From Lunularia cruciata (Eukaryota > Streptophyta > Marchantiopsida > Lunulariales > Lunulariaceae), in assembly GCA_948567375.1 (NCBI GenBank), contig OX419761.1, positions 19,568,243 through 19,632,242 on the forward strand: a DNA stretch of 64,000 nt, written 5' to 3'. The notes beneath the pieces were generated by a model. The model had not been told where the DNA came from and made no database searches. It saw only the letters and a program-made list of their open reading frames with translations. Positions 1-64,000 of the stretch are shown piece by piece (position 1 is the stretch's first letter; each line of letters begins with the position of its first letter). The position numbers and the translations under genes were made by a program.

Positions 1-195
1 ATTGCATCCACCTTGGATGTTCCATTATGGAGTTCAAAGGAGATATTGCAGCAACATGCAAGTCAATTGATGCAATAGACTTGGAGTGGAGCCTTTGTAC
101 CACTAGGAGACCAATGTGAGGATGAGCCTCTAGAGTCAATTACCTTGACACCTTTGGGTACCACATTCATTCCTTGGCAATATCTAGTAGAGGGA

Positions 196-1190
196 GTATG
201 TCTATTAGAGCTCGTTGGTGGGATGAGCATTGGAATAGTTGTGGTACTACAGGCGGGTATACAAGTATAGAGGTACTTGTATATGGAGAGAGATAAATCT
301 ACTAGGTAAGTCTCTCTATGTCATATGGCACACTTGGCCTATTTGTATGCAAAGTTTTTTTTTATGTCAATAGTCAAGGGTTACCAAAAGACCCTACCAA
401 TAGACATTTCTTTGCTGGGGGTGCAAGATTTGGAGAGACATGATCCCATTCATTTGGTGATTTTTGGATGGCCATGTCAAGGACATACACGTGCTGGCCA
501 ATGTTTGGGTCTTTAGGATTCTATTTTGGTGTGTTTTGGGAGATATTATGTATATTATGATATCTTTAGGTTCATGAAGCCATTTCTCCAACTTACATTT
601 TGGAGAACATCTCTTTGATGGGTGATTCTTGCATTTGGGTGGTAGCAAGTACACATCAAGTCCATTCTTGGATGGGACCTACTGTGTTGTTGGATGTAGC
701 CAAGTGGGATCATGGGCTCATGGTTTTCATCTTTGGTGGAAAAACCTCTTACTTAGAGAGGTTTTATAGCATACTTATGATGGGATTTAGTGACTAGACC
801 ACCTCACTATTAATGACATCTTGGATGTTGGGCATCAATCTCAAATCGTACTAGTGGCTGATAGGTCACCTATGGCAATGGTGGACCTAGTTGGATAGCC
901 TCAAGCCACTTTCACACACTTATGTGTTTCCTAGGATCTCATGCCTTTTGAGAAAGAGGTCTTAGACTTGTTTGAGATATATAGTTATAGCAGTTGGTGG
1001 AGCCTAATGCCAAAGAAAGAGAGTAGGCAATGGGTTTTTGCACCCATATGACTATGATTCTAGGAGTGTTAGAAGCATCCATGTGTCAGGTGTTAGGTCA
1101 GGCTATGGACCTAAATTTTTTGACCTGGATTGTGAGCCTTGGTTTGGTAGAGCAGCATAGGATGCACTTGATAAGCATCACCACTCGGAC
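196..1190 (+). pseudogene. Retrotransposon-borne C5-cytosine DNA methyltransferase domain (broken), copy A1
   Basis: DNMT motifs appear in the canonical order. Motif I, the SAM-binding loop, reads LLELVGGMSIG at 202-234, followed by VVLQAGI. Motif IV, the catalytic Pro-Cys-Gln, is at 472-480 within FGWPCQGHTRAGQ. Motif VI, Glu-Asn, reads TYILENI at about 591-611. A motif X-like stretch VLGQAMDLNFLTWI lies near 1090-1135. The catalytic cysteine codon (475-477) is intact, but stops (for example around 514) and frame changes separate the motifs, so this copy cannot make an active enzyme. An intact family member would transfer methyl groups from SAM to cytosine C5. The domain sits between the protease region and RT of one element, and copy A2 has it in the same place, so it is part of the element rather than a chance neighbour. 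Confidence 0.8.
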
Positions 1191-1489
1191 ACTTGTGAGC
1201 TATGTGCGCATCAAGATGATTCAAGCACATGCTAGGAGCAATAGAACGAGTGGACATGGTATTCTTGGGACATAACTAGTGGCTACTAGGGAGAGTGGTC
1301 TACTTTGAGTCCATCTAGGTGAACGTGGTCTACTTGGATTACCCCTTTGGTCTACTTGGGATATGACTAGAGGATGTATGGAGCTTGTAGCTAGAGTGGA
1401 TTGAGTTTTTCACATGGAGGTTGGGACCTCTAGTGGTTGGGGTCATGACACTACTGCTCCTAAGGGCCTAGTGTAGCAGCCAGTCAATA

Positions 1490-2950
1490 CGTCTTCCACT
1501 ACCACATTAGTTATAAAGGATACTTGGGAGCCAAATCTGGGACCCAAGCTTACAAGAATGGAAAAGATAAAGAGTTTGGAGGTTCTTGAGGAGCTACATG
1601 AGTTGTTTTGCCTTTAATATGAAGGATTTGGGTGCTTTGAAAAGACATGGTATTTGGATTGAGTTGACTAGCAATACATCAATTTTTTGATATCCCTGTT
1701 GATAGCATTAATTTAGAGCTAAAGTGGAGACCTTTTTGAGGCTAGTTTGGTAGAGATTTCACATGGAGAGTATGCATCAGCTACAATGATGCCAACCAAG
1801 AAGGATATACATGGAAACTATACAAATAGGTAGATGTGTGAAGATTATTGTCCTATCAACCAATAAACTAGGGCTGATTAGTATACCATACCTACAATGG
1901 AGGAGATCTTTGATGTGATTGGGCATGCAAAGTACTTTGGTACTTTGGATTTTTTAGTAGGATATCATCAATTGCTCATCAAGGAGGAGGATAAGTCCAA
2001 GACAAGATTTTGAGCTATTGATCCTCATAGCAAGGATGTGTTATATCAATGGAGTTTCTTATCATTTGGGTAAAAGAATACTCTTGCCAAGTTCTAGAGG
2101 ATCATGGATATGATCCTAGTTAGATTAAATTTTTCTTGGTGCTATATTGATGAAATTTTTATCTATAATACTACTATGGAGGAGCATGAGAGACATTTGT
2201 TGGAAGTGTTTGAGAGGTTGAGATCTCATGGACTCAAATTACATCATGGGAACTGTAGGTTCCTCCACAAGTAGGTTGGTATTTGGGTCACACTATCTAC
2301 CATGGAGGACTAGGTTTTTAGTAGACCAAGGTGGAGGTTATGCACATATTCCTTGGCCTACAAATGTGAGCAGAGTGTGAGCATTCCTTGGGTTGGCAAG
2401 CTTCTATAACCACTATGTTAGAGGATTTAGTGCCATTGCCAAGGTCTTGAAAAAGCTTACACTTACCAAGCTTACACAAAAGTGGTGTTGGGAAGATGAG
2501 CATGAGAGAGCTTTTGTAGAGCTTAAGGAGAGGTTGACATCTGCCCCTATTTTGAGGAGACCAATCAAAGGATGACATTTTAGGTTCACATTGATTGGAG
2601 TATGTTGGCAATTAGAGCAGTGCTCACCCAACATGATGATGAGGGGAAGGAGTTTGTGGTGGCCTATGCTAGTAGCTCTAACAATTCAATGGAGGCAAAG
2701 TATAGTTCATATGAGAGAGTGCTTGCAACAATATGGGTAGTAGCACATTTTTTATGTTACCTATTTGGTAACCCCTTTACACTCATCATTGATCATCATC
2801 TACTTCAGTGGTTGATGGAGTCCAATAAGCTTTCAAGGAAGCTTGCACAATGGGCTCTGATTTTATAGAAGTATGATTTTACAATTATTCATAGACTTGG
2901 AGTGGTGAATAGTGATATAGATAGGTTGAGTAGAAACCCATGTCCTAATT
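1490..2950 (+). pseudogene. Reverse transcriptase and RNase H of element A1 (broken)
   Basis: This Ty3/gypsy RT-RNase H region has many stops. The N-terminal lead-in (DTWEPNLGPKL) starts near 1510. The active-site box reads CYIDEIF at about 2140-2160, with Glu in place of the second Asp of the usual YIDD. The RT thumb and connection (2393-2575) includes RGFSAIAKVLKKLT. RNase H follows at 2602-2868 with VLTQHDDEGKEFVVAYAS and PFTLIIDHHLLQWLMES. Copy A2 (39591-41040) keeps YIDD, so the Glu here is a copy-specific change. The region once copied element RNA to DNA; this copy is dead. Confidence 0.8.
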
Positions 2951-3299
2951 AGAAGGATCAGATTGGAGCATGTTGGCATGGTGAGATAGATGAGGAGATG
3001 ATGTAAGGTTGGCATGCATCTAACTTTTTGGTATATTTTCTGAGGCTTTGGTGGTATCTCTTTCAACACATATAGGAGGAGTTATTGAGGTAACAAATCA
3101 AGAGAGTGGAGATAGTGGTATAATTAAGCGAGACATTCATGATGATATTATAGTGATGGATTATCTTTACACTGGTGTTGTGGATGGCACAATTGTGGCC
3201 AAGGAGATAAACTTTGTTCTTCAACAAGCCAGATAGTTCAAATTGGAGGATAGACACCTTCTTTTGTGTATGGGAGGATGGTAGAGTGTAAGTAGTACC

Positions 3300-4390
3300 A
3301 ATTCCATCTCAAAGACCACAGTTGGTCTTTCATGCTCATGAGGAATTAGGAAATTTTGGAGTAAAGTAGACTTATAGCTTACTCCAAAGTCATTATTGGT
3401 AGCATGTACATTGATGTATAGCAATTTGTTGCCAGATGTGTTGGTTATGACCAAGTTAGAGCATCATTTAATGCTCTTATGCCACAATTACACCCATTAC
3501 CTATCATGGGGTTGGGTTACCATTGGAGTTTGGACTTTGCTGGACCTTTTTTATTGATTGTGAGACATCATCAATATGTTTTGGTTATAGTGGAGCACTT
3601 CTCCAAGTGGATTGAGTTAGTGGCACTTCTTGATAAGTTCAATGAAGGGATGGCTTACTTGTTCTTGGATCGGGTTCTTAGTCATTTTGGTGCATCAACT
3701 GAGGTTTTGATTGATCAAGGTATAGAGTTCTTGAGGGATTTTAAACTCTTGTGTGACAAGGCTTTGATTGATCATCTTACGACCTCCCAAGATCACCTTG
3801 AGGCAAATGGTTCAGTAGAGAGAGTGGTTCAGGCAATAAAGAGAGGATTATGGAAGTATGGTTTGCAAAGAAGCTACTTGGGAGATTGGGATCTCCAATT
3901 ACCTTGATTGGCCATGGGCTATTGGTTTAGCTGGCAAGTCTCCTTAGCATCCTTCTCTCCTTACTTTCTTCTCTATGGATGAGATCTAGATTTACCTAAA
4001 GCCATTCATCAAGATGCTAATATAGTGTTGGACTTGGATGATCCAAATGTATGGATGAATGCATGTTCTCAATTGGTAGAGATCTTTTGGAGAGTGATGC
4101 CGATGGTCTTTGAGAACTTAGCAATTTCTCAACATAAAAATACCTTACACTATGCTACTATTTTAGGAAGAGGTTATAGACCCTCAATCCATCAATTTCA
4201 TCTAGGTGACTATGTATATCTACAACATACAACACCAACAACACTTGATGTTTCTATAGGCCACACTATCTTGAGAGTACATGAGGTTTTTCCATCTAGA
4301 GTCCTTGTGTTGGAACGACATGATGGTTTTGTTTGGAAGGATCATGTACGCAATTGCGCACCATGCTACCTCTCAAACATTGATGGTAAT
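3300..4390 (+). pseudogene. Integrase of element A1 (broken)
   Basis: A zinc-binding H2C2-like region lies around 3330-3450 (FHAHEELGNFGV, then a Cys-rich stretch). The catalytic core is the open frame 3479-3907. Its first Asp is in HWSLDFAGPF, the second in VLIDQGIEF, and the Glu in NGSVERVVQAIKRG. The frame 4025-4390 continues as the integrase C-terminal region (YRPSIHQFHLGDYVYLQ), the usual SH3-like part that binds DNA non-specifically. It reads straight into the PHD finger at 4430. Stops lie between the pieces (for example at 3905), so the gene is not functional. Confidence 0.75.
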
Positions 4391-4429
4391 ATGGATCCAA
4401 GCTTGGCACTTGTATGTGTAGGCTTGTTG

Positions 4430-4564
4430 TGTATATTATGCGGCTCTTTTGGTAGAGTTACTACTATATTAGTGTGTGATAGTTGTTTGAGAGGATGGCA
4501 TATGGCATGTTTGACTTGTCCACTCATAGTAGTTCCTCAAGGATAGTGGTTATGTCCTAGTTGT
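4430..4564 (+). pseudogene. PHD finger at the C-terminus of the A1 integrase
   Basis: In the frame of the integrase tail the codons give C-x2-C, 11 residues, C-x2-C, 4 residues, His, x2, Cys, then 14 codons and C-x2-C. This is the C4HC3 ligand spacing of a PHD zinc finger. Typical family residues are present: ILVCDSC, GWHMAC before a Pro, and VPQG-stop-W ahead of the last Cys pair. One in-frame TAG (4544-4546) falls at a normally variable position just before the conserved Trp, and a TGA follows at 4568. PHD fingers read histone H3 tails. Chromoviral integrases use a chromodomain in this position for targeting, so a similar role is inferred here. Copy A2 is truncated before this region. Confidence 0.75.
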
Positions 4565-4739
4565 ACTTGACCTATAGCTAGTTCATTCTTTATATAGTGT
4601 AGATTGTAGACTTGCAATTAACAATGGGGCTTGATAGCACTTGACCTCTTAGTCTTTTGCCCACCATAATGTATACCATATATTTGGAGTAGATGGCTAC
4701 TTGGAGTTAGAGGACCTAACTACCAATTGGGGAGGCAAT

Positions 4740-5285
4740 TGTGGTACTTTAGAGTCCATGTATGACTTATGTGTGAGTTGTGCTTCTATAGTGTGTGATG
4801 TTGACAGCAATGTATGTTGTGTAGCAATGTGTATACACACAAAAACTGTCACACATTTGTAGCATCACATGTAGATTGCTTGAACTCTAGAGTAGTAGTG
4901 TTGGTAGTCAAAAGTATTTTGGCAATTACCCATAGACTACTTATTGACGGTCAAATTTCATGTTTGGGATACTCACTACATGGTGGGGCTCACCGTCCCT
5001 TGCACCGTTGGGTGTGCCATCAATGGGATTGTTAGGGTTGGAGATCTAAGTGGAGACCATGGGGTATACTTTTGAAGTGTAGCTCCAAAGAGCTCATTTC
5101 TTTGATGTTGAGCTTTTGAGTTCTTGGCTATGGTGGACAGAGGCTAGCAAGCATCACCTAGAGTCTGTTAGCTAGAGTAGGTGTGGCTTAGCTGTAATCA
5201 GTGCTTGGTTGTAGGTAGATTGTTGAGTGATTAATCAAACACTGATCTGATTAAGTGTGATTTAAGTTGAGAACAAATTGATTAT
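4740..5285 (+). repeat. Likely start of the A-family 3' LTR and following sequence
   Basis: TGTGGTACTTTAGAG at 4740 follows a purine-rich tract, as expected for an LTR start after a polypurine tract. About 110 bases from 4740 recur, diverged, at 5286-5393. No clean CA-ending LTR terminus or target duplication could be fixed, so the right boundary is uncertain; 5285 is simply where the second start-like copy begins. The open frame 4814-5035 inside it shows no recognisable domain. Confidence 0.4.
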
Positions 5286-5393
5286 TGTAGCACTTTAGAG
5301 TGCATGTATGACTTATGTGTGAATTGTGCTTTTATAATGTGTGAGGTTGACAGTAATGTATGTTGTATAGTAATGTATATATATACACAACAT
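5286..5393 (+). repeat. Second copy of the A-family LTR start
   Basis: TGTAGCACTTTAGAG at 5286 and the next 100 bases match 4740-4850 with scattered substitutions, in the same orientation and about 546 bases away. It could be an LTR fragment, a tandem LTR, or an internal duplication. Confidence 0.5.
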
Positions 5394-6386
5394 TATCTTT
5401 CAATTAAGACACTTGAAATTATTGCAATGGTTGCTACATGCACTAAGCTAGAATTTTGAAAGGTGGTAGGTAAACTATTCCCACAAAATGCATGCTCTTT
5501 CAAATTTTTTATATATTTTGCAATTTTTTCATTTTGATTTGGATGTTTTGAAACTTTTCAAAATAGTGGAAGATATCAAAACTTTGGCCCAAGAATTGAG
5601 AAGAGATCATTCTTGTGCAAAAGTTATGAATTTCTGAAGGGAAGTGGCTGGTCTTAGACCAAATCTGGAAATATGCATGATAATAAAGAGGTTTTTTTGG
5701 CCAAATAGCTTGATGAAAATGGGACATTGTTTAGGAAAGGACTTTGTAGAGTGGAGTTGTGTGTGTGAAAAATTGCAAAGGATTTGGAGTCACTGGTTGA
5801 CTAAGATTGTGAAGAAGAGTCATTTTTAGGGAGTTGAGTTTTCATGAATGAGGAATGTAAGAACAACCAAGAGCATGTTTGAGTGTTTAGACTCATCTTG
5901 GGAGCATGGAGGGCCATCAGGAGTGGAAATTCAGGTTATGAAAGCTTCCCTAAGGGTTTGAGGTGATTGTAGGTTTTGATTTGAAGAAAAGAAAGTGTTG
6001 AGAGCATCCTAAAACCTACACCATTGAGAGGAAAGAATGATTCTAAGTGCTTTTTATATAGAGAGAAGTCACATAAGACAAGTTCATGAAATTTGACCTT
6101 TGAGAGCAAGAGGTTGAGGGAAAGGAGAGGCTTACTTGACATGGCATTACATGTTGGACCTTCTTCACCAAGATCGGGAGGGAGGAGATTTAAAACTAAG
6201 GAGTTGTGTGAGGTTTGTGGAGTAGGACTTCCAAAAAGGCATGAGCGTAGTGGAGTTACAACATTTTTGGAGACTTTGGTGAATGATCTTGGGTAGAGTC
6301 TTAGCTTCACTATAAAAAAATTACCTTCATCAAATAGTTCTGAAGATTAGTGATGGAGATAACTTTTCAATTGATGAATAAACTAT
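5394..6386. other. Stretch without recognisable genes
   Basis: Only short frames with no recognisable domain are present; the longest is 124 codons on the minus strand at 5936-6310. The composition is like the neighbouring repeats. It may be residual LTR or old transposon sequence. Confidence 0.4.
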
Positions 6387-8510
6387 CCCTAAGAGTTACA
6401 TGCACAACCCTATAGGAGTTTGTTTCCAATGCAACTTTAACTTCTAGCCAATTAAGTGCTCACATGCTTCATTACTCCTTTTGTTGATTGATTGAAATGT
6501 GGACCCACCTTACCCTTTAGCTCCTCTCCTTCATAGTTCCTTTGGCACCCAAGGCACTCCTTCTCTTGGATACCCTTTACTCTCTACTCCTTTGCTTTCT
6601 TGTATCTTTTTCATTCCACTCTTGGAGGATTTTTGTTGTACATTACTCTTTACTCTTACTCTATCCTTTTGATACTCAAAAAACTTTAATTCTTCTTGCC
6701 TGTTCCAACTCCCTCTCACTAGTTCATCTAGCTCATCATTGATCTCTCTCTTTTACTATGTCACTACCTCATTTTTATTACCTTCTTCTTTGTTTTGCAT
6801 CATAGGTCAAATATGCTAGGTTTTACATGCTACCACTACCAATCAATGTTGTCCTTTTAGGCATTTACAAGGTATGTATTGGATCCCTAAAATTATTTTG
6901 CTTTTGATTTTGACTTCTTCCTTTGCTTGTTGTTGAATTTTTATTTCACTTCTTTATGCTAATTCCTTTTTTTTCTAATGGAGTTTATGATCCACATGTT
7001 GCCTTGCACTATATGTGGTTTACTTTGAGCTACATTATTGGAAGCAACCAAGTTTGCCTTGCCACTCATGAGTTTTCAAGCAAAAACTTGGTATGAGTGG
7101 TACTAAAGATTGCTCAACTACTTTGGCACTATGTGAAGGCACTAATGAGTTGCATGTGCTTTTGTGGAGGTTTACTATGGCTGCCTTTTTCTTCCCTTAG
7201 TTGGTTTTTTGTCTTAGGATACAAGGATCCATAACAGTTTTTGTGATATATTTATCCTATCCTCCAATGGTCCACTTGTCTCTCCCTTGTTCTTTGAATT
7301 ATTTCATACTCCCACTCCTCTAACACTTTCATTTGTGATGAATATGATTATTGTGTCTAGGATCTTCCTCAACTTGAGATTTCTAGCCTTCTACTTGACT
7401 CTTGACTCTTATTTGCCTTTGTCTACCATTCTTTTTATTAGTTCTATTCCTCTACTTATGAGGGTGCTCTATTTTTGCTTCTTCATATCATGTATCTTGG
7501 ATACAGGAGTTGCCTTCTATTTTTTCAATGTTACATTTACATAAGGTTTCTTTTCTATATAGTTTCTTTTGATGATGCTCATTCTCTATATTTAAAAGTG
7601 CTTTGTTTCCATTTATTCAAGGCTTTCTACTTGGTTATATGCTATTAGATGTAAGTATCGCTATAAATTTGCTTCCAACTTATAATTACTTATGCTTTAA
7701 ATTGACCAAATTTTTGTTATTAGGTATGTTTTACATATGTTGCACTACAATTTCACTCATGAGTTTGGGATCTCCTATTCTTTAGATAGCTTCTATCCTC
7801 ATTCCTCTATATCTTTACTTGTGTGCACTTTGGAAGTGCAATGGCACGGTATGTATTATTCTAAGGTAGAATTATTCTCCTCATGATAGTGCATTGATCT
7901 CTTATGGCATTAGTCAGCTAGACATCATATTTTCATTCATGTTGATTAGGATTTCATTATTGGTCACTATTTTTTTAGCACTCACTTCTTGTATTACTTA
8001 ACTTGTTAGCTTCATGGTGTTTGTTTTCACATCCTTGGTTATAGCATGCTTAGTTCTCTTTTCATTGTTTGAATCTTCTTTCTACCAATTTTACCCTTCC
8101 AAGTTGTTAAAAAGTTTGTCTAGGGGTGGTATTTTGTTTACTTCTTTGTGCATTTTCATGATCTTCATTTCATTTTGTTATTTTTCAATTTTGTATTGTT
8201 AGTTTTCAATTGCTTCTAATATTGCACACCACTTATTTTACTATCTCTACATTGCCATTTCATTTTTCACTATGTGGTCCCAACTCTCCTCTCTCATCCC
8301 TATTCCTTGTTAATTTTCAATGCTTCTAGCTTTGCAAACCAATTAATTTCCTTTTTCCTACATTGTTGTTTTGTTTTGCATTTTGTTGTGTCCCATACCC
8401 TCCCTCCCATTCCTCATTTGTGTCATACTTTCCCTTAGAACTCTTGTCCTTTGTTTTCCTTCTATTCTTCTTGACCTAAAAAGTGTCACTTCCTCTTGGT
8501 CTTTGACACC

Positions 8511-9245
8511 TATAATCCTCCGAAGACAAGAGAAGAGAGAAAACACAGATTGCACACTCAAACATTTGATGCCCCAAGGGAGCACCTTCTCTTTATTATA
8601 TAGACAAAGAGGATCTCCTCCAAGGAAGCTCCACCATAGGATTAGGGACACAGATAGGTGACATGTCAGCAAGCTCCACCTTTGGATTATTTACTTGGAT
8701 GGGTGACCTGTTTGGTCTAGGTCCTATCTGGTTGGTCAAACAAGCTTTGACCGGAGGGAATCTTTTAGGGAATCTTCTTGTATGAATCTCAGAATCACGT
8801 AAGGTATTGTTGGAAAGCTCTCTACGAAACAAAGCAAGGGGGAGGGAAGGCTAGCCCTTCCTCCATTGGAGAGAGAATCTGCACATTTTTTAGGCCTAAT
8901 TCATCCGTTTAGGCCGTCAAAATTGCCTTCAAAGATTTTAGGCATATTTTGGTTCCTACTCTATTAGTAGAAGTCCCCTTTTGGTGATACCTCTTTCTGA
9001 TCTGGTTAGTCCATCATGTGTAATATCCTTCCAGATGTTACCAAACCAATTATCACCTTTAAATCATACGTCTAGCTATTGGTTTTAAGGTTCTCAAGTC
9101 TATTTCGGTTTCTGCCCTATTAGTAGAAGTACTCTTTTGGTGATACTTCTATCTGATTTATTTTGACCATCATGTATAACATCATTCTAGATGTTACCAA
9201 ACCGAATTTCACATCTAGATCATATGGCTAACCCTTGGTATTACA
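8511..9245 (-). mobile_element. Solo LTR of the element-B family, target duplication ACACC
   Basis: On the minus strand this matches the element B LTR (41054-41795) end to end, including the internal tandem duplication and the TATA-region sequence. It is flanked by perfect 5-base copies ACACC at 8506-8510 and 9246-9250. The terminal TG is mutated (the plus strand starts TATAAT). It was left by recombination between the two LTRs of a former full element inserted into the Penelope-like region. Confidence 0.9.
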
Positions 9246-11139
9246 ACACCTCACTCACTCTCACCTCTTTGTGCAACATGTGTCATAATTTTTGTATTAC
9301 AAGTGTCAATTTTAGACACTAGCTCCACTCTTCCCTCTCCCTTGTTTATTATCCCCTAAGACCTTGACCCTAAACCTTCCTCTATAGCCTATTGATGTAC
9401 CTTTCTCTTCATGTACCTTTCTCTTCATTATGATGCTTCTTGCTATTTTTGTTGGATCCCAAACCTCCTCTCTCATATTCACACAAGATCTACTTTAATG
9501 ACTCATCCATTGCTAACACTTGACACTTGACCCTTACAACCCACCTGTATGATACTTTAACCTTTTCTATCCTTCTTATTCAAGTACAAGGTTAACATTA
9601 CACTTCTCATTTCACACACTTGTCCCTACTTGGCATTTGATTGCATACAAAGATATACTCTCAAGTGATTGACTCTGAATTGCAATCCTCGTTAACTCTT
9701 GCTATTCTTCTTGTTCAGTACTAGGTTAAGGTCACATTTCTGGTTCCACATATTGGTCCCTACTTTGCATTCAATTGCATACAAAGACAAACAATAGACT
9801 CTTACTTGCACTTTATGTTTTCCCCATTGGTTTTTTTACTTTGTACACAACTTTGTACACTTTGTACCTTAGGATTTCACTTTGTTGATTGCTATGACTT
9901 TTGTTGCTCAGGAGGTGGTGGGTTTCAAGAACATGTCTTCCTTTAATTTGAGCAAGGTTTTCCTTTTCCCACCAAGAGGTATTTGGCCTCCCATTATGCA
10001 ATGCATCCTTTCTTCTTTTTATTCATTGAATCCATATCCTTTCTGTGAAATCTAAGACAACTACAATTTCAGCACATTGGAGACCACACTTCCTTGGTCC
10101 TTACACTTCCTTAAAATGATGTATGGGTGATTTATATTATTTACTTGGTTTGTAATGGTAAGTGTTGCATGGATCAAACTGCTAATTCTACTTTTAAGAG
10201 ATTGTAGTAACATTATCGTAAAGGTAAATAGCTAGCAACTCCTTTGCTTCTCTACTTTAGAGTACACCCCACTCATGGCTACCATGGCAAATTTTAGCTT
10301 TGATGCTTTACCTATCAGCAAGGTAAATAAAAATTTGGTGTTTCATGTTGTTGCTAACTCAAAAGAATAATTTTGGATCCGGTTGTTAAACTCTTGGACG
10401 CCTATTGGGTATAATGTACATGGCCAGGTTTCTCATCAACAACATTGCCTGGACAATATTGGGACTTTCTGCTCTTCCTTCTAGAACTTTCACTTATAAA
10501 GACTACCTTAGGAGAATTGTTGCACTTTTTGCTTTACTAAACTCAAATAATCTCTTCAACACATTCTTTGCTTGTTTTAGAATCAATAGTCTTCTTTGCA
10601 TCTTCTATGTGGTTAAATCTACTCCCATAGCCATTTATCTTAGGTTAAAAGTTGATATCAACTTGCTCATGAACTTCCTACTCCTCTTTCTCTCACCCCA
10701 TCTTTCTACAAGTAGACCTATCCTTGAGTTTTGGCCTACTCTTATCATTTTCAGTTTGCCTCCAAGGAAATAGATAAATCTAAATTACAGTCTATTCTAT
10801 GGGATATGAGGTTTTGGATGCCATTCGTACTAATATTCCTTGCATAATTACCTTATTTATTTATAGATAGAGTAAAACATTAGGTCACTTACACCTCAAT
10901 TTTGCTTCTATCTCCAAGATACAACAAGTATCTACTTCCTTTCCTTCTCTATATAATTGTCTAAATCATTTAGCTTTTATCAACCCAACTTATGGACATG
11001 TAGTTACATTTTCTCTATAAATCCTTCCCTTAGCTAATTTATCATTGCTTTTTTCTAAAGGTACTAAGTGTTGTCTCTCCTCCATTTCACCACCTTCAAC
11101 TTTCAATGAAATTCATGTTTGCATAAATGATTTTGTTTT

Positions 11140-12560
11140 TGCATAAGAAGCCCTTATGGGTATCAAAGGTATTCTAGACCATTGGAAAGTCATCCTTCTT
11201 CAAAAATTCAAATGACTACTCAACCTTCCTACATTTTATGATGAATTTATCATAGATGATCCATAATTCTTGTGTCATCACAATTTTAACCTCCTTGTTC
11301 ACTTCAAATCCAAATTAATCATTACATATATGGACAAGTACCCTAAAAATCTTGTTTTTGTTTGCATACAATTCTATATCCAAACCTTATTTCATGAGCT
11401 CTATTCTCCCTCTGCTACTTACAAATAGATATAGATTCCTCAACCTAGCTTTTATTTTCTCACGATGACTTTAACTCTACTAATTGTTTTTGCAACTTGA
11501 AGGATGCCAATAGATTCCCCTCTTTTGTTGTCCTTGGAAATTCTACAAGTCCCTAGTAGTCCCTAGATTTCTTGGGCTGGATATTCTACTTTGCTTTTAG
11601 AGTTGTCTCATTGGTTGAGCTTCTTCTTCAAAGCATTGCTTCCTTTTGCTAATGATCTCTAGAGGGACGCTTTTTGTTGAGTAGGTATGGTAGTTGATGA
11701 GTGATGGATTTTTGATGATTCTTTGGGCATCTATCTTCTTCTTGATAAGGTGCAAAGGCTCCAAAAACCACTCTTTTCAGCTCCTCTTGGGCTTCTTTTT
11801 GGTCTGGCTTCCATCACCCTAGATAAATTTCTCTCCCAAAGCTTTGATTTTACCATCCTTTACACTAAAATTCACCTAGATGACCTCAAGTCTAGGTTGA
11901 CCACCCTCATTTTTTCCATTTTAAGTTACATTTGCTCTCAATAGGGAGTTCATATTGCTTGTCAAAAACTCTGCCTTGGACTTTAAATATAGATGGCTCA
12001 AAAGCAGAAATAATATTTTTACTTCTAAAAACACCTCAAGGTTTTGGCTACCAATGAGGACTCTCTTATTAGGTGGATGAAATTCTTATTTGATAACTTG
12101 TATATCACTTTTGGGAGTCAGCTTTCCCATCAAGTTGTAGGTATTCCCATGGGGACACATTTTTTCATCTTTGTGGCTAACTTGTACCTCTTTACCTATG
12201 AGTTGGATATCATCCACAAATTAGTAGATCTATAGGATATCAACCTTCTAGGTAAGTTATCTCACATTTGAAGATATGTTTATGATCTTCTTGTAGTTAG
12301 CTCTAGTGTTTCTAACTTTATGGACTTCATGTACAAGGATGGAGGAATCTATCCTAAGTTATTCTACAAGTTAGTACAAACTCACTTTGGCACCCATTGT
12401 AATTACCTTGATTGTAGAATTTCTCAAGACAATTTGAACATATTTTTCTCTATTTTATGATAAGAAATAGCTTCCTCACTATGCTAACATTAAGACCATC
12501 TCATTACCTCATGTTATCCCTAACATTTCCTCTACTTGTAAATTGGGAATCATCAAATCG
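11140..12560 (+). pseudogene. Penelope-like reverse transcriptase (broken)
   Basis: In order along the plus strand: a DK-box-like segment (YMDKYPKNLVFVCIQFY) near 11330; the finger motif DFTILYTKIHLDDLK near 11845-11890; NEDSLIRWMKFLFDNLYITF near 12047-12105; the hallmark GIPMGT at 12140-12157, followed by ANLYLFTYE; and RYVYDLLVV near 12270, where this family normally has an Asp pair, so the catalytic box is damaged. After it comes YLDCRIS, the usual thumb-proximal motif. Stops and frameshifts interrupt the region. The enzyme would prime reverse transcription on a nicked target; this copy is inactive. An RT of another class is less likely because of the GIPMGT and LYTxI combination. Confidence 0.65.
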
Positions 12561-12794
12561 TAATGTGTCAAATACAAGAGAGTTTGTAATAACAAAAAAT
12601 CTTAACTTACAATTAGCATGAAACTTATTGATAATTTTTTAGTGGCAAATTTTCCTCTACATCTCATTCACAATAAGTTTCACATTGTCTTTCAACATGA
12701 AAAGGACATCCATGGTTATCATGGCCTCAATATCTACAAGGATCTGAGAAACTTTGTCTTCTCTAATAGGTGGGGAGCTCTAGTCCAAGCACAC

Positions 12795-13308
12795 CAATAG
12801 TTACATGTGCAACCTTGTAGGAGTTTGTCTCCAATGCAACTTTTCTTCCAGTCCATTAAGTGCTCACATGTTTTATTACCCCTTTTGTTGATTAGTTGAC
12901 ATGTGGACCCACCTTAACCTTAAGCTCCTCTCCTTCATAGTTCCCAAGGCCTCTTTAAGCACTCAAGGCACTCCTTCTCCCAAGGCACTCATTCTCTTGG
13001 ATACCCTTTCCTCTCCACTCCTCTACTTTCTTGGGTGTTTTTCTTTCCACACTTGGGTGCTTCTTGTTCTGCATTACTCTCTACTCATACTCTCTCCTTT
13101 TGATACTCAACCAAGTTTACTCCGTCTTGTCTTTTCCAACTCACTCCTCATTGGTTCATATGTTTGATCTCTCTTTTGCTATGTTACTACCTGATTTTTT
13201 ATTACTTGATTTTTTGTTTTGCATCATAAGTTAAACCTGCTAGGTTTTACTTGCTTCCAATACTAATTTATGTTGTCCTTTCAAGCATTTACAAGGTATG
13301 TCTCAAAT
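12795..13308 (+). repeat. Terminal repeat copy of the Penelope-like element
   Basis: The sequence from AGTTACATGTGCAACC at about 12795 to ACAAGGTATGTCTC near 13300 repeats the element start at 6390-6900 and matches 48697-49190. It directly follows the end of the RT region and stops where the uL14 pseudogene fragment begins. Confidence 0.6.
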
Positions 13309-13596
13309 CTACCTTTTTGGCACCATGGCTCATGCTAATGAACAATTACAACAAGCATGACCTTCTTTCTCAAGTCTTGCTTACCCTTCTTGACCATGAC
13401 CATAACCATGTCACCAAATGGCAGCGGCAAGAAGCCCGTTAAGGCAACCCTTCACTCCCTTCATAGAGATAACATACAAGTTCATGGCTCTAGTGTTATT
13501 GGCACAATTGACAATGGCACCAACAAGAAGAACTAATGACATAAAAAACTTGTTCTTGGAGGAACCTCCATGACCTGATCACATGAAACATTATGG
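13305..13596 (-). pseudogene. Unprocessed fragment of the uL14 (RPL23) gene
   Basis: Read on the minus strand, 13596 to about 13305 matches the end of intron 1 and most of exon 2 of the intact gene at 23233-23520. The intron tail (ATGTGATCAG) is kept just before the exon, so this is a DNA-level copy, not a retrocopy. Recognisable residues include VNCANNT and [12 protein letters not shown]. It has stops, a frameshift near the VGDMV region and missense changes, and lacks exons 1, 3 and 4. It lies about 10 kb from the intact gene in the opposite orientation and abuts the Penelope-like repeat. Confidence 0.85.
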
Positions 13597-13599
13597 GAG

Positions 13600-14620
13600 A
13601 TTCCAAAATACTTTTATGAAGTTTTGTATATTGTCATATAGATTATTACTAAGTTTTGACTAAATCAGTACAAGGTGTGGGCCAAAGGAAGAAAGTGTAA
13701 TGCTAGAGAGTTTTGGTCAATTTCTTTATTATTAGAAAACTCCATGTGAGGTGGTTCATAGGAAATAAGAGATGAAGTTTTCTATTGTCACACCAGAATG
13801 CATTAATTACACATAAGGGTTAATAAAGTGTCTGGTTTAGGTTACGGTAAATGTGCGGCAACTAGAATGGAGTGGAAACCAAAGGGGGCATAGGTGATGT
13901 ATGAGAACACAAATGAAATGTGCAAGGAGGACAAGAATGCATTGCATGAGGTGGACAAGTGGGACAAGACAAGAAAATTAATCACAAAGAGGGAAGATTA
14001 GGGTGAGTTGTGTCAAGGTAGGAAGGAGGAGTGAATTAGTTTAAAGTGCTATCTAAAATACTCAATTTCATTATTTAAAAATTCCTCTTCAACTAGTACA
14101 AGTTACAAAATGATTTCTCATCTTGTGAGCTTGTTCATGTGTAAAGAACAAAACATTCAGGTGAGAAGAGTAGAGCATGTAGACCAAGTGTTATTTTTGG
14201 TGATTCAAGAATCAAGCAAGGAGAATTGAGTGAGGAGAACCAAGTTGCATATAATATGCCAAGAGGGAGCACTCATGGAGAACTAACTAGAAACATTAGG
14301 AAATTTATATAATGGATTACACAATTAGATTTGGAGATCTCACCGCAAAGATTAGAAGATAAAGATGAATATGGAGAAGTAGATTTACATATTCTAGAAT
14401 TATTGATTAGTGGGTGGGAGTTTGCCTATATGGATAAATGCCTAAAACCTCTGAGTAACTTATTCTTGTAGTCAAGAATTTGTGATACAGTATTTTACAA
14501 ATCTAGATGTGAAGGCCTTTTGCCAGCTTACTAGAATGGACATTTGTTCATTTTCAACTTTAGTAGATTTGATAAAAATGCATAGCGTTTTCAAAAAACA
14601 CTACAACAAGAGCAAACACC
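13600..14620. other. Stretch without recognisable genes
   Basis: AT-rich and rich in stops on both strands, with no domain recognised. It may include the left flank of the Harbinger-like transposon, but no terminal inverted repeats were found by eye. Confidence 0.4.
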
Positions 14621-14629
14621 GATGTGGAT

Positions 14630-15609
14630 CAAAATAGCTCTTGATCTCAATAGATTTGGACATCATGGTAATGGAGCTTGTGTTGTGAGGAGGTTAAACA
14701 TTTAGAGCATTAGTGCAAGTTCAACAGTTGCCTTTACCAATAGAGTTATAACCACCATATTAGATTTGACGTGGAGTCAAGTTGCATGGCCTGCAAATAA
14801 GGAGAGGAGGAGGATATCAGCTATTTTTGCATAGAAAGGTTTCCTTAGTTGTGTTGGTTTGGTAGATGGAACATTGTTTCCTCTTGCTGCTTAACCCACA
14901 GTGGATAGAGAAATCTATTTCAATAAAAAGGGTCATATTTCATATCATATTCCATAAATGACCAAGTGATTTGTGATGATAAAAGGAGAATTAGACACTA
15001 GACCTGAGGTAAATGTTCTATATCTTTTTTGTTCAGTTTTGGTGCTAGTCTTTGTACATTTGCATGATTTTATTAAAGGCTAGATCTGATTTGTTTATTT
15101 GCAAGAATGCAAAGGTCATGTCATAATTTACACATCTGAAAAAATCATCAATGTGGAACGATTTGAACCAGAGAGGAAGTGTCGTAATTTTGAGGCCAAA
15201 GAGTACCTTTTAGGGGATTTTGGTTATGTACTCATGCATCACCTAGTCCATACTTTCAAGTAGGCTCAAATGGAGGACAAGAAAGAGTTCAACAAATATT
15301 TGGGCAAAGGCAAGGGTATAAATGAGCATTGTATAAGAGTATTGAGAGTTAGCTATCATTCTCTTTGTGAGCTTAGAATGCAACTTAATGAGAATAGTAG
15401 AAATGCTTATTTGTTTTAGTTTGTATTCTTTTACATAACTTTTAACTAATAGTTTTGATGTTTGGTCAAAAGACAATGGAGGATTTATTGAGGAAAGCCA
15501 AATAGATTTAGATATGTCTTTTAATGGAATAGAGCTCAATAGAGAAGAAAGAAGGTCAAGGGTGATGCAACAATGCATTGATCACCATGTCAATCATATA
15601 CTAGAATGA
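14630..15609 (+). pseudogene. PIF/Harbinger (HARBI1-like) DDE transposase relic
   Basis: One reading frame from 14645 to about 15009 gives RFGHHGNGACVVRRLNI, then SQVAWPA, then SCVGLVDGTLFPLAA near 14850, and DREIYFNKKGHISYHI. This is the HARBI1 order of a helix-turn-helix-like region followed by the first catalytic Asp in the VDGT box and a YxNKKG segment. After a possible intron or insertion (about 15010-15115) the frame continues with EAKEYLLGDFGY near 15200, where the YLLGD box normally supplies the second Asp, then EFNKYL and a basic C-terminal region ending near 15609. There are several in-frame stops, so it is inactive. Such transposases normally act with a Myb/trihelix-like partner; a possible one is at 20385-21548. 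Confidence 0.75.
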
Positions 15610-15619
15610 AATGGGATTA

Positions 15620-17689
15620 TGTTTCTCTATAATAAAAACATCATTCTCTTCAAATGCTTCATATCAAATTCTTCATATCTTATTGTAAGTAATATTTACA
15701 CTATTTTTTCCATAGCTTTTAAAAAATTGTCATATGTTGTTGCCTTGACACAAACACCCAATTTTTTGGTAAACTCAAAACTAGACAGTGTTAGGTGACA
15801 CCCAATGTGCTTTGGTGATGTAGGATGATGCTTGCTTGTAGATGTTAATGGACACTCAAAGTCGCTAGCCATAGGGTTACATTCAGATTTTGCATGTTAG
15901 CACCATGTGGCGCTTGTCTCCACTCAATGGTGCCCGTCTTGTTGCCATGCAATGGTGCTCGGTGTCGCTAAGAGGAGAAAAATTAAGAACATATTTGGAT
16001 TTTGCATGTTGGTGCTCCATGACACTCATCTTTGCTTGATGGTGCCCATCTTATCACCATGTAGTGATGCTATGTGGCATTGGGAAGCACAAGTTATCTT
16101 AAATAATGGTCACATGTGCCCATTGGCAATGTGGTATGCCACATGTTGATGTTGGTTGATGCTCATGATTCTATATTTTTCTCCTTGTATTTGGGCTAAC
16201 TTTGTTGAAATTCAAATATAGTGAGTTCTTTTATAGATATATTTTGTCATGTGGAAGCCTATATACCTCCCCCTTGCAGATGTATATCACATTTCTTGAA
16301 TTAAGTAGTTCATGGGAGTTTTGGGAAGGAATTTTTTGCACATCAGCTTAGTGGGTTTTCAAGGAGAAGAGTTGAGTGAAAGAGTTTAGCAATTTGTAGT
16401 TTCCAAAGAGTGTACTCGTTTGAAGCAATTTTTGGGCTAAACAAGGAGGTTCAAGAGTGGTGGTGTTCAAGATAGATTTGTATTTTGAGACTTTAGGACC
16501 AAAAAATGAGCATATTTCAAAATTGATTTCAAAACTAAGCATATTTCAAAACTAAGCAGAAGGAGAAGAGAGGGTTTGAGACCTATTTCAAGGGGAGAAA
16601 TAGTTTTTGAACAAAGTGAGAGGTGAGAGGAGAGCAAGAAGCAAAGAGTACAACAATTTTGAGGATCAAATTCACTCATTTGAGCTTCACTCATTCTCCA
16701 TGGTAGAAATTTGGGGTTACAAGAAGATTATCGATGGTGAAGACATAAGGAAGACATAGAAGGAGATTGGATAATTGGATTACACACCATTCAACACCCA
16801 ACCAACTTCATCAAATGGTGCTGGTTTGATAAGCATCAAATTTGAATTGTTGTATCTAGAATCAAGGAGGTAGATCTAGATGTAATCTGCCTCAAAATCA
16901 CCCTTTGCCTACACTACCCACTTCTAGAGGTATTTCTATTTCTTTCCTCATTTATTTTCTACATTTTTCTCTTTAGTTTTTGCTTTCCCTTTTAACTTTC
17001 ATGTTTAGCACCTACGGGTTGGTTTGGGTATGCCCAACACCGCATGAGTCTATCTCATAGTACCTCCCTATGTCACTTTGTGCCTCCTTGTGTTGATGAG
17101 CATCAACATGCAAAACCCTAACTTTGTCATATAGCATTGAAGGGCAGCAACCAATGCCGCCTCCTCATTTTTATTTCCTTGTCCTATAGCGGTGCATATT
17201 TGGTAGTGCCAATGGGCACTGACCTACATCACTAGGTGTCACTTTGCCCTATGTTTAGTGCCATAACACCTATTTGCCAATGTTGGTAGGCATCATCCCA
17301 TGGCAATTTAACTTGATTTCCATGTCCCAAAGCGGTGATGAGTGGCATTCATTGTCTTTTTCTTGTACAAGAGCATCTTTGTGCAATGACGAACATCATT
17401 AGGGTTTTGGAATGAGGGTTAAGTTATTCTGGTTTGTGGTTTTTTCAGGTTCATCCATGTACTGAGTTTGTGAGTTCTTGGGACAAGAATTCATGCATAG
17501 GTTTGGTCAAGGGAAGGTAGTTTCAATTCACTATGGATGTAGTTAGAGAGGTACTTGCAATGCCAAGGAAGAGGACACCAAGGAAGAGGACTATTTCCTT
17601 ACATAGTTGTTTTAGGTTGGTTTCCCCAAAGAGATAGGGTTGCAAGGAGATATTTGGCAAGGCAATGTGTGTATCATACTTTTAGTACT
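15620..17689. other. Stretch without recognisable genes; short local repeats
   Basis: No domain was recognised in any frame. It contains repeated 'tggtgcc/gtgccc' words between 15900 and 17350, a short direct repeat AGCATATTTCAAAA around 16508-16556, and two adjacent 15-base units CCAAGGAAGAGGACA at 17562-17591. It may be an old LTR or a non-coding part of an unknown element. Confidence 0.4.
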
Positions 17690-18091
17690 TTATTCTAATT
17701 GAGGGGTGCACTTGTGGCACCAACTATTTGGCCCAAGATTGTACATGGGCATTTGGTTCTCAACACCAAGACAAAGTCGAGGAGATTTTGTGTGGAGGAT
17801 TATGATTGGGTGGAGTTGGCATTTTGAGCTATTATGGCAAAGGTGGGTAGTTTGCAAAGCCAATTGAGGAGACCTAAGGAGCATAGGTTCAAAGTCACCT
17901 TCCTTGGGCAGATACTTACTCAACTCTTTGTGGAGAAAGATTTCAATCCTAAGGAGGAAGTGATATACTTGAATGATGGAGAGGGAGGAGATTATACATG
18001 ATGAAGAGGATGATGATGATTATGAGGATGTAGAAAGTGAGGATGAAGACAAGAGTGCTAATGATGAGGAGGATGAGGACAGTGAGTGATT
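17690..18091 (+). pseudogene. Degenerate reading frame with acidic C-terminal tail, function unknown
   Basis: A coherent frame with a few stops gives KIVHGHLVLNTKTKSRRFCV and later HRFKVTFLGQILTQLFVE. It ends in a highly acidic run (DDDDYEDVESEDED, then NDEEDEDSE) stopping near 18090. I do not recognise the family. The acidic tail is simple-sequence-like (GAT/GAG codons) and may inflate the impression of coding. Confidence 0.35.
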
Positions 18092-18375
18092 GCTTAGATT
18101 TGAGTTTTGGCATATTTGAATGTTTTCATTGTTTGAATACATACAAAGTTCTATTGTACATACCATTATTGGATTTAATAAATGAGTTACTTTAAAATGC
18201 CTTAATTAATGAACTTGTGTATTTATTTGATTCAAAGTGAGGTTTATTTGATGTATGACTAAATGTACCACTTTTGAATAAGTGTTCAATAGATTTGTGT
18301 TGAGACACATGCCTTACTAGTAGTGAGGTTATTGAGTGATAGTTATAGGGAGAGTTCCTTCTCCATCTTCATCCT

Positions 18376-20050
18376 TTGAGATTAGCTCCCTCTCCTTCTT
18401 CTTCACCTTCACTCCTTTCTTTGTCTATGGAGGGGGCACCTCACCTCACTCCCTTTAGAGTACCTTCACCTTCTTCTTGTTTTTTTGATATCATGTGTGT
18501 TTTAGATGATTATATTCAAGTGGTTGAGGAGGAAAAGAGACTTTTGGTTGAGCGCAAGAGTAGATTGAAGAGTGTAGAGGAGCAAGAAATATTAGTGCTT
18601 GAGCACAAGACTAGATTGGAGAGTGTAGAGGAGCAAGAAAGATTAGTGCTTGAGTGCAAGAGTAGATTAGAGATCTTTGAGAGAAAGGTAGATTGTTAGT
18701 AGAGAGAGAGATATTCCTTTGTAAGCGAGAGTATACTCTTGCTGCAAAGGAGGAGAGGCATCTGACCTTTATTACTTATGATATGGAGAGAAAGTAGAGA
18801 TTAGTTAACTTGGACCTGGACATCTTAGTGTAGCTACCATAGCAAAGGGGTATAGGTTCCAATTTCAAAATCAAGCACGTGAGTTAGCGTTTGTTATGGA
18901 GAGGTGCAAGAGTACATATGCTCAAGTAGAGGAGAGTGAGAGTAGCCTAGCTCAAGTGAGAGCTAGCATGGCATATCTTGGACCAAGACTCCATATTATT
19001 GCTTGCCAGACCTATACCCATAGTGAGATGTAGATCTAGAGCCATTCCACCCTTGTGATAGATGCCACCCATGTATTACCCCACAATGTTATGACTCAAG
19101 AGACCCATAATTTTGTGTCCCATTCCTTACCTCATAGTGTGGAGACTTAAGAGACTCAAATTGAGGTTAGAGAGAGGCTTACTCTAGCAAGAGAGCATAT
19201 TCCATATATTTTCTTTCTAGGTTTCTTGTGAAAGAAGATTATTGTTGGATGACTATTGTGTGATTATTGTGGATGTTACTTGTTTGGCATCATTATGGGT
19301 TTGTGGTGCTACTAGTTTCCATGCACAAGAGAGTTGGATAACCAGGCATCATTGGTGCCTTCACACACAGTTAGGGCCTATAAGGTGGGTATCACATCTT
19401 GGTATGTGGCATTTCATCTAGTTTTGTTTGCTACACTTTGAGGTTATCTTGTAGAGAGATCTTACTCCGGATGGAGTGGAGTGGTTATTATGGAGCTTGT
19501 GATAGTGGTTGGAACTCCCAAAGGGAGTTCACATTGGGTCTTGCCTCATGAATTGTTTGTGTTCTATAAATGTCTAATGAGATTTTGAGTTTAGAGGACT
19601 TAAGAGTTAGATCATATGAGCATCTCACTTCATTAGGGTTACTTCTTCATGATCTTTTGATCCTGGAAAGAACCATCAACATGGTGCTATCCACCCTACC
19701 CAATTCCATCCTTATAGGGTAGAGAGGGCATCATATACTTGGTCATTTGACCATTTGATGAGGACTTTGGATAAATTTGTCCATGATGATAGGCCTATTG
19801 TTAGTTGGGAAAAAGAGGACTGGACATTTGATAGATTGAGTTCTTATAGTAGTAACCTATATTCTCTTCTTGCTAGCAATATTTGGTAGTGAGACTTGGA
19901 TAAGAGCGAGTGGCTCCTTTGGTGCTCATTGAGTCCATTTAGGATTCAACATCATGTATACCATTGTGGACTTGAGGACGCAATAGTAGCACTTAGACAC
20001 CATGTTACATATCCTTCTTCTTCTTCACCTCCTTCTCCTCTACCATAGTG
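18376..20050 (+). pseudogene. Broken gene with a tandemly repeated coiled-coil segment, function unknown
   Basis: The open frame 18376-18699 has a Ser/Pro-rich start and then tandem copies of a 17-residue charged unit (KSRLKSVEEQEILVLE and variants; 51-base period, about 18550-18672), which should form a coiled coil. Further pieces continue in shifted frames to about 20050, including SYTWSFDHLMRTLDKFVHDD and IVSWEKEDWTFDRLSSYSS near 19720-19860. The order and spacing suggest one degraded gene, but I do not recognise it. The codon pattern resembles nearby transposon genes rather than the uL14 gene. Confidence 0.35.
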
Positions 20051-20384
20051 ACAAGTTTTAGTGGCTCCACATTTATATACATCTTATATACATTTATACA
20101 CATCTTATGTCCAACACATTTTCTCAATTTCTCCTTGTCAAACTCTCATATCTATTTTCATGTGTTTGTACTGGGTGTTGGCAATGAGCATTGATGAGCA
20201 AAAATCAACCAATTAAAAATAAAGTCTTAATCAAGTTCCTTAAACTCATCTTTATGATAATCATATTGAGGTTACATTGTGGTATTCTATTTGCTATCAA
20301 TAGAGTATGATGAATTTGGAATGGGATATTGAACTTGAGTGAGCACTTTGAATATTGGCTTATTTCCCTGAGATATTTTGCTAC

Positions 20385-21548
20385 CTACAAGACACTCACT
20401 TTGATTTCATGAGTGAACTTTGATTCTAAACTCTTCTCCTTAAATCTATGTTTGTTTGCCCTAGCTTTTGTTTTATTTGCATTAAATTTCTTCTCAATTT
20501 CAACTTTCATTTTCTTTGTCTCTAATTTAACATCCTCGTCTTCTATTTCTATCAATGTTTTCTCTCTTTTCCTCATGTTGGTGGCTTCTAGTTTACCTTG
20601 TTGTACCTTCTCCTTGGATTCTATAGTATTTGACTTCAACATGGTAAGTTTGTCTAAATCATGAGATAATGACATACTAGGTGACATCCGTGATACTTTA
20701 CTAATATTCCACCTTTTCTCCTCTTTAGGTCATGTTCTCCTTCTTGGTCAAGGAAAGCGCACTTGGATCCATCCCTTGTAGAAGTTAAAGGAGGTGGTGT
20801 AACAGAAGGCGAGTCCTTTATTGGTGCAACAAATGGTTACTCATCCTTGGGTGATAGGATTCCATTGTCCATGTAAACACTTAATATACTTTCCACCCCT
20901 TGGGTGTTTGGGACAAATTGGGGAATGAGTCTAGAAGCACCACCTCGAAGGGAGATGAGAATTAAGAGCATTCCTTTGCACCTTCATGGACCTCCTTCAT
21001 GCCAACCTCACTCAAATTGGGATTTAAATCTCCCAAACTTACCATAGCAAGTAGACTAATGTTTGCTTTGTTCCCAAACATGGTTTCTATTCTAGGAAAA
21101 TGTGTGCACATTCCATTCAATTTACCTTCTATAGTTCTCTACCATCTGCCATATTCCTTCTCTATGAGACCTTCTCCCATAAACTTATTCTTAAGCTCCC
21201 GAGTTTCTTTGTATTGTTTCATGTACCTCAACCATTTCTTGTAAAGCTGGTCACATATCATAGAAGTAGGAAATCCTTGCTCCTCCTTGATCAAAATTAT
21301 TAACGCGGTCAATTCTGAATGGGCTTTTTGCAAATCATACCATGAATCTATGCAAAATGCTCAAGGTCCTCCAAATAATCCAATATTTGGCCATAATGGT
21401 GCGTTGCCATGTGAAATAGTTCATACTCTTTTGTTTTGCCAGGCACTAAAGAAGCCATGCTCACTAGTTCTCCAAATTTCATTAATAGTTGTTTAGGTTG
21501 CAATTGCAAATCCAAAAGCAAGTCTATAGATCTTGGATCTGTATCCAA
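20385..21548 (-). pseudogene. Degenerate gene, possible trihelix/Myb-like DNA-binding protein with coiled coil
   Basis: Three minus-strand frames lie in order: 21548-21348, 21333-21139 and 20687-20385. The middle frame includes MICDQLYKKWLRYMKQYKET and ends in W, loosely like the third helix of a trihelix (Myb/SANT-like) domain. The last frame is a Lys/Glu-rich helix (EKVQQGKLEATNMRKREKT), a likely coiled coil. Pieces are separated by stops. It may be the DNA-binding partner of the Harbinger-like transposase 5 kb away or an old host trihelix copy. Both the fold and the link are weakly supported. Confidence 0.3.
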
Positions 21549-22763
21549 AGGTGAGTCTCTTGCTTTGCAACAAGGTACTTGATCTCCCGTTGCTAAATTT
21601 TTGTTACCCTTTTGGAGTAAAATTCATAGAACACCCATCAATTTCTTGGTTGCAAGGAGGCGTGCAGATCATTTTCCATAACTCACTCTATCCTTTGTCG
21701 CGCTAATCTATGGAAATGAAACTACAAACAACCGTTTAGTTGATTGACAAAAGGAGCATTTGCACTCAGGATGGTGAAAGTGAGTTGAGAATTTGAATAG
21801 TCAAGAGTGTGCATTTTGGATCCGCAAAAATATCATAAATCAAGACCAACTCACCCATCCACGTAGCCATCCTCTCAAGAAACCACATCACCTTTTCTGA
21901 CCATCATTTATATCAATATGGCATTCCTTAACCTCCATATCCTCGCACCTAATTTTCATAAATGATTGCAACTTGGACCCTATAACTGAATTTACAAAGC
22001 GTTCATTTATTACTATCTCATCTCACTACAAGGTTCACTAAAAATAATTACGAAGGTTTTTATTTATCCTATAGACATCCATCAAATATATTTCAGAAAC
22101 CGCCTCATGTAAAGCACTAAAGCACTAAAACACTAAAACACTATCATCTCATATATCAAAGTTCTATACCATTTCCATTCGGGAATTCATGGCGTGCCGG
22201 GAATTTCACGAGTTTTCACTTACCTCTCTTCGACATCTTGGCTCACTTTTAGAAACCACATCCGCGCCACCTTCAACTAAAAGAAAAGGAGGATGGTCAC
22301 CGTGGGAGGTGCATGAGAGGAGAGGGAAGAGGGCTAAGGTAGGATATAATTTTCTAATGTTACCCGAGATGTGAATACCACCAAGCAAATATCATTTATC
22401 TCTTTAGAACTGAGAATTATAATCAACAAACTTAAAAATACATCTTCTTGACAATCTCGTCCATCTTTCTTACCTTTTAATTTTAACATCCTTAACTAGA
22501 TTATATACTCTAATATTTACGAAATTGAATGTAACACATTAGACTAGATTAATCTCCAAATATATACCTTTGATATGAATACCGATCTAAATAATATCAT
22601 TTCTATAAGATTTATTGTTAGATTTCCATGTTTCACAAGACACGCTACCTATGCCTTAGTAATAACAAAAGGTTAGTAAATTACAACATCCATGTAGAAC
22701 ACCTGAAAGATGGGAAAACCCCATCAAGCGAATCCATACTTGCCGAATCCATACATCCATAAT
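21549..22763. other. Intergenic stretch before the uL14 promoter
   Basis: No coding domain was recognised; the two antisense frames at 22189-22388 are mirror frames without known motifs. The region becomes GC-richer toward 22740 as the uL14 promoter begins. Confidence 0.4.
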
Positions 22764-22876
22764 CGGCCCGTAGCGCTCTCCGCTCTTAACGTAGGGTTAG
22801 GGTTTATCACCGAGTCTCTCGGCCCGTAGAGCTCCCCGCTCCTAACGTAGGGTTTAGGGTTTATCACCGAGTCTCT
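22764..22876 (+). promoter_or_regulatory. Duplicated telo-box promoter segment of the uL14 gene
   Basis: Two adjacent copies of a ~56-base unit (22764-22819 and 22820-22876) each carry a telo-box on the plus strand: TAGGGTTAGGGTTT at 22793-22806 and GTAGGGTTTAGGGTTT at 22848-22863. Telo-boxes are a known feature of plant ribosomal-protein gene promoters and drive growth-linked expression. They lie 260-330 bases upstream of the uL14 ATG. No TATA box was seen. Confidence 0.65.
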
Positions 22877-23122
22877 CAGATCCGTGTTTCTAGTGTTTTG
22901 ATCGAGTTCCCTTCCGGCCTTTCACCACCGTTCTTCGAGCCTGGTGACAGCTTCTTGTAGGCCGCTATCAACAGATTTATGTCCTTTATGAGCCCAAACA
23001 GGCCCTCTGACTTCAACTGCTCCTGTTTACAGTGTTTCCAAAGGGCACGAAGACGCTCGGTCCAAGGCGCGGAGGTGGTTCCTGAAGGTTGGCGCCGAGG
23101 TGGTTCCTGAGAGTGAGCGAAA

Positions 23123-23897
<775 letters not shown>

Positions 23898-26279
23898 ACT
23901 TCTCTCTTAGAAGTCAATCAGCTAGATGGCAGGTCAGGTCGTGCAATATCAGGCTTATGAGTAGGTATTCCACTGCTCGCTTCACTTCTTTTTACTCCAC
24001 TGCTCGCTTCACTTCTGTTTGCACAGAAGTAAGATTTTACGATCGTCTGCAAAGAATTGTGATTCTTGTAGATATGTCGTTACTATCAACGCGGTACACA
24101 TAGGATCCACTTGAAAGTATATCTGCAGAATAAGATGCATTGCGAATGGGCATTACTTGAATGGAAATTGGGTACTCTTAACTCAAATCTTTTTCTCTCC
24201 TCCAATCGATGTCCAGCCTGTTTATCTTTCTAGGTACAGTTTATGATCTCTATACACAGCGTTTGTAATCCGGCTCGTTCGACTGTTGACGCACACTAAA
24301 GGATTTGATACTTGAATACGGAAGTGGCGAAGGCTCATCAATGACTCATTTTTATCGCTGCCACCACCATCTCTCATTAGCAACAACCGTATTGATTGTA
24401 ACGACTTTGAGAAGTAACCCATGGTACGCAGGAACTACTCAGCTTGCTAGACGATAGCAGCAAAAGTCTAGACGCAAGTTTAGGGCAAATAAAACGCATA
24501 ATCTGCGATTCACCACGGGTTCACTAGGGCGATGCTTTACCCGTTGACGTTGGCCACTGAGTTATGGCGGATTCCTACCTTTTGTTGCTGAAAAGCATGT
24601 CCAGTGTAGCGAATGGATCTGGAAGGTCTTAGATGTCCCTCTGTAAAGACCATCAGGATGGTTCGCAGAGCATTCAAGGTGACAGTTGATTTCCTTGTTG
24701 GTTTAATAGTACATGTGAAGTTAAATTAATCTTCAATTCCGATTTCATTTGTAGAGTACGGAAGAGTTCTATCAGCAGGTGTATCTGGATTCAATTACTT
24801 TAGAGTGAGTTTTGGACACATCTTCACGTACTCCTAACCATTCTCTTCACCTACATCTCTTTTTGTTAGTCCTGTCTGGAGTGGGAAATTTACGGCAGTT
24901 GTTTTACATAGAGTTTGAGTTATCAATGAGAATTGTCCGGAAGTCTAGTTTCTAGTTGGAGGAATGGTTTAGTTCGCGAAGAACGATGAACAGTGATGTG
25001 GAAAGCCGAGACTTTGATTTGAGTCTGTGGGGAGCCCACCCAACAGAGGATCACTAATCAGTCGAGCATCTGACTCAGTAATGTGGATGAAACCCACTCA
25101 TGGGCATATTATGCAGGGATACTTCAGAGCATGTGTGGTCGTTGAAACAAATCAAGCTACTCAAATCAGAAACTGCAGTTATTCTAGTCGACTGGAAGAG
25201 CACATTAATCTTCCGTTCAGACTCTTGTAAGTAAGCAGCAAAGACCGAAACACAGCTCTTCACCCACCTTAGATCGGCCAAAGATGCAACAAGCCAGCCA
25301 GGTCGAGAAAGTAAGCTGGTACTGCAGAGATCAGGTTTGTACTGTGGATTTGCTTAGAGACGCACACCCGCTGAAGGTCTAATGTTTAAATTTGAAATAG
25401 ATTATCAGGTTTTTGCAGTTCGTCGCTGGAACATTGAGTGTAATGTAGAACTTTCATCTTTCTTGGAAGCCCTAAGTTATCAAATATGTTGTTTCTTATA
25501 GTGGAGAGCTGTGATACTGTTAGACCAAACCTGCGCAATTAGATGGTGGCTGGCGTAGAACTTGAGATATATACTAAAGAGCACATCCTGTTGTCATGAT
25601 CATGTCGTATACAGATAGGCCAGTAACCATGCAAAGTTTTTGAGTTTGAGAAGTTACGAAGGGCAATTGATGGTAATTCGTATGTTTTATGCATAAGTGG
25701 CAAGATCTGCCTTGCGAGAAATTTGACTTCAGGGGTCTTCCCAGATCTTGGAGTCCTGTGAAGCTACGGGCAAGTAAACTGTCCATGTACGTAGATGGTC
25801 AAAATGTTGTGCTGATCTACCGAATCACTACCAATGACGGCAAAATTCTCTTCAGGTATTTCTGTACACATGAATGTTAATCACATGAATGACCTATGTA
25901 ACGGTATGATGTCTAGCAGACATCAGTAGCAGGACCCTTACTGACATGCGTCTAGATTATCTGCAATCCAGAAAGAATATATAGAAGGCTTGGTAGAAAT
26001 TGGAAAGCTTGTTTCTGCGAACAAAAGTTTACATTGCCCGGCAAATTCTAAAGACTCCCATCCCCTAATGATCCTCAGCTGGCGGGTTACATTTGAGTAC
26101 GGACATGATATCAAAGATCTGCATGATGCCGAGGGACATTGCTTGGTCTCTGTTTGGTGCTTGTTTAAACAATCATTGCAATAAACCAAAAGCAAACAGG
26201 GTAAAATGATAACGTCCGAGGGATTGAAGCAGCACTTCTGGCATACCTTTGGCCGGCACTGACCTATTCTCTTAGCCCA
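23898..26279. other. uL14 3' flank and intergenic stretch
   Basis: It begins with the uL14 3' untranslated region, which includes two adjacent ~27-base units containing CACTGCTCGCTTCACTTCT (23966-24020). The rest has only short frames on both strands and no domain I recognise. Base composition is balanced and unlike the retrotransposon blocks, suggesting older single-copy sequence. Confidence 0.4.
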
Positions 26280-27340
26280 TTGCCTCCTCAGGGAATGATT
26301 CCGACCGCTGAACTTCTTCCTTCTTTATTCCCAGCATGTTCAACTCAGCCTCCGAATTCTTCTCAATCTACACTTGGCCATCTCCTGGCGTACAGTCTCA
26401 TATTTCCCCTCCAGATTCTTGTGCGCCAAAGTGACAGTCCACACGTGTGTTTCAAAGATTCATTTGCGGACGTCAAGTTGGCCCCCCTGAGGCAAAGTCG
26501 ATTTCGGCCCTAGCTTTCTCCGCCTCTGTGTACGCCAAGTGCTACCGCTGAAACGGAACGAACTCTTCAATACCCTCATCTTCCATCATCCTCGCAGCTG
26601 TTCGGAAGTTTTTGACTTCGTCATACGAAGGCCGGAAGTCGTACTCTGCACTGAAACGCAAAAACGTAGAGCCCGTCTTCAGCACGTTGCTTATGCAGTT
26701 GAGAAAGTGATTGTGTCGTCTTTGATTCAGCTGCTTGGTATCGACGAAAGTTCGAGCTCTCTTTACAACTACTCTCAGCCCTTCCGGAAATTCAAAACCA
26801 GGATGTTAAAGGGGCGGAGGTTGTTGATCTTGCTTTTGCGGCTGGGTCCGTGCTATCTTCCTAGCTGGCTTTGGAAAATTATTGCGCCCTCGAATTCGCG
26901 CTGAACCGGTTTCGAATTCTGCGGTGGAGGAGCATACAATATTTCCTTCACATCCACAGGAATATCATGCACTTCCTCACCTTGAAAATTCTCGACGGTA
27001 ATCGAGACATTCACCCAGTCAGAGCTAGGATAATCTGGAGATCCTGGGTCCCTTGGCCGCGGTGGTGCTCCGATTGTTCCTCGCAGCTTCTTCACCTTCG
27101 GGACCTTTGTGGTTAAACCTACGCCACGCTTCTCGTTGAACTTTTTGAATTTCCCGCCTACACCTCCGTGATGACTGCCCTTTGGTCCTGACTTCGAAAT
27201 GTCTAAAAATGGGGCTTAGCCCCATGTTACCTTTTTTGTCTCTCCCTTGTACGGGCTCGATGGGGTCCTTCCATCCTTCGTTTTTCCTACGCGGTCGCCT
27301 TTTCTCTCTTAAGAAGTTCCTCAGCCATAATACACTCAAT
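26280..27340 (-). pseudogene. Broken minus-strand gene of unknown function with a coiled-coil end
   Basis: Read on the minus strand, three coherent blocks in different frames follow each other. The first (about 27180-26853) has KFKKFNEKRGVGLTTKVPKV, DWVNVSITVENFQGEEV and VDVKEILYAPPPQN. The second (about 26800-26545) has RTFVDTKQLNQRRHNHFLNC and RFSAEYDFRPSYDEV. The third (about 26430-26330) has LAHKNLEGKYETVRQEMAKC, likely coiled coil. Frame changes without clear splice sites suggest a degraded gene or retrocopy, though small introns cannot be excluded. I do not recognise the family. Its 5' end overlaps the segment repeated at 28689-28795. Confidence 0.4.
27213..27305. repeat. Duplicated ~100 bp segment, copy 1
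   Basis: GTCTCTCCCTTGTACGG...TACGCGGTCGC recurs with substitutions and small indels at 28689-28795, same orientation. On the minus strand both copies stay open in one frame (RPRR, GWK, VQGR shared), so it could be a conserved 5' exon, but a structured RNA or old repeat is equally possible. Confidence 0.55.
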
Positions 27341-28688
27341 GGTTATTTTGGATGTGCAGCGTGACAGGTTGATGCGTGTGCGGCGTGATATACAGGGGAA
27401 TGGAGAGCCAAGACGAACTGCGGTGAATTGAAGGGTAAGACTTTCGGCATTTCGGAATTGTTCCCGTCGACGATGGATCCGAGCAAACAAAACTGAAACT
27501 CGAATACAATATTCTACAATTTAAAACAGAAATTGAAGAATTACCGAAGAGATCCTACCAGACGCTGTCTTGGTATGTCCTCTCATGGACCGACATAGAC
27601 AATCCTCTCTCAAAGTCTATACCTCTAGATGAAGGAAATAACTTTCTATGGAAAATTAGGAGACCGTCTTGTCTTATCTCATGAGACTGAAATCGATCTT
27701 TCCTTTCCAATACACACGGGAGAAAAGCAACACGCTCGGACCGCCTACACCAGCGCCTCGAATTCAAAGGCGCGCGCGAAGAATCTCGGGCAGATTCGAA
27801 ATCTTACCCACCGCTCGACGTCCTGATCAAATGCTGCATCTGCCCGCAGCAATGAAAGCTTGAAGGAACAAAGATGCGCTTCAGAACATCTGCCCCACTG
27901 ACTTTTGAGGCGGAGAACCAAAATCTGCTGTAGATTTTGCTTGCATGGTTTCCTACAACGACTTATCAGGTGTCAAGCTCCTGACGGCAGGTCCGTACGG
28001 TCCCGTTCGGAATCCTTCGACAAGTCAAAATAACGTAGTCATACCACCCACAAGTCCTAATCAGTCTACAACATGCAGCCATTGAACTCAAGAAATCACA
28101 ACCTCCTTGGGCCCTTTCCTTTTCCTGCTGCTGGGTGAAAGGCATGTGCCCTAAAAGTGAATCGCATCGTACAATTCGCGCCACTGTAGCTCTGGCAGTG
28201 TTACTTTGCGTAAACAAGAATTCCACGTACTGATGGCAGTGAATGGATCCATCCGAACAACTCATGCGATTCTATGGTTGCGAATTGACCTGCCGACTGA
28301 TTAAGGTAGGTCCATGCAGATTAGATTTCAATATCTCCGCTGAATTTCCTGTGCAATACTCCGAAGGTAAATGGGAATGGCTCGTGCACACAGCAATTCC
28401 CGATTCTGTCCTCGCGAGGTTGTGTTTCGCGAAGTTCGTCACAACCGATTGGACAGAAGGCCTAATTTTGCATGTTAAGCGGCTGTATCCTCTGGCAGCC
28501 AATCGGCTGTGATGAGGACACTGCCTCGCGAGGATATATGTGACATCCGCGGGCAAAGATGTGCGGGTGGGCACATTCTGGATTCTACCTGGTGTCTGTG
28601 AGCACCATAAATGATTTTGGCGGCTCGACTCCACGTGAATGTCTTTTATGCGAGTAAATGACAAATTACGAACACTCATTGATAGCAA
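27306..28688. other. Intergenic stretch
   Basis: Several overlapping frames of 60-150 codons exist on both strands, but none shows a known domain or clear codon bias. It is GC-richer than the AT-rich DNA beyond 28850, so it may include the promoter side of the broken minus-strand gene. Confidence 0.35.
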
Positions 28689-28795
28689 GGGGTCTAGCAC
28701 CATTTTACCTGGCCCCATTTTGCCTCTCCCTTGTACGGCTTGGCTTGAGGGTGTCTTCCATCCTTCTTCATGTGTTCTACGCGGTCGCTTTCTTG
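28689..28795. repeat. Duplicated ~100 bp segment, copy 2
   Basis: Diverged copy of 27213-27305 in the same orientation, about 1.5 kb away; the most conserved words are CTCTCCCTTGTACGG and TACGCGGTCGC. Confidence 0.55.
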
Positions 28796-28849
28796 TTTTT
28801 CAGAGCAAGGAAATCTTTGGGTGTAGCGGTATAGTAATTAGAATATGAT

Positions 28850-29920
28850 CACGTGAACTATACTGTATAGAGCGGAAAGGGGACAACGGAAGTTTTCTTA
28901 TCACACCTATCTATTTTATACTTTTAAGTGCTTATATTAGAGAGGTCTAAATTCACCTTCAAATAAAAAAGGTAGCAGCAAAAGCCTTTCAAGAGCCGAA
29001 ACCCTAGATCCTTATTGTAAATTAATATATTTCCAATTTTTTTTCAGAGATAATGTGTATATAATATGTACATAAATATAATAGTGTCTTTAGTAAGTTT
29101 AGATTTAAATTAAATTATTGACAATTAAGTAGATTATTTTTAATCACTGAACTCAAATCCACACCTAAAAAAATCTGTCTTATCTATTCTATTGATTCCA
29201 ACCAAAGGTAATTGCATTCAAATCTATCTTTGAAATGGATTTTTAATATCTTATCAATTCAAAACTATTAGAAGATAAGAAAAACCAATGTAATTTAAGC
29301 ATAATATGGGATAATGTAATATCAAGATCTGCTAATAAAAAATATGATTATATTTAATTTTTGATCTATTTATAAAAATGAGAAGTTCATGGATTGACCT
29401 TGTAATGGACTTTATGGTCTCCATAAAAATCCTATGTAAGGAGTAGAGAATCTATAATTTAACTCATAGTAATATATCAATAGAATTTATCTAGATTATT
29501 ATGATATATTGCAAATCTTTGTATTTGTTTGTCATGCAAGTTAATATATTGTTATAACTTCCTTACATATATTCTGACATACATATAGCACTGTTTGAAA
29601 AAATATGGATTACTATAGATCACACTTATTGTTAGTTAGCATTTTCATGATTGAATAAGGGAATATTTTTTCATTTGAAATAAATTGAATATTATAGTTA
29701 AAGACTCAATAATAGTTTTTTTATATTTGTATGCACATTTTACTAACCTTAATGCTTTGTTTGAGTGAGGTGCTCTGATTTCAAAGCGTTGGTCTTATGG
29801 TGTGCTCTCGATTGTGAGATTGGAGTGATGACTTGTCTGACTATCTATGTTTCTCTCCGATGAGGCAAGAAGTGATGGCATGCAGACCATGAGAGTGCAT
29901 GTTATGATGACAAGTTACAA
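28850..29920. other. AT-rich non-coding stretch
   Basis: No frame of useful length and no recognisable repeat; strongly AT-rich to about 29750. Confidence 0.5.
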
Positions 29921-29923
29921 ATT

Positions 29924-30187
29924 GCCCTTTCCTCTAGTGTAGTTGTCATAGTCAAAGTTACATTAGTCGGTGACAATCAATTGGTGGTGTTGGTACTTGG
30001 AGGTGTTGGCACTTGATGGGGTACTTGTGGTGGTTACTATTATGGTTACTGGTTGCAGTTTCTGATTACTTTGTCATGACGGAGTTCTTTGGGGAACCAC
30101 CGTAACCACCGCAAGTGCCAACACCACCAATTGAACATCATCGACTAATGTAACTCTAACTATAACAACTACACTAGGAGAAAGGGC
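29924..30187. repeat. Imperfect inverted repeat with ~77 bp arms
   Basis: The left arm (29924-30000) contains CTAGTGTAGTTGTCATAG and CAATTGGTGGTGTTGG. The right arm (30111-30187) is its reverse complement with scattered mismatches. About 110 bases separate them. It lies just upstream of the A2 gag start and could be a foldback element or a hairpin in the element leader. Confidence 0.7.
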
Positions 30188-30269
30188 GATCTATAACCTA
30201 CCATCACAACACAATGGGGCAGATTTTCTAAAGCTCATCTTTGTTCCTTCTTGTTTCTAAAGGTCCATT

Positions 30270-31060
30270 ATGAGTTCTAGCTCTAGTAACGTTTGTGATC
30301 TCTTGGAGATGGTGCTACTACGGGTGAAGGTACTACTACAAGAGGTAGTTAGTATTGGGGTTTAACCCCATGGTGGAGTTCTTCTAGTGTTTGAGGTAGA
30401 ACTACAAAGGAGTGAGGACTGACAAGTTGAGGAGCTTGCAAGAGTTCCAATGGAATGTTGGAGAGAGCTTACACGAGACATGCAGTTGCATGAGACTGTT
30501 GATCAATTTTACTCAAGGAGTATCTAAGGCCCGAGCATTCCAATTTTGGTATGGGGTATTGGAAAATGAGTTACAACGTAGAGTCCGTGATGCTATGTTG
30601 TTACAAGCTACTTTGCCTACTTTGGCAATGGTCTTTGGTTTGGCTGAGCGGATTGAGCTCAACATGGTGGAGGAGAGAGTGGCAACACCTGGATTTGGTA
30701 AGGAGGCCTCATCCACAACTATTACTTCTTTTAGAGTGCAGCAGAGTGCACCATGCCATGTTGGTTCCCAAGGATAAGGTGGAAAGCCTAGATCCTATGG
30801 AGCGAGTGGAAGGCCTAGTGTAGCTAGACCCTTACCTTCATTTTTGAGTCAACAATAGCCAATGAGTGGTGGTGTTGCTTGTAGGACTTGTAGTAGACCT
30901 TACCACAGGAGGGAGTGCACTCAAGGCAATGGACTTGATACCTCTGGTGCATCACAACCAGCACAGAGATAGTGTGAGCATTACTACAGATTTGGTCACA
31001 CTAGTGACTGATGCTTTGACCTACACCTAGAGTTACAAAGTGGTAGGCTGCTATGGCAGG
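30270..31060 (+). pseudogene. Gag of element A2 (broken)
   Basis: A start at 30270 gives MSSSSSNVCDLLEMVLLRVK. The main open frame 30412-30777 matches a gypsy Gag capsid-like region (LRSLQEFQWNVGESL, RAFQFWYGVLENELQRRVRD). Downstream at about 30880-31015 are two nucleocapsid knuckle-like motifs: a C-x2-C-x4-H-x4-C pattern (CRTC...HRREC) and a damaged second one (CEHYYRFGHTSD). Stops and frame shifts interrupt it. Gag would form the virus-like particle and package RNA. Confidence 0.7.
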
Positions 31061-31859
31061 TGGTAGAGGAGCTCCAGGTAATGGAGGACAAGGTGGTAGA
31101 GGTGGTGGTAGAAGATCCACACTTGGTAGGGGTGTAGTACCTACTTTTACTTTTGATACAACCTTGGCTACTTGGATTGAGCAATTAGAGCAAAGATTGG
31201 CTAGCATGGCCATAGCTTAGAGGAGATCAGATCCGAGTGCTAAGGCTTCCACCTCATATGATGGTGATAGAGATGTCTTAGATTTCATGTGCGGAGCAAT
31301 ACAGGTAGATGCCTTTCTCGTAATGACTAGGAGTGCAGTACGTGCTCCAAAGCTTAGAGCAACATCAGTAGAGTTGGATCCACATAAAGGAGAGGTTGGT
31401 AGATAGGTTAGACTTCCTTAGTCTTTTACACTCTTTGAGGCATTATAGATGACATCTATGGCTCCTAGACGTCCTAGTGCAAGTATGGTAGGTGGTGATG
31501 AGGTGCATGATGGACTACCTACTAGTCAACCACTTACTACTACACAGATTGAGTCTTGCGTGATGTTAGGGGCGGGTCAAATGATTATGCACTTTCCATT
31601 ATTCTCAACCAATGACATATTTACATTGGGAGTTGACCTAGCCCTAGTGTTCCGGTTGGCTGCCATGCTTTGTGAGAGTAGGATGATGTGGTTCCTACTA
31701 CTAAAGTAGAGGTGGTTGATAGTGGAGTTGACTTGGTTGAGGAGCATGGGATCCGCTCAATGACCAATGGTTTATGGCAAGCAGCAACGGCTAGATTGGA
31801 GGAGTTACCAACTAGACCGGCCTTTGAGCAAGCATAGTTTACACCAAGAGTTGTCCTAT

Positions 31860-32574
31860 TGGAAACCAAAGGGATTTTTTTTGGTTTGGTGGGACCTTTA
31901 GGGAAGGTCTATACACCACAAAGGGTCTTACTAAACTCTAGTGTGTAGCCTCTATGGTGGGGAAGGATGTAGTTGTCGATCTAGAGATACAAAAGACCAA
32001 TGTAGAGAGATGTCTATTTCATATTCATACATCTTTAGGGGGTGGTTCTACATATTACATCACATGTGGAGAGCTTGTTGTCCAAATTCTGCTTGGTCAT
32101 CTAATTGATAGCTATAGAGCTATCAATCAGATGAGCTCAAGCCATTGTGACACTTGCTGAGTCATATGATGTGTTAGTTCAAGGAGCAGTGCTATACTCC
32201 ATGGGTTTCAATATTGACTATTGGGAGGAGATAGCCTTCTATAGACCAAGTTGGCAGTTAGGTGAGGAGCATGTATGTTATCTACTAGTACAATTTAGTA
32301 GTGGTAGTCTTGGCTCACTATGGTTGAGACCATGGTAACATCAGTTTCAGCTTTCAATGGTTCTATTACTTGGCCTGGTGACTTATTGGAGTGGAACACC
32401 CATGCAGAGGATACTCCAATACCAAAGGAGATCACTTGGATTTGGAGTACAAGTTGGATTGTTCCATCCACCTTGGATGTTCCATTGTGGAGTTCAAAGG
32501 AGGCATTGTAGTAGCATGCAGATCAATTGGTGCAATAGGCTTGGAGTGGAGCCTTTGTACTACTAGGAGACTAG
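31860..32574 (+). pseudogene. Protease-like region of element A2 (broken), cut by element C
   Basis: After a Gag-Pol linker, frames read GLVGPLGKVYTPQRVLLNSS near 31890-31945, where an aspartic protease would have its D-S/T-G box; here Asp and Gly are gone. Later come AESYDVLVQGAVLYSMGF and DYWEEIAFYRPSWQ near 32155-32260. Element A1 begins at the equivalent of 32459, so the end of this block is shared by both copies. Assignment to protease is by position and the box context. Confidence 0.45.
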
Positions 32575-32644
32575 TGTAACAATATGGAGTTTAGTGACGA
32601 AGTTAGTCGGGCTTACGAAGTAGAGAATAAGACAAAATAGCCTA

Positions 32645-32866
32645 GAATATTCTAGAAGCATCTAAGAAGCTTCTTAGGAAACTTCCCAACTAGTTAACTT
32701 GCGCCCTAAGCAGGTAGCTTCTAGAAGGAAGCTTCTAGAAGCTTCTAACTAGCTTAGCTTGCATGCCAAGTAGGCGGCTTCTAGAAGGAAGCTTCTTGAG
32801 AAGCTTCCTAGTTAACTTGGCTTGCACTCCAAGAAAGCGGCTCAAGGAAACTTCTTGAGAAGCTTC
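32645..32866 (+). promoter_or_regulatory. Array of heat-shock elements in the element C LTR
   Basis: Heat-shock factors bind alternating GAA and TTC units spaced by two bases. Perfect runs here are GAATATTCTAGAA (three units, 32645-32657) and GAAGCTTCTAGAAGCTTC (four units, 32728-32745). Two-unit GAAnnTTC or TTCnnGAA sites lie at 32666, 32678, 32719, 32779, 32788, 32800, 32847 and 32859. They end about 20 bases before the TATA box. The 3' LTR has the same array. Heat responsiveness is inferred from the binding-site grammar, as known for the Arabidopsis ONSEN element. Confidence 0.75.
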
Positions 32867-32885
32867 AAGGGTCTTGTATGCTACC

Positions 32886-32893
32886 TATAAATA
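32886..32893 (+). promoter_or_regulatory. TATA box of element C
   Basis: TATAAATA, correctly placed in the LTR about 110 bases before its end and just downstream of the heat-shock-element array. Confidence 0.8.
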
Positions 32894-32998
32894 CCAAGGC
32901 CGAAGCTCATGCTAGGCATTCAGAGTTTTCCCTCATTCAAGTGTCCCAATGTGAGCTTCCATTCTCCTATTTCTCTCCTCGGTTTCGGTCTTTTACAT

Positions 32999-33010
32999 TG
33001 GTATCAGAGC
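32999..33010 (+). promoter_or_regulatory. Primer binding site of element C (initiator tRNA-Met)
   Basis: TGGTATCAGAGC lies two bases after the 5' LTR and is the standard complement of the 3' end of plant initiator tRNA-Met. Confidence 0.95.
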
Positions 33011-33267
33011 AGGAATGGGATGGATGGAATTTATGGACCACCCAATCCACTTCCGCCGAACCATTGGGACTTTCATGTCCAGATATTACCAAAGCATCGT
33101 TTCACACAATTCATCACCTCACGCTTTGGGCAGGATTTTCTACATATGATCACCGTGTCAGAGGAACCCTTGATACTTCCAGTTGTAACTTATGGAGAAC
33201 GGTGGACGTGTTGTATCTACGTGTTAATCAACTAGATAAATTGCAGGTAGTGGAATAGATAATAGCG

Positions 33268-34167
33268 ATGGCGGCAATACCGGATGTTATCCTTGCAATG
33301 CAACAACAAATCGAGCATCTTACTCGATTGTTGGATGAACGAGACCAGCAACGACGAGAACAGATAGACAGAGCGCCAGTTCGAGATGGAGAAGATCGCA
33401 TTCGATTTTCGAAACCCAAGGTGTTTGAAGGCAAGAATCTTCCAGGCACAGTGGAGAATTTTGTGTTTGACTGTGAACGTTACTTTGAAGCCACCAATCT
33501 TCAAGACGAGCAGAAACAAATTCTCTTGGCTTCTAGCCAATTGGATGGAGTGGCAAAACTTTGGTGGCGATTCCGAGTAGAAAGAGCTGAATGACAAATT
33601 GTTACACCAATTTTTACATGGGCAGAATTCAAGGATGCAATACTTGGTCGATTTCAGACTATAAATGCCACCCGAGCTGCACGAGATAAATTGGCGGAGT
33701 TGAGGCAGATTGGCTCAGTGAGAAGCTACATCACACAATTTCAGAATATCATCATGCAAATTCCAGATATCCAAGAAGGTGAAGTTCTGGATCGATTTGT
33801 GCAAGGATTGAAGTCACGAACCAGATTGGAGGTGACCATGCGAGAGCCACAGAATGTAGAACAAGCCATGCAATTGGCTGAGCATTTTGATTCCTTAGTT
33901 GCGACAACTTGGTCTCGACCTCGACCTACACAAAACCCACCAGTACCACGAGTGGAAGAACCGGTACCAATGGAGATTGATGCTATCCAACGAAGACCAC
34001 TTGGCACAGCAGATAGAGAAAGATTACGACAAAATGGAGGTTGTTTTTATTGTCGCCAGTTGGGGCATCGCATTGCCGAATGTCCACTCAAGAATGGACG
34101 ACCTCGACAAGTTGCCCAAGTGGAGGTTGTGGAGCGGAACGATCAGGGAAACGAGGGATCCCAGTAG
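33268..34167 (+). pseudogene. Gag of element C (one internal stop)
   Basis: The frame from ATG 33268 to TAG 34165-34167 is 299 codons long with one TGA (33592-33594). The N-terminal part (QQQIEHLTRLLDERDQQRRE) is a short coiled coil. The capsid-like core includes KPKVFEGKNLPGTVENFVF and AKLWWRFR before the stop and GSVRSYITQFQN after it. A CCHC zinc knuckle ([14 protein letters not shown]) is at 34042-34083. Full length is typical of chromovirus Gag. The TGA truncates Gag to about 108 residues unless it is read through. The last 22 bases hold the frameshift signal that leads to pol. Confidence 0.93.
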
Positions 34168-34224
34168 GAGATTTCGAGCCGCCTACTGGGAGCTTGATTA
34201 GTTCCAATGGGATTGAAGGCTCGA
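34146..34224 (+). promoter_or_regulatory. -1 ribosomal frameshift signal at the gag/pol junction of element C
   Basis: The heptamer GGGAAAC (34146-34152) is in the X-XXY-YYZ register relative to gag. A 6-base spacer follows, then a 10-bp perfect stem (34159-34168 with 34182-34191). The loop segment TCGAGCC (34174-34180) is fully complementary to GGCTCGA at 34218-34224, giving an H-type pseudoknot with loops of 5, 1 and 26 bases. Slipping back one base moves the ribosome into the pol frame 13 bases before the gag stop, and the stop itself lies in stem 1. These are the known components of retroviral -1 frameshift sites; activity here is inferred. Confidence 0.85.
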
Positions 34225-37200
34225 CCTATGCAAGTTTGCTTCACTTGCAAGGTATGATATCTAATCGGGGTTGTAGAATTTTGGTTGATTCTGGAAGTTC
34301 AGAGAATTGCATGTCTATGCAAGTAGCAAAGGAATTGGGTATTCCTATCAAGCCAGTGATTGGAAGTAGTTTGATGATGGCGGATGGTAGAAAGGGTTCT
34401 GCATTCTGCACCTTGCATCCTGTTACCTTCAAGATTGGGAAGGAGTATTTGGAGTGTATGAGGTTTGTAGTGGCACCTCTACACTATGATATCATTCTGG
34501 GTCTACCTTGGCTTGAATGTCATAAGGTTCAATTTGATTGGACCCGACACCAAATTCAAGTACAACACCAAGGTAGTAATTTCCGATTAGGTTGTCTGGC
34601 ACCTCTGAGTAAGACACCTAAGAATAGTCAGTCCCAAGATGGGAAGTTTGTCGAGAAAGTAGCCATAGAGCGAATCTGGAAGGGAGATGAGTCCCAAGAT
34701 GGGAAGTTTGCCAGGAAGGCAACCATGGAGCAAGCTCGAAAGAGAGATGAGTCCCTAGAAGGGAAGTTTGTTAATGAAGCAGCCATAGAGCAAGCTTTAG
34801 AAGAAGATAAGTCTGTATTCGCAGTGTGGATCAAGCCGATTGCACAAGAACAATCTGAGGAGGGCCAAGTGCCGCATCAAGCGACGGTTGATCGGATAGT
34901 TCAAGAGTTTGCAGATGTGTTTCCGGATGATCTGCCAAAGGGATTACCCTCTGATCAAGGTATGCCTTTCAAGATCGAGTTATTGCCAGGGAGTACTCCA
35001 GTGAGTAGACCAATCTATCGGCTCTCAGCAAAGGAGTTGGAGGAGTTGCGAACAACACTTACAGAGTTGTTGGAGAAGGATTTCATACGACATAGTACCT
35101 CCCCTTGGGGAGCACCGGTACTATTTGTTCCAAAGAAGGATGGAGGACTTCGTTTCTGTATTGATTACAGTGGGCTCAATAAGCAAACTGTGAAGAATGC
35201 ATATCCCTTGCCTCGGATCGATGACTTGCTTGATCAATTAAGTGGAGCACGATACTTTTCCAAGCTTGATCTTTGTAGCGGCTATTGGCAAATTCCTATT
35301 GAAGGAGAGGACGTGAAAAAGACTGCCTTTCGTACAAGGTATGGACATTTTGAGTGGAGAGTTCTACCTTTTGGACTCACTAATGCTCCAGCAATCTTCA
35401 TGGATCAGATGCATCGGGTGTTGGAGGGGCTATTGGATCAGTCTGTGGTAGTGTTCTTAGATGATATCTTAATCTATAGTAAGACAGAGGCAGAACACAT
35501 GAATCATGTGCGAGAAGTCCTAAGACGACTACGACAGTGGAAATTTTACTGCAAGAAGTCAAAGTGTGCTTTTTGGCAGAAGGAGGTTACCTTCTTGGGT
35601 CATAAGATCTCATCAGAGGGGATCAAGATGGAAGAAGAGAAGATCAAGGCCATTACTGATTGGCCTACCCCAAAGGATGCTACCGAAGTACGAGCGTTCA
35701 ACGGATTGGCCAGTTTTTACCGATGGTTCATCCACTATTATGCTCACGTGGCTGCACCATTGATTGACCTCTTGGGAAAGAACTCGAGCTTCCAATGGAA
35801 CACCAAGCATGAAGAAACATTCCAGAAGTTAAAGCATATGGTGTCTTCAAGACCCATTCTTCAACCATATGATCCTCAACTACCTTGTGTGGTTGATTTT
35901 GATGCTTCTAACTTTGCAATTGGAGCTGTGTTGCAACAAGAATTTCTAGATGGACTACATCCTATTGCCTTTGTGTCTCGCCGACTAAATACAGCTGAAA
36001 GAAATTACTCTACTCGAGATCGGGAACAACTTGCAATGGTATATGCCACCAAGGTATGGAGGCATTATCTCTTGGGGAAACAAGTGATCATGCGAACTGA
36101 TCACAAGCCATTGTTGCAGACCTTACACCTAGAGCACATGAAGAGTCGACATCATCGATGGGAAGAGCAACTCCAATTGTTCGACATCAAACTTGAGTAC
36201 AAACCAGGTTGGTTCCATGTCATCCCTGATGCTCTATCACGACGACCTGATTTGAAGTCTCTTCCTCTCATCGCGGCAGCAATTACGACGGTGTCAATTG
36301 ATCCCAAGGTTCATAACGAGTTTCGGTTAGCCCTACAGCAAGATCTCTTCTTCCAAATGGTACACGGTCGTCTAACAGCACGCGACAAGGAATACAACAC
36401 CTTCTCCTTCAAGGAAGGCCTTTTATTCCATGCAGACCAGATCTATGTTCCAACCAAAGGTGATCTTCGACTTGTGCGCCTTCAAGAAGCCCATGATTTA
36501 CCAATAGCTGGTCACATGGGAGTGGACAAGACCTTGGGCACTCTCCAACGCCAATGGTGGTGGCCCAACATGACACGAGATGTTCGAGACTTTGTCCGAT
36601 CATGTGAGAGTTGCCAACGGAACAAGGCCAGCAACCAAAAGCCGAGTGGACTCCTTCAACCACTCGCCATTCCATCCGCTCGTTGGGAGCATGTGAGCTT
36701 GGATCTCATCACATCCTTGCCAAAGACAAAACAAGGACACACCGCAATTGTGGTGTTTGTGGATAAGCTTAGTAAGCAAATCCACTTGGCACCAACCTGT
36801 GATACCGTGAATGCTCCAACCTTAGCACAAATCTACTTCGACAATGTCTTCAAGCATCATGGGATGCCACGTGTACTCATCTCCGACCGTGATCCTCGAT
36901 TTACCGGGAAGTTTTGGCAAGCACTCTTCCAGATACTTGGCACCAAGCTTGCTTTGTCCACGGCCTATCATCCTCAAACTGATGGACAAACCAAACGTGC
37001 CAATCGTACATTGGAGGATATGTTGCGGGCCTTTGTCAATGTCCACCATACCAACTGGGATGAATGTCTTGCAGCTGCAGAATTTGCCTACAACAATTCC
37101 AAACAGGCAAGCACTGGATTTTCTCCCTTCTTTCTCAATTTTGGCCAAGATCCGCTTGTTCCAGATTCTCTTCTTGCTCCCCCTCCCTCTCAAGTTCCTC

Positions 37201-37859
37201 ATACTTCTACATTCTTGACAACTATATCCCAATCTCTCCAACAAGCCAAATCTCACCTCCTTGTTGCTCAGAATCGCCAAAAACAATATGCAGACCATCA
37301 TCATCGTGATCTCACCTTTGAAGTTGGTGATAAAGTCATGCTTTCCTCTAGTAACCTCCCTCTCCCACTTGATACCCAAGTTCGTAAACTTGCTCCTAAT
37401 TGGATAGGACCCTTTGATATCACCCACATTATCTCTCCTGTTGCTTATCGTCTTGCCTTACCTTGTCACATGCGTATCCATCCTGTCTTTCATATTTCCA
37501 AGTTGAAACCCTTTGTTCCTAACCCTTCTTCTTTTTCCTCTCGAGTCCAACCTCCCCCTCTTCCTGTCCCTATCAATGATCATGAGGAGTACGAAGTTGA
37601 TCGTATCCTTGCACGTCGCCATATTCAACGAGGCCGTCACCCACATACGGAGTACAAGGTCCTTTGGAAAGGGTATCCCCTTCATGATGCTACATGGGAA
37701 CCTCTTTCTCACCTCCAGAATGCACAGATGGCCATCAAGGAATTCGAAGCTTCACTGGCGACGAGGACGTCACCAACTAGCGGCGGGGGAATATGTAACA
37801 ATATGGAGTTTAGTGACAAAGTTAGTCGGGCTTACGAAGTAGAGAATAAGACAAAATAG
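34146..37859 (+). CDS. Pol polyprotein of element C (protease, RT, RNase H, integrase, chromodomain)
   Basis: The frame is open from before 34041 to TAG 37857-37859; translation probably enters it by -1 slippage at 34146-34152. Positions below count residues from 34041. The protease box VDSGSS has its Asp at residue 83. RT includes [14 protein letters not shown] and the active site FLDDILIYS (Asp 474). RNase H begins [14 protein letters not shown] near 618 and has [10 protein letters not shown]. Integrase has the H2C2 zinc region ([16 protein letters not shown], 822-857), a first Asp near 887 and the second at 949 (SDRDPRF). A chromodomain lies at about 1182-1225 ([28 protein letters not shown]). 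At the D-x35-E position, residue 985 is Lys (AAA, 36993-36995), so strand transfer is probably lost. The frame runs 22 codons into the 3' LTR before stopping. This is a chromovirus-type Ty3/gypsy. Confidence 0.95.
37780..37793 (+). promoter_or_regulatory. Polypurine tract of element C
   Basis: GCGGCGGGGGAATA directly precedes the 3' LTR and is the expected plus-strand primer site. Confidence 0.75.
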
Positions 37860-38216
37860 CCTAGAATATTCTAGAAGCATCTAAGAAGCTTCTTAGGAAA
37901 CTTCCCAACTAGTTAACTTGCGCCCTAAGCAGATAGCTTCTAGAAGGAAGCTTCTAGAAGCTTCTAACTAGCTTAGCTTGCATGCCAAGTAGGCGGCTTC
38001 TAGAAGGAAGCTTCTTGAGAAGCTTCCTAGTTAACTTGGCTTGCACTCCAAGAAAGCGGCTCAAGGAAACTTCTTGAGAAGCTTCAAGGGTCTTGTATGC
38101 TACCTATAAATACCAAGGCCGAAGCTCATGCTAGGCATTCAGAGTTTTCCCTCATTCAAGTGTCCCAATGTGAGCTTCCATTCTCCTATTTCTCTCCTCG
38201 GTTTCGGTCTTTTACA
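37794..38216 (+). repeat. 3' LTR of element C
   Basis: Same length as the 5' LTR with two visible differences (A at the positions of G32599 and G32714). It contains the last 66 bases of the pol frame and the same heat-shock-element array. Confidence 0.97.
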
Positions 38217-38279
38217 CTAGTGTGAGGATGAGCCTCCAGAGTCAATTACCTTGACATCTCTGGATACCACACTCATTGC

Positions 38280-39260
38280 TTTGCAGTATCCAATAGAGAG
38301 TATGTCCATTGGAGTTGTTTGATGGGATTAGCACTAGACTAGCTATGGTTCTACAAGCATGCATATGAGTACAACGGTACATGTATGTGGAGAGAGATGA
38401 GATTGCTAGACAAGTCTCTCTACATCATATGGCACACTTGGCCTATTGATATCTTGAGTTATTACCAATGTAAGCAATTAGGGGTTACCAGAAGATCCTA
38501 CCAATAGACATTTCCTTGCAGGTGGTGCAAGATTTGGAGAGATATGGTTCCATTCATTTGATGATTTTTGGATGGCCATGTTAGGGACATACATGTGTTG
38601 GCCAAGGTTTGGATTTTCAGGATCCTTGTTTGGGTGTGTTTTAGGCAATGTTACTTATACTTTGACATCTTTAGGTTCATTAGTCTATTCCTCCAACTTA
38701 CATTTTAGAGAACATCCCTTTGATGGATGGTTCTTGCACTTGAATAATGGTGAGTACCTTGAATGGGACCTGCTTTGTTGTTAGATGCAACCAAAGTGGG
38801 ATCACGGGCTCATCATCTTCATATTTGGTGGACAAAACTCTTCCTCAAAGAGGTTCTATAATATACTTATGATGTGAGTCAATGACTAGATCACCTCATT
38901 TTGATGAGATTTTGGATGTTAGGCACCATTCTCAAATGGTGGGAGTGGTTGATAGTAAGTGGTTACCTATGGTAGTGGTGAACCTAGTTAGATAGCCCCA
39001 AGCCGCTTTTCCTACACTTATGAGTTTCCTAGGCTCCCATGCATTTTGAGAGGGAGGTCTTGGACTTGTTTGGGACTCATAGTTACAACAATTGGTGGAG
39101 CTCAACATCAATGAGAGAGAGAGCATGCGATGGATTTTTGCACTTGTATTACCATTGTTCCAATAGTGTTAGAGGCATCCAAGCGTTAGGTGTTAGGTCA
39201 GACTATGGACCTAAACTATTTCACATGGATTGTGAGCCTTGGCTTGGCAGAGTAGTGTAA
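38280..39260 (+). pseudogene. Retrotransposon-borne C5-cytosine DNA methyltransferase domain (broken), copy A2
   Basis: This matches A1 196-1190 at the same place in the element. Motif I is mutated around 38312-38345. Motif IV lies in IFGWPC with the Pro and Cys codons at 38576-38581, but the Gln position is a TAG stop. Motif VI reads TYI-stop-ENIPLMDG near 38697-38725. Later blocks include SFLGSHAFEREVLDL near 39027 and, in another frame, an LGVRS/LGQAM-type stretch near 39195. Motif order and spacing agree with A1, so the shared domain predates both insertions. Many stops: non-functional. Confidence 0.75.
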
Positions 39261-39590
39261 GATGTGCTTGATAAGCATCACCACTCAAACACTTGTGAGT
39301 TCTATGCCTATTGAGATGATTCAGGCACATGTTGGAGGTGATAGACCAAGTGGACAAGGTATTCTTGGGACACAACCAATGGCTACTAGAGTGAACTAGG
39401 TCTACTTGGAGTCCATCTAGGTGAGCGTGACCTACTTGGATCACACCTTTGGTCTACTTGGGATGCAACTAGAGGACATATGGAGCTTGCAACCAGAGTG
39501 GAGTGAGTTTTTCACACTAAGGTTGTGACCTCTAGTGGTTGGAGATATGGTACTACTATTCCCAAGAGCATAGTATAGTAGCCAATCAAT

Positions 39591-41053
39591 ATGTCTTCTA
39601 CTCCTACATCAGTTATAGAGGATACTTGGGAGCCAAATCTAGGCCCCAAACTTACAAGAGAAGAAAGACAAAGAGTTTGGAGGTTCTTGAGGAGCTACAC
39701 AAGTTGTTTTGCCTTTAATATGAAGGATTTGGGTGTTTCAAAAGGACCTAGTATTTGGATTGAGCTGACTAGCAATACTCCAATTTTTTGATATCCCTAT
39801 CAATATAATGACATAGAGAGAGCATTGATTCAAAGCCAGAGTAGAGACCTTTTTGAGGCTACTTTAGTGGAATTTCACATGGAGAGTTTGGATCAACTAT
39901 AATGATGCCAACTAAGAAAGATATGCATAGCAACTACATAGATAGACAGATGTGTGGAGATTACAGTCCTATCAACCAGTAGATAAGGGCTGATAGTATG
40001 CCATACCTACACCATAGGAGATTTTTGATGCAATTTGGGTATGCATTTGCATACCCAATGCATGTCTTCAATACTTTGGATCTTTGAGCAAGATATCATA
40101 GATTGTTAATCAAGGAGTATGATAAGTCTAAGATAAAATTTTGGGCTATTAATCCTCACGGCAAGGATGTGTTATATCACATGGAGGTTCTTACCATTTG
40201 GGTTAAAGAACACTCCTACCAAGTTCTAGAGAGTCATGGATAGGATCCTAGTTGGATTGGATTTTTCTTGGTGCTATATTGATGATATTTGGTCTATAGC
40301 ACTATTGTTGAGGAGCATGAGAGACATTTGTTGGAGGTGTTTGAGAGGTTGAGATCTCATAGACTTAAATTACATCTTGTGAAGCATAGATTCTTCCATG
40401 AGCAGGTTGAGTATTTGGTTCACACTATCTACTTTAGCGGACTTGGTGTTCAACAGACCAAGGTAGAGGCTATTGTGTGTATTCCTTTACCTATGGATAT
40501 GAGTAGAGTGCGAGCATTCCTTGGGTTGGTGAACTTCTATCACCACTATGTTAGAGGATTAAGTGCCATTTCCAAAGCCTTCACAAAGATGACCAAGCTT
40601 ACACAAGAGTGGTGTTGGGGAGATGAGCAGGAGAGAATTTTTCTAGAGCACAAGGAGAGGTTGACATTTGCTCTTATTTTGAGAAGGCCAATCAAAGGAT
40701 GACCATTTCAGGTTTACATTGATTGGAGTATGTTAGGGCTTGGAGCAGTGCTCACCCAACATGATGATGAGGAGAAGGAGTTTGTGGTGGCTTATGCTAG
40801 TCACTCAAACAATTCAACAGAGGCAAATTATAGTTCATATGAGGGAGAGTGCTTGGTAGAAATATGGGCAATAACACCTTTACAATGTTACCTATTTGGT
40901 AACCCCTTTAGTCTCAACATTGATCATGAACCATTGAAGTGGTTGATGGAGTCCAACAAGCTTTAAGGAAGCTTGCACAATGTGCTTTGATTTTACAAGA
41001 GTATGATTTCATGGTTATTCCTAGACCTAGAGTGGTGAATTGTGATGCATATG
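39591..41053 (+). pseudogene. Reverse transcriptase and RNase H of element A2 (broken), cut by element B
   Basis: Starts with DTWEPNLGPKLTREERQRVW and FAFNMKDLGVSKGPSIWIEL. The RT active site keeps CYIDDI near 40280. The frame 40289-40702 reads VEEHERHLLEVFERLRSH and MSRVRAFLGLVNFYHHYVRG, and RNase H follows at 40730-40966 (GAVLTQHDDEEKEFVVAYAS, SLNIDHEPLKWLMES). It stops at the element B insertion at 41053; the sequence resumes at 47658. Confidence 0.82.
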
Positions 41054-41795
41054 TGTAATACCAAGGGTTAGCCATATGATCTAGATGTGAAATTTGGTTT
41101 GGTAACATCTAGAATGATGTTATACATGATGGTCAAAATAGATCAGATAGAAGTATCACCAAAAGAGTACTTCTACTAATAGGGAAGAAACCGAAATAGA
41201 CTTGAGAACCTTAGAACCAATAGCTAGACATATGATTTAAAGGTGAGAATTGGTTTGGTAACATCTGGAAAGATGCTACACATGATGGACTAAACAGATC
41301 AGAAAGAGGTATCACCAAAAGGGGACTTCTACTAATAGAGTAGGAACCAAAATATGCTTGAAATCTTTGAAGGCAATTTCAGAGGCCTAAACAGATGAAT
41401 TAGGCCTCGAAAATATGCAGATTCCCCCCCCCCCCAACAGAGGAAAGGTTGGCCTTCCCTCCGCTTGCTTTGTCTCATTGAGAGCTTTCCAACGGTACCT
41501 TACTCACGTGATTTTGAGATTCCTACAGGAAGATTCCCTAAAAGATTCCCTCCAGTAAAAGCTTATTTGACCAACCAGATAGGACCTAGACCAGACAGGT
41601 CACCCATCCAAGTAAGTAATCCAAGGGTGGAGCTTGCTGACATGTCACCTATCTATGTCCCTAATCCTATGGTGGAGCTTCCTTGGAGGAGATCCTCTTT
41701 GTCTATATAATAAAGAGAAGGTGCTCCCTTGGGGCATCGAAGGTTTGAGTGTGCAATCTGTGTTTTCTCTCTTCTCTTGTCCTCGGAGTATTACA
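41054..41795 (+). repeat. 5' LTR of element B
   Basis: Contains a diverged tandem duplication with a 156-base period (copies starting near 41073 and 41229), a C12 tract near 41424-41435, and TATATAATA at 41704-41712. Confidence 0.96.
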
Positions 41796-41796
41796 A

Positions 41797-41808
41797 TGGT
41801 ATCAGAGC
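41797..41808 (+). promoter_or_regulatory. Primer binding site of element B (initiator tRNA-Met)
   Basis: TGGTATCAGAGC one base after the 5' LTR. Confidence 0.95.
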
Positions 41809-42390
41809 GAGTGTTCTAGTCCAAGAGAGTGGATCACCCCTCTTGGAATAGCACAAACTACTGAAACTGAGTAATGTGAGGTGGAGAACATAGAGTAATC
41901 GTTAGACTCAAGAAGGACTTTAGAGAGCGGAGGGGATGGATGCACCGGGGGGATAATTTCCCGCACCTAGCTTTCCATTCTCAAACCCATTCCACATCAA
42001 GGTTATGTACATCCAGCGTGAGCAGATGAGGGTATCACTAGTTTATCACTTTGGTGCGGAATTCATGGACAGAGTGCTGAACTCACCAAACTCGGTGATT
42101 TTACCTGTGGTGATATATGACAGAGAGTGGGATTTGACGATCTACATTCTATTATGATAAAATGGATATGAATGTCCCAAATCCTCTCCCTTTCAACACT
42201 CAAGTAGAAATCCGTTATGTAGTGAGGCCGAAAGTGGTGTTTTGTGGTTAGGAATTTTGGTGAGGAGTATTATCAACGAGTGATAGCTTCTGAGGTCCCA
42301 AGGGTAGTTCCGATAGTTTGTGCACCTTCCAGAGTGATTATATTGACTCTGTATTGAAGAAGACATTAGCAATTGGATGTTGCAGGAACC

Positions 42391-43479
42391 ATGGATCCGC
42401 AGTTGCAAGAGCTGGTGCAAGGAATGCAAGGGATGTTGAATGAATTTTGAGAGATTAAGATGACCATGGAGACATTACAAAGTCAAGTGCAGATCCCGAG
42501 GAACGATCAAGCCATGCAAGAAAAAGAGCCACCTCAAAACCCTGGACCTGCGACTAAAGTGCTTGGAGAGGCACCCGTGCCTACGAACCCTATCAACGGT
42601 GAAGCCACATTGCTACTCCAGATGAAGAAGACCTGCAATATCGAGCCTTACAAGGGGCAGCGTATGATGGGAGTAGTGGAAAATTGGATCTCGAGAATGA
42701 ATCGATATTTCCGATTGTTCTCAACAGAGATCACTGAGCATGCTGCACACGTGTTCGCATGTGGGTACTTGACGGATAAAGCCCTCACATGGTATGATGC
42801 TTGGGAATGATCCATGCTGGCAGAGAGAAGGGAGGTCACATGGACAACAATGCAAGAAGGATTGCTGAAGAATTTCCAATCGGTAGATTCTGTGCAGATG
42901 GCTCGAACCCGACTATGGGGATTGAGACAGAAGAATAGTGTACAAGAGTATGTGGAGACGTTTCTGGATCTACAAGTTGCAATTACCGACATGAGTCCAG
43001 CAGAGGCTCTCAACAATTTCAAACAAGGGTTGAAAGAGCAGATTCGCCAAGAAGTCATGGTGCAAAACCCTCGCACGGTATTTGAAGCCATTGCTTGTGT
43101 GCAGAGAATAGCAAGAGCATTAGGTGGAGGTGAAGGAGTAGTTCCACCTCAACATTATCGTGCAGAAATGCCACACATGGGTGGACCAATACCAATGGAA
43201 TTGGGCAACCTTTGATTCTGGGATCAAGGAGCACGACCACTTCAAGGAGAGCGGGGACGAGTAGAAGAACGAAGAGATGGAGCCCCACGAGGAGAAGGAA
43301 CTCGAGGAGAAAAACGCCATTGTTACAATTGTGGCCATATTGGGCACATATCTACCAATTGTCGCACTTGTTTCTCTAGAGGCCCTCGGCCTTCGTACAG
43401 GCGAGCTTTGAACAACATGGAGAGGCACATTGAAGAGGAGGAGGTGGAAACCACTTCGGAAAATGAAGATCGCCAGTAA
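42391..43479 (+). pseudogene. Gag of element B (three internal TGA stops)
   Basis: The frame from ATG 42391 (MDPQLQELVQGMQGML) to TAA 43477-43479 is 362 codons with TGA at 42448, 42808 and 43213. The capsid-like core includes GVVENWISRMNRYF, LTWYDAWE and LRQKNSVQEYVETFLDLQ. A CCHC knuckle (CYNCGHIGHISTNC) lies near 43321-43362. No frameshift within gag was needed to read it. Pol follows in the -1 frame relative to gag, as in element C, but the junction is too decayed to locate a slip site. Confidence 0.88.
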
Positions 43480-43517
43480 ATGTACCTCGCGGCCTTACTG
43501 GCTCAATAAGGAAGTAG

Positions 43518-46500
43518 AGAAGCGAGGGAAGGAAGAAGAATAATGCACAAAGAGCCCGAAAGGCAACCTCTCAACTAATTGTTGTGAATGGAATCCTAGA
43601 AGGTAATCAAGTGAGAGTATTAATAGATCCAGGAGCAACAGAGAATTTCTTGTCTCGCTCTGTTGCAATAAGATTGGGAATGGATCTAGAGAGAGACGGA
43701 AGTGAAGAAGCAGAGTTACCAAATGGGCAAACAGAGAGGATTGAATCATTACCTAGATGGGTAACCCTCTCTGTAGGAGAATATCAGGAAGCAATTGAGT
43801 GGCAAGTGATACAGTTAGCCCGTTATGATGCAATTTTAGGCATGCCATGGATGGAGCAGTACAACCCAATGGTGGATTGGAGGAAGAAAGTAGTGAGAAC
43901 CCACCAATGGTCAATCATTGGGGTTAAAGAAAAATCACACAAGCAGAAACTGCCTCTATATGTCATAGGGACAACAATTGTCTGTAAGACCGATAGATGT
44001 TTTATGGGTCTAACAAGAGAAGTCCAGAGTGCACAACTTGCTGGACAAATTCTGGAGAAATTGAAAGATGTGGTGGATGAGTTTCAAGATGTCTTTCCCG
44101 ATGATCTACCCTCAGGATTACCACCTAAAAGGCGAGTAGACCACAAAATAGAGACACTCCCGAGGAAGACACCTCCTTGTAAGGCCCCATATTGCCTATC
44201 ACCTCATGAGTTGGAGGAGTGTAAGACTCAAATTGAGGAGATGCTACAGAAAGGGTTCATCCAACCTAGTGTATCATCATATAGGGCCCCTGTCTTGTTT
44301 GTGAAGAAGAAGGATGGTACAATGCGCATGTGCATTGACTATCAGGGTCTCAATCAACAAACAATGAAGAAAAAATACCCCTTACCTCGCATGGATGACT
44401 TGTTTGATCAACTCCATGGAGCGAGATACTTCACCAAACTGGACTTGCGGAGCGGTTACAATCAAATCCAAATTGCAGAGGAGGATGTGTACAAAACTGC
44501 CTTTCGAACCAAGTATGGCCACTTTGAGTATCTTGTGATGCCTTTTGGCCTCACAAATGCACCTGCCACTTTCATGAGTCTAATGAATGACATATTTCGT
44601 CCATACTTGGATAAGTCTGTTATCGTCTTCTTGGATGATATCTTAGTATATAGTAGCACGATGACAGAATACAAACAACATCTACGAGAGGTCCTTGAGA
44701 TTCTAAGACAGAATCAATTGTACGCCAAAATCTCAAAGTGTGAGTTTGGCAAGTCTGAAGTAGACTACTTAGGGCATAGAGTAAGTGCAGAGGGCATTCA
44801 AGTATTGACAGATAAAATAGAGGTCATTCAAAAATGGAGTGCCCCAAAAGATCAGACTCAACTTAAGAGCTTCTTGGGGTTGACGGGATTCTATTGTAGA
44901 TTTGTCAAGGACTTCTCCAAGGTTGCACAGCCTTTAATGGCACTACTTGGCAAGGGGAAGAAGTGGACATGGGGAACTGCACAAGAGTTGGCCTTTCAAG
45001 AATTGAAGGCCGCCTTGCTACATGCACCAATCTTGAAGTGGTATGACCCAAAACGTCCAATCAAGTTGGCTACAGATGCATCAGGCGTAGCCATAGGAGC
45101 AGTCCTACAACAAGAGTGGCATGACGGATGGCATCCAATTGCATATTTCTCTTGAAAGTTGTTATCGGCAGAGCACAACTACCACACCACAGAACAAGAA
45201 GAGTTGGCCATCGTATAGCAACCAAGCATTGGAAGCACTACTTGGGCGAGAAGGCATTTGTAGTAGAGACAGACCACAAACCTCTAGTCTACCTCGAGAC
45301 ATAAAAGGATCTATCTCGTCGCCAAATTCGGTGGGCAGAGTGGCGACAACGCTTCAACATGACAATCACCTACGTGGAAGGTAAGAAGCAACTTGCAGAT
45401 GCATTCACCCGCATGCCAATGGCCAAAAACTTGGTGGCAGAGGTTAAGATTAACCCTGAATTCTGGCAAGAGATTCTAGCTGCTACAAAAATTGATCCAC
45501 AGATTGTCAAAGCACAATTGTCCAAAGGCGTCACTAGCACCCAAGGACTCACCTTTCGGGATGGCAGATTATGGATCCCAAATGTCCCAGAATTACGCAC
45601 CACCATTCTAGCAGAATGTCATGATTCGGCCATTGCAGCTCATGCCGGAGTGGACAAGACCTTGGATGCAGTCAAGCGCTATTACTATTGGCCCAAGATG
45701 AGCAACGACGTGATGGACTATGTGCGTAGCTGCCTACTTTGTCAACAGAACAAAGCTTCTAATCAAGCTCCTGCAGGGCTCCTTCAACCTCTCCCCACTC
45801 CTACCCAACGTTGGGAACAAGTGAGTAGGGATCTCGTCTATGAATTACCCAAGACCACCTCAGGGTTTGATTCCATTGTGGTCTTTGTGGACCGGCTCAA
45901 CAAAATGATTCATGTATGCCCTACCACCAAGGAGGTGACCGCTCCACAACTAGCTCAACTATACTTAGATGCAGTCTTTGCTCACCATGGCTTGTCTAGA
46001 GTACTCATCACCGATAGAGGTACCCAATTCACCAGTTTGTTTTGGTGAACATTCTTTGGTTTCTTCAAAACCAAGTTGGTCATGTCCACAGCTTACCACC
46101 CACAAACAGATGGCCAAACAGAGCGGGTGAATCGCACAATTGAAGACATGTTACGCGGCTTCACCTTAGAAGAGCAAGAGAGGTGGGACACCCTATTACC
46201 GTTGGTGGAATTCGCTTACAACAATTCAGTGAATGCGTCCACTCAGGTCACTCCGTTCTTCCTCATGTATGGTGAGCATCCCCTCACACCTTCTAGCTTG
46301 ATGAAGATCCGTCCAGTGACTACCAAGGTTGATGCAATCAACACATTTGTTTCTAGAATCCAACAAGGTGTGGAGAGCGCTAAGCATAGGTTACAGATTG
46401 CGCAAAATCAACAAAAGCAGTATTCTGATGCACACCGGAGGCACATGGAGTTCAATGTTGGGGATCAAGTGTGGCTATCAACAACCAACCTCACATTAGT

Positions 46501-46903
46501 TGGATCTCGTAAGCTCAGACCTCATTTTATTGGGCCTTTCTCGATTCTTCATCGCATCGGCGCTGTGGCCTATCACCTTGAGCTACCACCACACATGAAG
46601 ATCCACCCAGTGTTCCATGTCTCCCTACTACACAGATATGCTCCCCGATCAGGCCAAGGTCCTTCCACACAAGACATTCGACCTTGTCCGACACTCATTG
46701 ATGGCACAGAGGAATATGAAGTGGAGCGGATTCTCCAAAAGCGCATGCGTGGTACTCGCCATCCGCGGGTGGAATATCTAGTACAATGGAAAGGTAATCC
46801 CCTCTATGAAGCAACCTGGGAACCCGCTGCCAATTTGGCACATGCACCGGTGTTGGTGCAAGCATTTGAGCAACAATTGCACAACGAGGACGTTGCGTCT
46901 TAA
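43518..46903 (+). pseudogene. Pol of element B (broken): protease, RT, RNase H, integrase, chromodomain
   Basis: The protease box is IDPGATENF, with Pro after the catalytic Asp (43626-43631) where Ser or Thr is normal. RT includes [14 protein letters not shown] and [13 protein letters not shown] near 44625-44660. RNase H starts [19 protein letters not shown] (45153), a frameshift near 45215 and a TAA near 45302 break it. Integrase has GVDKTLDAVKRYYYW and CLLCQQNK, then ITDRGTQFTSLFW-TGA (46046), then [18 protein letters not shown] with the catalytic Glu kept. A chromodomain (EEYEVERILQKR, VEYLVQWKGNP, ATWEP) lies at about 46706-46830, ending at TAA 46901. Confidence 0.93.
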
Positions 46904-46916
46904 AAGGAGGGAGGTC
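46902..46916 (+). promoter_or_regulatory. Polypurine tract of element B
   Basis: AAAAGGAGGGAGGTC immediately before the 3' LTR. Confidence 0.85.
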
Positions 46917-47657
46917 TGTAATACCAAGGGTTAGCCATATGATCTAGATGTACAATTTGGTTTGGTAACATCTAGAATGATGTTATACATGATGGTCAAA
47001 ATAGATCAGATAGAAGTATCACCAAAAGAGTACTTCTACTAATAGGGCAGAAACCAAAATAGACTTGAGAACCTTAGAACCAATAGCTAGACATATGATT
47101 TAAAGGTGAGAATTGGTTTGGTAACATCTAGAAGTATGCTACACATGATGGACTAAACAGATCAGAAAGAGGTATCACCAAAAGGGGACTTCTACTAATA
47201 GAGTAGGAACCAAAATATGCCTGAAATCTTTGAAGGCAATTTCAGAGGCCTAAACGGATGAATTAGGCCTCATAAATGTGCAAACTCCCCCCCCCCAAAC
47301 AGAGGAAAGGCTGGCCTTCCCTCCCCTTGCTTTGTCTCATCGAGAGCTTTCCAACGGTACCTTACTCACGTGATTCTGAGATTCCTACAAGAAGATTTCC
47401 TAAAAGATTCCCTCTGGTCAAAGCTTGTTTGACCAACCAGATAGGACCTAGACCAGACAGGTCACCCATCCAAGTAAGTAATCCAAGGGTGGAGCTTGCT
47501 GACATGTCACCTATCTGTGTCCCTAATCCTATGGTGGAGCTTCCTTGGAGGAGATCCTCTTTGTCTATATAATAAAGAGAAGGTGCTCCCTTGGAGCATC
47601 GAAGGTTTGAGTGTGCAATCTGTGTTTTCTCTCTTCTCTTGTCCTCGGAGTATTACA
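46917..47657 (+). repeat. 3' LTR of element B
   Basis: Copy of 41054-41795 with about 26 differences, a shorter C tract (C10), and TATATAATA at 47566-47574. Confidence 0.96.
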
Positions 47658-48343
47658 TTATGGGTTGAGTAGAAACCCATATCTCAACTAGTAGGATCGG
47701 AGCACATTGGCATGGTGAGATAGATGAGGAGATAGTGCCAAGTTGAGATGTATCCACCTTTCTTTGCATATTTTTTGAGGCTTTGGTGGTATCTCTCTGA
47801 GTGCATACAAGAGGAGTTATTAAGATCACAAGTCCAAAGAGTGGACATAGTGGTACAATTCAGCGAGACATTCATGATGATGTCTTAGTGATGGACTATC
47901 TTTGCACTAGTGTTGTAGGTGGCATAGTTGGGGCCAAGGAGAGAGACCATGTTCTTCAGCAAGACAGATGGTTGAATGGAAGGCAAACACCTTCTTCATG
48001 TATGGGAGGATGGTAGAGTGCGAGCAGTACTCCTTCCATCTTAGAGACCACAATTGGTCCATCATGCTCATGAGTAGCTAGGACATTTTGGAGTAAAGCA
48101 TACATATAGCTTACTCTAGAGTCATTATTGGTGGCATGGTATGCAAACCAATGTACAATAGTTTATTGCCAGATATGTGGTTTGTGACCAAGTTAGAACA
48201 TCATTCAATGCTCCTAAGCCACAATTACACCCATTACCATTGGAGTTACCATTGGAGTTTGGACTTCATTGGACCTTTATCATTGATTGTGAGACATCAT
48301 CTATACGTCTTGGTGATGGTGGAGCACCTCTCCAAATGGATTG
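47658..48343 (+). pseudogene. Integrase start of element A2 (fragment)
   Basis: Continues A2 after element B: a GLSRNP-like RNase H end, then the zinc region (SHYWWHG near 48124) and the start of the core (WSLDFIGPLSLIV near 48256). It matches A1 2918-3615 and stops near 48343 at TCCAAATGGATTGA, where D-family LTR sequence begins. Confidence 0.8.
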
Positions 48344-48689
48344 ATCATATGCTTGGGGGAATATTCCCATAAGTATAGATATTCCTTTAGACTTTAGACT
48401 TTATTTGAATTTTAGCCTAGTAACTTGAGTTAGTCTAGTATTTAGTAACTTTAGTACATAACTATTTCACAAGTATATAAACTAAGGGTGAGGAGGTACT
48501 CATCATCATTTCATTTACAACTATCTCTTTCTCATTGAGTTCTCTAATGAACAATGGATTTGAGTCTTAGAGTGTTAACCTTGGAGGAGTATGATGGAGG
48601 TGGGGTTCCTTGCCTTCTCAGTCCATGATGCACTACCATAATAGCCTTAAGAAGTTCATCTTGAGTGAGAGACATGCTAGCTCATAGAG
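48344..48689 (+). repeat. 5' LTR remnant of element D
   Basis: Matches the 3' LTR from 55976 onward, including TATATAA at 48474-48480. The first ~370 bases of the LTR are missing. Confidence 0.75.
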
Positions 48690-50112
48690 CACACCAGTAG
48701 TTACACGTGCAACCTTGGAAGAGTTTGTCCCCAATGCAACTTTTCTCTCAGTCCATTAAGTGCTCACATGTTTTGCTATCCCTTTTGTTGATTGGCTGAC
48801 ATGTGAACCTACCTTAGCTCTTCTCCTTCATAGTTCCCAAGGCCTCTCTAAGCACCCAAGGTACTCCTCTTGGATACCCTCTCCTCTCCACTCCTCTACT
48901 TTTTGGGTCTTTTTTGTTCCATAGTTGGAGGCTTCTTGTTCTACTTTACTCTCTAATCGTATTCTCTCCTTTTGATCCTCAACTTACTTTACTCCCCTTG
49001 TCTTTTCCAACTTGCTCCTCGTTGGTTTAGATGGTTCATCATTGATCTCTCTCTTCTGCTATGGTACTTGATTTTTTATTACCTGATTATTTATTTTTCA
49101 TCATAGGTTAAACGTGCTAGGTTTTACTTGCTGCAAATACTAATCTATATTTTCCTATATTTTCAAGAATGTACAAGGTATGTCTTAAATCCATCAAATT
49201 CTTCTCCTTTTGATTTTCCTTCTTCCTTTGCTTGTTGTTGATTTTGTATTTCACTTCATTTTGCTAATTTCTATTTTTTTCTTCTATTGGAAATTATGAT
49301 CCATATGTTGCCTTGCATTGTATGTGGTTTACTTTGAGCTGCATTGTTGGAAGCAACCAAGTTTGCCTTGGCACTCATGAGTTTTTGAGCCAAAACTTGG
49401 TACTTTGACACTTGCTCAACTGCCTCAACGCTGCATGAGGCACTGAAGAAGTTGCATGTGCATTTATGGAGGTCTACTATAGCTACCTTCTGCATCTCTT
49501 AGTTGTTTTTGTATCTCAAGCATTCATAGCACTTGTTGCAATATATTTTCTCTTGTCCTATGATGCTTTGCTTGTCTTCCCTCATTTTTGAATGATTGCA
49601 TACTCTTGTTCCTATAACACCTTGATTTTCCACAACTATTGATCTCTATGCCTCAGATCTCCTCAACTTGAGATTTCTAGCCTGCTACTTAACTCTTGAC
49701 TCTTATTTGCCTCTATTTGCTAATCTTCTTGTTAGATCTATTCCTCTACGTACGAGAGTGCTCTATTTTTGCTTCTTTGTAGCATGTTCCTTGGATAGAG
49801 GGGTTGCTTTCTGATTTTTTCCACATTAGTAAGGTTTCTTTTGTATAGTTTATTTTTATGATGCTTGTTCTTTATATATCAAAGTGATTTTTTTTGATTT
49901 TTTCAAGGTTTGCTACTTGGTTATATTCTATTAGATGTAAGTGTGGCTATTAGTTTACTTCTAGGTTATGATTACTTATGATCTACATTGACCACATGTT
50001 CATTATTAGGTATATTTTACAAATGTTGCATCACATTTGCACTTAGTGAGTTTTGGATCCCTTGTTCAATGAATGGCTTCTATCCTCATTTCTTTATATC
50101 CATGAGAGTTTG
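48690..50112 (+). repeat. Third copy of the Penelope-like leading segment
   Basis: From GCACACCAGTAGTTACACG onward this matches 12790-13300 and, further on, 6390-7800 (for example TGCCTTGCATTGTATGTGG and GAGTTTTTGAGCCAAAACTTGG). It carries no RT. It lies between the D 5' LTR and D gag. Confidence 0.65.
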
Positions 50113-50294
50113 ACTTATATGAACCTTAGGATTTGATTGTGGAGTGGAAATCATAGAGCAACGTAAGCCTTTTTTGGTGCCTATGGTTAACTACTCCCAA
50201 ATAGTTATAGTCTTGTTTGTACTCTATTAGGTATAGGGTGAGAGAGAAAACATAAAAAAACATAAAGAGAAGAGAAAGGCAATGAGAGGCTAAG

Positions 50295-51247
50295 ATGGGG
50301 AAACTACCAATTTTCTTTGGCAAGAATGGAGAGGATGTGTAGGCTTTTATGAGAGACTTCAAGAGAGCTTTCATAAGAAATAGTGAGAGGAGAAAGAATG
50401 ATTGTGCCTCATTATTATTGGATTTCTTTGAGGATGTAGCTCTTCCATGGTATGAGTTACAATACTAACAGAGAGAGTGGAGAGATAGGCAAGAGGAGAG
50501 AGGGGGGAGAGATGGGCAAGAGGAGTCTTGGGAGAGTTTGATTATAACACTCATTGAGAACTTTCTTCTAAATGAGAGTTATGAGAGATTGATGAGTGAG
50601 GTTACCTTCTTCAAGCAAGGAGATGGAGAGAAATTTAGAGTCTATGCAGATAGAGTGGAGAAGTTAAAGTTTAGGTTTTGTATAGTGTTGAGGAAGAGTG
50701 GGAATGATGTGGAGACTACAAAATTGGAATAAGAGCCATGTTCACCAAGAATTTTATGGGAGGGTTGAAAATGCAAATCCAAAGTAAGGTAAGATATCAT
50801 AAACCTTCTTTCAAGGTAGAAGCTATCAAGATTGCAGTTTGTATGGAGTAGGGTTTGGAAAGAGATGAGAGTGATTTGGTGGTGAAGGAGGTTATGCATC
50901 CTTCACAAGTCTACAAGTATAGTGGAAATTCTGATCCTTTGGTAGAAAGTGTGGTAACACAAGTAGTAGTTGCTCCTATTCTTGCACCTCCACCAAAAGA
51001 TCACTTTCAAACTATCATAGAGCAACTTTTAGATCTTAAGACCAATGTAGTGCAACTATGGGAGAAGAGAGAGGTGAACTTGAATGTTGGGAGAGGGCCT
51101 AGGGGTTATGGAAACTATCCACATAGAGGAAGCCAACCAACTAACTATTACAATGATAAAAATTGTTTTGGTTATGGAGATAAAGGTAACATCCAAAGAA
51201 ATTGTCCAAATTCCACATACCATGAGGAAGGGGTTATGAGGGGGTAA
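50295..51247 (+). pseudogene. Gag of element D (broken)
   Basis: ATG at 50295 reads MGKLPIFFGKNGEDV, then a stop, then AFMRDFKRAF and ALPWYELQ. The frame 50538-50732 continues the capsid-like region (ENFLLNESYERLMSEV). A damaged knuckle (CFGYGDKGNIQRNC), with Tyr and Asn in place of Cys and His, lies near 51163-51205. Several stops. Confidence 0.65.
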
Positions 51248-51724
51248 ATAAATAGAAGGAAAGAGTTGGTGAAGCCCAAGTACCTCTTGTGAAAAATAGA
51301 GGTAAGGGTATAACATCCATAGACATGGTGGAGAGCAAGTATGATAAGGGAGAATGCTCAAACTCCAAAGGCCTTAACTTGGAGCTTTTTGCACAAAGAG
51401 AAGAAGAGAGCCTATTTTTCAAATGATATATATTATTCTCAAGAATTCACTCCTAGCAAGGATAGCCTATTTCCCCAAGGAATAATTGCACTATTAGTTC
51501 AATACCATCAACAAGGACTCCAAGGAAGAAGTTGGAGATGGATGATTTTTTGATCTCAAAGCAACAATGGGACTACCATGTGCTAGAGGATGTTGATAGG
51601 GTCAACTAATTTCTTTAAATTCCACCTTGAGGTGGTTTGTATTCTACAAGGAGTAAGAGAAAGAAGAAAGAAAAGGCTCCAATATCAATGGGGGTGGTGG
51701 ATGCAAAAACTAGCACCATGGAAG

Positions 51725-51840
51725 ACTTGTGAATATGCCTCCAAGATTGATGTAAGGGTGAATGGTCACAACATCAAGGATGCACTTGTTGATGGAGAAT
51801 CTATGGTGAATGCCATGTGAGAGAACTCAGAAAAAATAGT
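51725..51840 (+). pseudogene. Protease relic of element D
   Basis: The frame 51590-51820 ends with IDVRVNGHNIKDALVDGESM, the aspartic-protease box in the form VDGES at about 51784-51798 (the usual Gly after Asp is displaced or mutated). Truncated by a stop right after. Confidence 0.5.
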
Positions 51841-52239
51841 AGCATATGATATACTCTAGACCCTCAAATTTTATGGTGAGCATGACAAAAAAGCAACAAG
51901 TTTGACTAGTAGGTAAGATGGACAAGGTGGTGGTCTCAATCATGAGAGTTCAAAATCTCATGACTTTCCAAGTCTTGAAGGATGAAAATTATGATTTACT
52001 ACTTTAGAGGCTATGGTTGAGAGTAATTGGAACACCTGATTGATGGCAAAAAAGGTACTTGAGTATTGGGCTATCAAATCATTGGGTTATAATTAAAATT
52101 ACCACTAATAACCATACCTCACATTCAAATACATCATCTTTTGAGTAATGAGAATCAGATTCACAAGAAGGAGCTTTAGGTGTTGAAAATAGCAAGGAGG
52201 AAGAGACCTCTACCAAAAGAAAAATTGCATTAGCCCACT

Positions 52240-53260
52240 TATAACTTTGGTTGTGAAGGAGGAGATTGATAAACTCAAGGAGGCTGAGTTTATTTTTGAG
52301 ATGGAGAATTCAAAATAAGTGTCTCCAATTGTGATTATGAAGAAGAAGATTGGCAAGCTTTGAATATGTGTTGATTACAAGAAGCTCAATGTTATTACCA
52401 AGAAGTACCACTACACCTTGCCATTCATTGATGAGATCTATGTGGAAGTTGTTAGTCATGAGAAGTACAATTTTGGAGATGGTTATAAGGGCTATAACAA
52501 AATCAAGATTGCACCATAACATCAACAACTCACCACATTCACCACACCTTAGAGAACACCTTGGGGAACTTATGCTTTCAAGGTCATGCCTTTTGGGCTT
52601 TGTAATGCTCCAACCGCATATCAATGATTCATGAATGAGTGTTTGAACCTTTCATAAGGAAATTTGTGAGAGATTTCATTGAGACTTTTGTGTCTATAGA
52701 AGCCAGGAGAAGCACTTTGAGTACTTGATCAAGGTCTTGCAATGCTTGGATGAAGCAAATGCATCACTCAACCCAAAAGAAGTGTATCTTTGGTTGTGAA
52801 GAAGGTTTAATATAGGGGCATATCATTTCCAAGGATGGAATACAGATGGATCCTAAAAAGGTGAGGAAAATCTCAAAGCTTCCATTCCCTCAAGCTTGAC
52901 AAAGTTATACCAATGCTTGAAGATGGTTGGGTACTATAGGAGGTTCAGCTTCTCATTTCCAACAAGGCTTATGCATTGATCATTTACATGAAGAAGGTTC
53001 AGAATACATGGTGATTTTGGAGGACAAAGAGGCTCTCAAAGCTTTTGAGGAGCTCAAGCAATCCTTTGTTATGGCTCTAATTCTTGTTAAACCTAAATGG
53101 AGTAAGCTTTTTATTCTTTATACTGATGCTTCCAATGTAGCTATAGGATGCACTCTTAGTCAATTAGACCAAGATGATCATCTAATAGCTTATGCTAGTA
53201 GACAATTGGTCTCAATAGAGAAGAATCATTTAGTCATGGAAAGAGAAGGGTTTTGGTAAT
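52240..53260 (+). pseudogene. RT and RNase H of element D (broken)
   Basis: Reads EEIDKLKEAEFIFEM, ICVDYKKLNVITKKYHY, YAFKVMPFGLCNAPTAY and, in the frame 52927-53259, FEELKQSFVMALILVKP and LYTDASNVAIGCTLSQLDQ, which is RNase H. Stops and shifts throughout; the YxDD box could not be read cleanly. Confidence 0.7.
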
Positions 53261-53466
53261 AATTTTTGGTCTCAAGAAGTTTTGATGCTGCTTGAATTAG
53301 AAGGAAGGTCACCATTGTCATGGATCAGAAGATTTTGAAGAGAGTAGGCTAGCAAGATAGATAATAATCTTGTCTAAGTATAATTACAACATTGAGAATA
53401 ACAAAGGAAGAGATATACCAATGTTAATTTGTTATCTAGGCCTATGATCATGATGGAGTTGCGCAA

Positions 53467-55560
53467 GTGGATGATTCTTTTTTGGATGAAGAGCCCATGA
53501 AAATCTCAATCACTCAAGAGGTTCCAATGGAGTACAAGGAGATTGTGGACTTTGTTACAAGAGGTAACTACTTAGATTGGATGCATGCTAGGGAGAGGAA
53601 GGCCCTTATAGCAAGATATGTAAGGTCTAGATCTTACCCAATGGTGGATTTTCCATCAAGGAGCAGATGGTCTACTTTGAAGAGCAATAAGTAAGGAAGA
53701 GTCTATCCTTCTCATGAAAGAGCTTCATGATGGTTTAGTATGTGGGAGTCACTTTGTAGGAGAGGTGACCACCTTCAAGATTCTAGAGGTAGATTACCAT
53801 TGTAGGGAGATTTTCAAGCATTGTCTTGATTTTTGTAAAACTTGTAATGTTTGTCAAGATTTTGCTAGGAAGTCTACCTCTACTCCACTTCTTAGATCAT
53901 TCCATTGCTATGACCTTTTGAGAAGTGGGGAATTGACTTTATAGGTACTCTCAATAGAACCTTAAGGAACAATTTGTACATTGTAGTAGTTATTGATTAC
54001 CTTACAAAGTGGGTGGTTGAGTGTAATACTCCAAGGAAAAGAGAAGAGAGAGAAACACAAATTACACATTCAACATTTGGTGCCCCAAAGGAGCACCTTC
54101 TCTTTATTATATAGACAAAGAGGATCTCCTCCAAGGAAGTACCACCATAGGATTAGGCACACAGATAGGTGACATGTCAGCAAGCTCCACCCTTGGATTA
54201 CTTACTTGGATGGGTGACATGTCAGTCTAGGTCCTATCTGGTTGGTCAAACAAGCTTTGACCGGAGGGAATCTTTTAGGGAATCTTCTTGTAGGAGTCTC
54301 AGAATCACGTGAATGAGGTACCATTGGAAAGCTCTCGACGAGAAAAACCAGGGAGGAGGGAAGGCCAACCTTTCAGCTATAGGGCCGGGGGGGGGGGGGG
54401 GGGAGGGGGATCAGCACATTTTTGAGGCCTCATTCATCCGTTTAGGCCTCCAAAATTACCTTAAAAGATTTCATGCATATTTCGGTTCCTACTCTATTAG
54501 TAGAAGTCCCCTTTTGGTGATACCTCTTTCTGATGTGTTTAGTCCATCATGTGTAACATCCTTCCAGATGTTACCAAACCAATTCTCACCTTTAAATCAG
54601 ATGTATAGCTATTGGTTCTAAGGTTCTCAAGTCCATTTTGGTTTTTGCTCTATTAGTAGAAGTACTCTTTGGTGATACTTCTATCTGATCTATTTTGACC
54701 ATCATGTATACCATCATTCTAGATGTTACCAAAATAAATTTCACATCTAGATCATATGGCTAGCTCTTGGTATTACATTGAGGCTAGGCCATTTAGAGAT
54801 AAGAACAAAGATGTAGTTGATAGAATTCTTTACGAATATGTCATCATTAGGTTTTGGTGCCTTTGGAGTTGGTTTCTAATAGAGGAGGAGAGTTTACAAG
54901 AAGTATCACTATAGATATGCTACAACATTTCTATATCACACATAGAGTGACTACCTCCTAGAAGTCAAACTCCAATGGCTTGGTAGAGAGAACCAATCAA
55001 ACCTTGTGCATGATGTTGGAAAAATATGCAGAAATGGAGTGGAAAAACATCATTAAGACAAGAGGATTCATGTGGTTTTGTGGAAGTATAGGACAACCAT
55101 GAAGATATCCACCAAATATTCTCCATTTCATTTGGCATATGTTATTGAGTCTATATTACCTATTCACTTTGATCTTCATACTTTTCAAAGAATTCATAGG
55201 AAATTGAAGAAGGCACAAGGAAGTTATGTAGAGAAGTCAAGGAAGGAACAAATCATGGAATTGGAAGAGGCAAGAGCAATTGCTATGGTTTGAGTAGAGC
55301 AAGCCCAAAGGAAGAAAAAGGAGAGCTATGACAAGAGGCAAGGCAAGAAGAAGGTGGAGCTTTTCAAGGAAGGTGATTGGGTAATGTTGTTTGATTTTAT
55401 TTGATTCAAGAGGGTGCAAAAGAAGTCCTTTCCTAATTACTTTGGACCTTTTATAGTGGAGAAGGTGTGGGAGCAATTACACCTATGATCTCAAGGAGTT
55501 GGGAAGAAGACAATTTGTTAAGAGTAACCATGATAAGTTGAAGGTGTATCATAGAAGGTA
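53467..55560 (+). pseudogene. Integrase of element D, interrupted by a B-family solo LTR
   Basis: The zinc region is in the frame 53714-53944 (ELHDGLVCGSHF, then CLDFCKTCNVCQDFA: H-H-C-C). The core begins VVIDYLTKWVVE just before 54022 and resumes at 54778 with EARPFRDKNKDVVDRILYE. The C-terminal part is in 55072-55293 (YRTTMKISTKYSPFHLAYV) and on to FPNYFGPFIVEKVWE near 55430. No chromodomain follows. Confidence 0.7.
54022..54777 (-). mobile_element. Solo LTR of the element-B family, target duplication TTGAG
   Basis: Full B-family LTR in reverse orientation with perfect TTGAG at 54017-54021 and 54778-54782. The host coding sequence of element D reads across the empty site. A G17 tract (54387-54403) replaces the C10-C12 tract of the other copies. 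Confidence 0.93.
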
Positions 55561-55609
55561 AGGGGACCTTCACTCCATGGACAAAGAGAAATCTTAAGCC
55601 GGAGGTAAA

Positions 55610-56246
55610 TGTAACACTCATTGTTGCATGTATACTCTATAGGGATATTAAGTTTTGTATTGCAAGTAGTGAGGAAATATTAGCTCTATGGAGTTTAGCT
55701 AAGCTTCTACATTAGTCATGATTGGCTAAAGTTAGTTTTAGCTAAAATAAAGTTCTAGAGAAAGGGAAAAGAGTGAGCATTAATTCTTTTGTTTTCTAGT
55801 GTATTGACTTGGTGTTATTTCATGATTATTTGACTTTGAGGAAAGAGTTTAGAACTCTTGGTCCCACAAGCTTTATTGGTGTGAACTTTTCTATAATATA
55901 AGGAGAACACATGTGAAGGAATCCTTGACTTAGTTGGGAGGTGAAGATAAGTCTACCTACTCATGAGATTAGTCCCATATGCTTGAATATTCCTTTAGAC
56001 TTTATTAGCCTAGCAACTTGGATGTGTCAATTTTCCAAAAGTATATAAGCTAGGGGTGAGAAGGTATTCATCATCCTTTCATTTGCAAAACTCTTTCTCA
56101 TTGAGTTTCTAGTGAGTAATGTCTGGAGTCTTGGAGGTACTTTGGAGGAGAGTGATGGACTTTTGGTTCTTTGCCTTCTTAGTCCATGGTGCGTTACCCT
56201 AATAGCAATCAGAGGTTCATCTTGAGTGAGAGACAGGTTGGCTCTT
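55610..56246 (+). repeat. 3' LTR of element D
   Basis: Starts TGTAACACTCATTG after a purine-rich GGAGGTAAA. TATATAA is at 56042-56048. The right end is approximate, set by where similarity with the 5' remnant stops. Confidence 0.7.
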
Positions 56247-57600
56247 CAAATGTAAAACCAACCTATGAAATTTTCCCATATTATTTGTTATTAAATCTTA
56301 CCTTTATGCAAAGGTTTTACATAAAATTTTCAAAAAGAGAATTTGGAGTCTTAGATTTGTACTTGGGTCTCTAGAGCTAAAAAATTAGCCCAACTCAAGA
56401 ATTGATCTTTATCTAGAGATTAGGGTTGGATTAAAGCATAAAAATTTATAGAGGTTTGGAAAAGAGTAACCAACTACTATGTAAAATTTGGTTTGCTTAA
56501 GGTTCATGAATAATGAGATTTTGTGAAAAAAAACTCTATTAGAAATACTATCATAATCTTAGTAGAGTAATTCCAAATCTAACTTTAATTGAATGTCAAG
56601 TCTCCAATTTGAAGTCATGAGTGAAAGCGTTATATCTTCTTAAAGTTTTTATTAATTTTTACATGAATCCATGGGCTAATTTTTGGTAAAACACTATGCA
56701 AAAATCAAGACAAGCCTAATTTAGGTTTCAAAACTAGAGTTAGAGTTACAAAAATTTAGCTAAGTTTGATACCTTGTTAAGAGAGATAGAATAGTAAGAT
56801 TGAGTTTCTGGAAATTTTATCTCGTAGGCTTTCTATTGAGTCCTAGAACGTCTAAATCAAAGCTTCAGAAAAGAAACTCCATCTAAGTCTTGTAGAGATT
56901 TCCCCATCAAAAGGTATAGAATTTCTCTACTTAAAAGTATAGGTTGGATGCAAACTTGGAGTTAGGTTGAAACCAACTCTTGGACAAAGCAAGGAGGCTC
57001 TAAAGCACATTTCTAACCAACAAGCATGGGGAGTTTTTGCTTAGCTTCTTCTGTTTGGATCTTCTCCATGCTTGCATGCTTGATTGTATGCCATGTTGGC
57101 TTGGATTGACATGCAAGAATTACCCTGTTGGTTCTTTCCTTCTAGGTGTGTTATGTATTTCTCTCCAGTAATACTGGAAGTGATGATCAACAAATCAAGA
57201 GTACATGTTGTGATGACAGGTTAGATTACACTTTACTCCCCTACCCAATAGAAGAACCACTAGAAATAAGTGTAGAAAGTCCTGATGTTTAGGCCAACAA
57301 GTTGCTCAAACTATTAGTGAGACCTACACTCAACTTCCCATTTGTAAGCTCCACAACTAGGCACCCATTGTGTTCCTAGAGAGAAACTCAATGTAAAACA
57401 CCACACTATGATATGATAAGGTATATAGTTACAATAGCATTGTACATTGTAGATGCAAACATGAGATCTCACAATGACTCCCTCCACCCATTAGATCCCT
57501 TTGAGATTGAGCCTAAGAAAATATTTAAGGCTTAATCCCAATTTAAATTGTGTTCATTTCTTCCAATCACAAAAAGTGATGAATAGTTTAGAAGGTCCTT
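56247..57600. other. Stretch without recognisable genes
   Basis: AT-rich with stops in all frames, and no domain or repeat recognised within the window. Confidence 0.4.
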
Positions 57601-57629
57601 TCATCATTTATCACTTTTTGTCTACACAT

Positions 57630-58900
57630 TGAGTATTAACTGGATAATTTCATTGAGTAGTGTTGAGGAATCTCAAAGTTGGAGCACAAGTGCTTGAGTG
57701 TAGGAAGACATTCATATTTATTGGGTGTGTTTGATCCTTGGGGTTTTGAAAAATCAAGGGAATGTATGGAAGGGCAACTTGGGTAACCTGCAACATTGAA
57801 AGTACCATGGAAACAAAAAAGCAAGTCAATCAATCAATACAAAGACCCATTTGGAGTCATGCCTTTTGAGAAGTGCACAATTTACCTTCTACCTTTAGAG
57901 TGGTAGTCTTTTCTTGGGAAGTGAGCTATTACCTTCAAGAATAATTTGGAATAGATTTAGATTGAAATTGATTTTTGTTTTCTCTTATTTGTAGTGAACC
58001 ATAAGGGGTGATATTACTCTCTTTTGGGAGTAGTTCTACCCAAGTGACTCAAAATGAAATAATAAAGAGCAAGCTAAATGTGGCATTTCTCTTTAATTCT
58101 ACCAAATTCTGTATCCTTAAAGGAACAACCTATTCTTACCAATTTTACTATTATTATGTTGACATTGTGCTATCACACTTCCTCAACCATTCGACTTATT
58201 TGGCTTAGAGTAAGAAGAAACTATTTAAGGTTCAAACTAGTTGTAAATAATTCATTCTATCTTCCAAACATGAATAAAGCAAAAGGGCCAAAATCCCTTT
58301 TTCACTTTTGCTTAAATTTTTATCATTGGTTGTATGTCTTTGGTGAGTAATGGTGAGGAACTTTGTAATAGGAACTCAAGCACTTGGGTTCCTATTACAA
58401 AGTTCCTCACCATTACTCACCAAAGACATACAACCAGTGCTTGAGTGGGAGTGACCATTTGTACTTGTGATTAGGGTTTGGGATCCTTGAGTGTTTTGAA
58501 GGAATGAAGCAATGCTTTGACGGATCAGAAATGAATTGTAGTGTTAAAATTACCACAAAATCAGAAAGCAAAGTCCTACTATCAATGCAAAGTGCCTTTG
58601 AAGTTTTGCTTTTTGGGAAGGGTAGAATATAGCCATTGGAGTTGAATATCTTCATAGTGAAGCAACCCTTAAGTGATAGGATATCACCTTTAGTAAATAG
58701 TTGGAATTCATTCTTAGTGGAAGTGATCTTTTGCTTTTCCATTTGCCATAGTGTATCACATTTTATGACACTACCTTCTTCTTGGAGTTGTTACTATCCC
58801 TGAGGTTGAACAGGTAATAATAGTGAATTTCCAATTGTGACACTTCTCTTGAAATCTAGACATTTATAACCCACATCCTCAATAGAACTATTTCTTGCCA
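57630..58900. repeat. Diverged direct duplication around a palindrome
   Basis: Blocks near 57655-57880 and 58400-58640 share words in the same order (GTGCTTGAGTG, GGATCCTTG-like, TTTTGAA, CAATGCAAAG or CAATACAAAG, CTTTTTGGGAAG or CCTTTTGAGAAG), so this looks like an old tandem duplication of roughly 0.75 kb. Non-coding; the short minus-strand frames here carry no known domain. Confidence 0.5.
58327..58436. repeat. Near-perfect 110 bp palindrome
   Basis: 54-base arms (58327-58380 and 58383-58436) are reverse complements with one mismatch and only a 2-base centre. It would fold into a long hairpin. Confidence 0.95.
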
Positions 58901-59730
58901 TTGTACCACTTTTTGTTCAACATTGTGTTATCACACATATATATTTGTTTATAGGTTTGGTGACTTCTTTTGTCCAATTATCCATCATGATATAATTTTA
59001 TTTGTACTTGATGATAAATCCATCAAAATGATTGATTTTGGCTTGTCTTTAGGAAAAAGCTAAATTAGAATAAACGTCTTCTTCTGTGAAAATAAAAATA
59101 AAATTGTAATCTCTAAATCTTGACCAGTATTTCTAGAAATATTAGTCAAAGATAAAAAGAAGAATAAAAATAAGATTGATGAAGTCCAATCCAATGCATA
59201 TACTAATTGAGTAATCAGCTAATTAAGCAAGGGTTTAACCCTTCAAGATCTAAGATCTTTCTTGGCTTTCTGAGTAAAGTATAGAAGGGTCTTCCGCACA
59301 CAAAGAACAAGGTCATGAGTATAATAAAATATAACGGGAAAAATTGATACATACAGATTATGAGCTCAAAATACAAAAAAATTGTATAAAACTATTAAAC
59401 TACGCATAAAAACTACCTAGAGTAATTTAGATTCAACATTTACTAATTCAAAAACGATAAAATAGATTACAAGTTATAATTAGAGAGGAAATTTCTTGTT
59501 AGACTGTGCTGAACATACTTTAAAGCAAACGATCCAAACTGAATTTAAAGCATTGGTTTTATTCAAGAATCTATCCAGACAAGGAAATATTCTTAATTTC
59601 ACAATAAGTTTGATCTTAATGAATTTATAACCATAAATAATCCTGATTTAACATTAGACTTGACTATCATTAATTTATAATGGTCAGTGCTGAAACAATA
59701 ATATGTTACTTCTCATTAGTCATTTAATTT

Positions 59731-59953
59731 GAGGGAATTTTACAAAATGCACTGCTTAAAAAAGATATTCTCCAAAATGCAGGATGCAGCAATAGTTGTT
59801 ACCAGAATCCCCTCCTTGCACAACCGCTTCAACTCGAGCAGCGCTACAGCAATATCTCACCCAAATCGACATAGAGCGTCATGAGTTGTGGAAATCTGAA
59901 ACTGAAAATGGTGGAGAATAATTTTTTAAGCAGTGCATTTTGGAAAATTCCCC
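59731..59953. mobile_element. MITE, 223 bp, with ~40 bp terminal inverted repeats and an 8-bp target duplication
   Basis: The left end GAGGGAATTTTACAAAATGC is matched by the reverse complement of the right end (GCATTTTGGAAAATTCCCC). The inverted repeats extend about 40 bases through ACTGCTTAAAAAA. TTTAATTT flanks both sides (59723-59730, 59954-59961). No coding capacity. The 8-base duplication suggests a hAT-type origin, though the flanks are AT-rich. Confidence 0.8.
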
Positions 59954-59961
59954 TTTAATTT

Positions 59962-60849
59962 AATTTATTGTAAATAAGTACTTGTAAATAAATATACTTA
60001 TAATATTAATTTTAAATGATTATAGATCATTGAAATCTGATAGAAATATGAAAGATAAAGAAAGCATTCTAAATTACAAACCAAAATTTTATTAACTTGA
60101 ATCATAAATTGTAATGATAAAATGAATTCATTATCATTAATATATAAAATAGAGTTGTAATATAAAATTTGCAGTTTTTTTTTTTTTTTTAATCATAAGT
60201 GAAAGAAACTATGATGAATTTATGAGGAAGAATAAGAGATTCTATAAAGGAAATTGTTGTTTGCGTGGCATATGGTTTATTCTGAATGTCAAAATAAGTA
60301 TATTACATAAATCAGGAAAAGTGACAAATGTTGGCAATATCTGGTAGTTTTCTCGCTTGATATAGATAAGTCTACTATTGTTTGCACGTTTATTATACCT
60401 TAGAGATAAAAATAGCCCCATGAAATTGAGATGGGCCCTTGGCGATGACAAGAACATGGCATGACTTTTCTCAGAAGTGGCAATCACTTAGCAGCATCAC
60501 CTTTCATCTCCCTTGTTGCCTTATATTTAGAGACTTAATAGTTATCAAAATTTTGATAATCACATAATAATCTATTTAAATTTTAATGAGTTTCTTCACT
60601 TGTAATACAGGTTTTGCCAGCCATTTGAAACAGTTAGACATTCTGAATTGTGTTTACATATTGGAATGTAAAACCGGGTTTTTTCATGCTTGCTTCACTT
60701 ATACTTCTAAATCTCTGAAGTTTCCAGGCGTTTAAAGTGCTGCTGGACAATGACAATAGTTTGATAGTTACATGCCATTAACACGTCATTAAATGCACCA
60801 ATGAGGATAATATTAATATATAACTGTAACACGTCAAACTATATCACTG
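59962..60849. other. AT-rich non-coding stretch
   Basis: Contains a T tract at 60176-60190 and no supported gene; the 81-codon minus frame at 60242-60487 has no known domain. Confidence 0.4.
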
Positions 60850-61900
60850 ACAGGACCAAGGCAGAAACAATAGTCCTTACGGACGGTCGTCCCTAGGCTT
60901 TCGCGCAGTTGTAACAGCTCGGAGCAAGAACTAACATCACCGTAAAACAGAGATACCCACCTCAGGCTTGCTCAAATCATGACGATAAACATCTGAAGCT
61001 GGAGCGCTAGTTCAAGAGCGTTCAAATGTTGCATGTCAACATGTACTATTCCTTACACGCCAGTCACATGCCGTCAGAGAACCTGGGAAGAAGCATTTTT
61101 ATCTTCCAGAAACCTCACAGACTGCCTTATAAACTACTAGGCTTGCTCCCTTTCAACAGCTCGATGCAAAACTCACACTAACTTGTACCAACAGTTAACC
61201 CTGGGCTCACCTATACTCTTCTCTGAACAACCCAGTTAAAGAAACGATACCTTGCCCCACGTCACCTCATGTTACACCCAACTATATATCAGTGGTAGAA
61301 CCAACTAAGAAATTCGTCTCCAGGCTTCCTGCCATGGTAACAGCTCAGTGCAAGAACTACCTTGTGTAGGGAGACTTACCTCCAGACGTACTCTCCTAAG
61401 ACAAGTTCGCGAAAGAAACACCTTACACAGGGACGCACCTCCATTAGATGTCACGAGTGCAAGAAGAGCAAGTTCGATGAGCCGTACAAGGTAGTTGTTA
61501 CCTTGTACAGCTCATCGCACGAAACACCCCACACATCAGATACACGCCTCCACTAGATGTCACTTGTACTCCTAACTCGTTTCCAAGCTTGCTCCCCTTC
61601 TAAGAGCAAGAACTTATACCACCTTCTGCGGACTCTCACCTCCAGGCTTGCTTCGCTCTGAACAGCTTTGTTAAGTAGACTACAGCGAACTATATACAAA
61701 GACTTGCCTCCTGGCTGTTAACGAATTCTGATTGGTCTCCAGACTTGCTCTCCTTAGAACACTTCAGTGAAAGAACAACTTGGTGAAAAGAAGGATATTT
61801 TACGTAGAGACTCACCTCCACTAGCATCCAGAAGTACGCCTGTGAGATGATAGTGCTCTCTTATCGTACAGGTACACTCCAAAATCCACTCGCTCCACTG
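60850..61900. repeat. Diverged tandem repeat block (roughly 80-100 bp units)
   Basis: Words such as CACCTCCAGGCTTGCT, CACCTCCACTAG, AACAGCTC and GTGCAAGAAC recur in the same order many times with heavy divergence. Non-coding in appearance. Confidence 0.55.
61475..61517. repeat. Short strong hairpin
   Basis: GATGAGCCGTACAAGGTA (61476-61493) pairs with TACCTTGTACAGCTCATC (61499-61516), with one G-U type mismatch and a 5-base loop; an outer C-G pair gives 19 bp. Confidence 0.85.
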
Positions 61901-61974
61901 ATATTTCACCTTATGAGGATGCATTAGAATTACATTTACATCTAGATAGAACTGTAGGAGGTTGTTTTAGAATT

Positions 61975-62100
61975 CTGAATGTCCAAAATTTCACATTAAG
62001 AGGGTGTTCAAGAATAACTGAATGTGCAGATTTCACAGTAGGACTATATTCTAGGATTGCTGAATGTCCAGATTTCACTGTACAAGGGTATTTAAGAGCC
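61975..62100. repeat. Minisatellite, three 42-43 bp units
   Basis: Units begin CTGAATGT at 61975, 62018 and 62060, each followed by a CCA/GCAgATTTCAC-like core. Confidence 0.75.
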
Positions 62101-63443
62101 TTAGAGCTGAGGAAGCCGCATCCTATAATGTAAGACCAGATGAACTCGGTTCTCACATATTTCGTTCGACCAGGTACATTTTGAAGGATAATAACATTTC
62201 GCATTCTTTTTTCCCGAGTAATACAGATGAGGAGCGTCGGGCGGAAGAGTTGAATAACTACTGAACTTCATGCTATCTTACAGTGAATATCTTTTGGTGA
62301 TTTCCTGATTAACTACCAAGTCAAACCTATTGGACTCAACATTTCTCATAGATTCACGAGTTCTTTATGTGCCACACAAACAGTAAGTAAGTAAGTTAAA
62401 AAATATAAATAAATATTTAGATATATATACTCAACACCAGCATGGTTTGCAACGCGCCACCTCGTTTTCTCTTACGTACGGGTACAGTTTCGACCACCAA
62501 GAAGCAACTGGCTTAATGTTCATTACTCTTATCTGTATCTCAATGTTAAACTGTTTAGTTCCGTTCATAGTTTTGCTTCTGTATATCAACCCTAGGGCTG
62601 CTGATTGCATGCGGGGAACTTCCCCTAGATCTTCCGGAATTTACAAGTATTAAATCTGTACTTGGAAGTGACCTTACGGCCCCAAACTTGGCGATAGGTT
62701 GTGCCTTGCATGCTTGCAGGTGAAAGAAGCATAGTCAGATGAACTATCACGTTACATGTGGTTTCTCTGGGGTGGAGTTATGCATAGATCTACATCGTGA
62801 CAGTTTGTAATCTGTTGAGTGGAACGAAGTTCTAGTGTTTGGGAGCAGATCTTCAAACAGGTTCTGTACCAGCACAGATCAGATATGTTCTGAGATCTCA
62901 CACGTCCTATTAGTTATTAGGGCATTGTGTGCACTGACACCTTCCACTGCAGTACCATTACAGATACTCAGTGTAACCCAGGCTAAAAAGGTTTTCAATA
63001 TTTGTAGATCAGATGGGGTTTGGTGGTAAAGGGCAGATTTATATTGATTGTTCATAATCTGAACAGTTACTTCACAATCCTTGTACATGTGATAAAAAGG
63101 TCTCAAGGAAAACTTTACTATCAATGATGCTAGCCAAAGTGCTGAACCTTGAAGAATTGATCTAAGATCAAGATTCATTCAGGAAAGCATTTCCTGGAGA
63201 GAATCGGCTCTTCTATATACAAGAGCTGTAGATGCTCATGAAGTTGTAACATCAGCGCAAGGTGCGGCCCACAAAATTTTGGCCAGGATACCAGTTGTCA
63301 TCTCTAAGAAGCCACTTCTCCTTACCAGGAAGTATACCACAAAGTGGTCATGCTTGGACCTATTGCTAATTTTCCCCTAGGACCAAAGACATTTTGTACC
63401 TAGAACTACAGTCTACATTGAGCTTCAACTGCATTTAATTTGC
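62101..63443. other. 3' flank of the WRKY gene
   Basis: No coding domain recognised. The portion next to 63444 is presumably the WRKY 3' untranslated region, which is read on the minus strand toward lower coordinates. Short frames at 62447-62653 and 62835-63178 have no known motifs. Confidence 0.4.
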
Positions 63444-64000
63444 TCATGAAGCCACGACTTGCCCACTGCCTTGATTGCCGAGAATGGAAGCTATTGCAGC
63501 GGCCAATGCTGCAGTGAAATTAGGATCAGAAGTAATCGCAGCTGTGGCAGCAGTAACGCTCTCAGCAAGTCCATGTTGTTCACATTCAGAGCCACTGGTC
63601 TGTGGCCGAAACATGAGTGGGTTCGCAGGAGTACACAGTTGAAAGGCGCCTGATGGGGGTTTCGATGCCCCGTAGCAAGAAGATTGCACTAGGGCCATGC
63701 CATTCATAGGTTGTGAATGCATCTGTATGCCATATGGGGCCATCGAGAACTTATAAGGTAGCCGAAATCCGTTGGCACCGTCAAACTGCATTTGGTTCGC
63801 TGTTGCGCCTCCAGAGTTATTTCCCGTAAGATCCAAAGTGATGCTTGGAAACGGTGTAGAAGCAGAGATGATAGGTATAGAATGAGTTCCCATACTGAAA
63901 GAATTATCGCTTCGAATCCCTAGTCCTTCTGCACTGTCAGTGCTCGAGGTAGATCCCAACACTAGCATACCAGCTGCAGCAGAAGTGGTAGAAGCCATGG
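63444..64000 (-). CDS. WRKY transcription factor, group IIb, C-terminal exon (partial, runs off the window)
   Basis: A minus-strand open frame enters at the window end and stops at TGA 63444-63446, giving 184 residues after the first visible Met. It begins ASTTSAAAGML, the sequence that directly follows the WRKY zinc finger in group IIb factors (WRKY6/31/42-like). It also has FPSITLDLTGN and the family's C-terminal signature SDPNFTAALAAAIASILGN. The WRKY domain itself must lie beyond 64000, so the Met at 63998 is internal, not the start. These nuclear factors bind W-boxes and act in defence, phosphate and senescence responses; the role of this member cannot be told from the fragment. No defects are visible. 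The region is GC-richer than the repeats. Confidence 0.92.
   Translation of the reverse strand, partial: MASTTSAAAGMLVLGSTSSTDSAEGLGIRSDNSFSMGTHSIPIISASTPFPSITLDLTGNNSGGATANQMQFDGANGFRLPYKFSMAPYGIQMHSQPMNGMALVQSSCYGASKPPSGAFQLCTPANPLMFRPQTSGSECEQHGLAESVTAATAAITSDPNFTAALAAAIASILGNQGSGQVVAS

What the first reader, a model, noticed from the sequence alone, without database searches (positions are those of the whole stretch)
196..1190. A Ty3/gypsy family that carries a C5-cytosine DNA methyltransferase between protease and RT
Seen: DNMT motifs I (LLELVGGMSIG), IV (PCQ in FGWPCQGHTRAGQ), VI (ENI) and a motif X-like block in canonical order, directly upstream of gypsy RT, in copy A1. Copy A2 has the same domain in the same place at 38280-39260. 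Known: LTR retrotransposons with captured cytosine methyltransferases have been reported in algae and some other eukaryotes. Inference: this plant hosts, or hosted, such a family, which may methylate its own or host DNA as self-regulation or as a counter to silencing.
Basis: partly seen in the sequence, partly recalled or inferred. Interest (0 to 1): 0.9.

Follow-up and report, generated by a model that had tools for sequence, protein, structure and literature searches.

The report
Gypsy retrotransposon carrying a DNA methyltransferase
Two decayed copies of a jumping gene in a liverwort-like genome carry a captured DNA-methylating enzyme, and one copy also keeps a histone-reading finger; relatives in other liverworts and peat mosses show that an element kind described from an alga also lives in early land plants.

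Summary

New here: the host is most likely a marchantiopsid liverwort (one WRKY fragment). The family occurs in liverworts and Sphagnum, although one paper states that such elements are absent from land plants. A1's integrase tail bears a PHD finger (PF00628, E 4.9e-7), seen in this one copy.

Both copies are dead: stops, frameshifts, CpG o/e 0.08-0.19, flat codon-position divergence. Gypsy-Dnmt3 is already known from the alga Klebsormidium, so this is a new variant of a known kind. Self-methylation is inferred. The window's genome could not be searched.

The parts
2..117 (+). A1: spacer between protease and DNMT (frame 1)
   Evidence: blastn 88% to 32462-32577; tblastn P0035/P0001
118..1233 (+). 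A1: decayed Dnmt3-type C5-cytosine methyltransferase domain, in three frames, with stops
1619..2916 (+). A1: reverse transcriptase (RVT_1 at 1876-2268) and RNase H (2572-2874)
   Evidence: PF00078 8e-15, PF17917 8.2e-24; follows the DNMT as in Riccia P0092
3307..3907 (+). A1: integrase zinc-binding (3307-3402) and core (3518-3784) pieces
   Evidence: PF17921 0.0026 and PF00665 9.5e-7 (29.5 bits, cut-off 32.6), both below the curated cut-offs; A2's counterpart passes
4025..4567 (+). A1: integrase C-terminal region and PHD finger (4430-4564); open frame to 4546, one stop inside the finger
   Evidence: PF00628 E 4.9e-7, 30.1 bits, cut-off 24; PDB PHD fingers, E down to 6.5e-12. The integrase C-terminus was recognised by eye
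30352..31211 (+). A2: gag-like region with zinc-knuckle part
   Evidence: tblastn Marchantia P0034 E 3e-33 and P0014 E 9e-22; no Pfam family in the frames scanned
31775..32299 (+). A2: aspartyl protease region; active site decayed (DSGA of relatives reads NSSV)
   Evidence: tblastn P0055, P0022, P0008; translation; no Pfam family in single frames
32335..32574 (+). A2: spacer between protease and DNMT, cut by nested element B
32575..38216 (+). Nested young gypsy element B inside A2 (LTRs 423 bp, 2 differences; TSD CTAG). Not part of the family
38224..39342 (+). A2: decayed Dnmt3-type methyltransferase domain
39720..41046 (+). A2: RT and RNase H
   Evidence: PF17919 4.2e-23, PF17917 6.6e-23; PF00078 pieces below cut-off
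41054..47657 (+). Nested gypsy element C inside A2. Not part of the family
   Evidence: LTR pair 41054-41795 / 46917-47657, 96%; flanks ATATG / TTATG, no exact duplication
47660..48344 (+). A2: integrase start (zinc-binding 48039-48200); similarity to A1 then stops
   Evidence: PF17921 1e-13; blastn 80% to A1 2921-3615

Best explanation
A1 and A2 are dead copies of an old Ty3/gypsy lineage of early land plants, with the order gag - protease - Dnmt3-type methyltransferase - RT - RNase H - integrase - PHD finger (a composite of the two copies). Shown: domain identity, order, relatives, decay. Inferred: in living copies the DNMT would be made with Pol and would methylate cytosines (most likely CG) of the new cDNA before or at integration; the PHD at the integrase tail would steer the integration complex to chromatin with a given H3 tail state, as the chromodomain is thought to do in chromoviruses. 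Methylated cDNA could pass as resident DNA or set the state of the new site. I put about 0.9 on the identity, 0.45 on cDNA self-methylation and 0.4 on PHD-guided integration.
For: Relatives in Calypogeia, Marchantia, Riccia and Sphagnum, most listed ones with PF00145 (26 of 34). Same neighbours elsewhere: gag-DNMT in Marchantia P0014, protease-DNMT in P0008, P0022 and P0043, DNMT-RT in Riccia P0092 (the named ones are predicted gene models). Dnmt3 type by profile and fold. PCQ in 49 of 55 covering rows and ENV in 54 of 59. A1 and A2 sit with bryophyte rows, 99/93. PHD above cut-off with a C4HC3 ligand set. De novo CG methylation by retrotransposon DNMTs is stated in the abstract and discussion of PMC5890265.
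Against: No single-frame Pfam hit for DNMT, gag or protease in the window. Both copies are broken. A1-A2 divergence is flat over codon positions, so it shows no selection on the DNMT in this host. The PHD is seen in one copy only; A2 lacks that end and no relative in hand covers it. No activity was measured. CpG loss is confounded with age. Plant DNMT3, CMT and Klebsormidium sequences were not in the comparison.
Confidence: 0.8

Rival explanations
1. The DNMT acts to limit the element's own spread: self-silencing keeps copy damage low, so the element persists.
For: A copies are strongly CpG-depleted (o/e 0.08-0.19), as expected of DNA that was long methylated.
Against: Host silencing of any old element gives the same; B and C are younger (B LTRs differ at 2 of 423), and the stretch 50200-63400, which is not A, is also low at 0.22.
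Confidence: 0.2
2. The domain no longer methylates DNA in this lineage but binds nucleic acid or methylates RNA.
For: Motif IV reads PCQ, where the DNMT3A chain shows PCN; identity to DNMT3A in structural alignments is about 22-25%.
Against: PCQ, ENV and the methyltransferase fold are kept in relatives; PCQ is usual in DNA C5 methyltransferases (recalled).
Confidence: 0.12
3. The DNMT is a host gene or pseudogene beside which a gypsy element happened to land.
For: Non-flowering plants have true DNMT3 genes (PMC6453930, passages).
Against: Two copies share the arrangement at 80% identity, and proteins of other species join gag or protease to DNMT and DNMT to RT.
Confidence: 0.02

Closest known systems
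KnitGypsy-Dnmt3 of Klebsormidium nitens (de Mendoza 2018, PMC5890265; charophyte and discussion sections read)
   Same: Dnmt3-type methyltransferase without DRM rearrangement inside the Pol polyprotein of a gypsy LTR element of a streptophyte
   Different: Host is an alga; its repeats are described as DIRS-like; I saw no PHD in the sections read. Its sequence and exact domain order were not available here, so common descent is untested
SymbioDIRS-Dnmt3 of Symbiodinium (same paper)
   Same: Dnmt3 domain in Pol with RT
   Different: DIRS element with tyrosine recombinase; described there as an independent acquisition
Chromoviruses (Ty3/gypsy with integrase chromodomain)
   Same: Histone-reading module at the integrase C-terminus; elements B and C here look like this (chromodomain read by eye)
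   Different: A1 has a PHD finger there, plus a DNMT in Pol
Animal DNMT3A/B
   Different: About 22-25% identity, PCQ instead of PCN; the PHD of A1 lies at the far end of Pol, whereas animal DNMT3s have ADD and PWWP domains (PMC12344493 passage)

Membership tests
C5-cytosine DNA methyltransferase, Dnmt3 type | Significant match to the DNMT catalytic domain | tested here: met
   Relatives carry PF00145 (26 of 34); DNMT3A 6e-20 by profile. Window copies alone: no Pfam hit in 6 single-frame translations
C5-cytosine DNA methyltransferase, Dnmt3 type | Closer to DNMT3 than to DRM, Dnmt2, DNMT1 or bacterial enzymes, canonical motif order | tested here: met
C5-cytosine DNA methyltransferase, Dnmt3 type | Catalytic PCx and ENV motifs | tested here: met
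   Relatives: PCQ 49 of 55, ENV 54 of 59. A1 PCQ and ILEN present; A2 PC then stop
C5-cytosine DNA methyltransferase, Dnmt3 type | Methylates cytosine | not testable with these tools
   No experiment
Ty3/gypsy LTR retrotransposon | gag, PR, RT-RNase H, then integrase downstream | tested here: met
   Composite of A1 and A2; RT, RNase H and (A2) integrase zinc domain by Pfam, gag and PR only by similarity to relatives
Ty3/gypsy LTR retrotransposon | Flanking LTRs and target-site duplication | tested here: inconclusive
   No LTR pair found for A1 or A2; the 5' end of A1 is outside the window
Gypsy-Dnmt3 lineage of bryophytes | DNMT nests with named bryophyte sequences | tested here: met
   25-row set at 99/93 in a 63-row tree; window rows have odd composition
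KnitGypsy-Dnmt3 family | Common descent with the Klebsormidium element | not tested
   No hit named Klebsormidium among the 120 of 183 listed
PHD finger | PF00628 above cut-off, eight zinc ligands C4HC3 | tested here: met
   30.1 bits vs 24; ligands read by eye

The most novel reading that the evidence does not exclude
The lineage carries a linked writer and reader of chromatin: a Dnmt3-type methyltransferase in mid-Pol and a PHD finger on the integrase. Together they would insert the element into chosen chromatin and methylate it at once, a selfish parallel to the ADD-DNMT3 pairing of animals, kept in bryophytes since before mosses and liverworts parted.
Probability: 0.25. Interest if true: 0.8.

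Novelty: new variant of a known kind. Interest (0 to 1): 0.6.

Why it matters
[quoted passage not shown] The family is present in several liverworts and in Sphagnum, so methyltransferase-bearing gypsy elements are not confined to algae. Marchantia is a tractable model plant in which the role of such a DNMT could be tested. The PHD finger raises a new, testable link between integration targeting and DNA methylation.

Tried and rejected
Single-frame Pfam scans of both DNMT copies: 0 PF00145 hits in 6 translations. Three-frame scans of A2 31000-32577 and 30300-31000: no family. phmmer of the piecewise read of A1 against PDB: DNMT3A only at E 1.8, below hits to superoxide dismutase at 0.54. A first structure model with 8 sequences was poor (pLDDT 56) and was replaced. 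Viral contigs with the family profile: 45 loci of 24-53% best-segment identity, taken as viral or bacterial methyltransferases from the source and low identity, not examined one by one; P0055: no match. Genome contigs with P0035: 12 pattern matches, no relative. Selection test on A1 vs A2: flat codon positions, DNMT 60/46/55, p 0.39; the other four stretches p 0.76-0.89; so no claim of past selection on the DNMT rests on these copies. CpG depletion as a sign of self-methylation was set aside because age confounds it. My first idea of a seed-plant host was dropped after the WRKY search.

Literature: searches (10 of 10). No listed title or abstract start was about gypsy-DNMT3 in bryophytes or a PHD finger in a plant gypsy element. 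This holds only for the listed papers of an open-licence library: one search listed 19 of 20, only 15 of 142. PMC12344493 (passages) notes DNMT3 inside retrotransposons of streptophytes, citing the 2018 paper. PMC10952607 (passages) gave nothing on it. PMC6317226 (find) has 0 occurrences of PHD and of methyltransferase.

Full report
Observation. The window holds two copies of one element, A1 (from the left edge to about 4570) and A2 (30352-48344, interrupted). A1 115-2916 aligns with 38221-41046 at 80%, A1 2921-3615 with 47660-48344 at 80%, and A1 2-117 with 32462-32577 at 88%. A2 was split by two later gypsy insertions: B (32575-38216; LTRs of 423 bp with 2 differences; 4-bp duplication CTAG on both sides) and C (41054-47657; LTRs 96% alike; flanks ATATG and TTATG, no exact duplication). 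Read in order, A2 has gag-like and protease-like sequence, spacer, DNMT, RT, RNase H and integrase start; A1 has spacer, DNMT, RT, RNase H, integrase and a PHD finger. The gag and protease of A2 rest on similarity to relatives; single-frame Pfam scans of that stretch found no family.

The DNMT. Six single-frame translations had no PF00145 match, since both copies carry stops and frameshifts. A piecewise read of A1 found 34 proteins at E <= 10 (worst 1.6e-3), best 1.3e-72, 26 of 34 with PF00145; 8 of 34 bear species names, all bryophytes (Calypogeia fissa 3, Sphagnum troendelagicum 2, Marchantia polymorpha 3). Piecewise identity to Calypogeia P0035 is 187 of 359 (A1) and 173 of 356 (A2) residues. 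A profile of eight relatives with unbroken frames (some of them partial) found 183 proteins at E <= 1e-6 among the 7997 candidates scored; of the 120 listed, 15 name bryophytes (Calypogeia 5, Marchantia 5, Sphagnum 4, Riccia 1), one names a bacterial MAG (P0047), the rest bear no organism; the 63 others were not seen.

Linkage in other species. Marchantia P0014 joins gag-type sequence to the DNMT start; Sphagnum P0008 and Calypogeia P0022 join a DSGA protease to the DNMT; environmental P0043 has PF13650 and PF00145 above cut-off. Riccia sorocarpa P0092 runs from the DNMT C-terminus into RT-start sequence that matches A1 1619-1845 and A2 39720-39961. The named ones are predicted gene models from genome assemblies: P0092 skips the linker seen in the window and P0014 lacks the protease, so they show neighbourhood and order rather than a proven single protein. 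A second layout also exists: P0126 has RT-RNase H-DNMT and P0094 DNMT then integrase H2C2; P0033 has an RNase H-like end then DNMT (by eye).

Tree. Of the 126 family proteins, the 60 that span at least 62% of the domain, plus A1, A2 and DNMT3A segments, gave a 63-row tree. The others were dropped as too short. A1 and A2 join at 100/100 and sit in a 25-row set (99/93) with Calypogeia, Marchantia, Sphagnum and unnamed rows; another Calypogeia row (P0073) lies outside it, in the 31-row set (100/99). My row labels called P0019, P0022 and P0073 (Calypogeia) and P0031 (Marchantia) 'env'. A2 is flagged as a long branch and both window rows as odd in composition, so their exact place is unsure. No DRM, CMT, DNMT1 or plant DNMT3 was in the tree. 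No vascular plant is named in the listed hits.

PHD. The open frame 4025-4546 runs from integrase C-terminal sequence (by eye) into a PHD finger: PF00628 E 4.9e-7, 30.1 bits against a cut-off of 24. PDB relatives include KMT2D 6.5e-12, CHD4, KDM5B and ATXR5. One stop lies inside the finger, just before its conserved Trp. No second copy or relative covering this end was available, so family-wide presence is open.

Decay. Differences between A1 and A2 are 194 of 984 aligned sites in the DNMT and 210 of 1296 in RT/RNase H, spread evenly over codon positions in the DNMT (60, 46, 55; p 0.39; C-terminal part p 0.76) and in RT (p 0.76-0.89): both decayed without visible constraint after insertion. 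CpG o/e is 0.096 in A1 and 0.19, 0.08 and 0.14 in the three A2 stretches, against 0.58 in B, 0.44 in C, 0.62 in the WRKY ORF, 0.34 for the window and 0.22 at 50200-63400. This fits long methylation; whether by host or self is open.

Host. The only clear host gene I followed is the WRKY end at 63444-63998 (minus). Its best hits are Marchantia polymorpha 65%, M. paleacea 66%, Riccia 60 and 56%, Calypogeia 47%. A tree puts it in a six-row set (99/99) with Marchantia paleacea, Riccia and one unnamed sequence. The host is most likely a marchantiopsid liverwort, and probably none of the named species, as no near-identical hit appeared. This rests on one gene fragment. The genome itself could not be searched.

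Mechanism and known kinds. Retrotransposon DNMTs of Symbiodinium and a gypsy-Dnmt3 of Klebsormidium are described in PMC5890265 (abstract, first two results sections, charophyte section and discussion seen), with de novo CG methylation reported and cDNA self-methylation proposed. The same reading is the likeliest here, but it is inferred. PMC6338049 (passages) states absence from land plants such as tracheophytes; the bryophyte records contradict this for land plants, while tracheophytes remain untested.

Noticed in passing
window 32575-38216: Young gypsy element B with a 1272-residue open frame and LTRs that differ at 2 of 423 bases, nested in A2
   Followed up: partly
window 8513-9256, 41054-41795, 46917-47657, 54022-54777: Four copies of a ~742-bp LTR-like sequence: two flank element C, two others lie elsewhere in inverted orientation; each holds an internal ~157-bp repeat
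   Followed up: no
window 23286-23627: ORF that looks like ribosomal protein L23 (uL14), possibly a retro-pseudogene; recognised by eye
   Followed up: no
window 58324-58439: 116-bp palindrome, 95%
   Followed up: no
protein P0047: A family member is filed under a Candidatus Obscuribacterales MAG on a 2.4-kb contig; probably plant or algal contamination
   Followed up: no
proteins P0033, P0094, P0126: Second layout with the DNMT between RNase H and integrase; source organisms unknown
   Followed up: partly
window 4738-4844 and 5284-5390: 107-bp direct repeat (87%) just 3' of A1 after a purine-rich tract; may be part of A1's 3' LTR
   Followed up: no
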